Source: Aminivibrio pyruvatiphilus (GTDB taxonomy: Bacteria; Synergistota; Synergistia; Synergistales; Aminobacteriaceae). From it: a stretch of 64,000 nt of DNA. Under the pieces are notes generated by a model. That model searched no databases, had not been told where the DNA came from, and saw nothing but the letters and a program-made list of their open reading frames with translations. The DNA lies in NCBI RefSeq assembly GCF_004366815.1, contig NZ_SORI01000001.1, positions 1 through 64,000 of the forward strand, written 5' to 3'. A program made the translations under genes and the position numbers. Shown in pieces: positions 1 to 64,000 of the stretch (position 1 is the stretch's first letter; each line of letters opens with the position of its first letter).

Positions 1-68
1 GCGAAGGATGTTATGCCGCTTTCACCGCTCTTCAGTTCGATATGGATTTTCTTCGCCTTTTCCGTCAT
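1..68 (-). CDS. 5' end of an unidentified gene (partial)
   Basis: On the minus strand an ATG at 68-66 opens 22 codons that run off the left edge (N-terminus MTEKAKKIHIELKSGESGIT). It is preceded at 8 nt by GAGAGGTG, a good ribosome-binding site. It would be divergent from the riboswitch operon and share the 69-180 intergenic region with it. The fragment is too short to assign a family. It is called a gene because of the RBS and the position rather than from homology. Confidence 0.5.
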   Translation of the reverse strand, partial: MTEKAKKIHIELKSGESGITSF

Positions 69-105
69 AATGAACGCACCTCTCTGGTGAAGGGTTGTGT
101 CGTCG

Positions 106-137
106 TAAACACTACCTTAACACTGTTCTCCGAACAG
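106..137. promoter_or_regulatory. Candidate operator: 8-bp direct repeats plus palindrome
   Basis: TAAACACT (106-113) recurs as TTAACACT (117-124), 11 bp apart, about one helical turn. It runs into the inverted repeat CTGTTC-TCC-GAACAG (123-137). The position between the divergent partial gene and the riboswitch operon fits a repressor or activator site for the minus-strand gene. The cognate regulator is unknown. Confidence 0.3.
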
Positions 138-189
138 TCCAGAGAGGTTTTTTATTTTTCAGGGTGCGGATTTAGGCTCATGCCCTTCC

Positions 190-217
190 TTGACAAACTC
201 CGCCGGAAGGTCATAAT
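190..217 (+). promoter_or_regulatory. Sigma-70 promoter of the cbiK operon
   Basis: TTGACA (190-195), a 16-nt spacer and CATAAT (212-217) lie directly upstream of the cobalamin riboswitch. The -35 is perfect and the -10 is 5/6. Confidence 0.65.
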
Positions 218-225
218 ATCAGGAA

Positions 226-395
226 GGAAGCCTCAGGGGCTTTCGCCGCATGATGCTCGGGAAGCCGGTGAAAATCCGGCGCGGACCCGCCACTGTAAGC
301 CTGACGAACCCATCGGTCCACTGGAGGGGAAACCTCCGGGAAGGGATGGGGGAGAACGAGGGCAAGCCAGGAGACCGGTCGTGCGGAACCAGGGA
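226..395 (+). ncRNA. Cobalamin riboswitch (plus-strand operon)
   Basis: The core matches the B12 element in order: GCCGGTGAAAATCCGGC near 264-280, the GACCCGCCACTGT segment near 284-296, and the B12 box AGCCAGGAGACC at about 364-375. It lies between a consensus promoter and an intrinsic terminator, upstream of cobalt chelatase and uptake genes. It should therefore switch the operon off by termination when adenosylcobalamin binds. The ends are approximate. Confidence 0.93.
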
Positions 396-455
396 AGACT
401 CGCGAGGAATCGAGGCCGCCTTTTCGCAGCACCACCGCCGAAACCGCATCCATTT

Positions 456-490
456 AAAGGGGCCGATCCGCACAGGACGGCCCCTTTTGT
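456..490 (+). terminator. Riboswitch expression-platform terminator
   Basis: GGGGCCG (459-465) pairs with CGGCCCC (478-484), with AAA before and TTTT after. It lies between the riboswitch aptamer and the first gene, as expected for a transcription-attenuating riboswitch. Confidence 0.75.
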
Positions 491-568
491 CTTCGGACGC
501 GGGCGGCGGACTCCTTTCCTCCCGGCACGTTCCCCGGTCATCTTTCATCATTTCGGGAGGAGAAAAGG

Positions 569-1459
569 ATGAGGAAGAACATGGTAACCGTATTGCTGTT
601 GGGACTTGCGGCTGTCGGCCTGCTTGCGGGTGCGGCCGCCGCGTCGGGAAAGGCCGGAGCAGAAAAGCAGGGGATCCTGCTCGTGGCCTTCGGAACCTCC
701 GAGCCGGAGGCCCGGGGCGCCATCGACAGGATCGTGGAGACTGCCCGGAAAACGTTTCCGGAAGCGGAGGTCCGCCTCTCCTACACGTCGAACATCATCC
801 GCAGGAAGATCCTGAGGGAAGAGGGGCTCGAAATAGACTCTCCCCTCATCGCCCTGGCGAAGATGCAGGACGAGGGATTCACGTCGGTGACGGTGCAGTC
901 CCTCCACATCATCGCCGGAGAAGAATTCCACCAGGTCGCCTCGGTGGTCCGCTCCCTGGGAACGGTCAGGGGCAAGTACGGTTTTTCAAGGATCTCCCTC
1001 GGAGCTCCGCTGCTCTCCACGCTGGAGGACTACCGGAAGACGGCGGAGCTTCTGAAGACGAAATACGGCTCCTTCGCTGACGATGGGGGAGCTGTGGTCT
1101 TTATGGGCCACGGCACCCACCACGGCGCAAATGCGGCTTATTCCCAGATGCAGATGATCCTCGACGAAGAAGGGCTGCCCTTCGTTCTGGGTGTGGTGGA
1201 AGGATTTCCGGATATGGAGGGCGTCAAGCGGCGCCTGGCGTCCCTGAAGCCCCGGAAGGTGACCCTTGTCCCCTTTATGGTGGTGGCCGGCGACCATGCC
1301 CGGAACGACATGGCCGACGAGGACGACCCGGAATCATGGATCTCCGTGCTCCGGAAGGAAGGCTACGACGTTGAGGCGGTTTTGCGCGGCCTCGGCGACG
1401 GGGAAGGCCTGGCGGAGCTGTTCGCGGACCATATCCGGGAGGCCTCCGGAAGCAGGTAG
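569..1459 (+). CDS. cbiK: Exported anaerobic cobalt chelatase, CbiK type
   Basis: A 296-residue class II chelatase that inserts Co2+ into sirohydrochlorin (cobalt-factor II) in the early-cobalt corrin pathway. Residues about 1-26 form a clear signal peptide (basic start, hydrophobic core, AAAASG), so the enzyme is predicted to be exported, like the periplasmic CbiK of Desulfovibrio. The metal-site triad is present as H181 (in GHGTHH), E211 (VVEGFP) and H243 (AGDHA); the 30- and 32-residue spacings equal those of Salmonella H145/E175/H207. GGGAGGAG lies 7 nt upstream of the ATG. First gene after a cobalamin riboswitch, followed by an ABC importer, which supports a cobalt/corrinoid role. A role in haem or other metal chelation cannot be excluded. 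Confidence 0.88.
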   Translation: MRKNMVTVLLLGLAAVGLLAGAAAASGKAGAEKQGILLVAFGTSEPEARGAIDRIVETARKTFPEAEVRLSYTSNIIRRKILREEGLEIDSPLIALAKMQDEGFTSVTVQSLHIIAGEEFHQVASVVRSLGTVRGKYGFSRISLGAPLLSTLEDYRKTAELLKTKYGSFADDGGAVVFMGHGTHHGANAAYSQMQMILDEEGLPFVLGVVEGFPDMEGVKRRLASLKPRKVTLVPFMVVAGDHARNDMADEDDPESWISVLRKEGYDVEAVLRGLGDGEGLAELFADHIREASGSR

Positions 1460-1464
1460 CGGCA

Positions 1465-2454
1465 GTGGCGCCGGGAACACCGGGACGAAGGCTGTTTTTC
1501 GCGGGGCTGCTCCTTCTTCTTGCGGGAGCGGCCCTGTGGCGTCTTCTCGCGGGAGACATGCCCCTTTCTCCGATGGCGGTGGCGGACATTCTTTTTTCTC
1601 CCTCCCCGGCGGCCTCACCCCAGGAGATCCTGGTGGTCCGTTCGGTCCGGCTGCCCCGGCTGCTGGCCTCCCTGGGTGCGGGGGCGTCCCTGGCGGTGTC
1701 GGGGGCGGTCCTCCAGGGCGTGCTCGGGAATCCCCTGGCGGAGCCCTACACCCTGGGCATCGCCGCCGGAGCCGCCTTCGGCGCGTCACTGGCCATTTCT
1801 CTGGGGGGGATCTGGGTCTCCGGGGCCGCCTTTGCAGGGGCCCTTGCCGCCCTGGGTCTGGCCCTGCTGCTCTCCCGGCTTTCCGGGCGGGGATCCCAGC
1901 TTTCCATGGTCCTGTCGGGCATCGTGGTGAGCTCCGTCCTCTCCGCGGGGGTGACCCTCTTCAAGGCCCTGGCGGACGAAAGGGTGTCGGCCATCGTGCT
2001 GTGGCTCATGGGGAGCTTCTCCGGTGCGTCCATGAAGGAGGCCCGGGCGGTGTGCGCCGGGGCGGCACTGCTCTTCGGCGCCGCCCTGTGGTGGGGAAGG
2101 GACCTGGACGCCATCTCCCTCGGCGAGAGCCGGGCTGTGTTCCTCGGGGTGGAGGAAGGGAAGATCAAGACGGTGCTGCTGGTGCTGGCCTCCCTGGCGA
2201 CCGCCCTCACCGCGGCCTCCTTCGGCATTATCGGCTTCGTGGGCCTGGTGGGGCCCCACCTCGTGCGGCAGGTCCTGGGACCGTCCCACCGCCCCCTGCT
2301 CGCCGCGTCCTTCCTGGGCGGGGCGGTGCTTCTGGCCGGGGCCGACGGCCTGGCGAGGTCCCTGGGGGAGCTGCCCGTGGGCGTGATCACGGCCCTTGCC
2401 GGAGGACCGGTCTTCTGCTGGATTCTTGTGAGAGAAAGGGGAAAAGGAGCATGA
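1465..2454 (+). CDS. FecCD/BtuC-type ABC transporter permease
   Basis: A 329-residue permease of the iron-siderophore/cobalamin importer family. A GTG start lies 5 nt after the cbiK stop. About nine hydrophobic segments fill the protein, and family signatures are visible: RLPRLLASLGAGASLAVSG with GNPLAEPYTLGI in the N-terminal half and GLVGPHLVR in the C-terminal half. It forms the inner-membrane channel of the importer encoded with the next two genes. The B12 riboswitch upstream makes a corrinoid, cobalt-chelate or haem-like substrate most likely. The substrate cannot be decided from sequence alone. Confidence 0.9.
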   Translation: MAPGTPGRRLFFAGLLLLLAGAALWRLLAGDMPLSPMAVADILFSPSPAASPQEILVVRSVRLPRLLASLGAGASLAVSGAVLQGVLGNPLAEPYTLGIAAGAAFGASLAISLGGIWVSGAAFAGALAALGLALLLSRLSGRGSQLSMVLSGIVVSSVLSAGVTLFKALADERVSAIVLWLMGSFSGASMKEARAVCAGAALLFGAALWWGRDLDAISLGESRAVFLGVEEGKIKTVLLVLASLATALTAASFGIIGFVGLVGPHLVRQVLGPSHRPLLAASFLGGAVLLAGADGLARSLGELPVGVITALAGGPVFCWILVRERGKGA

Positions 2455-3224
2455 CGGGTGTATCGGTGCGGGATCTTTCGGCAGGGTACGGCGGAAGAAC
2501 CGTCCTCCGGGAAATCTCCGGGGATTTCCCCCGGGGTGCCCTGACCTTCCTCCTCGGCCCCAACGGCAGCGGAAAAAGCACCCTGCTCCGGGCCCTCGGG
2601 GGCGCTCTTTCACACGGCGGAACCGTAACCCTCTGCGGACGGGACGGGGCGTCCCTCTCCTCCCGGGAGCGGGGCCGCCTGGTGGGCGTGGTGACCCAGT
2701 CTCCCTCGCTGAACTTTCCCTTCACCGTGGAGGAGGTCATCTCCATGGGGAGGCTGCCCCACAGGAAGATCTTCGGGAGTTCCGACGTCCGGGGCAGGGA
2801 GGCGGTGCGGAGGGCGGCGGAGGCCATGGAGCTTGTGGACCTGCTGGACCGGCCCCTGACCACCCTGTCCGGAGGCGAACGCCAGAGGGCCATGATCGCC
2901 CAGGCCATCGCCCAGGAGCCCGAGATATTCCTCCTCGACGAGCCCTCCTCCGCCCTGGACCCGAAGCACACGCTGGGCCTCTTCCGGTTTCTCCGGCGCG
3001 CCGCGGCGGAGGGAAAGACCGTGGCGGCGGCGGTGCACGACATCAACCTCGCGGCGGAGTTCGGCGACTGCGTCTGGATATTGGGGGAGAACGGCCTCGC
3101 GGCGTCCGGGAGGGTAAAGGACGTCCTCACCGGGGAGGTGCTTTCCTCGGTGTACGGCGTCTCTTTCGCGCCCCTCTGGCGGGGGGCCGGAGAAGGGGAG
3201 CGGGTGCTGTGGCGGGCCGTCTGA
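2451..3224 (+). CDS. ABC transporter ATPase (BtuD/FepC type)
   Basis: A 257-residue ATP-binding subunit. Visible motifs are Walker A GPNGSGKST (36-44), Q-loop Q83, signature LSGGE (139-143), Walker B IFLLDEP and the switch histidine in AAVHD. The ATG at 2451 overlaps the permease stop as ATGA and is preceded by AAAAGGAG. Upstream in-frame sequence (from 1266) lies inside the permease and cbiK genes and is discarded. It couples ATP hydrolysis to the FecCD-type permease and the binding protein encoded next. Confidence 0.92.
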   Translation: MTGVSVRDLSAGYGGRTVLREISGDFPRGALTFLLGPNGSGKSTLLRALGGALSHGGTVTLCGRDGASLSSRERGRLVGVVTQSPSLNFPFTVEEVISMGRLPHRKIFGSSDVRGREAVRRAAEAMELVDLLDRPLTTLSGGERQRAMIAQAIAQEPEIFLLDEPSSALDPKHTLGLFRFLRRAAAEGKTVAAAVHDINLAAEFGDCVWILGENGLAASGRVKDVLTGEVLSSVYGVSFAPLWRGAGEGERVLWRAV

Positions 3225-4108
3225 CCCTTCCGGCCGTTTTTCTCCTTCTGCTCGCGGCCTGTCTGCCCGTCTCCGGGGAGATCCGGATTTCCGACGACAG
3301 CGGCAGGACCGTGGTCCTGGAACACGCAGCCCGGAGGGTGGTCTCCCTCTACGCCGGGCACAGCGAGAATCTCCTGGCCCTCGGCGCGGGGAATGCCATC
3401 GCCGGAGTGTCGGCGGCCGATGATCCGGCCCTTTTCCCGGGGGTACCGGTGCTCCCCATGCGGGCTGACGGGGAGCGCATCCTCGCCCTACGCCCGGACC
3501 TGGTGCTGCTGAGGCCCCAGGGAGAGGCGGCGGCGGAAGGGGTGATCCGGCTCCTGGAGCGGGGGGGCGTGCCGGTGGCCTCCCTTTCCCCTCCCACCTG
3601 GGAGACCATGGAGGCCTACCTCGTCCGCCTGGGAGCCCTCGTCGGCGCGGCAGACCCGGCACGGCCATGGCGGGAGGCGGTGTCCGCCCTGGAGCGCACC
3701 GTCCCTGCGGGGAAGCGACCCCGGGTATTCCTGGAGAGCTCCTCCCGGGGGCTTATGACCTGTTCTCCCTCATCATGGGCCGCCCGGGTGATCGCCCTGG
3801 CGGGGGGGGAGAACGCCGCGTCGGACGCGGTGCCCCTCCGTTCCGGGAGCCCCCTTGCCCCGTGGGGAGAGGAGCGGCTGCTTGCCCTCGCCGGGGAGGG
3901 GATCGACGTCTATCTCGTCCAGGTGGGGGCCATGAACCCGGTGATGGAACGGGATATTCTGGAGCGGCCGTGGATTTCCGGCCTCGGGAACGCCAGGATC
4001 GTGCTGGTGCCTGAAGAGCTTGTGAGCCGACCGTCCCTCCTCCGGCTGGAGGACGGGGTGGAATGGCTGCGGAACGTGCTGTACCCTGAAGGAGGAAAAA
4101 GGCCATGA
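3209..4108 (+). CDS. Periplasmic substrate-binding protein, BtuF/FhuD type
   Basis: A 299-residue cluster-A-III binding protein. A GTG start at 3209 overlaps the ATPase gene by 16 nt. Residues 1-23 are a signal peptide ending near VSGEI. A cysteine (LLAACLPVSG) gives a weak lipobox-like context. The body has the family pattern: RRVVSLYAGHSENLLALGAG, then RPDLVLL, then a long linker helix region. It delivers the ligand to the FecCD-type importer. The ligand is presumably a corrinoid or a related tetrapyrrole or metal chelate, inferred from the riboswitch and the cbi neighbours. Confidence 0.85.
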   Translation: MAGRLTLPAVFLLLLAACLPVSGEIRISDDSGRTVVLEHAARRVVSLYAGHSENLLALGAGNAIAGVSAADDPALFPGVPVLPMRADGERILALRPDLVLLRPQGEAAAEGVIRLLERGGVPVASLSPPTWETMEAYLVRLGALVGAADPARPWREAVSALERTVPAGKRPRVFLESSSRGLMTCSPSSWAARVIALAGGENAASDAVPLRSGSPLAPWGEERLLALAGEGIDVYLVQVGAMNPVMERDILERPWISGLGNARIVLVPEELVSRPSLLRLEDGVEWLRNVLYPEGGKRP

Positions 4109-4797
4109 AATTCTGGGGAGTGGGCCTCGGCCCCGGCGATCCCGAACTTGTTACGCTGAAAGCGCTGCGCATCCTCCGGGAGGCCGGGGCGGTGTTCGTC
4201 CCCCTGTCGGGAAAAGGGCGGGAGAGTGTCGCCGGCGCCATCCTGGGCGCACACCTGGGCCGGGAGACCATCCCCCTCCATTTTCCCATGGTGCGGGACG
4301 ATGCCCGAAGGGACGCCCTGCTCCGGGAGGAGCTGCGGAGGACCCGTCCCCTCTGGGAAGGAGCGGCCTCCCTTGCCCTGCCGGTGATAGGGGACTCCGC
4401 CCTGTACGCGACAGTCGCCTATCTCTACGACCTCCTGAAGGAGGAGATTCCGGAACTAGCCCTGGGGCTCGTTCCGGGCATTTCGGCCCATTCGCTGGCC
4501 TCGTCCCGGGCGGGGCGGTTTCTCGCCCTCGGGGACGAGAGCCTGTCGGTGATTCCCGGCACGGCTCCGGCGGAACGGGTGCGGGCCATGCTCGCCGCAT
4601 CGGACGGGGCGGCCATCTACAAGCCGTCGGCCCTCGGCGGTGAGCTCCGGTCGGTGGTTGAGTCCACGGGCCCGTGGAAAACCATCCTGCGGGTGGACAG
4701 GGCGGGCATGGAGGACGAACGGATTTTTGAGGGCGATTCGGCTCTCGACCCCTCGGGTGAATACCTGAGCGTGGTGGAGCTGCTCCGCCGGAGATGA
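4105..4797 (+). CDS. cbiL: Cobalt-factor II C20-methyltransferase
   Basis: A 230-residue SAM-dependent tetrapyrrole methylase. The start MKFWGVGLGPGDPELVTLKAL carries the glycine-rich SAM motif. GDSALYATVAYLYDLL and VPGISAHSLASS match the second and third conserved blocks of CbiL/CobI. It methylates C20 of cobalt-factor II, the step directly after the CbiK reaction, so substrate flow matches gene order. The ATG overlaps the preceding stop (ATGA). The length is normal for CbiL (about 230-240). Confidence 0.88.
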   Translation: MKFWGVGLGPGDPELVTLKALRILREAGAVFVPLSGKGRESVAGAILGAHLGRETIPLHFPMVRDDARRDALLREELRRTRPLWEGAASLALPVIGDSALYATVAYLYDLLKEEIPELALGLVPGISAHSLASSRAGRFLALGDESLSVIPGTAPAERVRAMLAASDGAAIYKPSALGGELRSVVESTGPWKTILRVDRAGMEDERIFEGDSALDPSGEYLSVVELLRRR

Positions 4798-4831
4798 CCG
4801 GCGGGAGAGCGGGGAAGGAGGGGAAGGGATC

Positions 4832-5746
4832 ATGGAAGGCGCCGACTGGAGCGGGCTGCTGAAGGGGATGGGGCTGCTGGCCCTGTCCGTTTCGGGCGGC
4901 CTCGCCCTGGGAAAGGCCATCATCGCCCTGTCCCTCCCCGAACGGCTTCTGGGTTCCCTGCTGCCCCGGCTGCGCCGTCTCCGGATCCCGGCCCAGGCCC
5001 TCTTTGCCCTCGGCGTGAGCCTGGGGTCCTCCCGGGCGGGGTCGGCTCTCGTGGCGGAAGCCTACGGCCAGGGGATCCTCTCGGAGCGGGAGGCCCTGTT
5101 CGGCACCCTCCTCCAGTCCTTTCCCGGCTATCTGAAGCGCTGGCTCGTCTCCTTTCCCGTGGCGGCGGCCCTCGCCGGGACGGCGGGGGCCATCTACTCC
5201 GTGGCCGTGCTGGCCCGGAGCTTCTGCCGTTTTCTGCTCTTCCTGTTCCTGCTCCGGGGGCGGGGGGCCACAGAGAATGAGGAAACCGTCCGCGGAACGG
5301 AAGGCCGCAGGGGCCGGGAATTTTCCTTCCTCGGAACCCTGGCGAGAACCCTGCCGGCCGCGTGGGCCTTCTACGCCCTGGCGTACCTGGCCACCCCGGC
5401 CCTGCAGGAGTTCATCGAGGCCAGGGGTGCGTCCTTCCCGCTGCTTTCGGCGGCGGGGTGGACCGTGGCTGCGGCATCCTTCGCCCATGTCAACGCGGCC
5501 CTCGGCGTGGCGGGGGGCGCTCTGGCGTCGGGGAGCCTCACCACCGCCCAGGCGGTGCTGGCGCTGCTCACGGGAAACATGCTCGCGGTGCTCTCCAGGG
5601 TGCTGCGGCAGGACATCGCCTTCTGGATCGGCATTTTCCCGGGGCGGATGGTCCGGTCCCTGTTCGTGTGGAACCTCGTTACCCTGGTGGCGACCATGGC
5701 GGCGACGGTGTGCCTGGCGGCAATCCCCGTCCTGTGGGGATGGTAA
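4832..5746 (+). CDS. Integral membrane protein of the B12-regulated operon, possible GATE-type transporter
   Basis: A 304-residue polytopic protein with about eight hydrophobic segments and a charged cytoplasmic loop (residues about 148-168, ENEETVRGTEGRRGRE). GGAAGGAGGGG lies upstream of the ATG. The small/glycine-rich helices (LGVSLGSSRAGSALVAEAYGQG, AHVNAALGVAGGALASGSL) resemble nucleoside-recognition/GATE domain proteins, often found near cobalamin genes. The substrate is unknown. Operon membership behind a cobalamin riboswitch makes transport of cobalt or a corrin precursor a reasonable inference. The family call is tentative; that it is a membrane protein is certain. Confidence 0.6.
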   Translation: MEGADWSGLLKGMGLLALSVSGGLALGKAIIALSLPERLLGSLLPRLRRLRIPAQALFALGVSLGSSRAGSALVAEAYGQGILSEREALFGTLLQSFPGYLKRWLVSFPVAAALAGTAGAIYSVAVLARSFCRFLLFLFLLRGRGATENEETVRGTEGRRGREFSFLGTLARTLPAAWAFYALAYLATPALQEFIEARGASFPLLSAAGWTVAAASFAHVNAALGVAGGALASGSLTTAQAVLALLTGNMLAVLSRVLRQDIAFWIGIFPGRMVRSLFVWNLVTLVATMAATVCLAAIPVLWGW

Positions 5747-5840
5747 AAATCCGGGCATTGTTTTTCATTTGGCAGCGGGGAGCGTTGCCATTGCTCGCTT
5801 GGGCCGTCGGCGCACATTGTCATCCGTGACAACTGCGCCT

Positions 5841-5864
5841 AAAACCGACATCCCTGTCGGTTTT
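5841..5864. terminator. Bidirectional intrinsic terminator after the cbiK operon
   Basis: A perfect inverted repeat AAAACCGACA-TCCC-TGTCGGTTTT. It separates the riboswitch operon from hemL, which therefore probably has its own promoter. Confidence 0.7.
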
Positions 5865-5946
5865 CCGGCCCGGGCGCTGCGCCTGGCAACACTCCCTCTG
5901 CCGTAAAATATACATGATGTTGGCAGAGAAAGAGAGGTTGATTGCT

Positions 5947-7224
5947 ATGGCGACGAGTGCGGAGTGGTTCACCCGGGCGAAGGAATCCCTCGCCGGGGGA
6001 GTGAACAGCCCGGTCCGATGCTGGCGGGGCGTGGGCGGAGATCCCCTGTTCTTTTTCCGGGGGGAGGGCCCCTACCTCTACAGCGTGGAGGGGAAGCGCT
6101 ACACCGACTACGTGGGGAGCTGGGGCCCCCTCATCCTCGGCCACGGCCACCCCGAGGTGGTGGAGGCCGTCTGCCGCGCGGCGTCAGACTCCACCTCCTT
6201 CGGGGCGTGCTGTCCCGCCGAGGTGGAGCTTGCCGAGGAAGTGAAGGGGGTCTTCCCCTCCATGGAGCTGCTCCGGTTCGTCTCGTCGGGGACGGAGGCG
6301 GTGATGACGGCCCTTCGGGTTGCCCGGGGGTTTACGGGGCGGGATCTCGTGGTGAAGTTCGAGGGCTGCTACCACGGCCACTCGGACAGCATGCTGGTGA
6401 ACGCAGGAAGCGGAGCCCTGACCCTCGGGAATCCCGACAGCGGCGGCGTCCCTGCTTCCGTGGCGTCCGCCACTGTGGTGGTGCCCTTCAACGACGGGGA
6501 AAAAGTTGCTGAAGCCTTCCGGCTGTTCAGCGGCCGCATCGCCGCAGTGATCGTTGAGCCCTGGGCTGGAAACATGGGCCTGGTGCCTCCCTGCGAAGGC
6601 TTTCTTCCCTTCCTGCGGGAAATTACGGAGAAGCACGGCGCCCTGCTGGTCTTCGACGAGGTGATCACAGGATTCCGGGTTTCCGAGGGGGGCGCCCAGC
6701 AGAGAGCCGGCATAGTCCCCGACCTCACCTGCCTGGGGAAGATCATCGGCGGGGGCCTTCCCGTGGGGGCCGTGGGCGGCCGCCGGGAGGTCATGGAGGT
6801 GCTCGCCCCCCTCGGGCCGGTGTACCAGGCGGGAACCCTCTCGGGAAATCCCCTGGCCATGGCGTCGGGGCTGGCGACCCTCGGGGCGCTGAAGCGGGAA
6901 GGGGTCTACGAACGGCTGGAAGAAACGGCCGTCCAGCTCGCCGACGGGCTGAAGGACGCCGCCTCCCATGCCGGGGTCCCCCTTTCGGTCTCCCGGTTCG
7001 GCTCGGTACTGGGGCTGTTCTTCGCTCCCCGGCTTCCCCGGAACCTCGGGGAAGTGAAGGGGACGGACGGGGCGAAATATCCCCCCTTCTTCCACGGCAT
7101 GGAGGAGAGGGGCCAGTACTTCGCGCCGTCGCCCTTCGAGGCAGCCTTCGTCTCCCTGGCCCACGGCCGGGAGGTGGTGGAGGAGACTCTCGCAGCAGCC
7201 CGGGAGGTCTTTACCTCCCTGTGA
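5947..7224 (+). CDS. hemL: Glutamate-1-semialdehyde 2,1-aminomutase
   Basis: A 425-residue PLP enzyme that converts glutamate-1-semialdehyde to 5-aminolevulinate, the second step of the C5 tetrapyrrole route begun by hemA at 11-12 kb. Family features are AGGVNSPVR near the N-terminus, the SSGTEAVMTALRVAR block, LLVFDEVITGFR, and the PLP lysine K265 in LGKIIGGGLPVG. The ATG at 5947 is chosen because AGAGAGG lies 9 nt upstream; an ATG at 5914 has no RBS. The 3' end overlaps hemB tail to tail by 14 bp. Confidence 0.95.
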   Translation: MATSAEWFTRAKESLAGGVNSPVRCWRGVGGDPLFFFRGEGPYLYSVEGKRYTDYVGSWGPLILGHGHPEVVEAVCRAASDSTSFGACCPAEVELAEEVKGVFPSMELLRFVSSGTEAVMTALRVARGFTGRDLVVKFEGCYHGHSDSMLVNAGSGALTLGNPDSGGVPASVASATVVVPFNDGEKVAEAFRLFSGRIAAVIVEPWAGNMGLVPPCEGFLPFLREITEKHGALLVFDEVITGFRVSEGGAQQRAGIVPDLTCLGKIIGGGLPVGAVGGRREVMEVLAPLGPVYQAGTLSGNPLAMASGLATLGALKREGVYERLEETAVQLADGLKDAASHAGVPLSVSRFGSVLGLFFAPRLPRNLGEVKGTDGAKYPPFFHGMEERGQYFAPSPFEAAFVSLAHGREVVEETLAAAREVFTSL

Positions 7225-8206
7225 CCATGCGGGCCACTTCCACGGCGGCGTAGGTGATCAGGATGTCCGCTCCCGCCCTCCGGAGGGCGAGGTGGGCCTC
7301 CAGGAGGCCCCTTGGGCCGTCCAGGGAACCGGCGGCAGCCGCATGGCGGAGCATCATGTACTCGCCGCTCACCAGGTAGCAGGCCAGGGGCAGCAGGGTG
7401 GATTCCCGGAGCCGGGAGAGAATGTCAAGATAGAGGAGGGAGGGCTTCACCATGAGGATGTCGGCCCCTTCCTCCTCGTCGAGAAGGGACTCCCGGAGGG
7501 CCTCCTTCCAGTTGGTGGAGGCCATCTGGTAGGACCGCCGGTCCCCGAAGGAGGGGGCGCTGCCCGCCGCGTCCCGGAAAGGACCGTAGAAGGCCGACGA
7601 GAACTTGGAGCTGTAGCTCATCACCGGCAGGGAGGAGAACCCCCCGTTGTCCAGGGCCCTCCGGAGGGCGGCCACCTGGCCGTCCATCATGGCGGAGGGG
7701 GCCACCATGTCCGCCCCCGCCCGGGCGTGGCTGAGGGCGATGCGGCCGAGCTCGAGGACCGTGGGGTCGTTGTCCACGGCGCCGTCCTCCTTCAGGAGGC
7801 CGCAGTGGCCGTGGTCGGTGTACTCGCACATGCAGACGTCTGTGGTGAGGTGGATCTCCCGTCCGTACCGCTCCTTCAGCCGTCTGAGGCCCTGCTGCAC
7901 CGGCTGGTCCTCCGCCCAGGCGGACGTTCCCCGGGCATCCTTCCGGGAGGGGAGCCCGAAGAGCAGGAAGGACCGTATCCCCGCCTCCAGGGCGGCGTCC
8001 ACGGCCTCGTGGAGGCGGTCGGGGGAGATGTGGTCCACCCCGTGCAGGGAGGAAACAGGGGTTCGCACTCCTGTGCCCGGGACCGTGAAGAGGGGAAGGA
8101 TCATCTGCCTCGGCTCGAGGGAGACCTCCCGCACCATTTCCGCCAGGACGGGGTGCTCCCGCAGGCGGCGCATTCTGTTCGTTGTTCCGTTCACCATTCC
8201 GTTCAT
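7211..8206 (-). CDS. hemB: Delta-aminolevulinic acid dehydratase (porphobilinogen synthase)
   Basis: A 331-residue enzyme condensing two 5-aminolevulinates to porphobilinogen. Seen are the zinc-type metal site DVCMCEYTDHGHCG, the Schiff-base regions SYSSKFSSAFYGPFRDA and VKPSLLYLDIL, and the N-terminal REHPVLAEMVREV block. The ATG at 8206-8204 has GGAGG 7 nt upstream and overlaps the cobA/hemD stop (ATGA). It is the last gene of the ten-gene minus-strand operon led by the second cobalamin riboswitch. The longer reading frame upstream lies inside cobA/hemD and is not used. Confidence 0.95.
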   Translation of the reverse strand: MNGMVNGTTNRMRRLREHPVLAEMVREVSLEPRQMILPLFTVPGTGVRTPVSSLHGVDHISPDRLHEAVDAALEAGIRSFLLFGLPSRKDARGTSAWAEDQPVQQGLRRLKERYGREIHLTTDVCMCEYTDHGHCGLLKEDGAVDNDPTVLELGRIALSHARAGADMVAPSAMMDGQVAALRRALDNGGFSSLPVMSYSSKFSSAFYGPFRDAAGSAPSFGDRRSYQMASTNWKEALRESLLDEEEGADILMVKPSLLYLDILSRLRESTLLPLACYLVSGEYMMLRHAAAAGSLDGPRGLLEAHLALRRAGADILITYAAVEVARMVTGR

Positions 8207-9669
8207 TCTTTTTCCTCCGTCGGTTTCCTTTTTTTGAGATCGGCCAGCAGCGCGGCGAGGGATTCCAGGGTCGGTTCGGCCATCACGAGGGCCTTCAGGC
8301 CCAGGAGGCCTTCCGCGGCCGCGGCGCAGGGCGTTCCCCATCCCACGGGAACCGCACCCTCCGGCATGGACAGGCCCGATGTGTTCCAGGCCCGGACCAG
8401 GGCAGCGCTGCCGAAGACCACCGCGTCCAGCCCAGTCTCCTCCCACAGGGATTCGTAGCTGTCCCATCCGGGGGGGCGGCCGGGGACCATTCGGTAAGCG
8501 GGGATGTTCACAACCGCCGCTCCCCGGGCGCGTACGGCGTCTTCCGGCAGGGGGGATCCTGCCTCGTTCCGGAAGAAGACCACCCGTTCCCCGGGCTGAA
8601 CCCGTCCGGCGAGCAGGGACGCCAGGGCCTCCGACGTGGAGGGCCGGGCTTCACCGTCCGCCCGAAGGCCCGTGCGGGCGAGGGCTGCCGTGGTTCCCGG
8701 GCCGATGGAGGCGATCTTCCCCCGGAGGGTCCGCAGGTCGGTCCTTCCGGAGAGGAGGGCGGCGCCCCGGGGGCTCGTGAGCACGATCCAGTCCGCTCCT
8801 GCGAGGAGGTCCTCTTCACCGGGGAAAGGCAGTTCTTCCTCCGCGAGGAGGGGAAGGCTGAAGCCGTCGGCTCCCAGGCTTTCCAGGAACCGGGCGGTGT
8901 CCCAGCTTTCGGGGGCGGGGCGGACCACGGCGACCTTCAGTTCCGCCAGGGGCCCCCGGTCGGGAGAGAGGGCAAGCCCCGCCGTTCCGCCGGCCGTCAC
9001 CACGGCGGGACCCCGCAGGGCCGAAGGGCTGCACGACAGGGGAAAACGCACCGTGGAGGCGCATCCCCATCCGCCCCGGGTGACCGCCGCGCAGGGTGTC
9101 TCCGGGGCCATGCCGTTCGCCTCCAGGAACCGGGCGAGGTTCCCCCATGACGAGGCCCCCATGTAGACCGCCAGGGTGCCTCCTCCTTCGGCGACGGCCT
9201 TCCAGAGGTTTTCCCGGGGAGCACCGTTCTGCTCCGAATGTCCCGTGGCCAGGGTGAGGGAGTCGGCGAGGCCCCGGTGGGTGGGGGGGATGCCCGCTCT
9301 TCCCAGCCCTCCGATGGCGGCGGTGATCCCCGGGGTGTAGGTCCAGGGAATGCCCTCTTTTTCCAGGGCGAGGGCCTCTTCGCCCCCCCGGCCGAAGACG
9401 AAGGGGTCACCACCCTTCAGCCGGACCACCGTTTCCTTCGCCTTTCCAAGTTCTGTGAGGAGGGCGTTGATCTCGGGCTGTTTCAGGCTCGCCCGGCCCT
9501 TCCGCTTGCCGGCGGCGTGGAATTCGCACGTCCGGGGGGCGAGCTGGAGCAGGTCCGGGTGGATGAGGCTGTCGTAGACCACCGCATCGGCCCGCCGGAG
9601 AAGGTCGAGTGCCTCGAGGGTGATCCATCGGGGGCCGGCGCATCCCGCCCCTACGAGGTGGACGGTCAT
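8203..9669 (-). CDS. cobA-hemD: Fused uroporphyrinogen-III C-methyltransferase / uroporphyrinogen-III synthase
   Basis: A 488-residue bifunctional protein. Residues about 1-235 are the SUMT (CobA) domain: VYDSLIHPDLL, LKGGDPFVFGRGGEE and PPTHRGLADSLTLATGH are typical. The first SAM-loop reads VGAGCAGPRWIT instead of the usual GAGPGDPxLLT and lacks its aspartate. Residues about 245-488 are HemD (VAVVRPAPESWDTARFLESLG, then IASIGPGTTAAL, then VFGSAALVRAW), which cyclises hydroxymethylbilane. The ATG overlaps the hemC stop and the end overlaps hemB. The fusion makes both precorrin-2 precursor steps part of one polypeptide; it is a known arrangement in Firmicutes and other anaerobes. Confidence 0.93.
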   Translation of the reverse strand: MTVHLVGAGCAGPRWITLEALDLLRRADAVVYDSLIHPDLLQLAPRTCEFHAAGKRKGRASLKQPEINALLTELGKAKETVVRLKGGDPFVFGRGGEEALALEKEGIPWTYTPGITAAIGGLGRAGIPPTHRGLADSLTLATGHSEQNGAPRENLWKAVAEGGGTLAVYMGASSWGNLARFLEANGMAPETPCAAVTRGGWGCASTVRFPLSCSPSALRGPAVVTAGGTAGLALSPDRGPLAELKVAVVRPAPESWDTARFLESLGADGFSLPLLAEEELPFPGEEDLLAGADWIVLTSPRGAALLSGRTDLRTLRGKIASIGPGTTAALARTGLRADGEARPSTSEALASLLAGRVQPGERVVFFRNEAGSPLPEDAVRARGAAVVNIPAYRMVPGRPPGWDSYESLWEETGLDAVVFGSAALVRAWNTSGLSMPEGAVPVGWGTPCAAAAEGLLGLKALVMAEPTLESLAALLADLKKRKPTEEKE

Positions 9670-10589
9670 GGCCGTCCCTCCGCCTGCGCGAGGCTCTCGG
9701 CGAAGAGCCGCACCGCTGGGGGCGTTTCCCGGAACCGTTCGCCCAGGGCCGCCCCCGCCCTGACGGCATCTTCCTCCGAGGTTACGGGGCAGGAACAGGA
9801 GAGGCGGACGCTCTCCCGGCCGAGGGGGTCGAGGATCTCCGCCTTGAGGACGAGAATCCGGCCCTCCATGCGGGCAAGGGCGGCAAAGGGGACATGACAC
9901 CCTACCCCGAGGGTCTTCAGCAGGGACCGCTCCGCGACTGAGCAGAGGAAGGTCTCCCGGTGGGCGACCGAGCGGCCCAGGGAGAAGAGGGGCGAGTTCA
10001 GGGGGGCCTCCAGGGCGATGATCCCCTGGCAGGGAGCGGGAAGGAAGGGAAGGCTTTCCGCCCCTGGGGGGCGGATTCCCATACGCTCCAGCCCGGCGGC
10101 GGCGAGGACGAGGGCGTCGTACAGGCCGTCCTCCAGCTTTTTCAGGCGGGTGGAGAGGTTCCCCCGGATCTCCCGGACGGCCAGACCGGGCCGCACCCTG
10201 AGGAGCTGGGCTTTCCTGCGGGGGCTCGACGTGCCCACCACGGCCCCTTCGGGCAGGGTCTCCAGGGTGAAGCCGCCGCGGGCGACAAGCACGTCTTCCG
10301 CGGAATCCCGGGGGAGGACCGAGGCGATCTCGAGGCCGTCCCGGCAGCAGGAGGGAACGTCCTTGAGACTGTGGACGGCCCCGTCACCCTTTCCGCCGAG
10401 GAGGGCCTCCTCGATGCAGCCGGAGAAGGCGCCGCTCCCGCCGAAAGAACAGAGGGGGCTGACGGTGTCCCGGTCGCCCCGGGTGGACAGGGGAACGATT
10501 TCCACAGCCAGGCCCTTCTCCCGGAGAGGGAGGGCCATCCGTTCAGCCTGCAGCAGTGCGAGGGCGCTGCCCCTGGTAAGCAGTTTCAT
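9666..10589 (-). CDS. hemC: Hydroxymethylbilane synthase (porphobilinogen deaminase)
   Basis: A 307-residue enzyme polymerising four porphobilinogens. Family landmarks are TRGSALALLQAE at the start, VHSLKDVPS, GTSSPRRKAQLL, IRGNLSTRLKKL and the dipyrromethane-cofactor cysteine C231 in LGVGCHVPFAALA. The start overlaps the preceding gene's stop (ATGA) and the end overlaps cobA/hemD the same way, so translation is probably coupled along the operon. Length is normal. Confidence 0.95.
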   Translation of the reverse strand: MKLLTRGSALALLQAERMALPLREKGLAVEIVPLSTRGDRDTVSPLCSFGGSGAFSGCIEEALLGGKGDGAVHSLKDVPSCCRDGLEIASVLPRDSAEDVLVARGGFTLETLPEGAVVGTSSPRRKAQLLRVRPGLAVREIRGNLSTRLKKLEDGLYDALVLAAAGLERMGIRPPGAESLPFLPAPCQGIIALEAPLNSPLFSLGRSVAHRETFLCSVAERSLLKTLGVGCHVPFAALARMEGRILVLKAEILDPLGRESVRLSCSCPVTSEEDAVRAGAALGERFRETPPAVRLFAESLAQAEGRP

Positions 10590-11080
10590 GGGAGGTTCTC
10601 CTTTTCTTCAGTCATGTCTTCGAGGCTTTGCCGGAGCAGATTCTTTAGGGCGGCCGACCCGGCGGGGTCGCCGCCTCCGCTTCCCGCGCCGACCACGAAC
10701 CCTTTCCACCGGAACTGGGCCGCCAGGGCCCAGGAACCGGATTCCGGGGCGCCGCAGCAGTTGAGCATGCATCCCGTACCCTCCGCCAGGGGAAGGACGT
10801 CAGCCGTCTCTTCCGGCGGCAGGGCCAGCAGGGCGAGGCGGTGCTCCGAAAAATCCCTCCGTTCCGCCGTCCGGCGCTCCCACCGGATGGATCCCTCCGC
10901 GGCGAGGGCCTGCAGTTCCGGTACCGCTTCAGGAGAGACGAGGTCCACGGAGGCTCCCCCGTCCAGGAGGGTGCGGATCTTCCGGAGTCCCACGGGGCCT
11001 CCTCCGACCGCGAGGATGGGGCCCGAGGCCGGTGAGAGGCAGATCATGAGGGAGAAGCTTACGGGCCGGGGGTCAGTCAT
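10586..11080 (-). CDS. Precorrin-2 dehydrogenase (Met8/CysG N-domain type)
   Basis: A 164-residue NAD-dependent dehydrogenase-like protein that would oxidise precorrin-2 to sirohydrochlorin, the substrate of CbiK. The Rossmann motif AVGGGPVGLRKIRTLLDGGA (about 24-43) and VDLVSPEA are seen. The protein is shorter than full CysG N-domains (about 200 or more) and ends soon after the NAD domain (GSAALKNLLRQSLEDM). It is therefore probably a dehydrogenase only, with chelation left to CbiK. It overlaps hemA by 8 nt. Confidence 0.82.
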   Translation of the reverse strand: MTDPRPVSFSLMICLSPASGPILAVGGGPVGLRKIRTLLDGGASVDLVSPEAVPELQALAAEGSIRWERRTAERRDFSEHRLALLALPPEETADVLPLAEGTGCMLNCCGAPESGSWALAAQFRWKGFVVGAGSGGGDPAGSAALKNLLRQSLEDMTEEKENLP

Positions 11081-12221
11081 CGCCGGGCTCCTCCATGTCG
11101 CCGGAGAGAATTTTCCAGAGCCTCCGGGCGTGGGGGTCCGATTCGGCGAAGGCGGGGGAGAGGAGGGCCTTCACCACGCTCCACCCCATGCGGCGGAGGG
11201 ATTCCCGGTCCGCGCCTGTCTTCCGGGCCGTGAGCTCCGTCCGTTCCTCCACGATGCGCTCAGCCCGGAGCAGGACGAGGCGCTTGTAGGTCTCCGCCGA
11301 GAGGGAGGTGAGTTCCGCGCAGACGGATCGGGCAGCCTCGGCCGCCTCGCTCTCGAGCCGGCGAAGCTTTGTGCGGTATTCGGCCGTAATCTTTGCCGCC
11401 TCCACGGCGAGATCGTCCATGGCCAGGAGGAACGGGGAGGCTGCTGCACTCCGCTCCACCTGGGGAGGGGAGCCGAGGTCGAAAATCCTCTGCCCCTCCC
11501 GCCTTTCGGCAAGAGAGAAGAGGGGTTCCGGGGCTCCCGTGCAGAAGAAGAGGGCGCCGAAGGCCGCCGCCTGCCCCCGCCATTCCTCCCAGGGAAGAAA
11601 GGACACCCCCAGGGAGTCCGCCAGGGCTTGCCCCCGCCCGGGGGAACGGTTGGTCACCGCCAGGGGAACGGCGAGCCCGGCGAGGACCCGGGCCGTTTCC
11701 TCCCCCATCTCCCCGGCTCCCACCACGAGGGAGGAAACGGAAGGGAAGGAAGGGTGATCCCGGAGCTTTTCCGCCATGAGCCGGGGCACGGAGGGTTCCC
11801 GGCCGGGGTGGTAGCAGGTCCGCAGCAGCTTCGCCATCCGGAGGCAGCCCTGGAAGAGGCGGTGGAGCCAGGGCCCGCAGAGGTCGCCCGCTCCCCCGTA
11901 GCTCTCCCGGACCTGCCCCACGATGGAGGACTCGCCGCAGGCCATACTCTCCAGGCCGAGGAGCACCCGGAGGAGGTGGAGCACCGCCTCCTCGCCGGAG
12001 AGGGTCCGGACCCGGGGGTGGAGTATCTCCTCCGGCACGGTGCCGCCCGGGGGCAGGCGGAGGTAGATTTCCGTCCGGTTGCAGGTGGATACGGGGACCG
12101 CCTCGAGGATCCGCCCGTCCTCCCTGAGCGCCGGGAGGGACAGCCATGCCCTTTTCGCCCCGTCCCGCTCGGCGGTGGAGGCGGCCGTGTAGTCCAGGGA
12201 GAGGCAGAGAAGACTCTTCAT
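11073..12221 (-). CDS. hemA: Glutamyl-tRNA reductase
   Basis: A 382-residue NADPH-dependent enzyme of the C5 pathway making glutamate-1-semialdehyde from glutamyl-tRNA. Seen are the catalytic cysteine region VPVSTCNRTEIYL, GESSIVGQVRES, the NADPH fold VVGAGEMGEETARVLAG and the AVTNRSPGRGQALADSLG block, with a C-terminal dimerisation helix region. The ATG overlaps the cbiGH stop (ATGA). Its place inside a B12-riboswitch operon means the committed step of all tetrapyrrole synthesis is under corrinoid control here. Confidence 0.94.
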   Translation of the reverse strand: MKSLLCLSLDYTAASTAERDGAKRAWLSLPALREDGRILEAVPVSTCNRTEIYLRLPPGGTVPEEILHPRVRTLSGEEAVLHLLRVLLGLESMACGESSIVGQVRESYGGAGDLCGPWLHRLFQGCLRMAKLLRTCYHPGREPSVPRLMAEKLRDHPSFPSVSSLVVGAGEMGEETARVLAGLAVPLAVTNRSPGRGQALADSLGVSFLPWEEWRGQAAAFGALFFCTGAPEPLFSLAERREGQRIFDLGSPPQVERSAAASPFLLAMDDLAVEAAKITAEYRTKLRRLESEAAEAARSVCAELTSLSAETYKRLVLLRAERIVEERTELTARKTGADRESLRRMGWSVVKALLSPAFAESDPHARRLWKILSGDMEEPGDD

Positions 12222-13939
12222 GAGTCCGACCCCCGTTCCCCGGCCCGCTCGGCCCGGTAGCCCCTGCGGTCCAGCAGGAGGTCTCCCACGCACTCCACCG
12301 ACGACCCGGGAAGAAGCAGGAGGGTGCGCATGTCCACGCCGTCCGCCGACAGGTCTTCCAGGGGGAGCCTCCGGACCGAGGCACCGGGCCGTCCGGCGTC
12401 CCTGACGAGGTGGACTTCCCCATAGCCGGCGGCGCCGAAGATCTGCCGCACCGCCGCCAGCTTTTCCTCCAGGTCCCGCTTCACCGGGTTGTACAGGGCG
12501 GCGGTGAGGCCCGACCGGGCGGCGCCCTCCAGGGCCTGGCGGACGTTCTCCCATGGCTGGAGGTAGTCGGACAGGGAGAGGAGCACCAGGCCGTTCACGT
12601 AGGGGGCCCCGGTCATCAGGCCTGCGGCCTGGGCCGCGGTAACCCCCGGGACCACCGATGCGGGGACGCGGCCCCGGGCCGTGCGGAGGGCGAGGGCCGC
12701 GAGGCCGAAGAGCACCGGGTCGCCCCCGGAGAGGAGAACCACCCTGTTCCCCTCTTCGGCGAGGGAGACGGCCCGCTCAACCCGCTTCTCCTCCTCCCCC
12801 ATGGAGTAGGTCTCCACGGTCTTCCCGCGGAGCCAGGCAGGGGGAAGAAGGTCCGCGTAGAGGCGGTATCCCACCACGGCGTCGGCCTCCCCGAGGGCCT
12901 GCCGTCCCTCGAGGGTGAGGTACTTCCCGTCCCCGGGGCCTGTGCCGAGGACGGTGAGCTTTCCGCCTTCCCTCCGCGAAAGGAGGGAGAAGGCAGCGGT
13001 GACGCCGCAGGATGCGGTCCGCCTGCCGAGGAGACGGCCCGCCGAGGCGGCGCAGGGCTCCGCCACTCCGGGAAGGCCGAGATGGCGGGAGGCCGCCGAG
13101 GGGGTGAAGTCCCCGTCCAGGGAGAGGAGTTCCTTCCGGTCCACCACGACCAGGGGGATTCCCAGTTTTCCGGCCAGGGCCGCGAGGCCCGGCTCGTCCC
13201 GCTTCTCCTCCACGGTGCGTATCTCCGTCAGGCTTTCGGCGAGGAGCCCCTCAGCCTCCAGGGCCAAAAAGAGTACCCTTCTGAGGGTATCCGCATCCGT
13301 ACCTCTCCGGCAGCCCATGCCGGCGGCGACGCACCGGGGAACGAGCTGGACCTGCCGGGGGGCGAAGTCCCTTCGATAGGGGGAGAGAATGACCGAGGCC
13401 TCGCCGGAAGACGGGACGGGGCGGTATTCCTCCGGCAGGGGAGGCAGGAAAGCGGGCACGTCGGTCCACCATGAGAGAATGCCCTCCTCAAGAAGGGCCC
13501 GGTTCACCGCGGGAAGGGCCTCTTTGCCAAGGAGCTTCCAGCCCCGCCTGGAGGCCAGGAGGTCCGGGGCGGTGAGACCGGCCCGGTCGCTGCTGGTGGT
13601 GAGCAGGAGGGAGGCGCCGATCCTGCCCGCAAGCTGTTCCGCGTAGTCCCTTCCTCCGCCGAGGTGGGCGCCGGTAACGGGGAGCACCGTGAAACCGTCC
13701 TCGGTGACCACGAGAACCGCGGGGTCGGTCTCCTTGTCCCGGAGATGGGGGGCCGCCGCCCGGACCGCCACGCCGAGGGAAGAGACGAAGACCAGGGCGT
13801 CCGTTCCCTGCCACCACCGGGCGACCGTTTCGGAGAGGGTGCCGGGGGCCACCCTGACCACCCTTTCGCCCGGTCCCCCGGCAAGCCGCCCAGCCAGCGC
13901 CTCGCCGGGATCGGAGAAGCAGAAAAAGGCGGCCTTCAT
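12218..13939 (-). CDS. cbiGH: Fused cobalt-precorrin-5A hydrolase / cobalt-precorrin-3B C17-methyltransferase
   Basis: A 573-residue fusion. Residues 1 to about 330 are CbiG (SSLGVAVRAAAPHLRDKETDPAV, LTTSSDRAG, GMGCRRGTD, then the C-terminal KLGIPLVVV block), which opens the lactone of cobalt-precorrin-5A. Residues about 335-573 are CbiH (LTVLGTGPGDGKYLTLEGRQAL, LSGGDPVLFGLA, VPGVTAAQAAGLMTGAP, LYNPVKRDLEEKL), which methylates C17 with ring contraction. The ATG at 13939-13937 has GGGAGGGG upstream and overlaps the cbiF stop. The fused steps are consecutive in ring contraction, apart from the CbiF step between them. Confidence 0.93.
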   Translation of the reverse strand: MKAAFFCFSDPGEALAGRLAGGPGERVVRVAPGTLSETVARWWQGTDALVFVSSLGVAVRAAAPHLRDKETDPAVLVVTEDGFTVLPVTGAHLGGGRDYAEQLAGRIGASLLLTTSSDRAGLTAPDLLASRRGWKLLGKEALPAVNRALLEEGILSWWTDVPAFLPPLPEEYRPVPSSGEASVILSPYRRDFAPRQVQLVPRCVAAGMGCRRGTDADTLRRVLFLALEAEGLLAESLTEIRTVEEKRDEPGLAALAGKLGIPLVVVDRKELLSLDGDFTPSAASRHLGLPGVAEPCAASAGRLLGRRTASCGVTAAFSLLSRREGGKLTVLGTGPGDGKYLTLEGRQALGEADAVVGYRLYADLLPPAWLRGKTVETYSMGEEEKRVERAVSLAEEGNRVVLLSGGDPVLFGLAALALRTARGRVPASVVPGVTAAQAAGLMTGAPYVNGLVLLSLSDYLQPWENVRQALEGAARSGLTAALYNPVKRDLEEKLAAVRQIFGAAGYGEVHLVRDAGRPGASVRRLPLEDLSADGVDMRTLLLLPGSSVECVGDLLLDRRGYRAERAGERGSDS

Positions 13940-14709
13940 TCCGACCCCTCCCGCCATCCGTGGGAGAAGGAAGGAGAATAGAGGAGGCTGCGGGCGTCCG
14001 TCGAGGCAAGGCATTCTCCGGCGATGATGAGGGCATGGCGGGTAATGCCGTGCTGCTTCATGAGGGCGGGGAGTTCCGCCAGGGGAGCGGTGAGGATCTT
14101 CTCGTCCTCCCAGGAGGCCCGGTAGACGCATGCCGCCGGGGTCCGGGGGGAGAAGCCTCCTTCCACGAGGTCTTCCGCCACGGCTTCGGCCTGGTCGGCG
14201 CTCAGGAAGACCACCATGGTGGTCCCGACAGCGGCGAGGCGGCGGAGATCCTCCTCCGGGGGCACAGGCGTCCGGCCGGCCCTGCGGGTGCAGATCACCG
14301 TCTGGTTTCCCCCCGGAACGGTGTACTGGATGCCGAGGGCTGCTGCGGCGGCCTGGAAGCTGCTGACGCCGGGGATGAACTGCACGGACAGGCCCTGTTC
14401 CTCCAGGAGGCGCTTCTGCTCCGCCACGGCGCCGAAGATGCTCGGGTCCCCCGTGTGGAGTCGTACCACGGGGACTCCCCGCCCCGCGGCGTCCGCCATG
14501 AGGGCCACCTGCTCCTCCAGGGAGAGGCCGGAGGAGTCCGTCCGTTCGCATCCCGGAGAGCAGAAATCGAGAAGAGCGGCGTTCACCAGGCTTCCGGCGT
14601 AGAGCACCAGCCCCGCTTCCTCGAGGGCTTTTTTCCCCTTGAGGGTGAGAAGTTCCGGGTCTCCGGGGCCCGCCCCCACAAAGAGTATGGTTTTTTCAGC
14701 TGTGTCCAT
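13936..14709 (-). CDS. cbiF: Cobalt-precorrin-4 C11-methyltransferase
   Basis: A 257-residue tetrapyrrole methylase with ILFVGAGPGDPELLTLKG at the start, LHTGDPSIFGAVAEQ, PGVSSFQAAAAALGI and TICTRRAGRTPVP, all diagnostic of CbiF/CobM. The start MDTAEKT at 14709 gives the canonical family length and overlaps cbiET by 14 nt. An in-frame ATG at 14745 would add 12 residues. It methylates C11 between the CbiH and CbiG reactions encoded by the next gene. Confidence 0.95.
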   Translation of the reverse strand: MDTAEKTILFVGAGPGDPELLTLKGKKALEEAGLVLYAGSLVNAALLDFCSPGCERTDSSGLSLEEQVALMADAAGRGVPVVRLHTGDPSIFGAVAEQKRLLEEQGLSVQFIPGVSSFQAAAAALGIQYTVPGGNQTVICTRRAGRTPVPPEEDLRRLAAVGTTMVVFLSADQAEAVAEDLVEGGFSPRTPAACVYRASWEDEKILTAPLAELPALMKQHGITRHALIIAGECLASTDARSLLYSPSFSHGWREGSE

Positions 14710-15943
14710 GGTCCGTACCGTCCTTGTCTGCATTCCTGTCCGCATAGACGAGAAACACGGGGTTTGCCGCCGTGAGCATCCATGAACCGCCCGCCTCCGC
14801 CGAGGAGGAGGAGGCCACGTGGAGCACTTCGGGACGGCTTCCGAGGTTTTTGAGGGTTTTCCATGCCCGGTCGGCCGTGGAGGGCATGTTCGCCGTCACC
14901 AGGAGCCGTCCGCCGGGCAGGAGCTTCTGCCAGGCGGCTTCCAGAACGGCCTCCACGGCTCCGCCGTGGCCGCCCACCACAATCCGGGTGCACCGGGGGA
15001 GGGATGACAGGGCCTCCGGGGCCTGCCCTTCCACGAATCGTATCGAGGAGAGGCATCCGGCCCGTTCCGCGTTGTTCCGGGCGGCGTCGAGGGCGTCCAC
15101 GGAACGCTCCACGGCGAAGACCGTGCCGGTTAGCGTCCGCCGGGCCAGCTCCACGGTGATGCCGCCGGAGCCGGCCCCGATCTCGAGGACGGCCTGTCCG
15201 TCCAGGGGATGGAGCAGCGAGGCCACCAGGGTCCGGCAGACCGCCTTGGAGAGGGGTACTCCCGGGGTCCGGACGAACCACCCGTCGGGGAGCACCCCGA
15301 GGGTTTGGGGCGGAAGGGGGCCCGGACCGAGAAGGAGAAGGGCCAGATCCCAGGCCTGCCCTTCCCCGGCGAGGGCGAAGAGGGTCGTCCGGAGGATCCG
15401 CTCCTCCGGATAGCCCAGGTTCTCCGCCAGCACTGCCACGCGGTCGGGGTACCCCCGGTCCTTCAGGAAGGCTGCCACCGCAGGGCCGGTGTTCTTCCTG
15501 TCGAGGAGGAAGAGGGTCCCCCGGTCCTCCCGGACGGATTTGAGGGCGTCCTCCAGAGGCCGGCCGTGGAGGCTCGCCGTCTCAGTGCCGTTCCACTGGA
15601 TGCCGAGCCGGGCGAAGAGCACCTGGAAGCTGCTCACCCCGGGGATGACCTCCAGCTCCTCCCGGGGGAAGCGGGTTCCCAGCTTTCCGAGGAGGCTGAA
15701 GAAGCAGGGGTCTCCTGAGAGAAGGAGGGCGACCCTTCCCGTGTGCCGCTTCTCTTCGAGGCGGTCCAGGAAGGTGTCGAGGCTGCCCTTGAGGGGGAGG
15801 AGTTCTTTTCCGGACTCCCGGTAGGGCTCCAGGTGGCGGGGGCCTCCGGCGAGGATGTCCGCCCCGGCGATGGCCTCCCGGGCTGCCGGAAGAAGGTAGT
15901 TCCCCGTTCCCGGGCCTACGCCGACGACGGCAATTCGGTCCAT
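14696..15943 (-). CDS. cbiET: Fused cobalt-precorrin-7 C5-methyltransferase / cobalt-precorrin-6B C15-methyltransferase (decarboxylating)
   Basis: A 415-residue CbiE-CbiT (CobL-like) fusion. Residues 1 to about 205 are CbiE (IAVVGVGPGTGNYLLPAARE, LLSGDPCFFSLLGKL, IPGVSSFQVLFARLG). Residues about 225-415 are CbiT, a Rossmann methyltransferase (AVLEIGAGSGGITVELARR, RIVVGGHGG, LLVTANMPSTADRA). GGAGG precedes the ATG at 15943, and the gene overlaps cbiD by 28 nt. It performs the last two methylations plus C12 side-chain decarboxylation. Confidence 0.94.
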   Translation of the reverse strand: MDRIAVVGVGPGTGNYLLPAAREAIAGADILAGGPRHLEPYRESGKELLPLKGSLDTFLDRLEEKRHTGRVALLLSGDPCFFSLLGKLGTRFPREELEVIPGVSSFQVLFARLGIQWNGTETASLHGRPLEDALKSVREDRGTLFLLDRKNTGPAVAAFLKDRGYPDRVAVLAENLGYPEERILRTTLFALAGEGQAWDLALLLLGPGPLPPQTLGVLPDGWFVRTPGVPLSKAVCRTLVASLLHPLDGQAVLEIGAGSGGITVELARRTLTGTVFAVERSVDALDAARNNAERAGCLSSIRFVEGQAPEALSSLPRCTRIVVGGHGGAVEAVLEAAWQKLLPGGRLLVTANMPSTADRAWKTLKNLGSRPEVLHVASSSSAEAGGSWMLTAANPVFLVYADRNADKDGTDHGHS

Positions 15944-17064
15944 GGCCGGGCCTCCTTTCCGATCTCGGGGAAGCTCCCGAGAACCTCCCCGTCCAGGGAG
16001 AGCACGGCCACCCCCAGGGGGACCGCGCCGCCCATGTGAAGGGAGCTGCGTCGGTGGGCCCGTTCCGCCACAAGGGAAAAGACGGAGGAGAGGCCCCACT
16101 GGCGGAGCAGGGGAACCGCTTCCTCGGCCAGGGGAAGGGAGAGAAGCTCCCGGACCTGTTCCTTCGACGCCCCTTCGGCCCCGGCGCAGGCGGCCAGGGT
16201 TTCGAGCCGGGCGTCGCCGAAATCGCAGTGGGTGTTGAAGAGTCCCGCGGCCACCTTGGCCCACTTGCCCACGTGGCCGAAGAGGTGGACCGGTCCCGCT
16301 CCACGGGACGAGCACTCCTTCAGGGAATGTCCCACGTGGTCCCCCATGCGGACGATGAGCTCCCGGGGGGTCCCGAAGCGCTCAACCAGGCATTTTTCCC
16401 CCACATAGCCGGGAACGAGGAAGACCGTGCCGGGGCGGGGGGAGTCGAAGGCCAGGGCGGAGGAGATGTAGAGGTCGATGGAGGCCAGGTAGGCGGCGGT
16501 GGACTTGGGCTCCACGATGCCCGTGGTGCCCAGGATGGAGATGCCCCCCTCGATGCCGAGCCGGGGGTTCCATGTCTTTTTCGCCCGCTCTTCCCCCTCC
16601 GGGGCGGACAGGACGATCTCGAGGCCCTGTCCCTCGGGCAGGAGGCCGCCCACCTCCGACTCTATCATGCGCCGGGGGCCGGGGTTGATGGCCCATTCGC
16701 CGGGGGGGACGGGAAGTCCCTTCCGGGTGACTCTCCCGATGCCTGGGCCGCCGGAGACGGTTACCCCTGGGCGTGAGGACGGCCGGGCCTCGGCGGCGAT
16801 GAGCATGCCGGAGGTGCCGTCGGGGTCGTCGCCCGAGTCCTTCCGGACGGCACACCGGGAGCCCTTCTCCGAAAGGGTGCATTCCTCAAGGGGAAGGGTG
16901 AGGGATTCCCCTCCGGGAAGGGTCACCGTGACGGAGGACTGGAGGGCGCCGGAAAGGAACATCCGGGCGGCACCTTTCGCCGCCGCCGCGGCGCAGGTTC
17001 CCGTGGTGTAGCCTCTCCGCAGGCCCCCGGTGTATCCCAGTCCGTCGAAGGGCTTCCCGTCCAC
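15916..17064 (-). CDS. cbiD: Cobalt-precorrin-5B C1-methyltransferase
   Basis: A 382-residue CbiD, diagnostic of the anaerobic corrin route. Seen are RRGYTTGTCAAAAAKGA near the start, AINPGPRRMIES, IEGGISILGTTGIVEP and the FGHVGKWAKVAAGLFNTH block. The GTG at 17064 is preferred because AAAAGGAG lies 7 nt upstream. An ATG at 17085 (7 residues more) overlaps cbiC and has no RBS at the right distance. The stop overlaps cbiET. Confidence 0.94.
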   Translation of the reverse strand: MDGKPFDGLGYTGGLRRGYTTGTCAAAAAKGAARMFLSGALQSSVTVTLPGGESLTLPLEECTLSEKGSRCAVRKDSGDDPDGTSGMLIAAEARPSSRPGVTVSGGPGIGRVTRKGLPVPPGEWAINPGPRRMIESEVGGLLPEGQGLEIVLSAPEGEERAKKTWNPRLGIEGGISILGTTGIVEPKSTAAYLASIDLYISSALAFDSPRPGTVFLVPGYVGEKCLVERFGTPRELIVRMGDHVGHSLKECSSRGAGPVHLFGHVGKWAKVAAGLFNTHCDFGDARLETLAACAGAEGASKEQVRELLSLPLAEEAVPLLRQWGLSSVFSLVAERAHRRSSLHMGGAVPLGVAVLSLDGEVLGSFPEIGKEARPWTELPSSA

Positions 17065-17068
17065 GGTC

Positions 17069-17713
17069 CTACTCCTTTTCGGCAAGGCGGATAAGGGCGT
17101 TCACGATGGCCGCAGCCACCGGGCTGCCTCCCCTGGGGCCGGGGGCGGTGATCCAGGGGCAGGCCAGGGCTGCCGTCTCGTCGTGGGATTCCGCCGCGCC
17201 CACGAAGCCCACGGGAATACCCACCACGAGGGCAGGCCTGCAGAGGCCCTTCTTCACCAGGTCGCACACCTCGAAGAGGGCCGTGGGGGCGTTCCCTATG
17301 GCCACGATGGAGCCGTCGAGGAGGGGCAGGGCCTTCCGCATGGCCGCCCTGGCCCTGGTGGCGGCGGCCCGCTTCGCGTCCTCCGCCACGTCGGTGTCGT
17401 TGAGGAAGCAGAGCACGGGGCTTCCCGTCCGCTCCAGGGCGGAGCGGCGGATTCCCGCCCGCACCATCTCCACGTCGGTGATGACGGGGGCTCCCCGCCG
17501 CAGGGCCTCCACGCCGGATTCCACGGCGCCGGGGGAGAACCGGAAGGTCTTCGCCCATTCCACCTCCGTGGTGGCGTGGGCGATGCGCAGCACCACCTCC
17601 CGCTCTCCAGGGGAGCCGGCATACTCGCCAAGGAGCCCCTCCAGGATCCGGAAGCTCTTCTTCTCGATCTCCCCGGGGGAGAGAAAACGGTCCGGCGTTT
17701 CTCTTTCGTCCAT
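17069..17713 (-). CDS. cbiC: Cobalt-precorrin-8 methylmutase
   Basis: A 214-residue CbiC/CobH enzyme that moves the C11 methyl group to C12, giving cobyrinate. IAHATTEVEWAKTFRFSPGA, the active-site region VITDVEMVRAGI, CFLNDTDVAEDAK and PVGFVGAAESH are typical. First gene of the ten-gene operon; its GAGGAGG RBS sits directly after the riboswitch-controlled terminator. The enzyme acts late in the pathway but is encoded first. Confidence 0.95.
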   Translation of the reverse strand: MDERETPDRFLSPGEIEKKSFRILEGLLGEYAGSPGEREVVLRIAHATTEVEWAKTFRFSPGAVESGVEALRRGAPVITDVEMVRAGIRRSALERTGSPVLCFLNDTDVAEDAKRAAATRARAAMRKALPLLDGSIVAIGNAPTALFEVCDLVKKGLCRPALVVGIPVGFVGAAESHDETAALACPWITAPGPRGGSPVAAAIVNALIRLAEKE

Positions 17714-17724
17714 GATGCCTCCTC

Positions 17725-17760
17725 AAAAACGGGCGGACCCCCGCGCAGGGAGGTCCGCCC
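17725..17760 (-). terminator. Terminator controlled by the second cobalamin riboswitch
   Basis: On the minus strand GGGCGGACC pairs with GGTCCGCCC (arms 17752-17760 and 17731-17739), followed by GTTTTT. The U-tract abuts the cbiC ribosome-binding site, so termination blocks the whole operon. Confidence 0.8.
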
Positions 17761-17824
17761 CTCGACCTTCTTTCAAACGTGAAAAGATCTCCAGGGAAGC
17801 CGACCCGAACCCTCGCAGGCGTCA

Positions 17825-17965
17825 AACCGAAATGTCCCCTCCAGGGTCTTCTGGCTTCCCTCATCCTCGCCCGCCCCTTCCCGGAAACTCCGGTGGTACG
17901 GCGGACTCGTCAGGTACACAGCGGCGGGACCGCGCCGGATTCGCACCGGCCTTCCCCTTGGAGAA
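17825..17965 (-). ncRNA. Cobalamin riboswitch (minus-strand operon)
   Basis: Read on the minus strand: GGCCGGTGCGAATCCGGCGCGG, then GTCCCGCCGCTGTG, and finally the B12 box AGCCAGAAGACC (17856-17845). It lies between a consensus promoter and the cbiC terminator and is predicted to repress cbiC-to-hemB when adenosylcobalamin is bound. Its arrangement matches the riboswitch at 226-395 on the other strand. Confidence 0.94.
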
Positions 17966-17975
17966 GAATCGTTCA

Positions 17976-18012
17976 TTTATGAAAGAACCCGTCTTTTATG
18001 AAAAAACCGTCT
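17976..18012. repeat. Two tandem 18-19 bp repeats in the riboswitch leader
   Basis: TTTATGAAAGAACCCGTCT (17976-17994) is followed immediately by TTTATGAAAAAACCGTCT (17995-18012). The repeats lie between the operon promoter and the aptamer, so they are transcribed in the leader. Confidence 0.6.
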
Positions 18013-18025
18013 TTCATATGTGATC

Positions 18026-18054
18026 ATCGTAATCTCAGCGGAGGAAAGTGTCAA
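18026..18054 (-). promoter_or_regulatory. Sigma-70 promoter of the cbiC-hemB operon
   Basis: On the minus strand TTGACA (18054-18049), a 17-nt spacer and TACGAT (18031-18026) lie upstream of the riboswitch. Perfect -35, optimal spacing, weaker -10. Confidence 0.6.
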
Positions 18055-18095
18055 TCTGTTGCTTGTCGTCCGTTGTCTGTCGACCTGAGTCCAGC

Positions 18096-18327
18096 GAGGG
18101 GAGGATCTGGTCTTAAGACCCTCAAACCAGATCCTTCGGCCAAAAAGCCGGCCTCAGGATGACAGCCCGACGGCCTTGTCATCCCGAACGAGCGAATCGA
18201 AAAGCTGTCATTCCGAAGGGCGAAGCCCGATCGCGGAGCATCCCCTGAGGGGAGGAATCTCGCTTTTGACTCTGGGGTTCTCAAGCCTGGGATCCCTCCC
18301 CTCCGGGGACCCGGCCTCAGGATGACA
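18096..18327. repeat. Cluster of dispersed intergenic repeat modules
   Basis: The 17-mer CCGGCCTCAGGATGACA occurs at 18148-18164 and exactly again at 18311-18327. GAGGGGAGGATCT (18096-18108) recurs as GAGGGGAGGAATCT (18247-18260). AGGATCTGGT (18102-18111) and ACCAGATCCT (18126-18135) form a perfect 10-bp inverted repeat. No ORF fits. This looks like a REP/MITE-like intergenic element in two partial copies. Confidence 0.6.
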
Positions 18328-18348
18328 ATTCTTTGGGTATAGTATAAT
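18321..18348 (+). promoter_or_regulatory. Probable promoter of the GntR regulator gene
   Basis: A perfect TATAAT (18343-18348) lies 42 nt before the ATG. ATGACA (18322-18327), inside the repeat, could serve as -35 with a short 15-nt spacer. Confidence 0.45.
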
Positions 18349-18389
18349 ATGCAATGTATATGATTTCTTGATGCACAGGGGAGGACGCC

Positions 18390-19058
18390 ATGCTGCTGAA
18401 GGAAAAGTACAAGACGAAATCCGGTTTCGTGTACGAGCTGATGCGTGAGAAAATCGTGTCCGGGGAGTGGCCCCAGGGAATGAACATCATCGTCGCCTCG
18501 GTGGCGAGGGATCTCGGCGTCTCGGCCATTCCCGTACGGGAAGCCATGAAGCTCCTGGAGTCCGAGGGCCTCGTGGTGCTCGAGCCCCACAAGGGGGCCA
18601 GGGTGACCGAGTTCGACCCCGGAAAGATCATGGAAGTCATGTCCATCCGGGGCGTCCTCGAGGGGTACGCGGCGAAAGCGGCGATTCCCTTCCTCGGGGG
18701 CGACGATTTCACCGATCTTCACCGGAGGGTGGAGGAGATGGACGGTTTCGTCCGGGCCGGGGAATGCGAAAGGTTCATCGCGGCGAACAAGGAGTTCCAC
18801 AGGACGATCTATTCAAAGGGGGCCTTTCCTCTGCTGAACGAGATGATCTTCAAGCTCTGGGACGGCGGGGGGTTCTCCCACATCGTATTCGCCTTCCGTC
18901 CCGAGAGGATGGAAGTGGCCAACAGTGACCACAGAGCCATCCTCGGTGCCCTTGAAAAGGGCGACGGCGACGGTGTCGAGGATCTCATCCGGGAGCACAA
19001 GCTCGGTCTCGCCAGGGTGCTGTGCGCCATGGGGAAGAAGGATCCTTCCGACCGCTGA
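18390..19058 (+). CDS. GntR-family transcriptional regulator, FCD (FadR-C) type
   Basis: A 222-residue regulator. A winged helix (about 10-75: LMREKIVSGEWPQG, VSAIPVREAMKLLESEGLV) is followed by an all-helical FCD ligand domain. The FCD metal-binding histidines are in NKEFHRTIY, NSDHRAIL and REHKLG. GGGGAGGAC precedes the ATG. Such regulators sense organic acids. The neighbouring genes give no obvious target: the riboswitch operon is divergent, and the gene downstream is convergent with no intervening base (this stop ends at 19058, the next gene ends at 19059). Confidence 0.9.
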   Translation: MLLKEKYKTKSGFVYELMREKIVSGEWPQGMNIIVASVARDLGVSAIPVREAMKLLESEGLVVLEPHKGARVTEFDPGKIMEVMSIRGVLEGYAAKAAIPFLGGDDFTDLHRRVEEMDGFVRAGECERFIAANKEFHRTIYSKGAFPLLNEMIFKLWDGGGFSHIVFAFRPERMEVANSDHRAILGALEKGDGDGVEDLIREHKLGLARVLCAMGKKDPSDR

Positions 19059-20849
19059 TCAGCGGGGAAGGACCCTTTCTTCCGTCCAGCGGTTCCTGAG
19101 CTTTTCGGCCTGCTGCCTCTCCTTTTTCGACATCTTTTTCCAGGCTTCTTCCCTCAGCTCTTCCGCGTCGATGATATTCCTGTCCGCGGCCATGTCCAGG
19201 TAAGCCCAGGCAGCCGCCGGGTCCCGCTCCACGACGCCGCCGGAGTAATAGAGCGACCCGAGGACGAACCACCCGAATTCGTTCCCCTGCTCCGCGGCCC
19301 TGCGGGCCCACCCTTCTGCCGCCTTTCCGTCCGCTTTTACTCCGTGTCCCTTCAGGTACATCCAGGCCAGCAGTCCCTGGGCAAGGGATTCTTCTTCCTC
19401 GGCGGCGTCGAGGGCGAGCAGCCGGGCTCTTTCGAGATCCTCATCGACGGCGACCCCCTCGTAATACATCCATGCGAGGGCGGCCTTGCCGAGGGAACTG
19501 TCCTCCGCCGCGGCCCGTTCTGCCAGGTCGAGGGCCCGTTCATCATTCTCGTCCATCCCCTCGCCGAAATAGCAGAGAAGGGCCAGAAGCCCCATGCCGT
19601 CTGGGTCCCCGCCTTCCGCCGCCTTTTCCGCCCATTCCGCGCATTCGTCCAGGTCCCGTTCGATGCCCCACATCTCGCCGTCGTAGAGCAGCCGGGCCAG
19701 AAGGCCCTGTATCTCCGGATCCGCTCCGGGCGCGGACGAAGCTTCCCTCAGAAGGGCGACTCCCCTGCCCGGATCGGCGAAGCCGTCTTCGAAGATCCTG
19801 ATCAGGCCGAGAAGTGCCTTTGCCCCGGCGTCTCCTCCCGCGGAGCCTTTTTCCAGCCATTCCACCGCCTTTGACACGTCCTTCGGGAATCCGTCGCCGT
19901 CGTAATACATGGCCCCCACGGCTGTCTGGGCTTCCGCGTCTCCCTTCCGGGCGAGGTCCAGCAGTTCTCCCGGTTCGAATTCATCCCTTCCGGAGGATTC
20001 TCCCTGGGGCAGGGACGGTGCAGGAAGGGGGGACGGGATTTTTCCGAGGACCGTTCCCTGGGCTGAGATTTTCGGGGATATCCCCGCCCTGCGGAGAAAA
20101 TCCACGATCCGGTCCGCCGGAAGGGAAGCGTTGACGAAGGCACCCTCGTCCTCCTCGGTATAGCCCCAGGTGTTGATGCCCACCACCTCGCCCCGGCTGT
20201 TCACCAAAGGGCCGCCGCTGTTCCCCGAGGCGATGGCGGCAGTATGGATTATGTTCCGCTTGCCTTGCTTTTCGACGATGGCGCTGACGGTCCCCTCCGT
20301 ATAGACCACGGGAGGCGCCGTCCTGAGTTCGCCGTTCAGGATCTCGTCTATGCTTTGGTCGAACTGGGTGACAAGGAGGGGAAAACCCCAGGCGCTCACC
20401 CTGTCCATGCGGCTTACCCGGGGAGAGAACACAATGGAGGGAAGGGACGCTACCGGAGAGAAACGGAGCAGGGCGAAGTCGTTCCCTCCAGCCCCCCCGC
20501 CGTATTCCCGGCGGACGAGCGTCGCCCGGACAGGTTTCAGAACGGGGTTCACAAGCATAATTTTTCCTTTGCCCTCCACCACGTGGGCGTTGGTCACCAC
20601 GTACCCGTCGGCGACCACGAAGCCGGTGCCCATACTGGCGGAATCCCCGTGGTCCACCAGGACATAGACCACGGCCCTTTCCATGAGAGCGGCAATTTCC
20701 CGCCGCCGGTCCTCGAGGAGTGCGAGAATGTCCGGACCGTCCTGCTGCGCCTCCGCTCCTGGAAGGGCGGAGAAAACAAGCAAAAGGGCCGCGGCAAGGA
20801 TGAGAACGCGGGTCATCGTTCGGGCATCGGATCGGTGAAGTGCGGGCAT
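19059..20849 (-). CDS. Exported trypsin-like serine protease fused to Sel1 repeats
   Basis: A 596-residue protein. The signal peptide is around residues 11-35 (an alternative start at Met12 would also work). A trypsin/HtrA-like protease domain spans about 45-250 with catalytic H89 (TNAHVV), D124 (NDFALL) and S211 (GNSGGPL). No PDZ domain is recognised. From about 285 to 560 there are roughly seven Sel1/TPR-like repeats (GDAEAQTAVGAMYYDGDGFPKD type), then a basic helical tail. GGAGG lies 7 nt before the ATG. Predicted periplasmic; the repeats probably recruit substrates or partners. The protease-Sel1 combination is unusual. Confidence 0.85.
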   Translation of the reverse strand: MPALHRSDARTMTRVLILAAALLLVFSALPGAEAQQDGPDILALLEDRRREIAALMERAVVYVLVDHGDSASMGTGFVVADGYVVTNAHVVEGKGKIMLVNPVLKPVRATLVRREYGGGAGGNDFALLRFSPVASLPSIVFSPRVSRMDRVSAWGFPLLVTQFDQSIDEILNGELRTAPPVVYTEGTVSAIVEKQGKRNIIHTAAIASGNSGGPLVNSRGEVVGINTWGYTEEDEGAFVNASLPADRIVDFLRRAGISPKISAQGTVLGKIPSPLPAPSLPQGESSGRDEFEPGELLDLARKGDAEAQTAVGAMYYDGDGFPKDVSKAVEWLEKGSAGGDAGAKALLGLIRIFEDGFADPGRGVALLREASSAPGADPEIQGLLARLLYDGEMWGIERDLDECAEWAEKAAEGGDPDGMGLLALLCYFGEGMDENDERALDLAERAAAEDSSLGKAALAWMYYEGVAVDEDLERARLLALDAAEEEESLAQGLLAWMYLKGHGVKADGKAAEGWARRAAEQGNEFGWFVLGSLYYSGGVVERDPAAAWAYLDMAADRNIIDAEELREEAWKKMSKKERQQAEKLRNRWTEERVLPR

Positions 20850-20882
20850 GGCTGTTCCTCCCTGGCAATATGCTTTTGGCTC

Positions 20883-20911
20883 ATAGTATTCTCCTGAAGC
20901 GGGAGTGTCAA
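20883..20911 (-). promoter_or_regulatory. Promoter of the protease-Sel1 gene
   Basis: On the minus strand TTGACA (20911-20906), a 17-nt spacer and TACTAT (20888-20883), about 35 nt from the start codon. Confidence 0.65.
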
Positions 20912-20914
20912 ATC

Positions 20915-20943
20915 TTCCCAGACGGCGGAAGGTGGTATATAGT
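20915..20943 (+). promoter_or_regulatory. Promoter of the SH3-protein gene
   Basis: TTCCCA (20915-20920), a 17-nt spacer and TATAGT (20938-20943), divergent from the protease promoter. Confidence 0.4.
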
Positions 20944-20985
20944 ATTTGAGAGGATCTGAAAACGCAGACTTTTCCAAAAGGGGCG

Positions 20986-21759
20986 ATGGCGATGTTCACC
21001 GGAAAATTGAAAGTGTACCTGGCAGTGGTCGGACTGTTTTTTGCGGCCCCGGCCGCATGCCCGGAGGAGATGGATCCGGTTCTGGTGAGGATCACGGGAT
21101 CGTCCGTGAACATCCGTGCCGAGGCATCGAGAACCGGGAGGGTTATCGGCCGTTTTTCCGGCGGGGAGACCGCCGTGGTGCTGCGTGAGGAGCAGGGGGC
21201 CGACCCCTTTCCCTGGTCCCTGGTGATTGCCAGGGTTCCATATCCGGACGGTCCCGTGGTGGAAGGATGGGTCTACGGACAGTACGTGGAACCCCTACCC
21301 CAGGGAGAGTGGTCGGGGAGTGTCTCCGGAGCCCAGGGGCTTGCCTTTGACTCTTTTTACCTGGCCACCCAGGAGAGGTTCGGCAGTACCCCGGAAGAGG
21401 CGGTGCGGAAGCTGGGAAAGCCCCTTTCGCGGAATGACCGGGAGGTACCCGGGCGGCACGATCCGTCCTACAAAGTGACATTCACCGAGCTGTCCTATCC
21501 GGGGCTTGAACTCCGGTATTTCTCAACGAAGGACAGCAGGGCTCTCATCGGTGCCAGGGTGACGGAAGGGGATTACCTTCTCGGCAGGGCGGTCAGACTG
21601 GACGCTTCTCCCCGGCAGGTCCTGCTGGAGCTCGGTCCGCCCCAGTTCCAGGACGGCGCGGTCTTCGGCTGGTCCGACGAGGCGGATTACGCCTCCCTGG
21701 AGGTGACCTTTTCAGGCGGGAAGGCGCTCCTGGTGGATTTTTCAGTGGTACTCGACTGA
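20986..21759 (+). CDS. Exported protein with bacterial SH3 domain
   Basis: A 257-residue protein with a signal peptide (KVYLAVVGLFFAAPAAC). The cysteine could be lipidated, but PAAC is a poor lipobox. Residues about 33-100 match a bacterial SH3 fold (SSVNIRAEASRTGRVIGRFSGGE, then WVYGQYVEPL). The remaining 150 residues are unassigned and carry two similar GKP/GPP segments (VRKLGKPLSRND, LLELGPPQFQDG). The likely role is cell-wall or envelope binding. The start could be Met1 or Met3; AAGGGG lies 8 nt before the latter. The neighbours are other exported proteins. Confidence 0.75.
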   Translation: MAMFTGKLKVYLAVVGLFFAAPAACPEEMDPVLVRITGSSVNIRAEASRTGRVIGRFSGGETAVVLREEQGADPFPWSLVIARVPYPDGPVVEGWVYGQYVEPLPQGEWSGSVSGAQGLAFDSFYLATQERFGSTPEEAVRKLGKPLSRNDREVPGRHDPSYKVTFTELSYPGLELRYFSTKDSRALIGARVTEGDYLLGRAVRLDASPRQVLLELGPPQFQDGAVFGWSDEADYASLEVTFSGGKALLVDFSVVLD

Positions 21760-21766
21760 TCCGACG

Positions 21767-21801
21767 GCGGCCCTTTCTTCGGAGGGGCCGCTTTTTCTTT
21801 T
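21767..21801 (+). terminator. Intrinsic terminator after the SH3 gene
   Basis: GCGGCCC (21767-21773) and GGGCCGC (21785-21791) form a hairpin followed by TTTTTCTTTTT. Confidence 0.75.
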
Positions 21802-21847
21802 TCCGCCGGTGCTCCCGGTCCGGAACCTTTTTTCGGAGGTGTCCCCC

Positions 21848-24800
21848 ATGAAGCGATCCCTGTTTTCCGTCCTGATACTTCTGGTTGTTCTTTTCCTCCC
21901 GTGTGGGGGATACGCCGCCCCTTCCGTCCGGGAGAACGAATACTGGCTGAAGGTCAACCCCATCGGCAGGCCGCCGGCCCAGCCTTCCGAAGCATACAGC
22001 CTTCTCGAGTCGAGGCTCCGGAACGTGCTGGCCGGCGACCTTGACGGCATGGAGTTTTTCCGGTCCCTCGGCCGGGACGGCATGGCCATGAGAGATGTGA
22101 TGGCCTTCAAGGAGGAGTTCATCCGACTGCGGGGTGAAGAGCTGCGGAAGACGGAAGCCCTCTCCCCGGCGGATGCCCTTCCCGGAGCCCTTGAGGCATG
22201 GGAGCGGACCTTCGGGGAAGCGGAACGGTCCCTCATGGACGTGCGGCGGAAGGGCGTCGAGCGTGCCTTCGCCGAGGGGGTCCGGCGGTACAGGGACGCC
22301 CATCCGGATTTTCCCTATCTCGTCCGCATGGATGCCGGCGCGTCGTCCCGAGAATCCTACGGAGAGCTCCGGTTCGAGGGGGACATCGACATCTCCACCC
22401 TGGCGGCCCAGGCGGAGAACGCCGCCGCCCTCAGGGATTTTATCTCTTCCTCCATCCGGGACAGCTTCAACCTGGACATGACGTCCCTGGACGCCCTGGT
22501 TACCGCCCACCGGCAGGCCACCCTCGACGTGTACATCACCCAGCCCGCCGCGGACTGGGCGGAGATGGACTCCCTCAAAAGAGGACGGCTGCAGGAGATT
22601 GTACTGGAAAACGGGGAGGTGGGCTACCGGGATGTCTCCGACCCGGTGGAGCGGGTCTTCATCTTCGCCAATCTGAAGAACAACCTCCGGATGAGGGGCG
22701 GCGCCCCGGACGACCTCGCCCGCCTCATGGACGAGCCTCCCGACAGGATGACCCCGGACATGGAGCCCGCGGTAAGCCTTGAGATGCTTCGCCACATGAC
22801 CACCGACGCTCTGCAGGCCCGGCTTGCCTACCACGAGAAGATTCTCAAGCTGGCAAAGTACGTGGACCGGAGCGCCGCCATCGCCCAAGGTCCCCTCGGC
22901 GATACGGCCCTGGCTGCCTGGGCCCGGCAGGTGACCCTGGTGAAGCAGAACAGGGGGTTGGACGGCGGGCAGAGGCTGAAGCGCATTCTGGAGATCAGCG
23001 AACCGCTCCTCGGGGATCCCCGGGACTTCGCTGGCCTCGACCGGGCGATCCTCTCCCTCGGGGAGCGGGCTTCCGCCCTGATCCGGGACAACGTGTCCAA
23101 GGGCATTGACGCCCGGCTGAAGCTCATCGACGACGCACGGACCCCCGCGGAAAAGGACGGGGAGCGGAGAAAACTGCTCTCGGAGCTCGAGGAGACCTTC
23201 AAGGCCTACGTGGAGAAGGGAGTGGACTTTCCCCCGAAGGCCCACGAGACCATGATCGCCCTCGCCGACGCCCTGAAGGTGACGGTGCTCAACATTCCCG
23301 CGTCGGAGCTTGAGCGGATGAAGCGCTACCTGGATCTGGCCGCCGAAAAGCCCGGTTCCCTCGACCTGGCCCTCGGCATGGCGTGGCGCCTCTTCGAGGG
23401 AGCCTACACCACCGCCGACGGGGCGATCGACGCCTTCAACAACTGGTTTGACTACCTCGACAACCACACGGTGGCCCGTCTCCGGGCCATGAACCCGGAA
23501 GTGTTTCTTCCCGGCCCCGGGGGAAAGACCCGGGCTGTAACCATACCCATCGGCAGGATCAACGACCGGCTCAACGCGTCCATCCTCGGCGCCGCGGGGA
23601 ACTCCCTTCCCTTCAAGGCCGTCAACCTGGGCCAGGAGCTCTACGCCTACGTGAGCGGATTCCGGGAAGGGAAGGACATGTCCGAATCGGTGTCCAACGT
23701 GGCAACCCAGCTCTTCCGGTCCCGGGTTCCGGGAGGGGATATCGTTGAAGCCGTGGTCATGGAGAACTACACCAGGGCGGCCATCGGCGTGGTCTACCTT
23801 CTCTTCCCCACGCTCGCCGTCCCCGAGGCCCTCTACGGCATGGGAACCGCCGCCGCCGAGTGGTATGTGGGCGCATGGCAGCAGTGGCAGTACGACGAAA
23901 TGGTGGATGCACTGTACGAGGGAACGGCCTTCGAACCGACACGGGAGGGGACGTGGAGGGTGAAGTCCATAACGTACAGCCTTCCCGGCGGAGGAGCGGT
24001 CACCGTGGGGCGGGACGAGGCCTTTACCCTGCCGGAACTGGTGCCGAAGATCTCCAACATTCTCGTGCCCCAGGTGAGGACCCACCCGTCCATCGCCATG
24101 TACCACGAACTCCTGGCGCGGAAGGAGCTCTCCGACGGGCAGAGCGGCATCCCCGTCTGGCCCCGGAGATACCTGAACCTCAGCCTGTACGGGGAGCGGC
24201 TGTATGAGAAGTACGTTTCGGAGGTGAAAACGGTGACCAGGCAGTACTTCGCCGACGTCATCGCCGAGCTGGAAAAGCGGAAGGCCTTCGACCAGGGAAC
24301 GAACGAAAAGAAACTGCGGGAGATAGGTGAGGAACTGGGCTGCGGCGGCTCCCTTCTCGATAAGACCGGAAGCGGGCGGGAAGCCCAGGAGGCGGTTATC
24401 GCCGACTGGGAAGAGTGGCTGAAGGTCCATGGCGCCCTTATGGAGTTCCGGGAGCGGTGGAGCGCCTTTTTCATCCTGGTGCGGAAGCCCTCCTGCTCTC
24501 CCGAGTCGATCCGGATCGTCCTCGAAGAGGACCGGAAAGACCTCGGGGAGGCGAAAAAGGCCCTCCGGGAGGCGGCCGCCGCCGTGGAGGAGATTGTCGG
24601 CCGGAACGGGGCCGATGAAAAGACCCTGCAGCCCGCAGTCCGGACGAGGGCGGGGGCCCTGATCTATCCCTCCGGTACCCCGGAGCGGCGCCGGATGATC
24701 AGCGAATACAGGGAATATCTCGAATCCCTCCGCAGCAGGCAGACCCCTCCCGGCGTGCGGATTTCTGGTCCGGACACCGTGGGCGAGGGGATGGAAGAGT

Positions 24801-27800
24801 TTTTTACTGTCGTCCTGGACAGGGAGCTCCGGTCGGCCCGGTACGACTGGAAGTTCGCCTCCGGCGGTTACGGGGAGGCCCTTGAGGGGGACACGACGTC
24901 CCGCATCCGGTGGACTCCCTCGTCCCCGGGAAAGAAGGTCCTGGAAGTGCATGTCCTCGCCGATCTTCCCGGAGCCGACTGGGTACGGGCCGTTCACCCG
25001 GTGACCGTCCTCTCCGCAGCCGATACGCCCCGTCCGCGGCTGCGGCTGACCTGCCCCGTGGATTCCTTCCGGGCGGGGGAAATTGTTCCCCTCACGGCGG
25101 AGACGGAGGAGTTCGGTCTTGGAGGAGAAGGGTTCGAATGGTACATCTGGTTCGCGGACGGGAGGCGGATCGCCTCCACGGCGGAACGGACCATATCCTT
25201 CGACGGAGTGGGCTACGAGGGGCGGACCGTGGAGATCCGGGTGGAGGCACGGACGAAGAACCGTTTCGTCTCGGCATCCGCCCTTTCCCTGGAGGTTCTG
25301 CCTCCCGGAGGAGCCGACGGAGATCTCCGGGTCCTCCTCGAACCTGATATCACCGAGGCCGCGGCCGGAACACCCCTCCGGTTTTCGGGCACCGCCTTCC
25401 CGAGAAAGGGGGGAGGAACCCTGAAATACCAGTGGTCCGTCAACGGGGAATTCGCCGGGGACGGGGACGCCCTTCATTTCGACACGGCTCCCTGGGAGGG
25501 AAAGACGGCGGAGATCGTCTTCTACGCCGCCCAGGTCCTTGACGGGACGGTGCTCTTCGAAGGATCGGCGTCCCGGAAGATCTCGGTCGTCAAGGAGGTC
25601 TCGCTGTCCGTGGCGCTGGAACCCCACCCGTCGAAGGTGGGCGATACCGAAACGATCCGGCTCGCCGTGAAGGATCCCCTGGACGGCGTGGAGTATGAAT
25701 GGCACGAGTGGGACAGCGTCTCCCGGAGATGGAGCTCCGGAGCCGCCGTGGCGGGGAGGCGGCTGGTGAAGTCCGCTCGCGGCCTGGCGGGCCAGTCTCT
25801 CAGGTTTCGGGTGACCGCCCGGGACGGAAAGGGGCGGACGGCGGCCGCCGAGTCGGGGCTCATCGAAATCACGGAGCCCTCCTGGCCCGGTCCCGAAGAG
25901 GAGGAACCGGAGGCGGACACGGAGAAGCCCGTTTCGGACCCGGAAAAAAAGGACGGCGGGAAGCCTGCCGTTCCAGGAGACGCCGAAGAAGGACCGGAAA
26001 AGGATGGAGCGGCTGAAGACGACGGAACGCTGAGGCTCGAACTTCCGGCGACGGTCATGGAGGGAGAGATCGTGACCGTGAAGGCTCTTCTGCCCCCCGG
26101 CATGGCCGAACAGGCCGCCGACTCCTTCCGGTGGAGCAGCGACCCCAGCCGGGGACGGCGGTCTTTCGTCATCCTCGGCGAGACCGTTGGAGGAACCGAC
26201 GGCTTCGGCGGCGGCGGGGGAGAACGGACAGCCCGTCCCGAGACGGAGATCCAGTTCACCCCCCATCAGAACACCCGGGGCGTGAGGGGCAGCGTGGGCG
26301 TCACCGTCTACCGGAAGCTGCGGGGGAACCAGAAGGGAGCCCCCATGGAATCTCTCGCCGAAGCGTACAGGTCCGTGGAGGTCCTTCCCATGGGCTGTTC
26401 CGTGGCAGCTTCCGCGTCGTGGGCGGGAGGCCCCAACGAAGAGGGGGTGCTTCTCACCCTTGACGAGGATACGTCCCGGGGAAGCGTCCGGGGTGAGTTC
26501 CTCCTGCAGATCGGCACATGGAGGGGCAGGACCATCGAATCGGTGAAGAAGCAGGTGGAGACCAACAACCAGTACGGAATCCTCGAGAGGGTCGTCGTGG
26601 ACGGCTACGAGGGCTATCTCGCCGTGCAGGGCCCGTCGTACAACATCAAGCGATCCCCTGACGGCCGGTTCGTCACCGGCGGCCGGGTGGTGCTGAACGG
26701 CCTGGTGATCAGGGGAGAGGCAGCCCTCGACTTCCGTTCGGAGATCAAATTCTCTCTCGCTGAGGACAACATCCCCGAGGACGACCCCGAGACGGCCCGG
26801 TTCGCCCGGGGGCTCATGTCGCAGCTCCGGTCCATCCTGGCGAGTATCCGGGTGGTCCCTGACCCGAAGCGGACCACGGGACCGGCGGACGCAGCCGGGG
26901 AAGAGAAAAAGGACGCGGCCGTGACGCTCCGGAGGGTGAGTCCTCCGGCAGGCCCCGTGGTCGCCGGAACGCCCGTGGAATTCCTGGCGTCGGCGGAGGG
27001 AGCGAAGAAAGTGGAGATGTTCTTCCGGTTCGAGCCGTCCACGGAGGTCTCCTTTTCCCCTCCGGAATCGGAGGAGGGGCGGACGAAAGCCGTCTTTTCC
27101 GAACCCGGCACGGTTCGCGTCTGGGCCGTTGCCCTGGACGGGAACGGCACCCTCGGCGAATCGGAACAGGTCGAAATAGAAGTGGTGGGGCCTGAACTGA
27201 CCGTCACGGCCATGCCCCCGAAGCCGAAGGTAGGGGAGGAAGTGAAAGCGAAGGCCGGGGCGAAGCCCGGACTGCCGGAAGGGGCCTTCGTCGTGTGGAC
27301 CCTGGAGGGAAAGGCGTCCCGCAGCGGGACGAAAGCCGCGGATTCCACGGAATATTCCTTCCTCCCCCGGGAGGCGGGGAAATACGTCCTGAAAGCGGAG
27401 GCCAGAAGTCCGGGAGGGGAGACTCTGGCGGAGAAAACGCTGGCCGTGGAGGTGGCGGGGTACGAAGTGGCCGTGACGGTTCTCGGCCCGGCAGGACCCC
27501 GACCGCAGGAATGGGTGCAGGGGCAGGGCCTCCGCACCGTGGAAAAGGACACCTTTCTCCGGGACGAGCACGTCCGGATGAAGGCGGAAGTGAAGGACGC
27601 CGATGCGCCGAAGGATCTCCGGTGGAAGTGGATTCCGGGGCCGGAGACGTCCCTGGCGTCTTCGGGCATCGGGCAGGAGGCGACTCTGTACGGCACCGCC
27701 GCCGGAACGGCATCGGCCCGGGTGGAGGTGCGGGACACGGAGGACCTTCTTCTGGGCGCGGCTTCCGTCTCTTTCCCCGTGATGGAGCTGCCCCCCGAGC

Positions 27801-29944
27801 TGAAGGTTCCTCCCCTGAAGGGGGCCGTCAGGGCGGACCCCGAGCCCGGGACGGTGAACGGGAGAATCACCCTCTCCGCTTCCGCGGAAGGGGGCAAGCC
27901 CCCCTATACCTTCCGGTGGGGAGGTCCGGTTACCGGGTCGGGGGATATTCACACCTTCATTCCCGACCGGCCGGGGACGTTCCGGTTCACCCTGCTGGTC
28001 CTGGATTCGGCGGGGCGGCAGGTCACGGTGAACCGGGATGTGGAAGTGAAGCCCTTCACCGTAGCCATATCCGGCATCCCCCAACGGGCGATTCTCGGGG
28101 AAACGGTCTCCTGCCGGGTGGACTACCCTCTCTCCCCTCCGGGATCGAAGGTGAACCGGTCACCGGTGCCGCGGATCCGCCTCTCCGGCAACCCGGAAGT
28201 GCAGTGGAACCCCGCGGAGGGGACGGGGCCCGGGTTCAGCGGCCGGGCCGTCCGGCCGGGCGCCGCGGACATCCGGGCCGAAGTGCGGGGGGCCGGAGGA
28301 GTGGTCCTCGGCGTCTCCGATCCCGTGCGGATGACGGTGGGCGTGCCGGACCTTTCCCTGGTGCTTCCGGAATACGTGACCCCGGGCGACGGTTTTCGTG
28401 CTGCCGTAGAACTCCCGCCGGGAGTGAACGCCGACGAAGTGTTCGATTTTGACTGGAAGGCGGCCTTCCCCGCCGCCCGGCAGTACGGCCGTGAAGGAGG
28501 AAGCGCCCTTATCGGTCCCGTGAGCGGGCTCGATCCCGTCCAGGTGTCGGTCGCCGTCCGGGACAAGGGAGGAAAAACGGCGGCGGAGCTTTCGGGGACC
28601 GTCCCCGTGCGGCCCCTGGACCTCAGCGTCAGGGTCCGGGCCTTCTCCGAGAGAGGGCAGATCGTGCTGCCCGACGGACGGGTGGACTATCCTCCCCGGG
28701 AGGAGTGGATCGAAGGGCAGACGGCCACGTTCAAGGCCGCTGTCTCCCCCGCGAAAGCTGTGACCTGGGAATGGTCCGTGTACGGGCCGGGAAAAATCAG
28801 CCTCGCGTCCTGGGACACCGCCTCGGTGATCCTGAACGGAACTGGTTCACTGACCGTCACTGTCGTGGCGAAGGTGGGGGGAAAGGAAGCGGGTCGGGCG
28901 GAAGTGACCCTTCCCGTGACCGTGGCAAAGGACAAAATCCAGGCGGCGAGGGAGTACCAGGCCGGACGGAACGAGTGGAACGCCGCCCGCCGTGACCGGG
29001 CGGTCATGGCCATGGAAAGGGCGGCTTCACTGGATCCAGGCAATCCCGCCATCGGGCGGGAACTGGCGCGGATGAAGGCCGAGGCGGAAAAGTCCCGGGC
29101 CGAAGACGCCCGGAAGCGGGCCGTGGAGGTCTGGAACAAGGCCGCGGAACTCCAGAAGAAGGAGAAGTATGAAGAGGCCCTTGAACAATACCGGGAGGGC
29201 CTGAAAATCAACGACGACAAAGCAGTCAGGGATCACGTGAAGAAGCTCGAGGACTTCATTGCCGACCGGAAGCGCAGGCAGGAACAGGCTTCGGCGGACG
29301 CGAGGGCCCGGGCGGAGGCAATCTGGCGCCGGGCGGCGGAGCTGCAGAAGGGAAAACGTTATGAAGAGGCCCTGGAGAAATACCGGGAAGGCCTGGCCAT
29401 TTCACCGGATCCGGTGGTGGAGGAGCACGTCCGGAAGCTGGAGGACTACATCGCCAGGATGAAGAAGCAGTCCGGGACACAACAGCCGCAGCCGAAAACC
29501 CCTCAGCAGGTGCAGCCGAAACAGGTCCCGGCGCCTGACCAGAAGCCGGCAGACAAGGGGGCGGGAAAGCTGCCCGCAGGCTGGAAATCCGTGACCGTCG
29601 GGAACGTTTCCTTCGGCATCCCCTCCTCATGGAACGGGAAGACCATGAAGGAGCATGACGTGGAACAGCTTCACGTCTACTGGCAGGGGAGCTTCGACAA
29701 TCCGGTCCACGGGGTCTCCGGAGGGGTGACGAAGAAGTACGGGGAGGCGAAGAAGGAGCTCCGCGGTGCCCGGACGGTCTCCCTCGGAGGGGCGAAGGTG
29801 CTCCGGGCGGACGAGGACGGAGCGGTGAACCTTCTCTTCCCGCCCCTTGGCGGCAACAGGGGCGTGGCCCTCGTCCTCTTCCGCGGAAAGGGCGGAAAAC
29901 AGGAAACCCTGGAAGCCATACTGAAGACTGTCACGGTAAAGTGA
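21848..29944 (+). CDS. Giant secreted multi-Ig-like protein with C-terminal TPR-like repeats
   Basis: A 2698-residue protein of unknown function. GGAGGT precedes the ATG at 21848; residues 1-23 are a signal peptide. About 30-950 is mostly helical and charged. It includes a hydrophobic stretch (about 643-663) and a short GDIDIS (about 178-183) with TLDVYI (about 224-229) pattern that faintly resembles a nucleotidyltransferase core. From about 965 there are many Ig/PKD-like beta modules. They are interrupted by an acidic Pro/Glu linker (about 1345-1394) and a mixed domain (about 1515-1668, GEFLLQIGTWRGRTIESVKK). About 2364-2540 has two TPR-like units (KKEKYEEALEQYREGLKI and KGKRYEEALEKYREGLAI). 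A Gln/Pro linker follows, then a final domain (about 2575-2698, SFGIPSSWNGKTMKEHDV). Predicted exported, possibly surface-bound. Confidence 0.8.
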   Translation: MKRSLFSVLILLVVLFLPCGGYAAPSVRENEYWLKVNPIGRPPAQPSEAYSLLESRLRNVLAGDLDGMEFFRSLGRDGMAMRDVMAFKEEFIRLRGEELRKTEALSPADALPGALEAWERTFGEAERSLMDVRRKGVERAFAEGVRRYRDAHPDFPYLVRMDAGASSRESYGELRFEGDIDISTLAAQAENAAALRDFISSSIRDSFNLDMTSLDALVTAHRQATLDVYITQPAADWAEMDSLKRGRLQEIVLENGEVGYRDVSDPVERVFIFANLKNNLRMRGGAPDDLARLMDEPPDRMTPDMEPAVSLEMLRHMTTDALQARLAYHEKILKLAKYVDRSAAIAQGPLGDTALAAWARQVTLVKQNRGLDGGQRLKRILEISEPLLGDPRDFAGLDRAILSLGERASALIRDNVSKGIDARLKLIDDARTPAEKDGERRKLLSELEETFKAYVEKGVDFPPKAHETMIALADALKVTVLNIPASELERMKRYLDLAAEKPGSLDLALGMAWRLFEGAYTTADGAIDAFNNWFDYLDNHTVARLRAMNPEVFLPGPGGKTRAVTIPIGRINDRLNASILGAAGNSLPFKAVNLGQELYAYVSGFREGKDMSESVSNVATQLFRSRVPGGDIVEAVVMENYTRAAIGVVYLLFPTLAVPEALYGMGTAAAEWYVGAWQQWQYDEMVDALYEGTAFEPTREGTWRVKSITYSLPGGGAVTVGRDEAFTLPELVPKISNILVPQVRTHPSIAMYHELLARKELSDGQSGIPVWPRRYLNLSLYGERLYEKYVSEVKTVTRQYFADVIAELEKRKAFDQGTNEKKLREIGEELGCGGSLLDKTGSGREAQEAVIADWEEWLKVHGALMEFRERWSAFFILVRKPSCSPESIRIVLEEDRKDLGEAKKALREAAAAVEEIVGRNGADEKTLQPAVRTRAGALIYPSGTPERRRMISEYREYLESLRSRQTPPGVRISGPDTVGEGMEEFFTVVLDRELRSARYDWKFASGGYGEALEGDTTSRIRWTPSSPGKKVLEVHVLADLPGADWVRAVHPVTVLSAADTPRPRLRLTCPVDSFRAGEIVPLTAETEEFGLGGEGFEWYIWFADGRRIASTAERTISFDGVGYEGRTVEIRVEARTKNRFVSASALSLEVLPPGGADGDLRVLLEPDITEAAAGTPLRFSGTAFPRKGGGTLKYQWSVNGEFAGDGDALHFDTAPWEGKTAEIVFYAAQVLDGTVLFEGSASRKISVVKEVSLSVALEPHPSKVGDTETIRLAVKDPLDGVEYEWHEWDSVSRRWSSGAAVAGRRLVKSARGLAGQSLRFRVTARDGKGRTAAAESGLIEITEPSWPGPEEEEPEADTEKPVSDPEKKDGGKPAVPGDAEEGPEKDGAAEDDGTLRLELPATVMEGEIVTVKALLPPGMAEQAADSFRWSSDPSRGRRSFVILGETVGGTDGFGGGGGERTARPETEIQFTPHQNTRGVRGSVGVTVYRKLRGNQKGAPMESLAEAYRSVEVLPMGCSVAASASWAGGPNEEGVLLTLDEDTSRGSVRGEFLLQIGTWRGRTIESVKKQVETNNQYGILERVVVDGYEGYLAVQGPSYNIKRSPDGRFVTGGRVVLNGLVIRGEAALDFRSEIKFSLAEDNIPEDDPETARFARGLMSQLRSILASIRVVPDPKRTTGPADAAGEEKKDAAVTLRRVSPPAGPVVAGTPVEFLASAEGAKKVEMFFRFEPSTEVSFSPPESEEGRTKAVFSEPGTVRVWAVALDGNGTLGESEQVEIEVVGPELTVTAMPPKPKVGEEVKAKAGAKPGLPEGAFVVWTLEGKASRSGTKAADSTEYSFLPREAGKYVLKAEARSPGGETLAEKTLAVEVAGYEVAVTVLGPAGPRPQEWVQGQGLRTVEKDTFLRDEHVRMKAEVKDADAPKDLRWKWIPGPETSLASSGIGQEATLYGTAAGTASARVEVRDTEDLLLGAASVSFPVMELPPELKVPPLKGAVRADPEPGTVNGRITLSASAEGGKPPYTFRWGGPVTGSGDIHTFIPDRPGTFRFTLLVLDSAGRQVTVNRDVEVKPFTVAISGIPQRAILGETVSCRVDYPLSPPGSKVNRSPVPRIRLSGNPEVQWNPAEGTGPGFSGRAVRPGAADIRAEVRGAGGVVLGVSDPVRMTVGVPDLSLVLPEYVTPGDGFRAAVELPPGVNADEVFDFDWKAAFPAARQYGREGGSALIGPVSGLDPVQVSVAVRDKGGKTAAELSGTVPVRPLDLSVRVRAFSERGQIVLPDGRVDYPPREEWIEGQTATFKAAVSPAKAVTWEWSVYGPGKISLASWDTASVILNGTGSLTVTVVAKVGGKEAGRAEVTLPVTVAKDKIQAAREYQAGRNEWNAARRDRAVMAMERAASLDPGNPAIGRELARMKAEAEKSRAEDARKRAVEVWNKAAELQKKEKYEEALEQYREGLKINDDKAVRDHVKKLEDFIADRKRRQEQASADARARAEAIWRRAAELQKGKRYEEALEKYREGLAISPDPVVEEHVRKLEDYIARMKKQSGTQQPQPKTPQQVQPKQVPAPDQKPADKGAGKLPAGWKSVTVGNVSFGIPSSWNGKTMKEHDVEQLHVYWQGSFDNPVHGVSGGVTKKYGEAKKELRGARTVSLGGAKVLRADEDGAVNLLFPPLGGNRGVALVLFRGKGGKQETLEAILKTVTVK

Positions 29945-29978
29945 AAAAAACGGGGCCCCTTCAGGGGCCCCGTTTTTT
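29944..29978. terminator. Bidirectional terminator between convergent genes
   Basis: CGGGGCCCC-TTCA-GGGGCCCCG (29951-29972) flanked by A7 and T6. It serves the giant gene and the convergent Sel1 gene. Confidence 0.9.
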
Positions 29979-29986
29979 CAGAACGA

Positions 29987-31018
29987 TTATTTTACGTTCC
30001 GGTACTTCATGTACTTCACCTGGTTGATTTTATAGAGCTCCCGCTGGGCGTAGGCGAGGTTCTTCGCCGCCGCCTGCTCCAGGAGCCGGATGCCCTGCGC
30101 CTCGTCCTTCGGTACGCCCCTGCCCTGGTAGTAGACCATGCCGAGATAGGCCATGCCCAGGGGAGACCCCTTGTCGGCGGCCTGCTTGTACCAGTGGAAG
30201 GCCTTCTCCCTGCTGAAGACGGCGCCCTCGCCCTTTTCGTAGAGGACCCCCAGGTTTACCATGGCGTCGATGAACCCGTTCTTCGCCGCCTCGTCGAACC
30301 AGTAGAAGGCTTTCATGGCGTCCTTGGGCCGCCCCTGCCCCTTATAATGCATCAGGCCCAGGCGGAACTGGGCGAAAGCCCTGTTTTTCTGGGCGGCCTG
30401 TTCGTACCAGCGGGCAGCCTCCCCGTAGTCCGGCTTTCCGAGGAAATCACCGTAGTAGAGATGGCCGAGCTGCTCCGCCGCGCTTGAATACTTGTTCCCG
30501 GCCGACTGGAGGAAGTAGTCCCGGGCTTTTTTATAATCCTTTTTCGTTCCCTCGCCGTTTTTGTGCATGATACCCATGTTGTACTGTGCCACGGCGTGTC
30601 CCTTCGCAGCTGCACGGCCCCACCACTTGAGTGCTTCCGGGAAGCTCTTGACTGCCCCGTTCTCACCTTTGTAGGCGTTCATTCCCATACGGAAGAGCTG
30701 TTCCACGGTATAGGACGGCTCTTTGGTCTCCGCCTTGGGTTTCGGTTTCGGCTGCGGTTTCGGGGCCGGTTTGGGAGCCGGCTTGGGTGCCGGTTTCGGC
30801 TCCGGCTTGGGTTGAGGCGCAGGTTTTACCTCCTGCTCCGGTTTCTTCGGTTCCGGGGCCTCCTCGCCAAAGACGGGGGGCGGCGGCGGGGCGATCTCCT
30901 CTTCGTCTCCGGGAAGAGGAGGCGGGGTGAAGGCTGATGAGGGAAGGGCCGTGAAGAGAGCGGCCCCGAGGAACAGAAGGAAGAGCATCAGCGCTCCGGT
31001 TCTCCTGCGTTCGGTCAT
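29987..31018 (-). CDS. Exported Sel1-repeat protein with proline/lysine linker
   Basis: A 343-residue protein. An N-terminal hydrophobic segment (about 10-29) is a signal peptide or anchor. A proline- and lysine-rich linker (about 32-100, repeating KPAP/KPQPKP units) could span the periplasm or cell wall. From about 105 to 330 there are six Sel1-like repeats (AQYNMGIMHKNGEGTKKDYKKA type). GGAGG precedes the ATG. Sel1 proteins act as scaffolds; the partner is unknown. It lies convergent to the giant protein and near the protease-Sel1 gene, forming a set of exported repeat proteins. Confidence 0.85.
   Translation of the reverse strand: MTERRRTGALMLFLLFLGAALFTALPSSAFTPPPLPGDEEEIAPPPPPVFGEEAPEPKKPEQEVKPAPQPKPEPKPAPKPAPKPAPKPQPKPKPKAETKEPSYTVEQLFRMGMNAYKGENGAVKSFPEALKWWGRAAAKGHAVAQYNMGIMHKNGEGTKKDYKKARDYFLQSAGNKYSSAAEQLGHLYYGDFLGKPDYGEAARWYEQAAQKNRAFAQFRLGLMHYKGQGRPKDAMKAFYWFDEAAKNGFIDAMVNLGVLYEKGEGAVFSREKAFHWYKQAADKGSPLGMAYLGMVYYQGRGVPKDEAQGIRLLEQAAAKNLAYAQRELYKINQVKYMKYRNVK
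30715..30830 (-). repeat. Coding tandem repeat of Lys-Pro-Ala/Gln-Pro units
   Basis: Imperfect 12-bp units encoding KPAP, KPEP and KPQP run through the linker of the Sel1 protein. The tract may vary in length between strains by slippage. Confidence 0.6.
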
Positions 31019-31105
31019 GGCGGAACCTCCGTTTTAATGCCCTCGGGCAGTCTTGAAAATAATGAAACGACAAAGGGCCCTGGAAGTCAACCGGAAAACG
31101 GCCGC

Positions 31106-31143
31106 AAAATGAACAGGCAGCGGGAGATGTTCCCCGCTGCCTG
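31106..31143 (-). terminator. Terminator after adhE
   Basis: Perfect 11-bp arms CAGGCAGCGGG (31114-31124) and CCCGCTGCCTG (31133-31143) with an 8-nt loop. On the minus strand TTCATTTT follows. Confidence 0.6.
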
Positions 31144-31186
31144 CGCCTGGTGCAGCCTTACGTTTTCCGGGGCGTAAATCTTTGCT

Positions 31187-33808
31187 CTATCTGAACGCCC
31201 GGAGATAGAGCTCCCGTATCTCGGACATCAGGGGATACCTCGGGTTGTTCCCCGTGCACTGGTCGTCGAAGGCCAGCTCGCTCAGCTCGTCCACCTTCGC
31301 CATGAACTCCTCTTCGTTCACTCCCGCCTCGGAGATGGTGGCAGGCAGGTCCAGGGATTTCCTCAGGGCTGCGACGGCGGCGATGAGATTCTCCACCTTC
31401 CCGTCCTCGTCCGTGCCCCCCAGGCCGAGATAGTCGGCCACCCTGGCGTACCTCGCCTTCGCCTCGGGGTACTTGTACTGGGGGAAGGCGGCCTGCTTCC
31501 GGGGAGAGCCCGTCTTGTTGAACCGGATCACCTCGGTGATGAGGATGCCGTTGGCTACGCCGTGGGCCACGTGGAAGGCCGACCCCAGCTTATGGGACAT
31601 GGAGTGGCACAGGCCGAGGAAGGCGTTGGCGAAGGCCATGCCCGCCATGGTGGCGGCGTTGTGGACCTGCTCCCGGGCTTCGGGGTTCGCCGCGCCGTCC
31701 CGGTAGGAGGCAGGGAGAGAGGTGAAGAGCATCCGGAGGGCCTCCATGGCGATGCCGTTGGTGTATTCCGTGGCCGTGGTGGCGGCGATGGCCTCCAGGG
31801 CGTGGGTGACGGCGTCGATGCCCGATGCTGCGGTCACGGAGCGGGGCATGGAGAGCACCAGGTCGGAGTCCACGATGGCGATATCCGGAGTCAGCTCGTA
31901 GTCGGCGATGGGATACTTGATGCCCTGGGCGTCGTCGGTGATCACGGCGAAGGGGGTCACTTCCGACCCCGTGCCGGACGTGGTGGGAATGGCCACCATG
32001 ATCGCCTTCTTTCCCAGGGAGGGGAACCGGCAGACCCTCTTCCGAATGTCCATGAACCGCATGGCGAGCTGGCTGAACTTCACGTCGGGATTCTCGTAGA
32101 GCAGCCACATGATCTTGGCCGCGTCTATGGGAGAGCCTCCTCCGAGGGCCAGGACGGCGTCGGGGTTGAAAGCCCTCATGCGCTCCAGTCCCCGGTCAAC
32201 CGTGGTGAGGTCGGGATCGGGCTTCACGTCGCAGAAGACCTCCACCTCCATGCCGAGGCGCTCCAGGTGGGCGATGACCTTTGCCGGGTATCCCAGGTCG
32301 TGGAGGGGCCTGTCGGTGACCAGGAAAGCCTTCTTCCGGCCGGCGAGCTCGTTCAGGGCCTCGCCCAGGCAGCCCGGCTTGAAGTAGACCTGGGAGGGGA
32401 TGCGGAACCACAGCATGTTCTCCCGCCGTTCTGCCACGGTCTTCACGTTGATCAGGTGCCGGATGCCCACGTTCTCGCTCACGCTGTTCCCTCCCCATGA
32501 GCCGCATCCCAGGGTGAGGGAGGGCTCCAGCCTGAAATTGTACACGTCGCCGATGGCTCCCTGGGAACTCGGCATGTTGATGAGCACCCTGCCCGTGGAG
32601 AGCCTGCGGCTGTATTTTTTTATCCTGTCCCGGTTCTCCGGCCGTGTGTAGAGCACCGACGTGTGCCCCATACCGGCGAATTCCACCAGGGCCGCGGCCT
32701 TTTCCACGGCGTCGTCAAAGTCCTTCGCCCTGTACATTCCGAGGACCGGGGAGAGCTTCTCGAAGCTCAGGGGCTCGTCCCTGCCGATGACCTCCGCTTC
32801 GCCGATGAGGACCTTGGCCGTCTCGGGAACCTCGAAGCCGGCGAGGGCCGCGATCTTCCAGGCGGGCTGGCCGACGATGTCCGTGTTCAGGTGCCCGTCG
32901 GTGAGGAGGATGTCCCGGAGCATCTCCCGCCGCTGCCCGTCGAGGATGACCGCCCCCCGGCGGGTAAACTCCGCCGCCACGGCGTCGTAGACGTCGTCGC
33001 AGACCACCACGGACTGCTCCGAGGCGCAGATGAGGCCGTTGTCGAAGGTCTTGCTGAGCAGGATGGAGTTCACCGCCATTTTTATGTCACAGGTCTCGTC
33101 GATCACCGCCGGGGTGTTTCCCGACCCCACGCCGATGGCGGGCTTTCCGGAGGAGTAGGCTGCCCGGACCATGCCGGGGCCGCCGGTGGCCAGGGTCATG
33201 CTGATGTCCCGGTGGGCCATGAGGTACTGGGATCCTTCCACGGTGGGGTTGTCGATCCACCCGATGATCCCCTCCGGGGCGCCGGCTTTCACCGCGGCGT
33301 CGAGAATCAGCTTCGCGGCCATAACGGTGCATTTCTTCGCCCTCGGGTGGGGGGAAAAGATGATGCCGTTCTTCGTCTTCAGGGCCAGGAGAGCCTTGAA
33401 GATGGCTGTGGACGTGGGGTTCGTGGTGGGGATGATCCCCGCCAGCACCCCGATGGGTTCGGCGATGCGGAAGTAGCCGTTGGTCTCGTCCTTTTCGATG
33501 ACACCGCAGGTTTTTTCATTCCTGTACTTGTTGTAGACGAACTCCGACGCGAAATGGTTTTTGATGACCTTGTCCTCCAGGACGCCCATGCCCGTCTCCT
33601 CGAAAGCGGCTTTCGCCAGGGGAATGCGGGCCGCATTGGCGGCCATGGCGGCGGAGAAGAAGATCTCGTTCACCTTCTCCTGGCAGAACGTGGCGAAGCG
33701 GCGCTGGGCCGCCCGGGTCCTGGCCACCACGGCATCGATGGATTCGCGGATGGACTGGACGGAATCAAGAACCTGGACGTCTTCCCGGGGGGCTTTCTTC
33801 GTGACCAT
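31187..33808 (-). CDS. adhE: Bifunctional acetaldehyde-CoA / alcohol dehydrogenase
   Basis: An 873-residue AdhE, full length. Residues 1 to about 440 are the CoA-acylating aldehyde dehydrogenase domain, with PIGVLAGIIPTTNPTSTA and the catalytic cysteine in DNGLICASEQS. Residues about 455-873 are the iron-dependent alcohol dehydrogenase, with LGGGSPIDAAKIMW, TSGTGSEVTPFAV and metal-ligand histidines in GLCHSMSHKLGSAFHVAHG. It reduces acetyl-CoA to ethanol, or the reverse, and typically forms spirosomes. GGAGG precedes the ATG. Single-gene unit with its own promoter and terminator. Confidence 0.96.
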   Translation of the reverse strand: MVTKKAPREDVQVLDSVQSIRESIDAVVARTRAAQRRFATFCQEKVNEIFFSAAMAANAARIPLAKAAFEETGMGVLEDKVIKNHFASEFVYNKYRNEKTCGVIEKDETNGYFRIAEPIGVLAGIIPTTNPTSTAIFKALLALKTKNGIIFSPHPRAKKCTVMAAKLILDAAVKAGAPEGIIGWIDNPTVEGSQYLMAHRDISMTLATGGPGMVRAAYSSGKPAIGVGSGNTPAVIDETCDIKMAVNSILLSKTFDNGLICASEQSVVVCDDVYDAVAAEFTRRGAVILDGQRREMLRDILLTDGHLNTDIVGQPAWKIAALAGFEVPETAKVLIGEAEVIGRDEPLSFEKLSPVLGMYRAKDFDDAVEKAAALVEFAGMGHTSVLYTRPENRDRIKKYSRRLSTGRVLINMPSSQGAIGDVYNFRLEPSLTLGCGSWGGNSVSENVGIRHLINVKTVAERRENMLWFRIPSQVYFKPGCLGEALNELAGRKKAFLVTDRPLHDLGYPAKVIAHLERLGMEVEVFCDVKPDPDLTTVDRGLERMRAFNPDAVLALGGGSPIDAAKIMWLLYENPDVKFSQLAMRFMDIRKRVCRFPSLGKKAIMVAIPTTSGTGSEVTPFAVITDDAQGIKYPIADYELTPDIAIVDSDLVLSMPRSVTAASGIDAVTHALEAIAATTATEYTNGIAMEALRMLFTSLPASYRDGAANPEAREQVHNAATMAGMAFANAFLGLCHSMSHKLGSAFHVAHGVANGILITEVIRFNKTGSPRKQAAFPQYKYPEAKARYARVADYLGLGGTDEDGKVENLIAAVAALRKSLDLPATISEAGVNEEEFMAKVDELSELAFDDQCTGNNPRYPLMSEIRELYLRAFR

Positions 33809-33864
33809 AGCAGACTTCCTCCTGAATTCGATATTTTTTGAACGTAGGGTACTGTGTATTTGTT

Positions 33865-33892
33865 ATTGTAATCACGAACACTAAATAATCAA
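33865..33892 (-). promoter_or_regulatory. Promoter of adhE
   Basis: On the minus strand TTGATT (33892-33887), a 16-nt spacer and TACAAT (33870-33865). The leader to the ATG is about 55 nt. Confidence 0.55.
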
Positions 33893-34022
33893 GGGGTTTT
33901 GAATGAAGTCTCAAGAAACGGAACTTTCGTTACAGAAGCACCGGGCACTTTTTGCCTCGGGGAAGAAAACAGTACCCGGTGAGAAGAAGCGGCCCCGGTG
34001 CGAGAAAAGTCTGCGGGAACGG

Positions 34023-34071
34023 TAAATGAGCAAAAACGGGTAATTTGAAAAAAAACTAAATGAGCAAAAAC
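34023..34071. repeat. 15-bp direct repeat in the adhE/chemoreceptor intergenic region
   Basis: TAAATGAGCAAAAAC occurs exactly at 34023-34037 and 34057-34071. The rest of the 395-bp intergenic region is AT-rich compared with the window and holds no supported gene. An ORF on the minus strand here has no RBS or coding character. GCATGAT is also doubled near 34152-34165. Confidence 0.55.
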
Positions 34072-34203
34072 TAAAGCGTCAGGAGGAGATGAAAGATAAA
34101 AATATAACAATATGGAGAAAAAACAGTGGTGTGGTAAAGTGATAAAGTATGCATGATGCATGATCCAAAATGGCATGAAAAACTGAAGGGGGAGAGAGTA
34201 GAA

Positions 34204-36240
34204 ATGAACACTCTGAGAGGAAGGCTGCTCGGCATTTTTCTTGTGTTGAGTCTCGGAGGTCTGGCGGTCATCGGTTTTCTTGCGGTGAGCAGTTCGAACA
34301 GGGCACTCGTTGCCGCGGCGGAGAAGGAAGGGCTTGCCCTCGGCAAGGGGTTGGCGGTGGAGTCGGACATGTTCTTTCGGGAGAGGCTGAATTTCCTGAT
34401 CCTCCAGTCCCAGAGAAACGTCGTCAGGAGCATGGAGTGGGAGACCCAGAAACCGGGCCTTGCGGAAGCGTCAAAGATCTACGGCGATATTGTGGACATC
34501 TGGGTGGTGTCTCCTGACGGCTCCGAAAAACACCTCACCGGGGCAATGACGGACTTTTCCGGAAGCGACGGGGTGAAGAAAGTGTTGTCTGACGGGAAAA
34601 CCTATGTTTCACCGGTAACGGTTGTGAAGAGTGCGGGAAAAAATGCGGTGATTTTTGCCGTTCCGGTGGAATCCCAGGGGAAACGGGCCGGAGTGCTCGC
34701 GGCAGCCTTCGACGTGGCGGGCCTTGACGGTTTCCTTGCACCGGTCCGCTGGGGGGCCACGGGGTACGCCTACGTAACCGACAGGCTGGGCATCATAACC
34801 GCCCATCCGAACAAGGGGCACATCGGGGTGCTGGATACTTCAAAGGCTGCCGGTGCCATAACCCCTGAACTGGCTGACGCCATGAAGAAGGGGCTCGCCG
34901 GGCAGCAGGGCCTTGCTGCCTACTTCTTCGAAGGGGATGACAAGTATGTGGCTTTCTTCCCCGTCCCCACTGTCGGGGGTGTCCTCGGCATGACTTCCAC
35001 CGTGGCGGAGTTCCTGGCCCCGGTAAGGGCCATACGGAATACGGTGATCATCGCTGCGGTCGTGGTGGCACTGCTGGTCATCGCCGTCTCCCTCTGGATG
35101 GCGGGAAGCATTGCCGCACCCATCAGGCGTGTGGCTGAAAAGATGGAGCTCGTGGCGGCAGGTGACCTGACGTCCACGGTGGACCTCCGGAGCAGCCTGG
35201 CGGAAGTCCGTCTGCTTGTGGATGGCATCAACTCCATGATCACCCTGGTGGCCGGGGCGATGAAGGAAATTTCGAAGAGCTCCCGGGATGTCCTTGCCCG
35301 GGCGGAGGATATGAGCGCCGCAGCCGAGGAATCCACGGCCTCCATCGAGGAAGTGATGGCTATGGCGGAGAAGGCAAGCGCAAACACCGAATCCGCCGCC
35401 GCTTCTGTGGAGGAAACCAACGCGGGAGTCGAAGAAGTGGCCGCTGGCGCCCAGGCGGGGGCGAAGGCCGCGGTTGAAGCCGGGGAAGAAGCGGCCCATA
35501 TCTCCGATGCGGCCCAGAAGGGCGGCAGGGCTGTCGAAGACATGGCCGGCCTGATCAGCGAAACGGCAAGGGCGGGCGAAGAGGTGAGCAGTGCTGTGAC
35601 CAACCTTGCAGGCACGGTGAAGAACATCTCCGGTTTCGTGAGCATTATTACGTCCATCGCCGACCAGACGAACCTCCTGGCGCTGAACGCAGCCATCGAA
35701 GCGGCGAGGGCCGGAGAAGCCGGACGGGGATTTGCCGTGGTGGCGGAAGAGGTACGGAAACTCGCCGAGGAATCCAACCGCGCGGCGGGCGAGGTGGGAA
35801 AGCTCATCGGCGAGATCTCGAGCCGCACCGACAGTGCCCTCAGGGATTCCGCCAACTCGTCGAAGATCCTGAAGGATCTCGTAGCCAGGGCCGACGAGAC
35901 GAGTACCCTCATAGCCGGCGTTGTCAGGAGGGTAAACAACGTGGCGGAAAACATCCAGACCATCGCCGCCACCATGGAAGAGCAGTCGGCCAGCGCCGAA
36001 GAGATGACGGCGGGCATGGACAACGTGGCGAAAAGCAGCGGCGAAATTGCGGAACAGGTCTCCGGAATCGCCGGGGCCATGCAGGAGCAGTCGAAGGTGG
36101 TGGAATCCATCGCTTCAGCCTCGGAGGATCTGGTGAATCTGAGCTCCGCCATGGAGCGGGCCGTTTCCCGGTTCCGGACAGGAGAAGAAGTCGGAGGGCT
36201 GGTTCCCGTGTCCGCAGTATCGGCAAAAAGGAAAAAATGA
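34204..36240 (+). CDS. Methyl-accepting chemotaxis protein (Cache-type sensor)
   Basis: A 678-residue transmembrane chemoreceptor. TM1 is about 7-28 and TM2 about 280-300. The periplasmic region between them (about 250 residues, with the [19 protein letters not shown] motif) is dCache-like and so binds a small ligand. A HAMP domain (about 300-352) follows, then a long signalling coiled coil with hairpin tip [20 protein letters not shown] (about 484-503). ATG 34204 with GGGGGAGAG upstream is preferred to 34153. It would signal through CheA/CheW, which are not in the window. Confidence 0.93.
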
Positions 36241-36256
36241 TTCAAAAAGAGCGCCG

Positions 36257-36279
36257 GGCCCCCTTCGGGGGCCTTTTTC
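36257..36279 (+). terminator. Intrinsic terminator after the chemoreceptor
   Basis: GGCCCCC-TTC-GGGGGCC (36257-36273) followed by TTTTT. Confidence 0.8.
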
Positions 36280-36433
36280 TTCCCCGGCATCAGCCGGATG
36301 ACGGGAGAAGAAGCAAAAGAGGAGAGGAAGGGTGTTTTCCTCATCTTTTCCCTTTCCATCGAACCGGGAAGACGGTTATAATGAGCCGGAATGACCGGTC
36401 CGTCCGGAATTTTTTATAGAAGGCTGTGATTGA

Positions 36434-37540
36434 ATGAAGGTGCGGGATTTTCTTCTGGAGCGGTACTTCGCCAGATACGAGTTTTCGGTTCGCCATCTGC
36501 TGAGCCCCTCGGACTGCGAATCCCTTCGGGCGGAAGAGCTGCTCGAGGGGAGCGGTCCCGGGATTTCCGAACTGTGGAGGGACCTCCGCCTGACGTATAC
36601 CGAGTCCAGGGGGCACCCCCTGCTTAGGGAGGAGATTGCCGCAGCAGCAGGGGTGACCCCTGGCGATACCCTGGTGCTCAACCCCGAGGAAGGCATCTTC
36701 CTCACCATGAACGCCCTGCTGGACGAGAAGGATCACGTGATCATCCTCAGCCCCTGTTACCAGTCCCTCTACGAGATTCCCAAGTCCCTCGGGTGCGAGG
36801 TCACCAGGTGGTATCTCAAAAAGGAGAACGGGGCGTGGAAGCTCGATCTTCCCTTCCTCCAGGAAGCGGCAAAGGAGAATACCCGGCTGATCGTCGTCAA
36901 CTTTCCCCACAACCCCACCGGCTTTCTCCCGACGGAAAACGAGCTGTCCGCCGTGGTGGATTTCGCGTCGAAGAAAGGCATCTTCCTTTTTTCCGACGAG
37001 ATGTACCGCGGACTGGAGCATGATCCGGAAAAGCGGCTGCCTTCCGTTCCCTCCCTGTACAGGAGGAGCGCGGCTCTCGGGGGACTTTCCAAAACATACG
37101 GTCTGCCGGGCCTGCGGATCGGGTGGATCACCTCGAAGGACGGCTGGCTTCTCGACCGGGTGGCTTCACTGAAGGACTACACCACCATCTGTTCCTCCGC
37201 TCCCTCCGAAATTCTGGCCATCGCGGCCCTCCGGAGGCGGGACGAGCTTGCCGCGCGGTGCAGGGCCATAGTGCAGAAAAATCTCCCCCTTGCCAGGGAA
37301 TTTTTCACCCGCCGGAAGGACCGTTTCGAATGGTTCGAGCCGGAAGGAGGTTCCACTGCCTTTCCCAAACTTCTCGGCCCGCAGTCCGTCCGGGACTTCT
37401 GCGAACGCGCCGTGGAGGAGAAAAGCCTCATGGTGCTTCCCGATTTTGTGTTCGACGTTGACTGGAACCATTTCCGGATCGGAGTCGGGAGGGAGAACTT
37501 CCCTGAAGCCCTGGAGGTCCTCCGGGATTGGATCGGCTGA
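36434..37540 (+). CDS. Class I/II pyridoxal-phosphate aminotransferase
   Basis: A 368-residue fold-type I aminotransferase. Seen are NFPHNPTGFLP, FSDEMYRGLE and the PLP lysine K220 in GGLSKTYGLPGLRIGW, with the C-terminal arginine region NHFRIGVGRENF. The N-terminal RFARYEFSVRHLLS-type start and overall pattern fit a subgroup annotated as capreomycidine- or aspartate-like aminotransferases. The substrate cannot be read from sequence. It stands alone between two chemoreceptors with a promoter-like TATAAT at 36377-36382 and a strong terminator after it. Confidence 0.88.
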   Translation: MKVRDFLLERYFARYEFSVRHLLSPSDCESLRAEELLEGSGPGISELWRDLRLTYTESRGHPLLREEIAAAAGVTPGDTLVLNPEEGIFLTMNALLDEKDHVIILSPCYQSLYEIPKSLGCEVTRWYLKKENGAWKLDLPFLQEAAKENTRLIVVNFPHNPTGFLPTENELSAVVDFASKKGIFLFSDEMYRGLEHDPEKRLPSVPSLYRRSAALGGLSKTYGLPGLRIGWITSKDGWLLDRVASLKDYTTICSSAPSEILAIAALRRRDELAARCRAIVQKNLPLAREFFTRRKDRFEWFEPEGGSTAFPKLLGPQSVRDFCERAVEEKSLMVLPDFVFDVDWNHFRIGVGRENFPEALEVLRDWIG

Positions 37541-37552
37541 AAATTTTGACCG

Positions 37553-37602
37553 CAGCAAAAGAAAGGGCCTCCGGATGCATCCGGAGGCCCTTTCTTTTGC
37601 TG
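37553..37602. terminator. 50-bp perfect palindromic terminator
   Basis: A perfect inverted repeat (25-bp arms, centre 37577/37578, core GGGCCTCCGGATGCATCC) with A- and T-rich outer arms. It would terminate transcription in both directions. Confidence 0.85.
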
Positions 37603-37708
37603 ACGAATAATTCATGGTATAGTCTTTGTCATTCCGGAAGGCCCCGGGGCGCCCACGGCAACGGGGAAAAGGGGCCTTCCGCCATACTCCTTCGTTGAGG
37701 TGATACGA

Positions 37709-39850
37709 TTGTTGAAGAACATGAAGATAGGGACAAAGCTCGCAGCCGGATTCGCTGCAGTCCTGGTCATTTTTTCCGCGGCCGGGTGGTTTGCCTGGCG
37801 CAACATGGACAGCGTGATTTCCGAGGTAGGCACTCTCGAACAGCGGTATGTCCCGGGAATCGAACTTTCCAATGAAATTGAGAATATCGCCCAGAACCTC
37901 ATGCTCCATATCCGTACCTACGTTCTCGCGGACAGCTTCCAGGACCTCCAGGCGGCCCAGGGGGATTTCGAGGCTATTGACGGGGTTCTGAAAAGAGCCG
38001 GGGAGCATGCCACGGCCCACCCGGGGCTGGAACGGCTTGCCGAAGGGGTGAAGAGGTCGGAGGAGCAGGTTGCCGAATACCGGAGGCTGCTTGAGGAATC
38101 CCAGAAACTGATCGCCAATATGGCCACCCAGAGACGGAAGGCCGCGGAGGCGGGGGAGTCCATGCGAAAGATTGCCTACGATCTTCTGTATGACGAAAAG
38201 GACGCCCTGGAAAAGGATCTGGACGACCCCGTCTCCCGGGGCAACGTCCCCACGAGGCTAGAGAACATAGCTCTTCTCGATACGCTGGTGGAGGCCGTTC
38301 ACAGGGCGGAGTACGAGACCCTCACGGCCATCGCGAACAAGAAAACCGAGATGATCGGCCAGGCGAAAAAGGACCTGGAGGAGGTGCGCCGTACTCTGGC
38401 CGAAGTCAGGATGACCGCCTTCGATGAAAAGCTGATCAGGAACCTCGAAAGAGCGGGGAAGGATGTGGATGAGTACGTACAGGCCCTTGACGACTTTTCA
38501 GCGGCCTGGACGAACCTGGAAAACCTGGGCAGAGAGCGCACCGCCGCGGGGGAAGCGGTTCTGGCGGCGGCAGGGGACGTGATGAAATTCAGCGTCGACA
38601 GAACGCTTGAGATATCGGGAGTGGTGACCGACCAGGCCCGGAGCGTCTCGAACATGCTCCTCCTTTCGGTTTTTATCGCGGTGCTGGTGGGAATGGCGGT
38701 GGCGGTGATCATCACCCGCATGATCACCCGTCCTCTCGGAAGGGCCGTGAACCTGGCCGAGAGGGCCGGAAACGGCGACCTGACCGTGGCGAGGGATGAT
38801 TTCCGGTATGATTCCTCCGATGAAATCGGCACCCTGGCCGATGCCCTGGCCAGGATGACGGCAAGCCAGGCTGAAGCCGTCAGGGAGATCGTGGCCGCTG
38901 CGGAAGAGGTGGCCCGGGGAGCGGAAACCCTCGCAGCCCTCTCCCAGGAGACCAACGCCTCCGTTGAGGAAGTGAGGGGTTCCCTGGAGCAGGTGGCCTC
39001 CATCTCCGAAAGCAACTCCGCGGCCCTCGAGGAGTCCAACGCAGGTGTGGAGGAAGTGGCCGCAGGCGCCCAGGCGGCGGCCAAGGCCTCTTCCGACGGC
39101 GTGGAGGCGGCACACCAGACGGCGTCCATGGCGAAGGAGGCGGTTGAGAGAGTGGAGGAGGTCATCCGGGAAGTTCGCGCCGCCGGCGGGAAGTCCGGAA
39201 CGAACATGGAGAAGATCCGGGCCCTTGCGGAATCCGTGGAGGAGATTTCCGGTTTTGTCACCGTAATTACCTCCATCGCCGACCAGACGAACCTGCTGGC
39301 GCTGAATGCCGCCATCGAGGCCGCCCGGGCCGGGGAGGCAGGCAGGGGATTTGCCGTGGTGGCCGACGAAGTCCGGAAGCTCGCAGAGGACTCCAGCCGG
39401 GCGGCCCGGGAAGTGGCGGCCCTCATTACCACTCTCCACGGAAATGCGCGGGAATCCATGGAAGTGACGGAAGAGACCGGCAGAGTGATGCAGTCCACCG
39501 TGGCCGAAGCGGCGGATGCCCAGGGCAGGCTGTCCGGGGTGCTCGGAGAAATTGCCAGGATAGAGGAAACCATTGCCCACATCGCGGGACTCTCCCGGTC
39601 CCAGGCTTCCGCAAGCGAGGAAATGGCCGGGGCCATCGACCAGGTGTCCCATGCCACCATCGATGTGGTCCAGAGAGTGGACGCCATCCGTGGAGCCTCC
39701 GCGGAAACGGCGGCCGCTTCGGAAGGGGTCGCCCGGGAGGCGTCGGCCATGGCGGACAGGGCCGAGCACATGCGGAACCTCCTGTCCCGGTTCATCCTGT
39801 CGAAGGACGGGGGGGCGGAAGAAGAAACGGGGATCATCCCGGCGGAATGA
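37709..39850 (+). CDS. Methyl-accepting chemotaxis protein (helical sensor domain)
   Basis: A 713-residue transmembrane chemoreceptor. TM1 is about 9-30 and TM2 about 313-339. A predicted all-helical periplasmic region of about 280 residues (coiled, rich in E, K and R) lies between; its size suggests the helical bimodular (HBM) type rather than Cache. HAMP is about 340-392; the signalling tip [20 protein letters not shown] is near 522. The TTG at 37709 ([10 protein letters not shown]) is preferred because GAGGTGA lies 6 nt upstream; an in-frame GTG at 37700 overlaps that site. The cytoplasmic part closely resembles the receptor at 34204. Confidence 0.92.
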
Positions 39851-39856
39851 CATTGC

Positions 39857-39895
39857 TGCGGCGGACCGGAATCGGGCGGTCCGCCGCACTTTTTA
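39857..39895 (+). terminator. Terminator between convergent chemoreceptor and GntR genes
   Basis: TGCGGCGGACC (39857-39867) pairs with GGTCCGCCGCA (39878-39888), followed by CTTTTTACTT. Confidence 0.75.
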
Positions 39896-40651
39896 CTTCA
39901 GGACGGAATCCATCCTCTGGGCGAAGAAGTTGGAGATAGGGGTGACCCGGCTCAGGTCCACGAGAGTGTCGATGGTGAACTTCAGGTGGAGTCTTGAGGC
40001 CTCCCGGGCCCGGAGGAGATCCTGGGCCCTTATGGCCGACACGAGGACCCGGTGCTGCTCGAGAATTTTCTCCGTCCGGTCCGGGGCCGCCGAGTCGAGC
40101 ACTTCCATCCTCATGGCGGAAATTCCTTTCTCGGACATTTCGAGGAGCGATTCGTAGAGCCTGGAAAGCAGGGTGTTCCCCGTTGCCCTGAAGATGGTGG
40201 CGTGGAGGACGGTGTTCCAGTAGGCGCCGAGAGGAGCCTCGTGAGGGTCCTGCTCCCGGTGGATCTTTTCGAGCATGGAAATGCATTCGTCCATTTTTTC
40301 CAGGTCCCGCTCCCTGCGACGGAGGGCTGCCAGGGCGGCGGCGCCGGGATCCAGGAGCTGCCGTATCTCCATGACCTGGGAGAGCACTTCCATTGGCCAT
40401 ACCTGGGCCTGGCCGAGAACTCTCTTGATCTCATCCGGGTTCCCCTCGGCGAGGAAGATTCCCTGCCTGTCCCTGATCTCCAGCAGGCCGAGGGCTTCGA
40501 GGGCGATGAGGCCTTCCCTCAGAAGGGGCCTGGTGGTGCCGAGCAGGGCGGCGAGCTCCCGTTCCGGAGGCAGCTTTCCCCCGGTCACCACGTTGCCCTG
40601 TGACACAAGGTCCGTCAAGCGCCTGATCAGGTCCTTTCGCGTTTCGTTCAT
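39893..40651 (-). CDS. GntR-family (FadR/LldR-like) regulator of the organic-acid locus
   Basis: A 252-residue regulator: winged helix about 1-75 (LPPERELAALLGTTRPLLREGLIALEALGLLEI) and an FCD domain with histidines in WNTVLHATIF, LEQHRVLV and SRLHLKFT that probably bind a metal and a carboxylate effector. The ATG at 40651 follows GGGGAGG. It is divergent from the GlpA-like operon, and a TGGT/ACCA palindrome lies between them, the type of site used by PdhR/LldR relatives. It probably represses that operon until a 2-hydroxy acid or similar ligand binds. Confidence 0.9.
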   Translation of the reverse strand: MNETRKDLIRRLTDLVSQGNVVTGGKLPPERELAALLGTTRPLLREGLIALEALGLLEIRDRQGIFLAEGNPDEIKRVLGQAQVWPMEVLSQVMEIRQLLDPGAAALAALRRRERDLEKMDECISMLEKIHREQDPHEAPLGAYWNTVLHATIFRATGNTLLSRLYESLLEMSEKGISAMRMEVLDSAAPDRTEKILEQHRVLVSAIRAQDLLRAREASRLHLKFTIDTLVDLSRVTPISNFFAQRMDSVLK

Positions 40652-40733
40652 GGAGTCCTCCCCGCGGTTCAGAATGGTTTTCGGGCCTGACAAAAAGTTA
40701 AAAAAAGAACTTGAAATTTTCTGTTGATTCCCC

Positions 40734-40761
40734 TTGTCTCCCTTCCCGCCACCATGATAAT
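40734..40761 (+). promoter_or_regulatory. Promoter of the GlpA-like/TRAP/LarA operon
   Basis: TTGTCT (40734-40739), a 16-nt spacer and GATAAT (40756-40761), 62 nt from the GTG start. Confidence 0.5.
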
Positions 40762-40787
40762 ATAAAATCGGTTTGATTGGAATACCT

Positions 40788-40797
40788 TGGTCGACCA
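40788..40797. promoter_or_regulatory. Candidate GntR operator
   Basis: A perfect palindrome TGGTCGACCA about 27 bp downstream of the -10, where a bound repressor would block initiation or early elongation. It has the TGGT...ACCA half-sites of FCD-type GntR regulators but with 2 bp between them rather than 3. Confidence 0.45.
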
Positions 40798-40823
40798 GAT
40801 GCTTTGAAAGCGGGTGTTACAGG

Positions 40824-42311
40824 GTGGCTCAGGAGTACGACGTTCTTGTCATTGGAGGCGGGGTGGTGGGCTGTGCCATCGCCAGGGAACTTTCCAGGTT
40901 CCGGGTGAGGGCGGCGGTCGTCGAAAAGGAGATGGATGTCGGGCTGGGGACGAGCTGCCGGAACAGCGGTGTGCTCCACGCAGGCTTCAACTACGCTCCG
41001 GGATCGCTCAGGGCGGTTCTCGACGTGAAGGGCAACAGTATGATGGACGATCTCTGCCGGGACCTCAAGGTGAAGATCAAGCGGATCGGCAAGCTGACGG
41101 TGGCGCTGGACGACGAGGATGAAGCCACCCTCCGCAGGCTGAAGGAGCAGGGGGAGGCCAACGGCGTCCCGGGGCTCGAGCTCATCGGCAGGGAAAGGAT
41201 GCAGCAGATCCAGCCCGGAGTGGAAGGGACCCTTGCCCTTCATTCCCCGAGCAGTTCCATCATTTCCCCCTACGGGCTTACCATCGGCCTGGCGGAAAAT
41301 GCCCTCGCCAACGGGGTGAATTTTCACCTCGGGCAGCGCGTGACCGCCCTTTCCCCCCTCGCGGGGGGCGGCTGGTCCGTAACGACCGGGTCCGGGGAGA
41401 CCTTCACTGCGAAGGTCCTGGTGAACGCCGCCGGACTCTTCTCCGCGGAGGTGTGCCGTATGGCGGGGATCACCGATTACGTGATCTATCCCTGCCGGGG
41501 CGAATATTACGTCCTGGACAGGCGCCTCGACGGCACCCTGAAGGCCCTGATCTACCCGGCGCCGAAGAAGAACGCGCCCGGGCTGGGCATTCACCTGACG
41601 CCCACCGTGGACGGCAACATCCTCATCGGCCCCAGCGCCGAGTACCTCAACGACCCCGAAGACCACGGCTGCACCGCCGACGTGATGCAGGAACTCCGCA
41701 GGGAGGGACGGGAACTCCTTCCCGAGATCCGCATGACTGACTATATCCGGAATTTCTCGGGCATCCGCCCGAAACAGACGCCCCCCGAAGTGGGCGGCAA
41801 CAAGGACTTTGTCATCGAGGACCGGAAGGACGTCCGGGGATTCATCAACCTGGTGGGCATAGAGAGCCCCGGGCTGACCTGCGCTCCCGCCATCGCGGAG
41901 ATGGTCCGGGGAATGGTGGAGAAGCATATCCCTCTCATTCCCGACCCCTCCTTCAATCCCGTGCGGCCGGGCAGCCCCCTGTTCTTCTCCGAGCTGCCGG
42001 CGGACGAAAAGGCGGCCCTCATCGCCGACAACCCCAATTACGGAGAGATCATCTGCCGGTGCGAAAAGATCACCAAGCAGGAGATCCTGGACGCCATAAG
42101 CAACCCTCTCGGCGCCAGGACGCTCGTGAGCATCAAGTACAGGGCCCGGGCCTCCATGGGCCGTTGCCAGGGAGGATTCTGCGTCCCCCGCATCACCCGG
42201 ATCCTTCGGGACGAGTTCGGCTGGAAGCCGGAGGATTTTCTGAAGCGAAGCGCCGGTTCGCCCCTGTTCGTGGGCAACGTCCGGCCCGGGAAGGGAGGAG
42301 CTGCCCGATGA
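40824..42311 (+). CDS. FAD-dependent GlpA-like dehydrogenase with BFD-type [2Fe-2S] domain
   Basis: A 495-residue protein. FAD-binding DVLVIGGGVVGCAIARELS opens a DAO fold (about 1-370) of the GlpA/LhgO family, which oxidises glycerol-3-phosphate or 2-hydroxy acids. The C-terminal BFD-like cluster domain has CRCEK (about 412) and GRCQGGFC (about 452). The GTG at 40824 has only a weak RBS; no better in-frame start is present. It overlaps the next oxidoreductase (ATGA). The three-gene set (this, the next, DUF1667) resembles the GlpABC-like operon of Thermotoga. Locus context (TRAP uptake plus LarA) favours a 2-hydroxy acid over glycerol-3-phosphate. Confidence 0.85.
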   Translation: MAQEYDVLVIGGGVVGCAIARELSRFRVRAAVVEKEMDVGLGTSCRNSGVLHAGFNYAPGSLRAVLDVKGNSMMDDLCRDLKVKIKRIGKLTVALDDEDEATLRRLKEQGEANGVPGLELIGRERMQQIQPGVEGTLALHSPSSSIISPYGLTIGLAENALANGVNFHLGQRVTALSPLAGGGWSVTTGSGETFTAKVLVNAAGLFSAEVCRMAGITDYVIYPCRGEYYVLDRRLDGTLKALIYPAPKKNAPGLGIHLTPTVDGNILIGPSAEYLNDPEDHGCTADVMQELRREGRELLPEIRMTDYIRNFSGIRPKQTPPEVGGNKDFVIEDRKDVRGFINLVGIESPGLTCAPAIAEMVRGMVEKHIPLIPDPSFNPVRPGSPLFFSELPADEKAALIADNPNYGEIICRCEKITKQEILDAISNPLGARTLVSIKYRARASMGRCQGGFCVPRITRILRDEFGWKPEDFLKRSAGSPLFVGNVRPGKGGAAR

Positions 42312-43570
42312 ACGGCGAGAGGAAAACAATTCCCGCAGTCCGCAGGGACGTGGTGATCATCGGCGGCGGACCGGCCGGTCTCGCGGCGGCCGTGGCGGCG
42401 AAGGAGGCAGGATGCGGCGACGTGCTCCTCATCGAGCGGGACCGCATTCTCGGCGGCATCCTGAATCAGTGCATTCACGACGGCTTCGGGCTGCACACCT
42501 TCAAGGAGGCCCTCTCAGGTCCCGAATATGCCGCCCGGTTCATCGACCGGTTCCGGGAACTCGGTATCGCCGCCATGGAGGAGACCATCGTTCTTTCCCT
42601 TTCGGCGGACCGGGTTCTTGAGGTGAGCACCAGGGGAACCTACCAGCGCATCGAGGCGGGGGCTGTCATACTCGCCATGGGGTGCCGGGAGCGCACCAGG
42701 GGGGCCATCTCCATTCCGGGACACCGCCCGTCGGGGGTGTACACCGCAGGTGCGGCCCAGAACTTCATGAACCTCGAGAACATTATGGTGGGGAGAAAGG
42801 TCTGTATCCTGGGCTCCGGCGACATCGGCCTCATCATGGCCAGGAGAATGACCCTCGAGGGCGCGAAGGTGGAGGCGGTCTTCGAGATCCTTCCCTATTC
42901 CAGCGGCCTTCCCCGGAATATCCAGCAGTGCCTCAACGACTACGGCATCCCTCTCCATCTCAACACCACGGTGACGGACATCGTCGGCAAGGGCCGCCTC
43001 GAAGGCATCAGGGTGGCCCAGGTGGGCGAGGACCGGGCCCCCATTCCCGAAACGGAACGGTACGTTCCCTGCGACACCCTGCTGCTTTCCGTGGGGCTCA
43101 TCCCTGAAAACGAGCTGACACGGGAGGCGGGGGTCGGGATGGACCCCGTGACCGGCGGGGCTGTGGTGGACGATTCCTTCATGACGTCCGTCCCGGGCAT
43201 ATTCGCCTGCGGCAACGTCCTCCACGTCCATGACCTCGTGGACTGGGTCTCCGTGGAAGCGGCGGAAGCGGGCAGGTTCGCGGCCTGTTTCGTCCGGGAG
43301 GGACGCTGTGCCCTGCCGAACCCCATTCCTGTGAGGCCGGGGAACGGCGTGCGGTACACCCTTCCCCAGGCTGTTTCGGGCGAGAGGGATCTGATCCTTT
43401 CCCTGCGGGTATCCGCCCCGTGGAGAGACCGCTGCGTGGTGGTCCGGGACGGCGGCAGGGAGATCGCCAGGAAGCGGGAGATGCGGCTCCACCCGGCGGA
43501 AATGATCCGGATCGACCTGAAGAAAGAAGCTGTTTCAGGCTGTTCCTCCCTGGAGGTGACGGTTGAATGA
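42308..43570 (+). CDS. FAD/NAD(P)-dependent oxidoreductase, partner of the GlpA-like subunit
   Basis: A 420-residue two-dinucleotide-fold oxidoreductase. VVIIGGGPAGLAAAVAAKEAG binds FAD, KVCILGSGDIGLIMARRM binds NAD(P), and a late VPGIFACGNV motif completes the FAD site. It contains no CxxC redox pair of thioredoxin-reductase type. The ATG overlaps the preceding stop. It probably passes electrons from the FAD/FeS dehydrogenase to NAD(P) or another carrier. The same gene order is known from GlpA-like operons in anaerobes. Confidence 0.85.
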   Translation: MNGERKTIPAVRRDVVIIGGGPAGLAAAVAAKEAGCGDVLLIERDRILGGILNQCIHDGFGLHTFKEALSGPEYAARFIDRFRELGIAAMEETIVLSLSADRVLEVSTRGTYQRIEAGAVILAMGCRERTRGAISIPGHRPSGVYTAGAAQNFMNLENIMVGRKVCILGSGDIGLIMARRMTLEGAKVEAVFEILPYSSGLPRNIQQCLNDYGIPLHLNTTVTDIVGKGRLEGIRVAQVGEDRAPIPETERYVPCDTLLLSVGLIPENELTREAGVGMDPVTGGAVVDDSFMTSVPGIFACGNVLHVHDLVDWVSVEAAEAGRFAACFVREGRCALPNPIPVRPGNGVRYTLPQAVSGERDLILSLRVSAPWRDRCVVVRDGGREIARKREMRLHPAEMIRIDLKKEAVSGCSSLEVTVE

Positions 43571-43944
43571 GCACGAGAGAATTTACCTGCGTGGTCTGTC
43601 CCAACGGCTGTTCTATCGTCGTTGACGTGGACAATGATGAAACGCCTGTGGTCACAAGGGTTCAGGGAAACGTGTGCAAACGGGGGGAATCCTGGGCCCG
43701 GCAGGAGGTGGAAAACCCCATGCGCACCATCGCGTCCAGCGTGCCGGTGTGCTGCGGCGATTTTCCCCTTGCCAGCGTCCGGACCAGCCGCCCCATACCC
43801 CTTGCAAAAATACGGGAGGTGATGGATGAGATCCGGAAGGTGTCTCTGGAAGCACCGGTGGAGATCGGCGACGTGGTCCTGCCGGCTCCTGCCGGGTGCG
43901 ATACTGAGGTCATTGCAACAAGGAGGGTTCGGAAAGTCGGTTAA
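43567..43944 (+). CDS. DUF1667 cysteine-rich protein (third subunit)
   Basis: A 125-residue DUF1667 protein. The N-terminal CVVCPNGCSIVVDV plus a later GNVCKRG gives a C-x2-C-x3-C...C pattern able to hold an iron-sulfur cluster, and PMRTIASSVPV is typical of the family. The start overlaps the oxidoreductase stop (ATGA). It is likely a small electron-transfer or cluster subunit of the dehydrogenase complex. Family function is not established. Confidence 0.85.
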   Translation: MSTREFTCVVCPNGCSIVVDVDNDETPVVTRVQGNVCKRGESWARQEVENPMRTIASSVPVCCGDFPLASVRTSRPIPLAKIREVMDEIRKVSLEAPVEIGDVVLPAPAGCDTEVIATRRVRKVG

Positions 43945-43974
43945 GAGTTCCAGACATAAAAGGAGGGAATGAAT

Positions 43975-44985
43975 GTGAGGAAAAGCATCATAGCAGCAGT
44001 GGTCGTTCTCGCGCTCATCTTTGCGGCAGGCCCCATGATCGTCGGAGCCGAGGCCAAGTCCTACCGCCTCAATATCGCCACCGCCACCACAGGCGGAGCC
44101 TATTATCCCATCGGCAACGCCATGGCGCAGATCTGGTCCAAGAACATCAAGGAGGTCACCAGGGCCTCGGCACAGTCCACTGCGGGCACTCCCCAGAACG
44201 TGGAACTCATGATGAACGAGGAAGTCCAGATCGCCATCGGCCAGAACGGCATCTGCTACTACGCCTTCTACGGCAAGGGAACCTACGAGGGCAAGCCTCC
44301 CTACAAGGAGATGCGGGGCATGTTCACCCTCTATCCCAACGTGATGCACTGGATCGTCCGCAAGGACGCCGGGATGAAGTCCGTCGCCGACTTCAAGGGC
44401 AAAAAGTTCGTTCCCGGCCAGGTGGCCAGCGCCACCGAGATCAACAGCCGCGAGATGATGGAAGCCTATGGCCTGAACTACATGAAAGACCAGGGAGAAA
44501 CCAACGTGACCGCCGACTTCCTCGGCTACAACGAGGCAGTGGATCTCCTCAAGAACGCCCAGACCGACGGCACCCATATCGCCGGCGGCGTTCCCACCGC
44601 GGCCATCATGGACGTGCTCTCCTCCGGCGCCGGTGAACTCATATCCATGGAAGAAGACAAGATCAAGGAGATCGTGGAGAAGTATCCCTGGTACTTCCCC
44701 TTCACCATTCCCGCCGGATCCTACCCGAACCAGGACAAGGACGTCAGGACCCTGGCCCTGTCCAACATCCTCTTTACCGACGTGCGCCAGGACGAAGAGC
44801 TCGTCTATCTCCTGACCAAGGCGACCTACGAGTTCCACGACGATCTCGTGGCGGCCCACAAGGCCACGGCCTACACGGTGCTCGAAAACTCGCTGAACGG
44901 AATGACCATTCCCCTTCACAAGGGAGCGGTGAAGTACCTGAAGGAAAAGGGAGTCAACGTACCGGATAAGCTCATCGTAGACTAG
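43975..44985 (+). CDS. TAXI-family TRAP transporter solute-binding protein
   Basis: A 336-residue periplasmic receptor with a signal peptide (about 1-26, cut near GAEA). IATATTGGAYYPIGNAMAQIW and STAGTPQNVELMMNEEVQIAI are hallmarks of TAXI proteins. AAGGAGG sits 8 nt before GTG 43975; an ATG 6 nt upstream would leave only 2 nt, so GTG is preferred. It delivers a carboxylate substrate to the fused permease that follows. The locus suggests a hydroxy- or keto-acid. Confidence 0.92.
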   Translation: MRKSIIAAVVVLALIFAAGPMIVGAEAKSYRLNIATATTGGAYYPIGNAMAQIWSKNIKEVTRASAQSTAGTPQNVELMMNEEVQIAIGQNGICYYAFYGKGTYEGKPPYKEMRGMFTLYPNVMHWIVRKDAGMKSVADFKGKKFVPGQVASATEINSREMMEAYGLNYMKDQGETNVTADFLGYNEAVDLLKNAQTDGTHIAGGVPTAAIMDVLSSGAGELISMEEDKIKEIVEKYPWYFPFTIPAGSYPNQDKDVRTLALSNILFTDVRQDEELVYLLTKATYEFHDDLVAAHKATAYTVLENSLNGMTIPLHKGAVKYLKEKGVNVPDKLIVD

Positions 44986-45003
44986 CACCGGTTTTGCTTT
45001 ACG

Positions 45004-45030
45004 GGGGAGGGAACGGGCTGTTCCCTCCCC
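45004..45030 (+). terminator. Intercistronic hairpin between binding protein and permease
   Basis: GGGGAGGGAAC-GGGCT-GTTCCCTCCCC, 11-bp arms, with no U-tract. It probably stabilises or partially terminates the upstream message so that binding protein exceeds permease. Confidence 0.5.
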
Positions 45031-45058
45031 TCATTCGTCCGTGCGGAGGTAAACGGCT

Positions 45059-47032
45059 GTGACTGATCAGAACGGCAAGCTCAACGAGAATCAAGAACCG
45101 GTTGTTGACATCATATCGGAAGAAGAGGCGGAGAAGGTCCTCGAAAAGGCGGACGCGGAATCCCGCTTCCGGAAATACACGGGAAAGTGGGCGGCGGCCA
45201 TAACGGTCATCGCCGTGGCCATGTCCCTGTTCCACCTTTACACGTCAGGTTTCGGCACGCTGATGGCCATGAAGCAGCGAAGCGTCCACCTGGCGTTCCT
45301 CGTGCTCCTCACGTTCCTTCTCTACCCCGGCTCGAAGCGCGCTCCCAGGGGACGGCCCTCGGCGGTTGACTGCTTCTGGCTCGCCCTCTCCCTGTCGTCG
45401 AGCCTCTACATCCTCTTCGCCTTTGATGCCTTCAGTATCCGGGGAACCGCCATAACACCGGACTACGTCATGGGAACCATCCTCATCGTCTGCATTCTCG
45501 AGGCGACGAGGCGTACCGTGGGGAAGGAACTGATGATCCTCTCCCTTGTCTTTCTCGCCTACGGCTACTGGGGTGAATACATTCCCGGCGTCCTCGGCCA
45601 CACCGGGTTCAGCTTCCGGCGCATCGTCTACCAGCTTTTCCTGTCCTCCGAGGGTATTTTCGGCATCTCCCTCGGGGTGTCGTCCACCTATATCTTCCTC
45701 TTTATCCTTTTCGGGGCCTTCCTCACCGAGACGGGCATGGGCCGGTTCATCAAGGACCTCGCCATGTCCCTCGCAGGGAGGACCATCGGCGGCGAGGCCA
45801 AGGTGTCCATCGTGGCCAGCGGCCTCATGGGAATGATCAACGGAAGCGCCGTGGGCAACGTGGCGGCCACGGGAACCTTCACCATTCCCCTCATGACCGG
45901 CGCCGGCTTCAAGCCGGTCTTCGCATCGGCGGTGGTGGCCGTGGCGGGAACGGGAGGCATGATCATGCCCCCCGTCATGGGAGCGGCATCCTTCATCATG
46001 GCGGAGTTCCTCGGGGTGCATTACGCCAAGATCATGCTGGCGGCGGCCATCCCGGCGGTGCTCTACTACCTGGCGGAGTACGCGGTCATCCATATCGAGG
46101 CCGTCAAGATGGGTATGAAGCCCATCCCCAGGGAAGAAATCATCCCGATCACGAAAGTCATGAGAGAGCGGGGACACCTGCTCGTTCCCATCATCGTCAT
46201 CGTGTATCTTCTGCTCATCGGCAGAACGCCTCTCTACGCGGCTTTCTACGGCATCATCGCCTCGGTGGGAGTGAGTTTCATCACGAAGGAAACCCGGCTT
46301 ACCTGGAAATCCTTCCTGAAAGCCATGGAGTCCGGAGCCAGGCAGAGCGTGGGCGTGGGCATCGCCTGCGCTGTTGTGGGCAACATCATCGGAATCACGA
46401 ACCTCACAGGTCTGGGTCTCGTGCTTGGCGACAATATCGTCTCCCTCGCGGGGGGCAGCATCCTCATCACCACTTTCCTCACCATGATCGTGTGCGTCAT
46501 CCTGGGCATGGGACTTCCCACAACGGCCTGCTACATCGTCACCGCCACCATCGCGGCACCTGCCCTTGTGAAACTTGGGGTCAACCCCCTGGCGGCCCAC
46601 ATGTTCGCCTACTACTTCGCCTGCCTTTCCAACCTGACACCTCCTGTGGCCATCGCATCCTACGGTGCCGCGGGCCTGTCGGGACAAAGCCCCTCGGCGG
46701 TGGGCTGGACGGGGTTCCGGATCTCCCTCGCGGGATTCCTCATCCCCTTCACCTTCATCTATAACCCGGATCTGCTGCTTGTGGGAGCGAACTACTTTTC
46801 CATCGCCCTGTCCACCGTGACGAGCTTCGTGGGGGTCATCGCCCTGGCGGCGTCGCTGCAGAACTACCTGTACGTTCCCATGAACGTCCTGCAGCGGCTG
46901 GGCATGTTCGTCGGAGCCATTCTGCTCATCTTCCCCGGCGCCGCGACGGACGCGGCCGGAGTCGGCCTTGCGGCAGCCGTGTTCTTCTGGCAGAGGGCGC
47001 AGCGGAAGGCCTCGGCCTCCCTGACCGCATAA
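45059..47032 (+). CDS. TRAP transporter fused permease (TAXI type, DctQM fusion)
   Basis: A 657-residue integral membrane protein with roughly 16 hydrophobic segments. An N-terminal four-helix DctQ-like part precedes the DctM-like body (GLMGMINGSAVGNVAATGTFTIPLM, GTGGMIMPPVMGAASFIMAEF, MGLPTTACYIVTATIAAPAL). The fused form is typical of TAXI systems. The GTG start follows GGAGGT by 8 nt. With the preceding receptor it forms a complete ion-driven uptake system. Confidence 0.95.
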   Translation: MTDQNGKLNENQEPVVDIISEEEAEKVLEKADAESRFRKYTGKWAAAITVIAVAMSLFHLYTSGFGTLMAMKQRSVHLAFLVLLTFLLYPGSKRAPRGRPSAVDCFWLALSLSSSLYILFAFDAFSIRGTAITPDYVMGTILIVCILEATRRTVGKELMILSLVFLAYGYWGEYIPGVLGHTGFSFRRIVYQLFLSSEGIFGISLGVSSTYIFLFILFGAFLTETGMGRFIKDLAMSLAGRTIGGEAKVSIVASGLMGMINGSAVGNVAATGTFTIPLMTGAGFKPVFASAVVAVAGTGGMIMPPVMGAASFIMAEFLGVHYAKIMLAAAIPAVLYYLAEYAVIHIEAVKMGMKPIPREEIIPITKVMRERGHLLVPIIVIVYLLLIGRTPLYAAFYGIIASVGVSFITKETRLTWKSFLKAMESGARQSVGVGIACAVVGNIIGITNLTGLGLVLGDNIVSLAGGSILITTFLTMIVCVILGMGLPTTACYIVTATIAAPALVKLGVNPLAAHMFAYYFACLSNLTPPVAIASYGAAGLSGQSPSAVGWTGFRISLAGFLIPFTFIYNPDLLLVGANYFSIALSTVTSFVGVIALAASLQNYLYVPMNVLQRLGMFVGAILLIFPGAATDAAGVGLAAAVFFWQRAQRKASASLTA

Positions 47033-47055
47033 TCCGCAGAAGGGAGCTGAGACCA

Positions 47056-48321
47056 GTGAAAACGGTGCTGAAATGGGGAAAGGAGGACATCTTCCTCTCC
47101 ATCCCCGACAAGAATATCCTGGCGGTGCTCGAACCCTCCGGAGGAGAGCCCGTGGCCGACCTGGCGGCGGAGGTCGCCCGGCTGGTGAAGCACCCCACGG
47201 CAGGGCCGTCCCTGGAGGAGACCGTCGGCGCAAACAAACCGAAAACGGCCGCGATCATCGTAAACGACATGACCCGGTCCACCCCCACCGCCGAGATGCT
47301 TCCTCCCCTGCTGGAGGAACTGGAGCGGCTGGGCGTTCCCTCGTCGGGGATTTCCATCGTTGTTGCCACCGGGACCCACCGCCCCATGAACGACGACGAG
47401 ACGAGGCAGACCGTGGGCGATGCCGTGTTCGCAAAATACCGGGTGGAGAATCATGACTGCGACTCCCCCGACCTCGTGGACATGGGAACCCTGTCCACCG
47501 GAAACCGGCTGATGATCAACAAAACCGTGGCGGAATCCGATCTCAGGCTCGCCATAGGCGAGGTGCTTCTTCACTACTACGCCGGGTTCGCGGGAGGACG
47601 GAAGAGCATCCTTCCCGGAGTGGCCGGGCGGGAGACGGTCATGACGAATCACCGCATGATGACAGCCCCCGGGGTGGGCATCGGCGTGGTGGACGGCAAC
47701 GTCCTCAGCGGCGAGATGGTGGAGGCGGTGGAAAAGTTCTGTCCGCTCCACTTCATCCTCAACTGCGTGTCCGACAGCTCGAAGCATATCGTCCGCGTGG
47801 TGGGGGGGCACTGGTACGACGCCTGGAGGGAGGGCATCGCCACCTTCCGCAAGTTCAACTTCGCCCCCATTTCGAAGAAGGCGGACGTGGTGTTCCTGTC
47901 GGCAGGGGGATTCCCCAAGGACATCAACATGTACCAGGCCCACAAGGCCCTCTACATGGCGTCGAGGGCCGTCCGTCCGGGAGGAACCCTGGTCTTTTTC
48001 GCCGAGCTGGCGGAAGGCTACGGACACAAGGTCTTCGAGGAATGGGCGAAGCGGCGCCTCGGCATTGACGGCGCCATCGCGGCCTTCGAGGCGGATTTCC
48101 GGTTCGGCGCCCACAAGCTGTACTACCTGGCCCGGCTGGCGAAGGAATGCACCATCCTGCTGTACTCACGATCCGGCAGGGAGGACAGCGAACTGATGTT
48201 CTGCGAGAAGGCGGAGTCCCTGGCGGATATCCTGCCTTCACTGGCGGAAAAGTACGGCGAAGATTTTACGTCCTACGTGATCCCCCAGGGGGGCATCGTC
48301 CTGCCCATGGAAGATGTCTGA
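47056..48321 (+). CDS. larA: LarA-family nickel-pincer racemase/epimerase-like enzyme
   Basis: A 421-residue member of the lactate racemase (DUF2088) family. Residues equivalent to those of Lactobacillus LarA are seen at nearly the same numbers: D71/R74 (NDMTRSTP), H108 (ATGTHRP), H173 and K183 (HYYAGFAGGRK), H199 (NHRM), and the YQAHKAL glutamine/lysine. All cofactor and catalytic positions appear intact. A GTG start 23 nt after the permease. In this locus it would invert the stereochemistry of the imported hydroxy acid before oxidation. LarB/C/E, needed to make the cofactor, are not in the window. The substrate may be lactate or another 2-hydroxy acid. Confidence 0.88.
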   Translation: MKTVLKWGKEDIFLSIPDKNILAVLEPSGGEPVADLAAEVARLVKHPTAGPSLEETVGANKPKTAAIIVNDMTRSTPTAEMLPPLLEELERLGVPSSGISIVVATGTHRPMNDDETRQTVGDAVFAKYRVENHDCDSPDLVDMGTLSTGNRLMINKTVAESDLRLAIGEVLLHYYAGFAGGRKSILPGVAGRETVMTNHRMMTAPGVGIGVVDGNVLSGEMVEAVEKFCPLHFILNCVSDSSKHIVRVVGGHWYDAWREGIATFRKFNFAPISKKADVVFLSAGGFPKDINMYQAHKALYMASRAVRPGGTLVFFAELAEGYGHKVFEEWAKRRLGIDGAIAAFEADFRFGAHKLYYLARLAKECTILLYSRSGREDSELMFCEKAESLADILPSLAEKYGEDFTSYVIPQGGIVLPMEDV

Positions 48322-48334
48322 CGGTTTCCCCTTT

Positions 48335-48417
48335 GCCCTTCATGGGGTACAATGAAGGGCAGTTCATTATAAGGATGCCTTTTCCGGGCGGGCGACTGCC
48401 GAAGTCCGCCCGCCCGG
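48335..48417 (+). promoter_or_regulatory. Two strong hairpins between larA and the glycosyltransferase gene
   Basis: GCCCTTCAT (48335-48343) pairs with ATGAAGGGC (48352-48360), with TACAAT in the loop region. A second, stronger stem pairs CCGGGCGGGC (48384-48393) with GCCCGCCCGG (48408-48417), extended by GACT/AGTC. No U-tract follows either. They may end larA transcription or structure the next leader. Confidence 0.45.
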
Positions 48418-48448
48418 ACGCTTCCGGAAAGCCCAGGGGGGAAACTCG

Positions 48449-49564
48449 GTGCGACCCGTTCACGTTATTTATGTCAGTGCCGGAAACGGTCACAGGATGG
48501 CGGCGAGAGCCATCAGGGAATCCCTGGACCAGCGCATGGTTCCCAACGTGGTCATGGACCTGCTCGATTTCTCGAGCGACCTCTTCAAATGGTCCTACAG
48601 CGATGTCTACGCCTTCGTGAGCGAACATTCCCACCTGGCCTGCAGGATCATGTACGACCTCACCGACAAGAACCGGGAGGAGAGCGCCGCCCTCCGGCTT
48701 TTCGAAAAGATCTCCACCGAGAACGTGAAAAAATTCATGCGCTACATCGCCGAGAACGAACCCCGGAAATGCATCTGCACCCACTACTTCCCTCTGAACG
48801 TCCTCTCCCGCATGAAGGAAGCGGGGCTGTACAGCGGTCAAATCTACACGGTGATCACCGATTTCGGCCTCCGCCGCATGTGGGTGAAGGACCACGTGGA
48901 CAGGTACTTCATCTCCGGCGACCGGGTTCTCCGGGGACTCCTGGCCCTCGGCGTCCCCAGGGAGAAGATCTCCATGACGGGGATTCCCGTCTCCCGGAAG
49001 TTCGCCTCCCTGAAGCGGGAGGGACGAAACTTCTCGAAGAAGCGCCTTTCTTTCCTCTTTGTGGCCAGCAGCATCCCGAACATCCTTGCTCTGGACATCC
49101 TGGCGGCCCTTTCGAGGTCCGGCCACCCCATCGACGTGACCGTGGTGACCGGACGGAACAAGGATCTCCTTGCGGACCTCGAGAACGTCACCGCTGGAGG
49201 CGGTCTTTCCCTGAAGGTCAGGGGCTTCGTGGACAACCTGGAGGAGCTCATGGCCCGGGCGTCGGTGCTGATCACCAAGCCCGGCGGCCTGACGGTGAGC
49301 GAGGCGCTCTGTGCGGGCGTGCCCATGATCCTCGTCAATCCCATCCCGAAACAGGAGACCAACAATTCCGCCTATCTCCAGGAGAAGGGGGCCGGTATTC
49401 TCGCCAGGACCGCCGGGGACGTGGAGCGGATCGTCGATCGCTTTTTCGCCGACCGGTCCGTTCTAGCCGCCATGGAAAAGGCCGCCTCTTCCATCGCCTT
49501 TCCCGGCGCCGCTGATGCCGTGGCGTCCCTGATCGCCGGCGGAGAGGGGAGGGACGGGCGATGA
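48449..49564 (+). CDS. Processive diacylglycerol glucosyltransferase-like GT28 protein
   Basis: A 371-residue glycosyltransferase of the MGDG-synthase/MurG superfamily. The N-terminal half has VHVIYVSAGNGHRMAARAI, and the C-terminal GT28 half has ITKPGGLTVSEALCAGVPMI and PIPKQETNN, the nucleotide-sugar binding region. It would add a hexose to diacylglycerol, making membrane glycolipid at the cytoplasmic face; a lipid-linked alternative acceptor is possible. A GTG start follows AGGGGGGA. The end overlaps a c-di-GMP protein gene (ATGA), so the two are translationally coupled. Confidence 0.85.
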   Translation: MRPVHVIYVSAGNGHRMAARAIRESLDQRMVPNVVMDLLDFSSDLFKWSYSDVYAFVSEHSHLACRIMYDLTDKNREESAALRLFEKISTENVKKFMRYIAENEPRKCICTHYFPLNVLSRMKEAGLYSGQIYTVITDFGLRRMWVKDHVDRYFISGDRVLRGLLALGVPREKISMTGIPVSRKFASLKREGRNFSKKRLSFLFVASSIPNILALDILAALSRSGHPIDVTVVTGRNKDLLADLENVTAGGGLSLKVRGFVDNLEELMARASVLITKPGGLTVSEALCAGVPMILVNPIPKQETNNSAYLQEKGAGILARTAGDVERIVDRFFADRSVLAAMEKAASSIAFPGAADAVASLIAGGEGRDGR

Positions 49565-51342
49565 AGGAAACGGGAGGAACGGCTCCCCTGAAGGGAAATG
49601 CTTTTGCCGAAAGGTTCGGTGAGCTCTTCGGGTGCGGCGAGGGGACCGAGAAAGTGCGGCGGGCCCTGCAGATCATTTCCACCGTGTTTTCCAGCACGGT
49701 GGAAGGGATCGTGGTCACCGATCCCACGGGCATCATCCGCATGGTGAACCCTGCCTTTTCCTCCATCACGGGGTACAGCGCCGAAGAGGCGGTGGGAAGA
49801 AATCCCCGGATCCTCAAGTCGGACCGGCACCCTCCGAAGTTCTACGAAGACTTCTGGAAGACCCTGATCAACGAGGGGAAGTGGGAGGGAGAGATCTGGA
49901 ACCGGAGGAAGAGCGGCGAAGTCTACCCCGAGTGGCTCTGCTGCTCGGCCGTCCATGATGAGAACGGGAACGTCACCGACTACATCGCCGTCTTCAACGA
50001 CCTGTCGGAGGTTCATTTCAAGGATGCGCAGATCGAGCTCCGCTCCAACTTCGACCAGCTTACCGGCCTTGCGAGCAGGACCGTGTTCTACTCCCGCCTG
50101 GAAAGTGAGCTGGAGCGGCAGGGCCGGGACGGAAGGCGCCTTGCCCTCCTGGTGCTGGACATCAACCGCTTCAAGAACATCAACGATTCCCTCGGACATT
50201 TCGCAGGGGACGACGTGCTGCAGCAGGTGGGCGCGAGGCTGTCCCGCCACCTCGGCGGCAGGGACAGGGCGTCCCGGATCGGCGGCGACGACTTTCACAT
50301 CCTCATCCCCGAGGCCCGCTCCGTGGAGGAGATTGCCTCCGGGGCGGAGAAAATACTCTCCCTGCTGAACGATCCCGTGGATGCGGCGGGGAACAGGATC
50401 TTTCTCAGCGCCTCCCTCGGCATCGCCGTCTTTCCCGATGACGGCAGGACGGCGGAGACGCTGCTCAAAAAAGCCGACATGGCCATGCACAAGGCCAAGG
50501 AACTCGGCATAAGCAATTTCCGGTTCTTCACCGGCGAACTGGGAGAGCAGGCATCGTCCAGGCTCCTTCTGGAGAACTCGCTGAGGCGGGGTCTCGAAAG
50601 AGACGAGTTCCGCCTGGTCTACCAGCCGAAGTATGACCTCCGGGAGGACCGGGTGTCCGGCATGGAGGCCCTGCTCCGCTGGCATGCCCCCGACCGGGTG
50701 ATTCCCCCCTGGGAATTCATCCCCCTCGCTGAGGAGACGGGGCTGATCCTGCCCCTGGGCGAATGGGTCTTCCGGGAGGTCTGCCGCCAGGTTTCCCTGT
50801 GGACGGACGAAGGGTATCCTCCCCCCGAGGTGGCGGTGAACCTCTCGGCCCGGCAGTTCCACCAGGACGGGCTCGTCTCCGTCCTGAAGGCGGCCATGGA
50901 TGAATATTCCGTGTCCCCTTCACGGATAGGCATCGAGATCACCGAGTCGGGGATCATGGAGGACCTGGTGGATTCGGTGGCCATTCTCTCGGCGGTCAAG
51001 GACCTGGGGATGACGGTCTACGTGGACGACTTCGGCACGGGGTATTCCTCCCTGAACTATCTCAAGCGGCTGCCCATCGACGTGCTGAAGATCGACAAGT
51101 CCTTCGTGGAGGGGGTCCTGGAGGACAGGAACGACGCCGCCATCACCCGGGCGGTCATCGGCCTCGGACGATCTCTCGGCATGGCCGTGGTGGCCGAGGG
51201 GGTGGAGACGAGAGAGCAGCTTGATTTCCTCAGGCAGAACGGATGTGATGGAATCCAGGGCTACCTGCTGAGTCCTCCTCTTCCGCCCGGGGAAACCCTC
51301 CGGTTCAGAAAAGCGGGGCATACCCCTTTGTTTCCCGCATAG
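49561..51342 (+). CDS. PAS-GGDEF-EAL cyclic-di-GMP protein, probable phosphodiesterase
   Basis: A 593-residue cytoplasmic protein. A PAS domain (about 40-160; STVEGIVVTDPTGIIRMVNPAF) is followed by GGDEF (about 165-325) and EAL (about 335-585). The GGDEF signature is GGDDF (241-245): the catalytic glutamate is aspartate, so cyclase activity is doubtful. The EAL motifs are intact: EALLRW at 369, DDFGTGYSS at about 489, KIDKSFV and AEGVET. It is therefore most likely a c-di-GMP phosphodiesterase regulated by PAS and perhaps GTP. It overlaps the glycolipid glycosyltransferase gene. Confidence 0.93.
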   Translation: MKETGGTAPLKGNAFAERFGELFGCGEGTEKVRRALQIISTVFSSTVEGIVVTDPTGIIRMVNPAFSSITGYSAEEAVGRNPRILKSDRHPPKFYEDFWKTLINEGKWEGEIWNRRKSGEVYPEWLCCSAVHDENGNVTDYIAVFNDLSEVHFKDAQIELRSNFDQLTGLASRTVFYSRLESELERQGRDGRRLALLVLDINRFKNINDSLGHFAGDDVLQQVGARLSRHLGGRDRASRIGGDDFHILIPEARSVEEIASGAEKILSLLNDPVDAAGNRIFLSASLGIAVFPDDGRTAETLLKKADMAMHKAKELGISNFRFFTGELGEQASSRLLLENSLRRGLERDEFRLVYQPKYDLREDRVSGMEALLRWHAPDRVIPPWEFIPLAEETGLILPLGEWVFREVCRQVSLWTDEGYPPPEVAVNLSARQFHQDGLVSVLKAAMDEYSVSPSRIGIEITESGIMEDLVDSVAILSAVKDLGMTVYVDDFGTGYSSLNYLKRLPIDVLKIDKSFVEGVLEDRNDAAITRAVIGLGRSLGMAVVAEGVETREQLDFLRQNGCDGIQGYLLSPPLPPGETLRFRKAGHTPLFPA

Positions 51343-51355
51343 GTCGGGATATAAT
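51328..51355 (+). promoter_or_regulatory. Promoter of the diiron-sensor/receptor/HD-GYP operon
   Basis: A perfect TATAAT (51350-51355) 16 nt after TTGTTT (51328-51333). It overlaps the end of the upstream EAL gene and starts a 94-nt leader. Confidence 0.5.
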
Positions 51356-51448
51356 CAAAGGAAAATATTCCGGACGCCGCTTTTTGCCCGGTACCAAAGC
51401 ATCCGGGAATGAACCTAATACGGTCATTTCGGGAAGGAGTTGGAGTAT

Positions 51449-52222
51449 ATGCAGCATGTGAGTTCCCTTTCCCTGTACGATCAGGGCGATCACCGGTTCA
51501 TCATGCTCGGATGGGAGGAGCAGGAGGAAGAGGTGGCCGTCCAGACGAACCAGTACGTCATCTCGTCGGGAGGAGAAGTGGTCCTTCTCGATCCGGGCGG
51601 AGCCCATGTCTTTCCCAGGGTCCTCGCCAACGTGGCCGAACTCTTCGAGCTGAAAAACATCAGGCATATTTTCTACTCCCACCAGGATCCCGACGTGTCG
51701 TCGGGGATCACCCTCTGGCTCTCCATGGCCGAGAAGGCCTCGGTGCACATTTCGGGTCTGTGGGTGCGGTTTCTTCCCCATTTCGGAATCTACGACGTGA
51801 AGCGCATCGCCCCCATTCCGGACAAGGGCGAGACAGTCACCCTGGGCAACGGGAAGAAGCTTGTCATGATCCCGTCCCACTTTCTTCACTCCACCGGATG
51901 CTTCTCCCTCTACGACCCTGCGTCGAAGATTCTCTTCACCGGGGACATCGGCGCGGCCATCTTCCCCCGGGGCGGCCGGTATCCCGTGACGGAGGACCTG
52001 GATTCCCACCTGAAGTACATGGAGGGCTTCCACAGGAGGTACATGGCGTCCAACGCCGCATGCCGCCGGTGGGTCAAAATGGTGTCCGCCCTCGACGTGG
52101 AGCACATCGCCCCCCAGCACGGCGCTTTCATCAAGGGCCGGCAGAACGTGAAAAAATTCCTTTCGTGGTTCGAGAATCTCTCCTGCGGGGTGGACGTTCT
52201 CGACGAAATCTACGGCCGCTGA
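51449..52222 (+). CDS. ODP-like diiron metallo-beta-lactamase-fold sensor
   Basis: A 257-residue protein of the flavodiiron/ODP family lacking a flavodoxin domain. Metal ligands expected from flavodiiron proteins (H79, E81, D83, H84, H146, D165, H226) are seen as H78, D80, D82 (SHQDPDVSSG), V83 in place of histidine, H147 (SHFLHS), D166 (FTGDIG) and H224 (APQHGA). Loss of the fourth N-terminal histidine is a mark of ODP sensors, which bind oxygen rather than reduce it. ATG 51449 has AAGGAG 10 nt upstream; an in-frame TTG at 51440 is too close. It is followed at 25 nt by a soluble chemoreceptor, its probable partner. Confidence 0.82.
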   Translation: MQHVSSLSLYDQGDHRFIMLGWEEQEEEVAVQTNQYVISSGGEVVLLDPGGAHVFPRVLANVAELFELKNIRHIFYSHQDPDVSSGITLWLSMAEKASVHISGLWVRFLPHFGIYDVKRIAPIPDKGETVTLGNGKKLVMIPSHFLHSTGCFSLYDPASKILFTGDIGAAIFPRGGRYPVTEDLDSHLKYMEGFHRRYMASNAACRRWVKMVSALDVEHIAPQHGAFIKGRQNVKKFLSWFENLSCGVDVLDEIYGR

Positions 52223-52247
52223 CGGCCCCGGCCGGGAGGACGACGGA

Positions 52248-53090
52248 ATGGAGCGCAAGTATTCGGAAGTGATCCACCAGCTCGGCAGCGCTTATTTTGC
52301 CAACACCCTCATGAACTCCTTCATGGCCCAGCTTGACGAGGTGCTGGTGAACCGCGTCCGTTCAGTGGAGGAGGAGATAGCGGAGACGTCGGAGCGGTTC
52401 GTGCAGCTCAGCCGCGTTCTCAGCGATCTTCAGGCCGAGTTTGACAGGAGCGGTCGGGAGACCAGGGAAACGGTGGAACAGATCAACCGGATGAACGGCG
52501 ACCTCGTAACAGAGCTTCAGCGTTCCGGCACCGACCTCGAAGGCATGAGCGAGAACGTGTCCCGGACCGTGGACGCCACCACCGGCACTCTCGAGTCCTT
52601 CCTGGAGATCGAAAAAATGTCGAAGGAAATCCAGCGTATCGCCAAGCAGACCAATCTTCTTGCGCTGAACGCTTCCATTGAGGCGGCCCGGGCGGGGGAA
52701 CACGGAAGGGGATTCGCCATCGTGGCGAAGAACGTCCAGGAACTTGCCGCCGAAACAAAGGCGGCCTCCGAGTCCATCGGAGCCAAGGTGGGGGAGATCT
52801 CCGGCTCGGTGGAGCGGGCCATGGAGGACATCCGGGGGATCAGCGACATGTTTGACATGATCCGCCGGTCCCTGACAACCTTCACCAGGTTCCTCGACAC
52901 CAACAAGGCCTTCATGGAGAGGATGGAGCGGACCATGGCCGACGCCGGGGAGAAGGTCAACAGGAGTTCCGGCGAAATGGAGAGCTCCGTGGAGGTTCTG
53001 GGTGATGCCTCCAGGAAATTCGGATCCATGGCGGCCACCATCTCGGCCATCGTCCTGGCCCAGAAGAATCTCAAGAAAATCAGGCTCTGA
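52248..53090 (+). CDS. Soluble chemoreceptor-like signalling protein
   Basis: A 280-residue MCP-like protein with no transmembrane segment. A short N-terminal helical part (SEVIHQLGSAYFANTLMNSF) is followed by a coiled coil with the signalling tip [20 protein letters not shown] (about 129-148). It has no HAMP and a much shorter coil than the membrane receptors in the window. It presumably receives its signal from the diiron protein encoded just before and acts on CheA or on the HD-GYP protein after it. Confidence 0.9.
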   Translation: MERKYSEVIHQLGSAYFANTLMNSFMAQLDEVLVNRVRSVEEEIAETSERFVQLSRVLSDLQAEFDRSGRETRETVEQINRMNGDLVTELQRSGTDLEGMSENVSRTVDATTGTLESFLEIEKMSKEIQRIAKQTNLLALNASIEAARAGEHGRGFAIVAKNVQELAAETKAASESIGAKVGEISGSVERAMEDIRGISDMFDMIRRSLTTFTRFLDTNKAFMERMERTMADAGEKVNRSSGEMESSVEVLGDASRKFGSMAATISAIVLAQKNLKKIRL

Positions 53091-53091
53091 C

Positions 53092-54315
53092 ATGGAAAAA
53101 CCGCCCTCGGCAGAACCGCAGAACAGATACGGGGAAACCGGCGGGGAGAACGTGGTCGATGTTCCCCTGGACGACCTTTGCCATTACCGGGGAAAGGTGG
53201 CCGAGGACATCATTTCGGAGGACGGGGCTCTGCTCCTTCCCAGGGGCAGCGATATCCCGCTGATGCTCCGGACCATGCCCGGAATAACGAAGACTCTCCG
53301 GCGCTGGAACAGGGAGTTTATCCCCGTCCAGGTCTCTTCCGACATCACGGAGGAAGAGTTCGAGGCCGTCCTCCGGGCCATCGAGCCGAAAACCCGCATG
53401 CTTGACCCGGGACTGGCACGAAGGGCCATCGACCAGGTCGAGGAAGTCTACTCCAGGATTTCGGAGAACGGGCATTCCCGGGAGGGAATGGAAACCCTCG
53501 AAAAAGAGGCGGACAGGCTGGCCCGGGACGTGATGCGGTCCCCCCAGATTCTCCTCTGTCTCGGCAAGGTGAAGGATTCCGATGAGTACACCTTCATCCA
53601 TTCTCTCAACGTGGCCCTTCTCTCTGGATATCTCGCCTCCATACTTCATCCCGGGGACGAAGAACTCGTGAAAACCATGACCTTCGGCGGACTGCTCCAC
53701 GACCTGGGGAAGGCGAAGGTCCCCCAGGAAATTCTCAACAAGCCGGGCCGTCTGACCTCCGAGGAGTTCGAGATAATGAAGACCCATTCCATCCACGGGA
53801 TGGTCTCCGCCGTGGCGTCGGGGGTGAGCGACCGGCGGCTGCTCTCGGTGGTGAGGAGCCACCACGAGCGTTGGGGAGGGGACGGGTACCCCGACGGACT
53901 GAGGGAGAACCGGATTTCCATCCACGCCAGAATTGCCGCCGTGGCCGACGTGTTCGACGCCCTCACGGCAAAACGGGTGTACAAGGATCCCATGAGGAGC
54001 AGGGAAGCGGTCTCCATGATTCTCGAATCTTCCGGAAGCAGCTTTGACGGGGCCATCGTCCGGGCCCTTCTTCTGTCGGTGGGGCTCTATCCCCCGGGAA
54101 CGGTGGTGGAACTCTCCGATTACAGCGTAGGTGTTGTCACCGGTGTCCGGAACAAAGACCTGCTCCGCCCACAGGTCTGCCTCTCGGTGGATTCCAGGGG
54201 GCGCCGGCCGGAGTCGCCTGCCATCATCGATCTTTCCCTCGGGACGGACCTCTTTATCCGTCGGTCCCTAAACGACATGGGAAAGGGCGTTGTCTACGGA
54301 CGGACCGAATCCTGA
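53092..54315 (+). CDS. HD-GYP domain protein, predicted c-di-GMP phosphodiesterase
   Basis: A 407-residue protein. An N-terminal region of unknown fold (about 1-140) is followed by an HD-GYP domain (about 150-340) with HSLNVALLSG, LLHDLGKAKVP (H203/D204), HHERWGGDGYPDGL (H257/H258 and the GYP motif) and ADVFDALTAKRVYK. All signature residues are present. The ATG is one nucleotide after the receptor stop; upstream in-frame sequence lies inside that gene. It probably hydrolyses c-di-GMP in response to the diiron sensor/receptor pair. Confidence 0.93.
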   Translation: MEKPPSAEPQNRYGETGGENVVDVPLDDLCHYRGKVAEDIISEDGALLLPRGSDIPLMLRTMPGITKTLRRWNREFIPVQVSSDITEEEFEAVLRAIEPKTRMLDPGLARRAIDQVEEVYSRISENGHSREGMETLEKEADRLARDVMRSPQILLCLGKVKDSDEYTFIHSLNVALLSGYLASILHPGDEELVKTMTFGGLLHDLGKAKVPQEILNKPGRLTSEEFEIMKTHSIHGMVSAVASGVSDRRLLSVVRSHHERWGGDGYPDGLRENRISIHARIAAVADVFDALTAKRVYKDPMRSREAVSMILESSGSSFDGAIVRALLLSVGLYPPGTVVELSDYSVGVVTGVRNKDLLRPQVCLSVDSRGRRPESPAIIDLSLGTDLFIRRSLNDMGKGVVYGRTES

Positions 54316-54318
54316 GGC

Positions 54319-55899
54319 TCACCTCAGGGAATCTTCTATTTCCCCTATTTTTTCCTCGAATCCGTAGATGGTGGGATCAATGTCGTCCACCACGGCGTTC
54401 AGCTCCTTCATGGACCGGAAGGCGTATCCTTTCGGCAGGCGGTTAGCGTACCGCTTTACCTTCAGCAGGGCCTGGAGGTAGTTTCGCTCGAAGGGGAGAA
54501 TGACCTGGGCCGCCATGATGGCGCCGGGGCTCGTCTCCGAAAAGAAGAGATAGGCCATCTCCAGGTTCTCCTCGATGTCCATCTCGTCGTACCAGAGAGC
54601 CGCCAGCAGTTTCCGGAACTTCTTCTTCTCGTGTCCACCCACCATCTTCCGCACCGCCCGGTCGATCCTGTTCATCCCTGACCGCAGGATGTGCTCCGTG
54701 AGATACGGATCTCCCTTCGGCCAGGAGAATCCGGCGATATACTCCGCTTCCGCCTCGGGGAGCACCTGCTTCCGAAGCAGCCGCCCGAAGGAAGGCCGGA
54801 GGGAAACCGACGCCGGTTCCGGCGGGGCGTCCACCAGCTCCCGGAAAATATCCCCCGTGGAAAAGCCCCTTCGCTCGAAGGGTGAGTTGAGAAGCCAGGT
54901 CACGTAGCCGGGATCGAAGAGCCCCTTCCGTCCCGCCCTGCCTGCCATCTGGGAGAATTCGTTCTTCGAGACGGGCATGTCGGAATGGTAGTGGACGAGC
55001 TGGGCGAAGACCACAGTCTCGGCCGGAAGGTTCACTCCCAGGGCGAGGGCGTTGGTGCCGCAGACCACGTCGAGGATCCTCTCCCGGAAGGCCCGTTCCA
55101 CCAGCAGCTTTTCCTTGGGCAGCATCCCCCCGTGGTAGATGCCGACCCCTGTGAAGAGGGGCGGCTGGATTTTCGGCACCTCGAGAATGGACGCGATCTC
55201 CTGGAGACGGTCCCGCTGCCCCGCCGAAATTTTCTTCCGGCTTCTGGAGGCCTGAAAGGCCAGCTCCACAGCTCCCTTCTGTGAGAACAGAAAGACCAGG
55301 GCATCCTTCAGCCCGTCGATTCGTGCCGGCTTTGCGGGGGTGAAGATCAGCTCCGTCTCCCGGCGGGTGTTTTCGTGCAGGAAGAATGTCCTCCCCGTTA
55401 CACCGCTGAGGTAACCGGCCACGGAGGAAGCGCCCCCGAGGGTTGCCGACATGACGAGGACGGCGGTGGTGGGATCCGTGTCCCGGATGCCGTCGATATA
55501 GGCCCTTGCCCGGTCGGGATCGTCAAAGATATAGTGGAATTCGTCCACGATGAGTTTCTGGCCCGGGACGAAGGCGTATTTCAGGGAATAGATTTCCTGG
55601 GTGCAGCAGATAATGGAGGCTCCCTCGTTTTTCTTGAAGTCCCCCGTCTCGATGCCCACGTCGAACCCCATCTTCCTGAGGTCGAGGTACCGTTCGTTGC
55701 TCAGTGCCTTGATCGGGGCGGTGAAGATGATCCGCCCGCCTTCAGGGTAGACCGGGAACCCCTCCTCGTCGAGGATGCCGGCCCAGAGGTAGGCAACAAG
55801 CGTCTTTCCCGATCCCGTGGGGGCGGAGAGCACGGCGTTCTTTCCTCGGATGGCCCTATGGGCCCTGAGCTGCCACGGATAGTATGAAAAAGTGTCCAG
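54319..55899 (-). CDS. Ski2-like superfamily 2 helicase with apparent CTG start
   Basis: A 526-residue DEAD/DExH helicase. Motif I is SAPTGSGKT, Ia TAPIKALSNERY, II VDEFHYIFDD (DEFH), III VMSATLGG, V GTNALALGVNLP and VI QMAGRAGRKG. The in-frame region before the first GTG (55833) encodes a convincing Q-motif segment (TFSYYPWQLRAHRAIRGKNA), and no ATG/GTG/TTG occurs there. A CTG at 55899-55897 has AAGGAG 8 nt upstream, so CTG is proposed as the start. An upstream in-frame TGA excludes a longer form. It probably acts in RNA or DNA processing. It ends 3 nt from the convergent HD-GYP gene. Confidence 0.85.
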   Translation of the reverse strand: MDTFSYYPWQLRAHRAIRGKNAVLSAPTGSGKTLVAYLWAGILDEEGFPVYPEGGRIIFTAPIKALSNERYLDLRKMGFDVGIETGDFKKNEGASIICCTQEIYSLKYAFVPGQKLIVDEFHYIFDDPDRARAYIDGIRDTDPTTAVLVMSATLGGASSVAGYLSGVTGRTFFLHENTRRETELIFTPAKPARIDGLKDALVFLFSQKGAVELAFQASRSRKKISAGQRDRLQEIASILEVPKIQPPLFTGVGIYHGGMLPKEKLLVERAFRERILDVVCGTNALALGVNLPAETVVFAQLVHYHSDMPVSKNEFSQMAGRAGRKGLFDPGYVTWLLNSPFERRGFSTGDIFRELVDAPPEPASVSLRPSFGRLLRKQVLPEAEAEYIAGFSWPKGDPYLTEHILRSGMNRIDRAVRKMVGGHEKKKFRKLLAALWYDEMDIEENLEMAYLFFSETSPGAIMAAQVILPFERNYLQALLKVKRYANRLPKGYAFRSMKELNAVVDDIDPTIYGFEEKIGEIEDSLR

Positions 55900-56019
55900 G
55901 GGATGGTCTCCTTCCGCCCGGGGAAACGGGCCTGGGTTTATTTCCGTTTCTCATGGTATCACAAAACGGGGAGGGAAAAACATGATAAGATACTGCAATG
56001 AGAAGAAGGAGGTGTCCCC

Positions 56020-56463
56020 TTGGCCGAGTATCGGGTTGCGGCAGGAGAAGCGGAGGCAGAGGATGGAGAAGTGCTGGTGTTCAGGCTCGAAGCGCGGAAG
56101 CCCTATGCTTCCCGGCGCAGGGAGGATGCCTTCTGGATGAAGACCGGCGACGAGGTGACCCAGGCTGCAGCGGACGCCGGGCTGCCCTTTGAGGCGGTGA
56201 CGTATTTTCTGAAGAAGGCCGGCAGCGTGTCCGGCATGCCGGTCAGCCTGTACGGGCCCCGGAAGGACGACGGATGGAGAGTGCTCACCAGGCCCGGCAG
56301 GAGCGGGAAAGGAGGATCCCTCATGGATAAAGAGAAAATCCAGTTCGAGGAAGCGAAGCTCATAGCCGAAGAGATCGCGAAACGGAACAGGGACTATCTG
56401 CCCGACGAAGAAGAGGAGATCGTTACCCCCGACGAGCTGGAAAACCTGATAAAGGGTGAATGA
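56020..56463 (+). CDS. Small protein of unknown function
   Basis: A 147-residue soluble protein. A TTG start has AGGAGG 7 nt upstream. The N-terminal half (about 1-95) is mixed alpha/beta with many charged residues (REDAFWMKTGDEVTQAAADAG). The C-terminal third is an acidic helix (KEKIQFEEAKLIAEEIAKRN, then DEEEEIVTPDELENLIKGE). No family is recognised. It is divergent from the helicase gene and about 100 bp upstream of the Na/Pi transporter. The RBS and absence of a better overlapping frame support it as real. Confidence 0.65.
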   Translation: MAEYRVAAGEAEAEDGEVLVFRLEARKPYASRRREDAFWMKTGDEVTQAAADAGLPFEAVTYFLKKAGSVSGMPVSLYGPRKDDGWRVLTRPGRSGKGGSLMDKEKIQFEEAKLIAEEIAKRNRDYLPDEEEEIVTPDELENLIKGE

Positions 56464-56565
56464 GGAGGCGGCTCCCTCCTGTAGTTTCGGAGGAGTGCCC
56501 GCCTGTTCTGTCATCCTGCTGTTGTGTAGCCGGAACGAAACGATGAAGGGGCAGGGGATGTTGTT

Positions 56566-58176
56566 GTGACGTGGGGCAGTGTGTTTCAGATTATCGGCGG
56601 CGTGGGGCTTTTCCTGTACGGAATCAAGCTGATGAGCGAGGCGCTCCAGTACCTTGCAGGCGACAGGATGCGGCAGCTCATAGGTTCTCTCACCAAGACC
56701 CCGATCCGGGGCGTCTTCATAGGTGCTCTTGTGGCCATGCTCATCCAGAGCAGCAGCGGCACCACGGTCATGACCGTGAGCTTCGTCCACGCGGGGCTCA
56801 TGACCCTGAAGCAGGCCGTGGGCGTAATCATGGGCGCCAACATCGGAACCACGGTGATCGCCCAGATCGTGGCCTTCAAGATCAAGGACTTCTCCCTTCC
56901 CATCCTGGGTATCGGGGTGCTCCTCGTCCTCTTCGGGAGGACCAAGCGGCAGAAATACATCGGCAACGGGCTCGTGGGTTTCGGTCTCCTCTTCCTGGGC
57001 ATGCAGACCATGGAAGCCTCCATGGCCTTTCTCCGGGACAGGAAGGACCTTTTTCTTGCCTTCAGCTCCAGCCCCCTGCTCGGCGTTTTCGTCGGCACGG
57101 CGGTCACCATGGTGGTCCAGGCAAGCTCGGCCACCATAGGTCTGACCATGGCCATGGCGGCCCAGGGACTTCTCACTCTGGACGCCGCAATTCCGATCCT
57201 TCTCGGCGACAACATAGGAACCACCATCACCGCGGTCATCGCCTCCATGGGGGCCAACCGGTCGGCGAAACAGGCGGCCACGGCCCATGTGCTCTTCAAC
57301 GTCATCGGCGCCTGCATCTTCCTCGCCGCCCTTCCCCTCTACAAGCAGGTCATCGTCTCCACCTCGGGGGACATCAGCAGGCAGCTTGCCAATGCCCATA
57401 CCATATTCAACGTGGCCAACACAATCCTCTTTCTTCCCTTTGTGTCCGTTCTCGTCTGGGTCATCCGGCACCTGGTCCCCGACAGGGGGGAGACCTCGGT
57501 GGCCGGGCCTATGTACCTGGACATGAAGCTCATCGGCGCATCATCCGCGGCAGCGGTGGACGCCGTGAAGAAGGAGATTCTCCACATGGGTTCCCTGGCG
57601 GCTTCCATGCTCCGGGACGTACGCCGGGCCTTCGAGGAAAACGACCCGAAGATGATCAACGAGGTGACCCAGACGGAGAAGGGCGTGAACGAGATCAACC
57701 GGTCCATCACCGCCTACGCCTCGGAAATCTGGCAGAAGGGACTGTCCAGCGACCTGTCCACGGTGCTCGGCTCCTATGTCAACGGCGTGGGTGACATCGA
57801 GCGGATAGGCGACCATGCCACGAACCTCATTGAACTGTACGAATACAAGATCGACCACGGGGTCGAGTTCTCCTCCCTCGCCATGGAGGAGTTCCGGGAC
57901 ATGTTCGACAGCGTCGAGGATGCCGTCCGCCTGAGCCTGGAGTCTCTCGACGAGGAGGACGTGGCAAAGGCGAAGGAAGTGGACCGGCTCGAGGATGAAG
58001 TGGACCGGAAGGAAAAGACCCTGAGGAAAAACCACATCACCCGGCTCAATCGGGGCGAATGCACTCCCCAGGGAGGCGTGATATTCATCGACATTCTCAG
58101 CAACCTGGAGAGAGTCTGTGACCATGCCCACAACCTTTCCTACATCGCCGTGGATATTTCGAAGCTCCACCGGTGA
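56566..58176 (+). CDS. Na/phosphate cotransporter with PhoU-like domain
   Basis: A 536-residue NptA/PNaS-family transporter. About eight or nine membrane segments (1-310) contain the two inverted signature repeats IQSSSGTTVMTVSF and VQASSATIGLTMAM, each with a nearby GANIGTT or GDNIGTT. Residues about 340-536 are a cytoplasmic helical PhoU-like domain. A GTG start; the RBS (GGGGCAGGGG) is weak. It imports phosphate with sodium; the PhoU tail probably regulates it. The stop overlaps a possible upstream GTG of the MATE gene. Confidence 0.92.
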   Translation: MTWGSVFQIIGGVGLFLYGIKLMSEALQYLAGDRMRQLIGSLTKTPIRGVFIGALVAMLIQSSSGTTVMTVSFVHAGLMTLKQAVGVIMGANIGTTVIAQIVAFKIKDFSLPILGIGVLLVLFGRTKRQKYIGNGLVGFGLLFLGMQTMEASMAFLRDRKDLFLAFSSSPLLGVFVGTAVTMVVQASSATIGLTMAMAAQGLLTLDAAIPILLGDNIGTTITAVIASMGANRSAKQAATAHVLFNVIGACIFLAALPLYKQVIVSTSGDISRQLANAHTIFNVANTILFLPFVSVLVWVIRHLVPDRGETSVAGPMYLDMKLIGASSAAAVDAVKKEILHMGSLAASMLRDVRRAFEENDPKMINEVTQTEKGVNEINRSITAYASEIWQKGLSSDLSTVLGSYVNGVGDIERIGDHATNLIELYEYKIDHGVEFSSLAMEEFRDMFDSVEDAVRLSLESLDEEDVAKAKEVDRLEDEVDRKEKTLRKNHITRLNRGECTPQGGVIFIDILSNLERVCDHAHNLSYIAVDISKLHR

Positions 58177-58223
58177 CGGCGAAACCGGGGCATAAGGAAG
58201 GCGGCAGAGAAGAGCCCGGCGGA

Positions 58224-59582
58224 ATGAACAAGGAAAACTCCCAGTATCTCAGGATGACGCAGATGCCGGTGGGCAGCCTTGTATTTTCCCTGGCGGTACC
58301 CACTATCATCAGCATGCTGGTGACGGCGGTGTACAACCTGGGAGATACCTATTTCGTCTCGAAGCTGGGAACAAGCGCTTCGGGAGCCGTCGGCATCGTT
58401 TTCTCGCTCATGGCCATTATCCAGGCTGTGGGTTTTACCATCGGCATGGGTTCCGGAGCCCAGATCTCCAGGCTGTTGGGTGCCCAGAAAACGGACGAGG
58501 CAAACAGGGTCGCTGCAAGCGGCCTTCTTGCGGCCGCCGCCTTCGGAACGCTTCTCTCCGTTTTCGGCCTGCTCTTTCTTGACGGCCTGATGCGCCTCCT
58601 CGGGGCCACGGAGACCATCCTGCCCTACGCAAGGGACTACGCGGCCTATATTCTGTACGCGGCACCGGTCATGGCGTCGTCCTTCCTGCTGAACAACATC
58701 CTCCGGGCCGAAGGAAAGGCAAGGTTTGCCATGGTGGGGCTGACGACCGGCGGGCTTCTCAACCTGCTGCTCGATCCGCTGTTCATCTTCGGCTTCGGAA
58801 TGGGTATCGCGGGGGCGGCCATCGCAACGGCGATCAGCCAGTGCGTCAGCTTCTGCATCCTGCTCTCATGGTTTCTTCGGGGAAAGACCATCGTCAGGCT
58901 GGGGGCAGCGGGAATATCGAAGCGTCCCGGGACCTACCTCCACATCCTCAAAAATGGCCTCCCCTCCTTCTGCAGGCAGGCCCTCGCCAGCATCGCCACC
59001 ATTGCCCTCAACGTCAGCGCCGCCGTCTACGGCGACGCCGCCGTGGCGGCCATGTCCATCGTCGGCAGGCTCTTCATGTTCGTCTTTGCCGTCAATCTCG
59101 GCATCGGGCAGGGGTATATGCCCGTCGTGGGGTACAACTACGGCGCCGGACTCTACGACCGGGTGAAAGCCGCGTTCTGCTTCACTCTGAAAGTAACGGG
59201 GGTGCTGATGACGGTGGCTGCTCTTGCGGGATTCACGGCCGCGCCGGTCCTGATCAGGCTCTTTATCAGGAATGATGCCGAGGTGGTGCGGATAGGGGCG
59301 GGAGCCCTGCGGGCCATGTGTCTCGCCATGCCGCTGGTGCCGCTGGGAGTGGTGTGCAACATGACCTTCCAGTCCATCGGCAGGTCATGGACGGCCACGG
59401 CGCTTTCCCTGGCCAGGCAGGGAATTTTCTTTCTGCCCCTGATCCTGGTCCTTCCGGGAGCTCTGGGGATTACCGGAGTCCAGATAACCCAGCCCCTCGC
59501 CGACGGGCTGACCTTCCTGAGCTGCCTGCCCCTCACGGTCTGGTTTTTGCGGGATCTCCGAGCCCGACAGGATACCCGCTAA
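58224..59582 (+). CDS. MATE-family multidrug efflux transporter
   Basis: A 452-residue, 12-helix exporter of the MATE/NorM family. The N-terminal FSLAVPTIISMLVTAVYNLGDTYFVSKLG and the later GMGSGAQISRLLGAQ are typical, with the second half repeating the pattern (LNVSAAVYGDAAVAAMSIV, NLGIGQGYMPVVGYNYGAG). ATG 58224 is preferred because it gives the usual short N-terminus. A GTG at 58173, overlapping the previous stop, would add 17 residues. It exports cationic drugs or metabolites using Na+ or H+. Probably cotranscribed with the phosphate transporter. Confidence 0.92.
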   Translation: MNKENSQYLRMTQMPVGSLVFSLAVPTIISMLVTAVYNLGDTYFVSKLGTSASGAVGIVFSLMAIIQAVGFTIGMGSGAQISRLLGAQKTDEANRVAASGLLAAAAFGTLLSVFGLLFLDGLMRLLGATETILPYARDYAAYILYAAPVMASSFLLNNILRAEGKARFAMVGLTTGGLLNLLLDPLFIFGFGMGIAGAAIATAISQCVSFCILLSWFLRGKTIVRLGAAGISKRPGTYLHILKNGLPSFCRQALASIATIALNVSAAVYGDAAVAAMSIVGRLFMFVFAVNLGIGQGYMPVVGYNYGAGLYDRVKAAFCFTLKVTGVLMTVAALAGFTAAPVLIRLFIRNDAEVVRIGAGALRAMCLAMPLVPLGVVCNMTFQSIGRSWTATALSLARQGIFFLPLILVLPGALGITGVQITQPLADGLTFLSCLPLTVWFLRDLRARQDTR

Positions 59583-59634
59583 CGGCACCGGCCGCCCCAA
59601 CGGGTGCGGTATGCCCGGGAATGTATTTCCCTTC

Positions 59635-59662
59635 TTGACTTTTTCATTTTCTCCGCTATGTT
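59635..59662 (+). promoter_or_regulatory. Promoter of the uxaA-uxaB operon
   Basis: TTGACT (59635-59640), a 16-nt spacer and TATGTT (59657-59662). Confidence 0.5.
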
Positions 59663-59726
59663 GGGGAAAACGTTTAGTGGATGAATGCTTTTATTGCACA
59701 ATGGATTGACGAGGGAGGGACAACCC

Positions 59727-61214
59727 ATGACATTAATGGAGAAAAACGAAGTCCGCTGCATCCTGCTGAAGGCGGAAGATTCCGTGGCGGTGCTTCCGGA
59801 AGGGGGAAAGGCCGGGCAGAGCCTTTCAGGAACCGGCGTGGTGCTGCGGGATGATATTCCGGCGGGACACAAGGCCGCCCTGCGGGACATTCCCAGGGGA
59901 GGCCCGGTGGTCAAGTATGGTCATCCCATGGGCCGGGCATCCAGGGATATCGCTCCCGGAGAGAAGGTCCATGTGCATAACGTGGAGTCCGCCCTCCGGG
60001 CAGAATGGAGCATGGACTGGAATCCCTCCGGGGCAGGCTTCCGGGAACCTGCCGGTCCTGTGCCTTATTTTTCAGGGTATGCCAGGGAACAGGGCGCGCC
60101 GGGAATCCGGAACGAACTCTGGATCATCCCCATCGTGGGATGCGTCAACGAGTACCTGAAATTCCTGGCGGACGGATACACTCCGCCGCCGTGGATAGAA
60201 AAAGTCCGGGTGCTCTCTCACCCTTACGGCTGCTCCCAGCTCGGAAAGGACCTGGACATGACTGCGGCAGTCCTCGAGGGACTTGCGAGAAACCCCTGTG
60301 CAGCGGGGGTCGTCGTGGCCGGCCTTGGGTGCGAGAATCTCCAGAGGGTTTTCATGGAGACCCGTCTTTCTGACCTCCGGAAGGCCAGGTTCTTTTCTCT
60401 CCAGGAAGTGGACGACGACCGGCAGCACCTCTACGGTTTTCTCGACGAGCTTGCGGAGGCGGCTCCCAGGGCGAGGACGGAGTTTCCCCTTTCGGAAGTG
60501 ACCATCGGGGTGAAGTGCGGCGGCAGCGACGGATTCTCGGGACTTTCGGCCAACCCCCTGGTCGGAGAGGCGGCGGACATGCTCTGCGCCTGGGGCGGCA
60601 GGGTTCTCGCCACGGAGATTCCCGAAATGTTCGGCGCCGAGGATGTGCTTGCCTCCCGGATCTCCGACGAAGATGTCTTCAGGGCCTTCTCGGGCACCAT
60701 CAAGTGGTTTCGGGATTACTATGACGCCCACAACCAGCCGGTATACGAAAACCCGTCGCCGGGAAACAAGGACGGCGGCATCACCACCCTGGAGGAGAAG
60801 TCCCTGGGGGCGGTGAACAAGTGCGGTTCCGCTCCGGTGACCGGTGTGCTCACCATGGGGGCCCAGGCCACGAGGAGAGGGGTCTCCGTGGTCTTCGGCC
60901 CGGGGAACGACCTCATTTCCGCCACCGTCATGGCGGCGAGCGGCGCCCAGGTGATCCTCTTCACCACGGGGCGGGGAACCCCCTATTCCACGGTGGTTCC
61001 CACCATAAAAATCTCCTCAAACACGGATCTGTACAACCGGAAGCGGGGATGGATCGACTTTGACGCCGGCCCTCTGCTCTCCGGGGCCGACAGGAAGGAG
61101 ACTGCAGCCCGGCTGATCTCCCTGCTTGCGGAGACCGCCTCGGGCCGCCTCACGCGAAACGAGGAGAACCGTACAGGAGAGATCGCCATCTTCAAGGACG
61201 GCGTCATCCTCTAG
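59727..61214 (+). CDS. uxaA: Altronate dehydratase (UxaA family)
   Basis: A 495-residue full-length UxaA. An N-terminal SAF domain (about 1-95; VLRDDIPAGHKAALRDIPRGGPVVKYGHPMG) precedes the catalytic region (FSGYAREQGAPGIRNELWIIP, SHPYGCSQLG, GLGCENLQ, KCGGSDGFSGLSANPLVG). The cysteines C144, C177 and those after fit the metal or cluster site. It converts altronate to 2-keto-3-deoxygluconate. GAGGGAGGG precedes ATG 59727. Followed at 24 nt by uxaB, giving two consecutive steps of galacturonate catabolism. Confidence 0.9.
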   Translation: MTLMEKNEVRCILLKAEDSVAVLPEGGKAGQSLSGTGVVLRDDIPAGHKAALRDIPRGGPVVKYGHPMGRASRDIAPGEKVHVHNVESALRAEWSMDWNPSGAGFREPAGPVPYFSGYAREQGAPGIRNELWIIPIVGCVNEYLKFLADGYTPPPWIEKVRVLSHPYGCSQLGKDLDMTAAVLEGLARNPCAAGVVVAGLGCENLQRVFMETRLSDLRKARFFSLQEVDDDRQHLYGFLDELAEAAPRARTEFPLSEVTIGVKCGGSDGFSGLSANPLVGEAADMLCAWGGRVLATEIPEMFGAEDVLASRISDEDVFRAFSGTIKWFRDYYDAHNQPVYENPSPGNKDGGITTLEEKSLGAVNKCGSAPVTGVLTMGAQATRRGVSVVFGPGNDLISATVMAASGAQVILFTTGRGTPYSTVVPTIKISSNTDLYNRKRGWIDFDAGPLLSGADRKETAARLISLLAETASGRLTRNEENRTGEIAIFKDGVIL

Positions 61215-61238
61215 GACCGGGAAGAAAGGAGAACGACC

Positions 61239-62540
61239 ATGAACTATACCGTGCTTCAGTTCGGCGAGGGAAACTTCATCCGGGCGTTTTTCGACTGGAT
61301 GCTGCAGAAAATAGAAGACGCCACTGGGGATAAATACAAAGTCTTCCTGGTGCAGCCCATCGACATGGGCCGGGTGGAGGAGATCGCCGCCGCCGGGGAG
61401 TACCATGTCCTTCTCAGGGGGTACCAGGAAGGGGAATACCGGGAAATACTCGACCCCGTCAGAGTGGTGGCCGGAGGCTCCAACCCCTTCACTCCCGAGG
61501 GTCTGAAGGCCATGTTCGAGGCAGCCATGTCCCCCGGCCTCAGGGTGGTGACGTCCAATACCACCGAAGCGGGCATCTTTTTCGAGGAGAAAAAGGCGCC
61601 CCACAACTATCCCTCCCTCCTCGCGGCGGCCCTTGAGAAGCGGTCGGCGGCCGGATTGTCCCCCCTGTACATCGTTCCCCTGGAGCTGATAGAGAACAAC
61701 GGCGCCGCCCTGAAGGACTGCCTGGAAAAATACGGGCGGCTCTGGAACTATGGCCCCGCCTATTTCAGGTACCTCGAGGCGTGCACCTTCTACGACACCC
61801 TGGTGGACCGGATCGTCACGGGGTTTCCTGCAAAGGAGTCGGCGGAGGTCTTCCGGAAGATAGGGCATGAGGACAGAAACGTCACTGCAGGGGAGCTCTT
61901 CCACCTCTTCGTCCTCCAGGGAGATAAATCAATACTGGATATTCTTCCCTTCCACAAGGCCGGGCTGAACGCCGTGATCACCGAAGACAGGCTCTCCTTC
62001 TACCGGGACAGGAAAGTCCGGGTGCTCAACGGGGTCCACACGGCTTCCGTCCCCGTGGCCCTTCTCGCCGGGGTGGAATACGTCAGGGACTTCGTGGAGG
62101 ATGATCGTTTCGCTCCCAGGCTGAGGAGCCTGGTGCACGACGAAATTGTCCCCGCCTTTTCCGACGATGCCGAGGCGCACCAGTACGGCGAGGATGTTCT
62201 CGAGCGGTTCAGGAATCCGGCCCTGGAGCACGCGTTCCGGTCCATCGCCCTCAACTCGGTGGCCAAGTCGAACACAAGGCTCCGGCCCACCCTTGAGGGG
62301 TACTTCGAGAAATTCGGCGAGCTGCCCCCCGTCCTGACGGAATGCATCGCCGCCATGACGGAACTGTATGACTGTGACGGCGTGAAGGATCTTCCCGGAG
62401 GTCCACTGGAGCTTTCCGACTTCCGCCAGCTTCGGGGCCGGAGCCTCGGGGAAATGACCGACAGCTTTTTCCCCGGCCTTGCCCCGTCCCTCAGAACAGC
62501 TCTTATCGACAGGCTCGGCGAGCTGCGGGAACGCACATAG
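61239..62540 (+). CDS. uxaB: Tagaturonate reductase (altronate oxidoreductase)
   Basis: A 433-residue member of the polyol/mannitol dehydrogenase family. The start YTVLQFGEGNFIRAFFDWML is the NAD-binding loop. LYIVPLELIENNG and the active-site KVRVLNGVHTASVP are hallmarks. The pairing with uxaA indicates tagaturonate to altronate, NADH-dependent. AAGGAG precedes the ATG. The isomerase (uxaC) and KDG kinase/aldolase are not in the window. Confidence 0.9.
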   Translation: MNYTVLQFGEGNFIRAFFDWMLQKIEDATGDKYKVFLVQPIDMGRVEEIAAAGEYHVLLRGYQEGEYREILDPVRVVAGGSNPFTPEGLKAMFEAAMSPGLRVVTSNTTEAGIFFEEKKAPHNYPSLLAAALEKRSAAGLSPLYIVPLELIENNGAALKDCLEKYGRLWNYGPAYFRYLEACTFYDTLVDRIVTGFPAKESAEVFRKIGHEDRNVTAGELFHLFVLQGDKSILDILPFHKAGLNAVITEDRLSFYRDRKVRVLNGVHTASVPVALLAGVEYVRDFVEDDRFAPRLRSLVHDEIVPAFSDDAEAHQYGEDVLERFRNPALEHAFRSIALNSVAKSNTRLRPTLEGYFEKFGELPPVLTECIAAMTELYDCDGVKDLPGGPLELSDFRQLRGRSLGEMTDSFFPGLAPSLRTALIDRLGELRERT

Positions 62541-62573
62541 GATGTTCTTTTCCGAATCCGGAGACAAAAACGA

Positions 62574-62602
62574 CCCGGCCTTTCCGCTGAAGAAAGGCCG
62601 GG
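62574..62602. terminator. Bidirectional terminator between uxaB and dctM
   Basis: CCCGGCCTTT (62574-62583) and AAAGGCCGGG (62593-62602). On the minus strand a T-rich stretch (GTTTTTG) follows; on the plus strand CTGTTCTTT follows. Confidence 0.7.
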
Positions 62603-62626
62603 CTGTTCTTTCCGCCGGTGGGCTGC

Positions 62627-63928
62627 CTATTTCCCCATGACCAGTTCGGGAACGAAGAGGACCACCTGGGGGACGAAGGTAATGAGCAGCAGCACCGCCA
62701 CCATGGCCGCATAGAAGGGCAGCATGGCCCGGGTCGCCTTCTCGAGGGAGATCTTTCCCACCGCGCAGCCCACGAAGAGGGCCGAGCCTACGGGCGGCGT
62801 GCAGAGCCCGATGCCCAGGTTGAGCATCATCATGATGCCGAACTGGACGGGGTGCATGCCCAGGGTCCCCACCACCACGGGGAAGAGGATCGGGGTGGTG
62901 ATGAGGATCAGGGGGGCCATGTCCATGATGCAGCCAAGGGCGAGGAGAAGCAGGTTGACGAGGAGCAGCAGGAGTACCGGGCTGTCGGTGACTGAAAGCA
63001 GGGCGCTTGTGGCCAGGGCGGGGATCTTCAGGTAGGAGAGCAGCCATCCGAAGGCCTTCGCCGCCGCGATGAGGCTCATCACCATGGCCAGGGTCTTGAG
63101 GGAGGAATAGAGGATCTTGTTCATCCGCGACAGGGGGATTTCCCTGTAGACGAAGAAGGTGACGAAGAAGGCGTAGACGCAGGCCACCGCCGCCGACTCC
63201 GTGGCGGTGAAAACGCCCGAGATGACGCCGCCGATGATGATGACGGCGGTGAAGATTCCGAGGACAGCCTCCCGGGAGATCCTCAGGGCTTCTCTCCAGG
63301 TACAGGGCTTTTCCTTGGGGTAGTCCCGCTTCACTGCGATGATGTAGCTGGTGATCATGAGAGCGATGCCGAGGATGACGCCCGGGACGAAGCCGCCGAG
63401 GAAGAGCCGCCCCACGGAAACGCCCCCCGCGGCGAGGGAATAGATGATCATGTTGTGGCTCGGCGGGATGATGATGCCCTGGCAGGCGCTTGTGACGGTG
63501 ACCGCCACGGAGTAGTCGGCGTCGTACCCTTCCTTCTTCATCATGGGGATGAGGATGGTGCCGATGGAGGATACGTCCGCCACGGCGGAGCCCGATATGC
63601 CGCCGAAGAACATGCTCGCCAGCACGTTCACCTGGGCAAGGCCTCCCCGGACCCTCCCCACGAGAAGGTTGGAGAAGGCGATGAGCCGCCGGGAGATCCC
63701 ACCCTCGCCCATCATCTCACCGGCGATGATGAAGAACGGGATGGCGAGGAGGGAAAAGGAATTCACCCCCTGGACCATCTGCTGCATGACGGCCATGAGA
63801 GGGATTTTCAGGTACATGGCGGTAATGATGGATGAAACCGCCAGGGAAAAAGTGATGGGCACCTTGAGGACCAGGAAGACTCCGAAAGAGCCGAGGAGCA
63901 GCCAGGAAGCGAAAGTCGTGTCAGGCAT
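62627..63928 (-). CDS. dctM: TRAP transporter large permease (DctM type)
   Basis: A 433-residue protein with about 11-12 membrane helices. SLLAIPFFIIAGEMMGEGG, SMFFGGISGSAVADVSSIGTI, IIIPPSHNMIIYS and the C-terminal GLCTPPVGSALFVG are DctM signatures. ATG 63928 with GGAGGTG upstream is preferred to an in-frame ATG at 63973, which lies inside the upstream gene. It overlaps the upstream small-subunit gene. The substrate may be a uronate or related acid, given the convergent uxaAB pair; this is inference. Confidence 0.93.
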   Translation of the reverse strand: MPDTTFASWLLLGSFGVFLVLKVPITFSLAVSSIITAMYLKIPLMAVMQQMVQGVNSFSLLAIPFFIIAGEMMGEGGISRRLIAFSNLLVGRVRGGLAQVNVLASMFFGGISGSAVADVSSIGTILIPMMKKEGYDADYSVAVTVTSACQGIIIPPSHNMIIYSLAAGGVSVGRLFLGGFVPGVILGIALMITSYIIAVKRDYPKEKPCTWREALRISREAVLGIFTAVIIIGGVISGVFTATESAAVACVYAFFVTFFVYREIPLSRMNKILYSSLKTLAMVMSLIAAAKAFGWLLSYLKIPALATSALLSVTDSPVLLLLLVNLLLLALGCIMDMAPLILITTPILFPVVVGTLGMHPVQFGIMMMLNLGIGLCTPPVGSALFVGCAVGKISLEKATRAMLPFYAAMVAVLLLITFVPQVVLFVPELVMGK

Positions 63929-64000
63929 CGGGAGCGCACCTCCCCCCGGAGAGCTTTTCGTCCATGCCGGCATCTCCCTTGTCCAGGCCGAACAGGTTCA
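63921..64000 (-). CDS. TRAP transporter small permease (DctQ), C-terminal end (partial)
   Basis: A minus-strand frame entering from the right edge reads NLFGLDKGDAGMDEKLSGGR and ends at TGA 63923-63921, overlapping the dctM start. This hydrophilic tail fits the C-terminus of a DctQ subunit, which normally precedes dctM. The identification rests on position. Confidence 0.5.
   Translation of the reverse strand, partial: NLFGLDKGDAGMDEKLSGGRCAPDA

Follow-up and report, generated by a model that had tools for sequence, protein, structure and literature searches.

An oxygen-binding diiron protein and its soluble chemoreceptor in Aminivibrio pyruvatiphilus, with an HD-GYP gene as a loose partner

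The gene at 51449-52222 of the window, the 64,000-nucleotide stretch of Aminivibrio pyruvatiphilus DNA that we analyzed, encodes what is by its sequence a true oxygen-binding diiron protein (ODP), and it is followed on the same strand by genes for a soluble chemoreceptor (MCP) and an HD-GYP protein. We consider it reasonably probable that the ODP and the receptor form a cytoplasmic O2/Fe(II) chemotaxis module and that the HD-GYP protein is a co-expressed companion with no direct wire to it.

Results

The 257-residue product of the first gene (+ strand) matches the Pfam family PF19583, "ODP family beta lactamase," over model positions 1-194 of 194 with 254 bits (E = 1.3e-75); the curated cut-off is 27.2 bits, and the model alone also picks up flavodiiron proteins. 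The closest solved structures are both solved ODPs, namely 6qrq (64% identity, 2e-111) and 6qnm (51% identity, 7e-83), which comparison with named genomes identifies as the Thermotogota type and the Treponema type, the latter sharing 96% identity with the ODP of T. putidum. Among named genome records, the nearest ODP is that of a Synergistaceae MAG, at 95% identity. An earlier note on this DNA had read the flavodiiron-type ligands H78, D80, D82, H147, D166, and H224 with V83 in place of the usual histidine and had proposed kinship to the ODP sensors of Treponema. We found all seven residues as read and unchanged throughout a set of 81 ODPs that covers at least five phyla, among them Synergistota, Thermotogota, Aquificota, Nitrospirota, and Spirochaetota. 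The kinship is confirmed by the Pfam score, the identity to 6qnm, and the shared valine. D80 is altered as well, since flavodiiron proteins carry a glutamate at that position.

The genome also encodes a separate flavodiiron protein of 446 residues (contig C7), which has a flavodoxin domain and the motif HTEQDH and serves as an internal control. If the ODP were itself an O2-removing enzyme rather than a sensor, its fold family and ligand frame would look as they do, since both are those of flavodiiron proteins. However, it has no flavodoxin domain, the 81 ODPs read HxDxDV and not HxExDH, and ODPs are strictly paired with a receptor and with chemotaxis genes, as laid out below. We regard an enzymatic role as very improbable and rejected it on the motif, the missing flavodoxin domain, and the presence of the contig C7 protein.

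The second gene (52248-53090, + strand) encodes a 280-residue MCP (MCPsignal, 3e-25). It had been described as a receptor with neither a membrane nor a sensor domain, and we agree: the maximum 19-residue hydropathy of 0.81 indicates that there is no membrane segment, and a Pfam search found no sensor domain. Its best solved relative is 3g67, a soluble receptor (34% over 208 residues), and the partner receptors of ODPs elsewhere are mostly 260-280 residues long from the profile start, none of them with a membrane helix. A cross-phylum search of the receptor for a conserved ODP-docking segment found none, conservation being limited to the hairpin tip, the 27-residue CheA/CheW contact region that we placed at 52647-52727 (+ strand) by its identity to other receptor tips. 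The tip is identical at 24/27 positions to the commonest tip among the membrane receptors of the genome, compared to 19/27 for the receptor of a second cluster of Wsp-like type. This difference suggests that the soluble receptor belongs to the flagellar array.

The genome encodes three flagellins and eight CheW-domain proteins, and its flagellar operon contains CheB, CheA, CheC, CheD, a sigma factor, and a PilZ/YcgR protein. The PilZ/YcgR gene (480-1157 of locus L174, contig C1) stands at the head of the CheB-CheA-CheC-CheD operon, where its product would be at hand as a c-di-GMP effector acting on the motor. The second chemosensory cluster (2806-11809 of locus L171, contig C13) comprises CheW, CheR-TPR, CheW, a membrane MCP, CheA with a receiver, and CheB, followed by a REC-PAS-GGDEF protein; it resembles the Wsp system controlling c-di-GMP.

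A soluble MCP gene lies directly 3' of the ODP gene in practically all of the 80 ODP loci of our collection, the exceptions being L039, which has membrane MCPs upstream instead, and L087, which ends at a contig edge. Within Synergistota, 144 of 188 genomes have CheW, and the 40 genomes with an ODP all belong to this group (P ~5e-6, kinship ignored). Together, the near-universal linkage and the co-occurrence with CheW indicate that ODP and MCP are one module tied to chemotaxis. The ODP-TDE2496 pair of T. denticola was reportedly described by Muok et al. in 2019 as an oxygen/Fe(II) chemotaxis sensor. In that organism, the ODP interacts with its receptors (PMC6978683) and is genetically coupled to TDE2496, which is without membrane or sensing modules and modulates CheA (PMC7666581). 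The earlier note had proposed a complete pathway from oxygen or iron sensing to both chemotaxis and c-di-GMP turnover, and its first half stands: homology to a characterized ODP-receptor pair, linkage, and co-occurrence make it well supported that O2 or iron sensing feeds chemotaxis via the soluble receptor. The chemotaxis arm is a further case, of the standard kind, of the established ODP-receptor module.

The ODP, MCP, and HD-GYP reading frames lie where they had been placed. All three are on the + strand; 25 nt separate ODP from MCP, and a single nucleotide separates MCP from HD-GYP if the latter starts at ATG 53092. The ODP start codon, ATG 51449, is preceded nine bases 5' by the ribosome binding site AAGGAG (51434-51439, + strand), where GGAAGGAGTTG is conserved in five genomes. 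Ending 106 nt 5' of the ODP gene is a gene absent from the earlier note, which encodes a 593-residue PAS-GGDEF-EAL protein (49561-51342, + strand; Pfam EAL 7e-76, GGDEF 3e-43, PAS 1e-17). Its GGDEF signature reads GGDDF, its EAL catalytic residues are complete, and the protein is probably a phosphodiesterase. A promoter-like site, TTGTTT-16 nt-TATAAT(CA), is found at 51328-51355 (+ strand); across five genomes of two genera, the TTGTTT box (51328) is nearly invariant and GG.TATAATCA (51350) is invariant, the rest of the gap having diverged. Since a scan with a stricter promoter consensus found nothing, conservation is what identifies this site. At the other end, a terminator-like hairpin with an 8-pair stem and a T-rich tail (54310-54329, + strand) covers the HD-GYP stop codon, and the gene 3' of HD-GYP is convergent. 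The conserved promoter-like site and the hairpin suggest that ODP-MCP-HD-GYP may be one transcription unit, separate from GGDEF-EAL.

Overlapping the start of the GGDEF-EAL gene is a gene for an MGDG-synthase/MurG-like glycosyltransferase (GT; 48449-49564), which belongs to the conserved neighborhood. Elsewhere in the window, a very large open reading frame (21809-29944; 2711 residues, with PKD-like and TPR-like matches) lies opposite a 2163-residue open frame and probably encodes a repetitive cell-surface protein.

The third gene (53092-54315, + strand) encodes a protein of 407 residues from ATG 53092; its start is either this codon, which is common to the nearest relative (L014) and missing in L015 and L018, or GTG 53152. 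The enzyme had been called intact, and it retains an HD_5 match (1.4e-30), the two-metal ligands, and the GYP motif, with phosphodiesterase activity predicted from its family. In the numbering of 4mcw, it keeps the equivalents of H189, H212, D213, H250, H276, H277, and D305, while the third-metal ligand E185 is a tyrosine, which sets it outside the trinuclear subgroup. Two-metal HD-GYP proteins are a known subgroup and may favor other substrates, such as pGpG. A Pfam search recognized no receiver, docking, or other input domain in the protein, whose N- and C-terminal regions have no Pfam match, and an AlphaFold2 model built on five sequences has a mean pLDDT of 52, too low to be of use for comparing folds.

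Relatives of this HD-GYP occur in 87 of the 188 Synergistota genomes, compared to 40 with an ODP, and on these counts we rejected the HD-GYP gene as a fixed member of the ODP operon. In a tree, the clade of the window HD-GYP contains linked as well as unlinked members, and the HD-GYPs that neighbor ODP in Nitrospirota and spirochaetes fall in other clades. The HD-GYP gene is a loose partner of ODP-MCP.

The order larA-GT-GGDEF/EAL-ODP-MCP-HD-helicase-Na/Pi transporter is found in the window and at L014, L018, and L180, and in part at L015-L017 and L143, while GGDEF-EAL adjoins ODP in all window-type genomes and in two of another genus. Searching for the three-gene order in other anaerobes, as the earlier note had proposed, gave a divided result: the unit is kept in four genera of the family and held across genera at 60% HD-GYP identity, but it is broken in genomes G040, G041, G103, and G030. 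At the same locus, the HD-GYP gene directly follows GGDEF/EAL in G040 and G041 and directly follows the GT gene in G103; in all three, the helicase and transporter are in place and the HD-GYP catalytic residues are retained. In G040, where CheW and flagellin persist, the gap 5' of HD-GYP reads STIVAARKNLKDLRV-stop, aligning with the receptor C-terminus SAIVLAQKNLKNLRL-stop. This MCP scar of 15 codons, which lies in the gap between GGDEF-EAL and HD-GYP at L124 (gap at ~4860-4975, reverse strand), has an alignment score of 48, compared to a maximum of 30 in 2000 mononucleotide shuffles, and it is direct evidence that ODP-MCP was lost and HD-GYP kept. G030 presents the reverse case, with GGDEF/EAL-ODP-MCP and no HD-GYP at the locus, where TRAP-type transporter genes (L177, 2789-5627) occupy its place. 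Since HD-GYP is kept without ODP-MCP and ODP-MCP without HD-GYP, the history of the locus does not bear out a dependence of HD-GYP on the ODP or the receptor. As a natural control, the G040 deletion scar speaks against obligate coupling.

Such losses would also be expected if the HD-GYP and GGDEF-EAL genes were plain neighbors, with ODP-MCP between them by chance and the units acting separately. ODP-MCP is separable from both genes, outside the ODP genera the nearest orthologues of the HD-GYP gene stand unlinked, and the 20 HD-GYP genes of the genome make chance proximity less unlikely. However, HD-GYP starts one base past the MCP stop codon when read from ATG 53092, the unit has been kept across genera at 60% HD-GYP identity, and, as described next, unrelated lineages show an enrichment of c-di-GMP enzymes beside their ODP operons. 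We judge this reading unlikely.

Genes for c-di-GMP enzymes stand beside other ODP operons in several arrangements. A GGDEF-HD-GYP gene lies ahead of ODP-MCP at L022 and L034, as does an HD-GYP gene in spirochaetes (L049 and L072); the order ODP-MCP-(MCP)-HD-GYP is found at L036, L038, L040, and L211; a PAS/GAF-GGDEF-EAL gene comes after ODP-MCP in about ten genomes of the Nitrospirota search; and ODP is followed directly by GGDEF-EAL or HD-GYP, with no MCP, at L227, L228, and L229. Two of the last group, L229 (4725-6793) and L227 (6017-8900), are candidates for ODP control of c-di-GMP enzymes. When ODPs were clustered at 70% identity, a c-di-GMP gene was present in the ODP chain of 9/30 clusters, or 8/29 without L179 (a truncated copy of the window type), compared to about 1.45 expected from the density of c-di-GMP genes elsewhere in the same loci. 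The enrichment (P ~1e-5 with two slots per cluster and 0.001 with four) is to be read with a rough background, four loci entered by hand, some genomes counted twice within a cluster, and the general tendency of signaling genes to cluster. Most ODP operons have no c-di-GMP enzyme. ODPs have been described in operons with various signal-transduction genes and also fused to signaling domains (PMC7319448), and since that work already states the link between ODPs and signaling operons, we do not claim the recurrence theme as new. The recurrence of unrelated c-di-GMP enzymes beside ODP operons makes a functional association plausible, and co-expression is a likelier basis for it than direct signaling.

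The same evidence bears on whether the ODP signals both to CheA via the receptor and to HD-GYP, directly or via the receptor, so that swimming and c-di-GMP are set together. In its favor, the three genes lie in one putative unit and stay together in four genera of the family, separate-clade HD-GYPs stand beside ODP-MCP in Synergistota, Nitrospirota, and Spirochaetota, the MCP-less ODPs abut HD-GYP or GGDEF-EAL, the enrichment exceeds background, and hemerythrin fusions provide cases of HD-GYP enzymes under diiron control (PMC9388753). However, no receiver or docking domain was recognized in the HD-GYP protein, whose orthologues outlive ODP-MCP with their catalytic residues in G040, G041, and G103; G030 has ODP-MCP without HD-GYP; and most ODP operons do without a c-di-GMP enzyme. 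Neither the domains nor the locus comparison gave any hint that ODP or CheA acts on HD-GYP directly. We consider joint control quite unlikely, and the missing receiver and the two kinds of broken locus do not bear out the c-di-GMP half of the pathway that had been proposed. A plausible view of the c-di-GMP arm is that of a companion with loose coupling, for which co-expression is more probable than direct control.

Discussion

In the account that we favor, a chemotaxis module with a co-expressed HD-GYP, the ODP diiron center would change state with O2 or Fe(II), the ODP would dock on the soluble receptor, and the receptor would join the flagellar array through its conserved tip, modulating CheA and thereby swimming, all by analogy with the T. 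denticola pair. The HD-GYP gene would share the ODP promoter-terminator unit, so that the level of the phosphodiesterase, and not its activity, would follow the operon; the gene might be tied to the operon by position alone. By lowering c-di-GMP, HD-GYP may relieve the brake that the PilZ/YcgR protein of the flagellar-chemotaxis operon would exert. The upstream GGDEF-EAL would be a member of the neighborhood, probably on another transcript. Our statements on the metal content and O2 binding of the ODP, on its docking to the receptor, and on the phosphodiesterase activity of HD-GYP are inferences.

Like the T. denticola ODP-TDE2496 system, the window has an orthologous ODP (51% identical to 6qnm) with the same ligands, including the valine, and a soluble receptor next to it. 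It differs in having HD-GYP after and PAS-GGDEF-EAL before the pair, whereas the T. denticola (L092) and T. putidum (L071) loci lack any c-di-GMP enzyme in the ODP chain. The Thermotogota ODP 6qrq and receptor 3g67 (Tm14) are likewise related to the window proteins, at the identities given above, but in the Thermotogota ODP loci of our collection, the chain lacks both HD-GYP and GGDEF genes. Hemerythrin sensors are similar in that they sense O2 or redox state with a non-haem diiron center and are linked to chemotaxis or to HD-GYP/GGDEF enzymes; they use the hemerythrin fold and keep sensor and output in one chain, whereas the window has separate genes and a sensor of the metallo-beta-lactamase fold. 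The stand-alone HD-GYP phosphodiesterases 4mcw (PmGH) and Bd1817 share the HD and GYP motifs and the two-metal ligands with the window protein, which differs in its tyrosine in place of the third-metal ligand E185 and in termini without a Pfam match.

The recurring c-di-GMP neighbors could reflect direct ODP control, plainest at the MCP-less L227 and L229. A broader version, in which the ODP is a plug-in O2/Fe(II) sensor recruited repeatedly in unrelated bacteria to control c-di-GMP enzymes (HD-GYP, GGDEF-EAL, and GGDEF-HD-GYP) directly as well as soluble receptors, with the window as a dual-output operon, strikes us as rather unlikely. The ODP is one of the few known oxygen sensors of strict anaerobes. 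With an ODP module between c-di-GMP enzymes, a theme found in unrelated loci, it becomes testable whether one diiron sensor serves both steering by O2 and the choice between swimming and settling.
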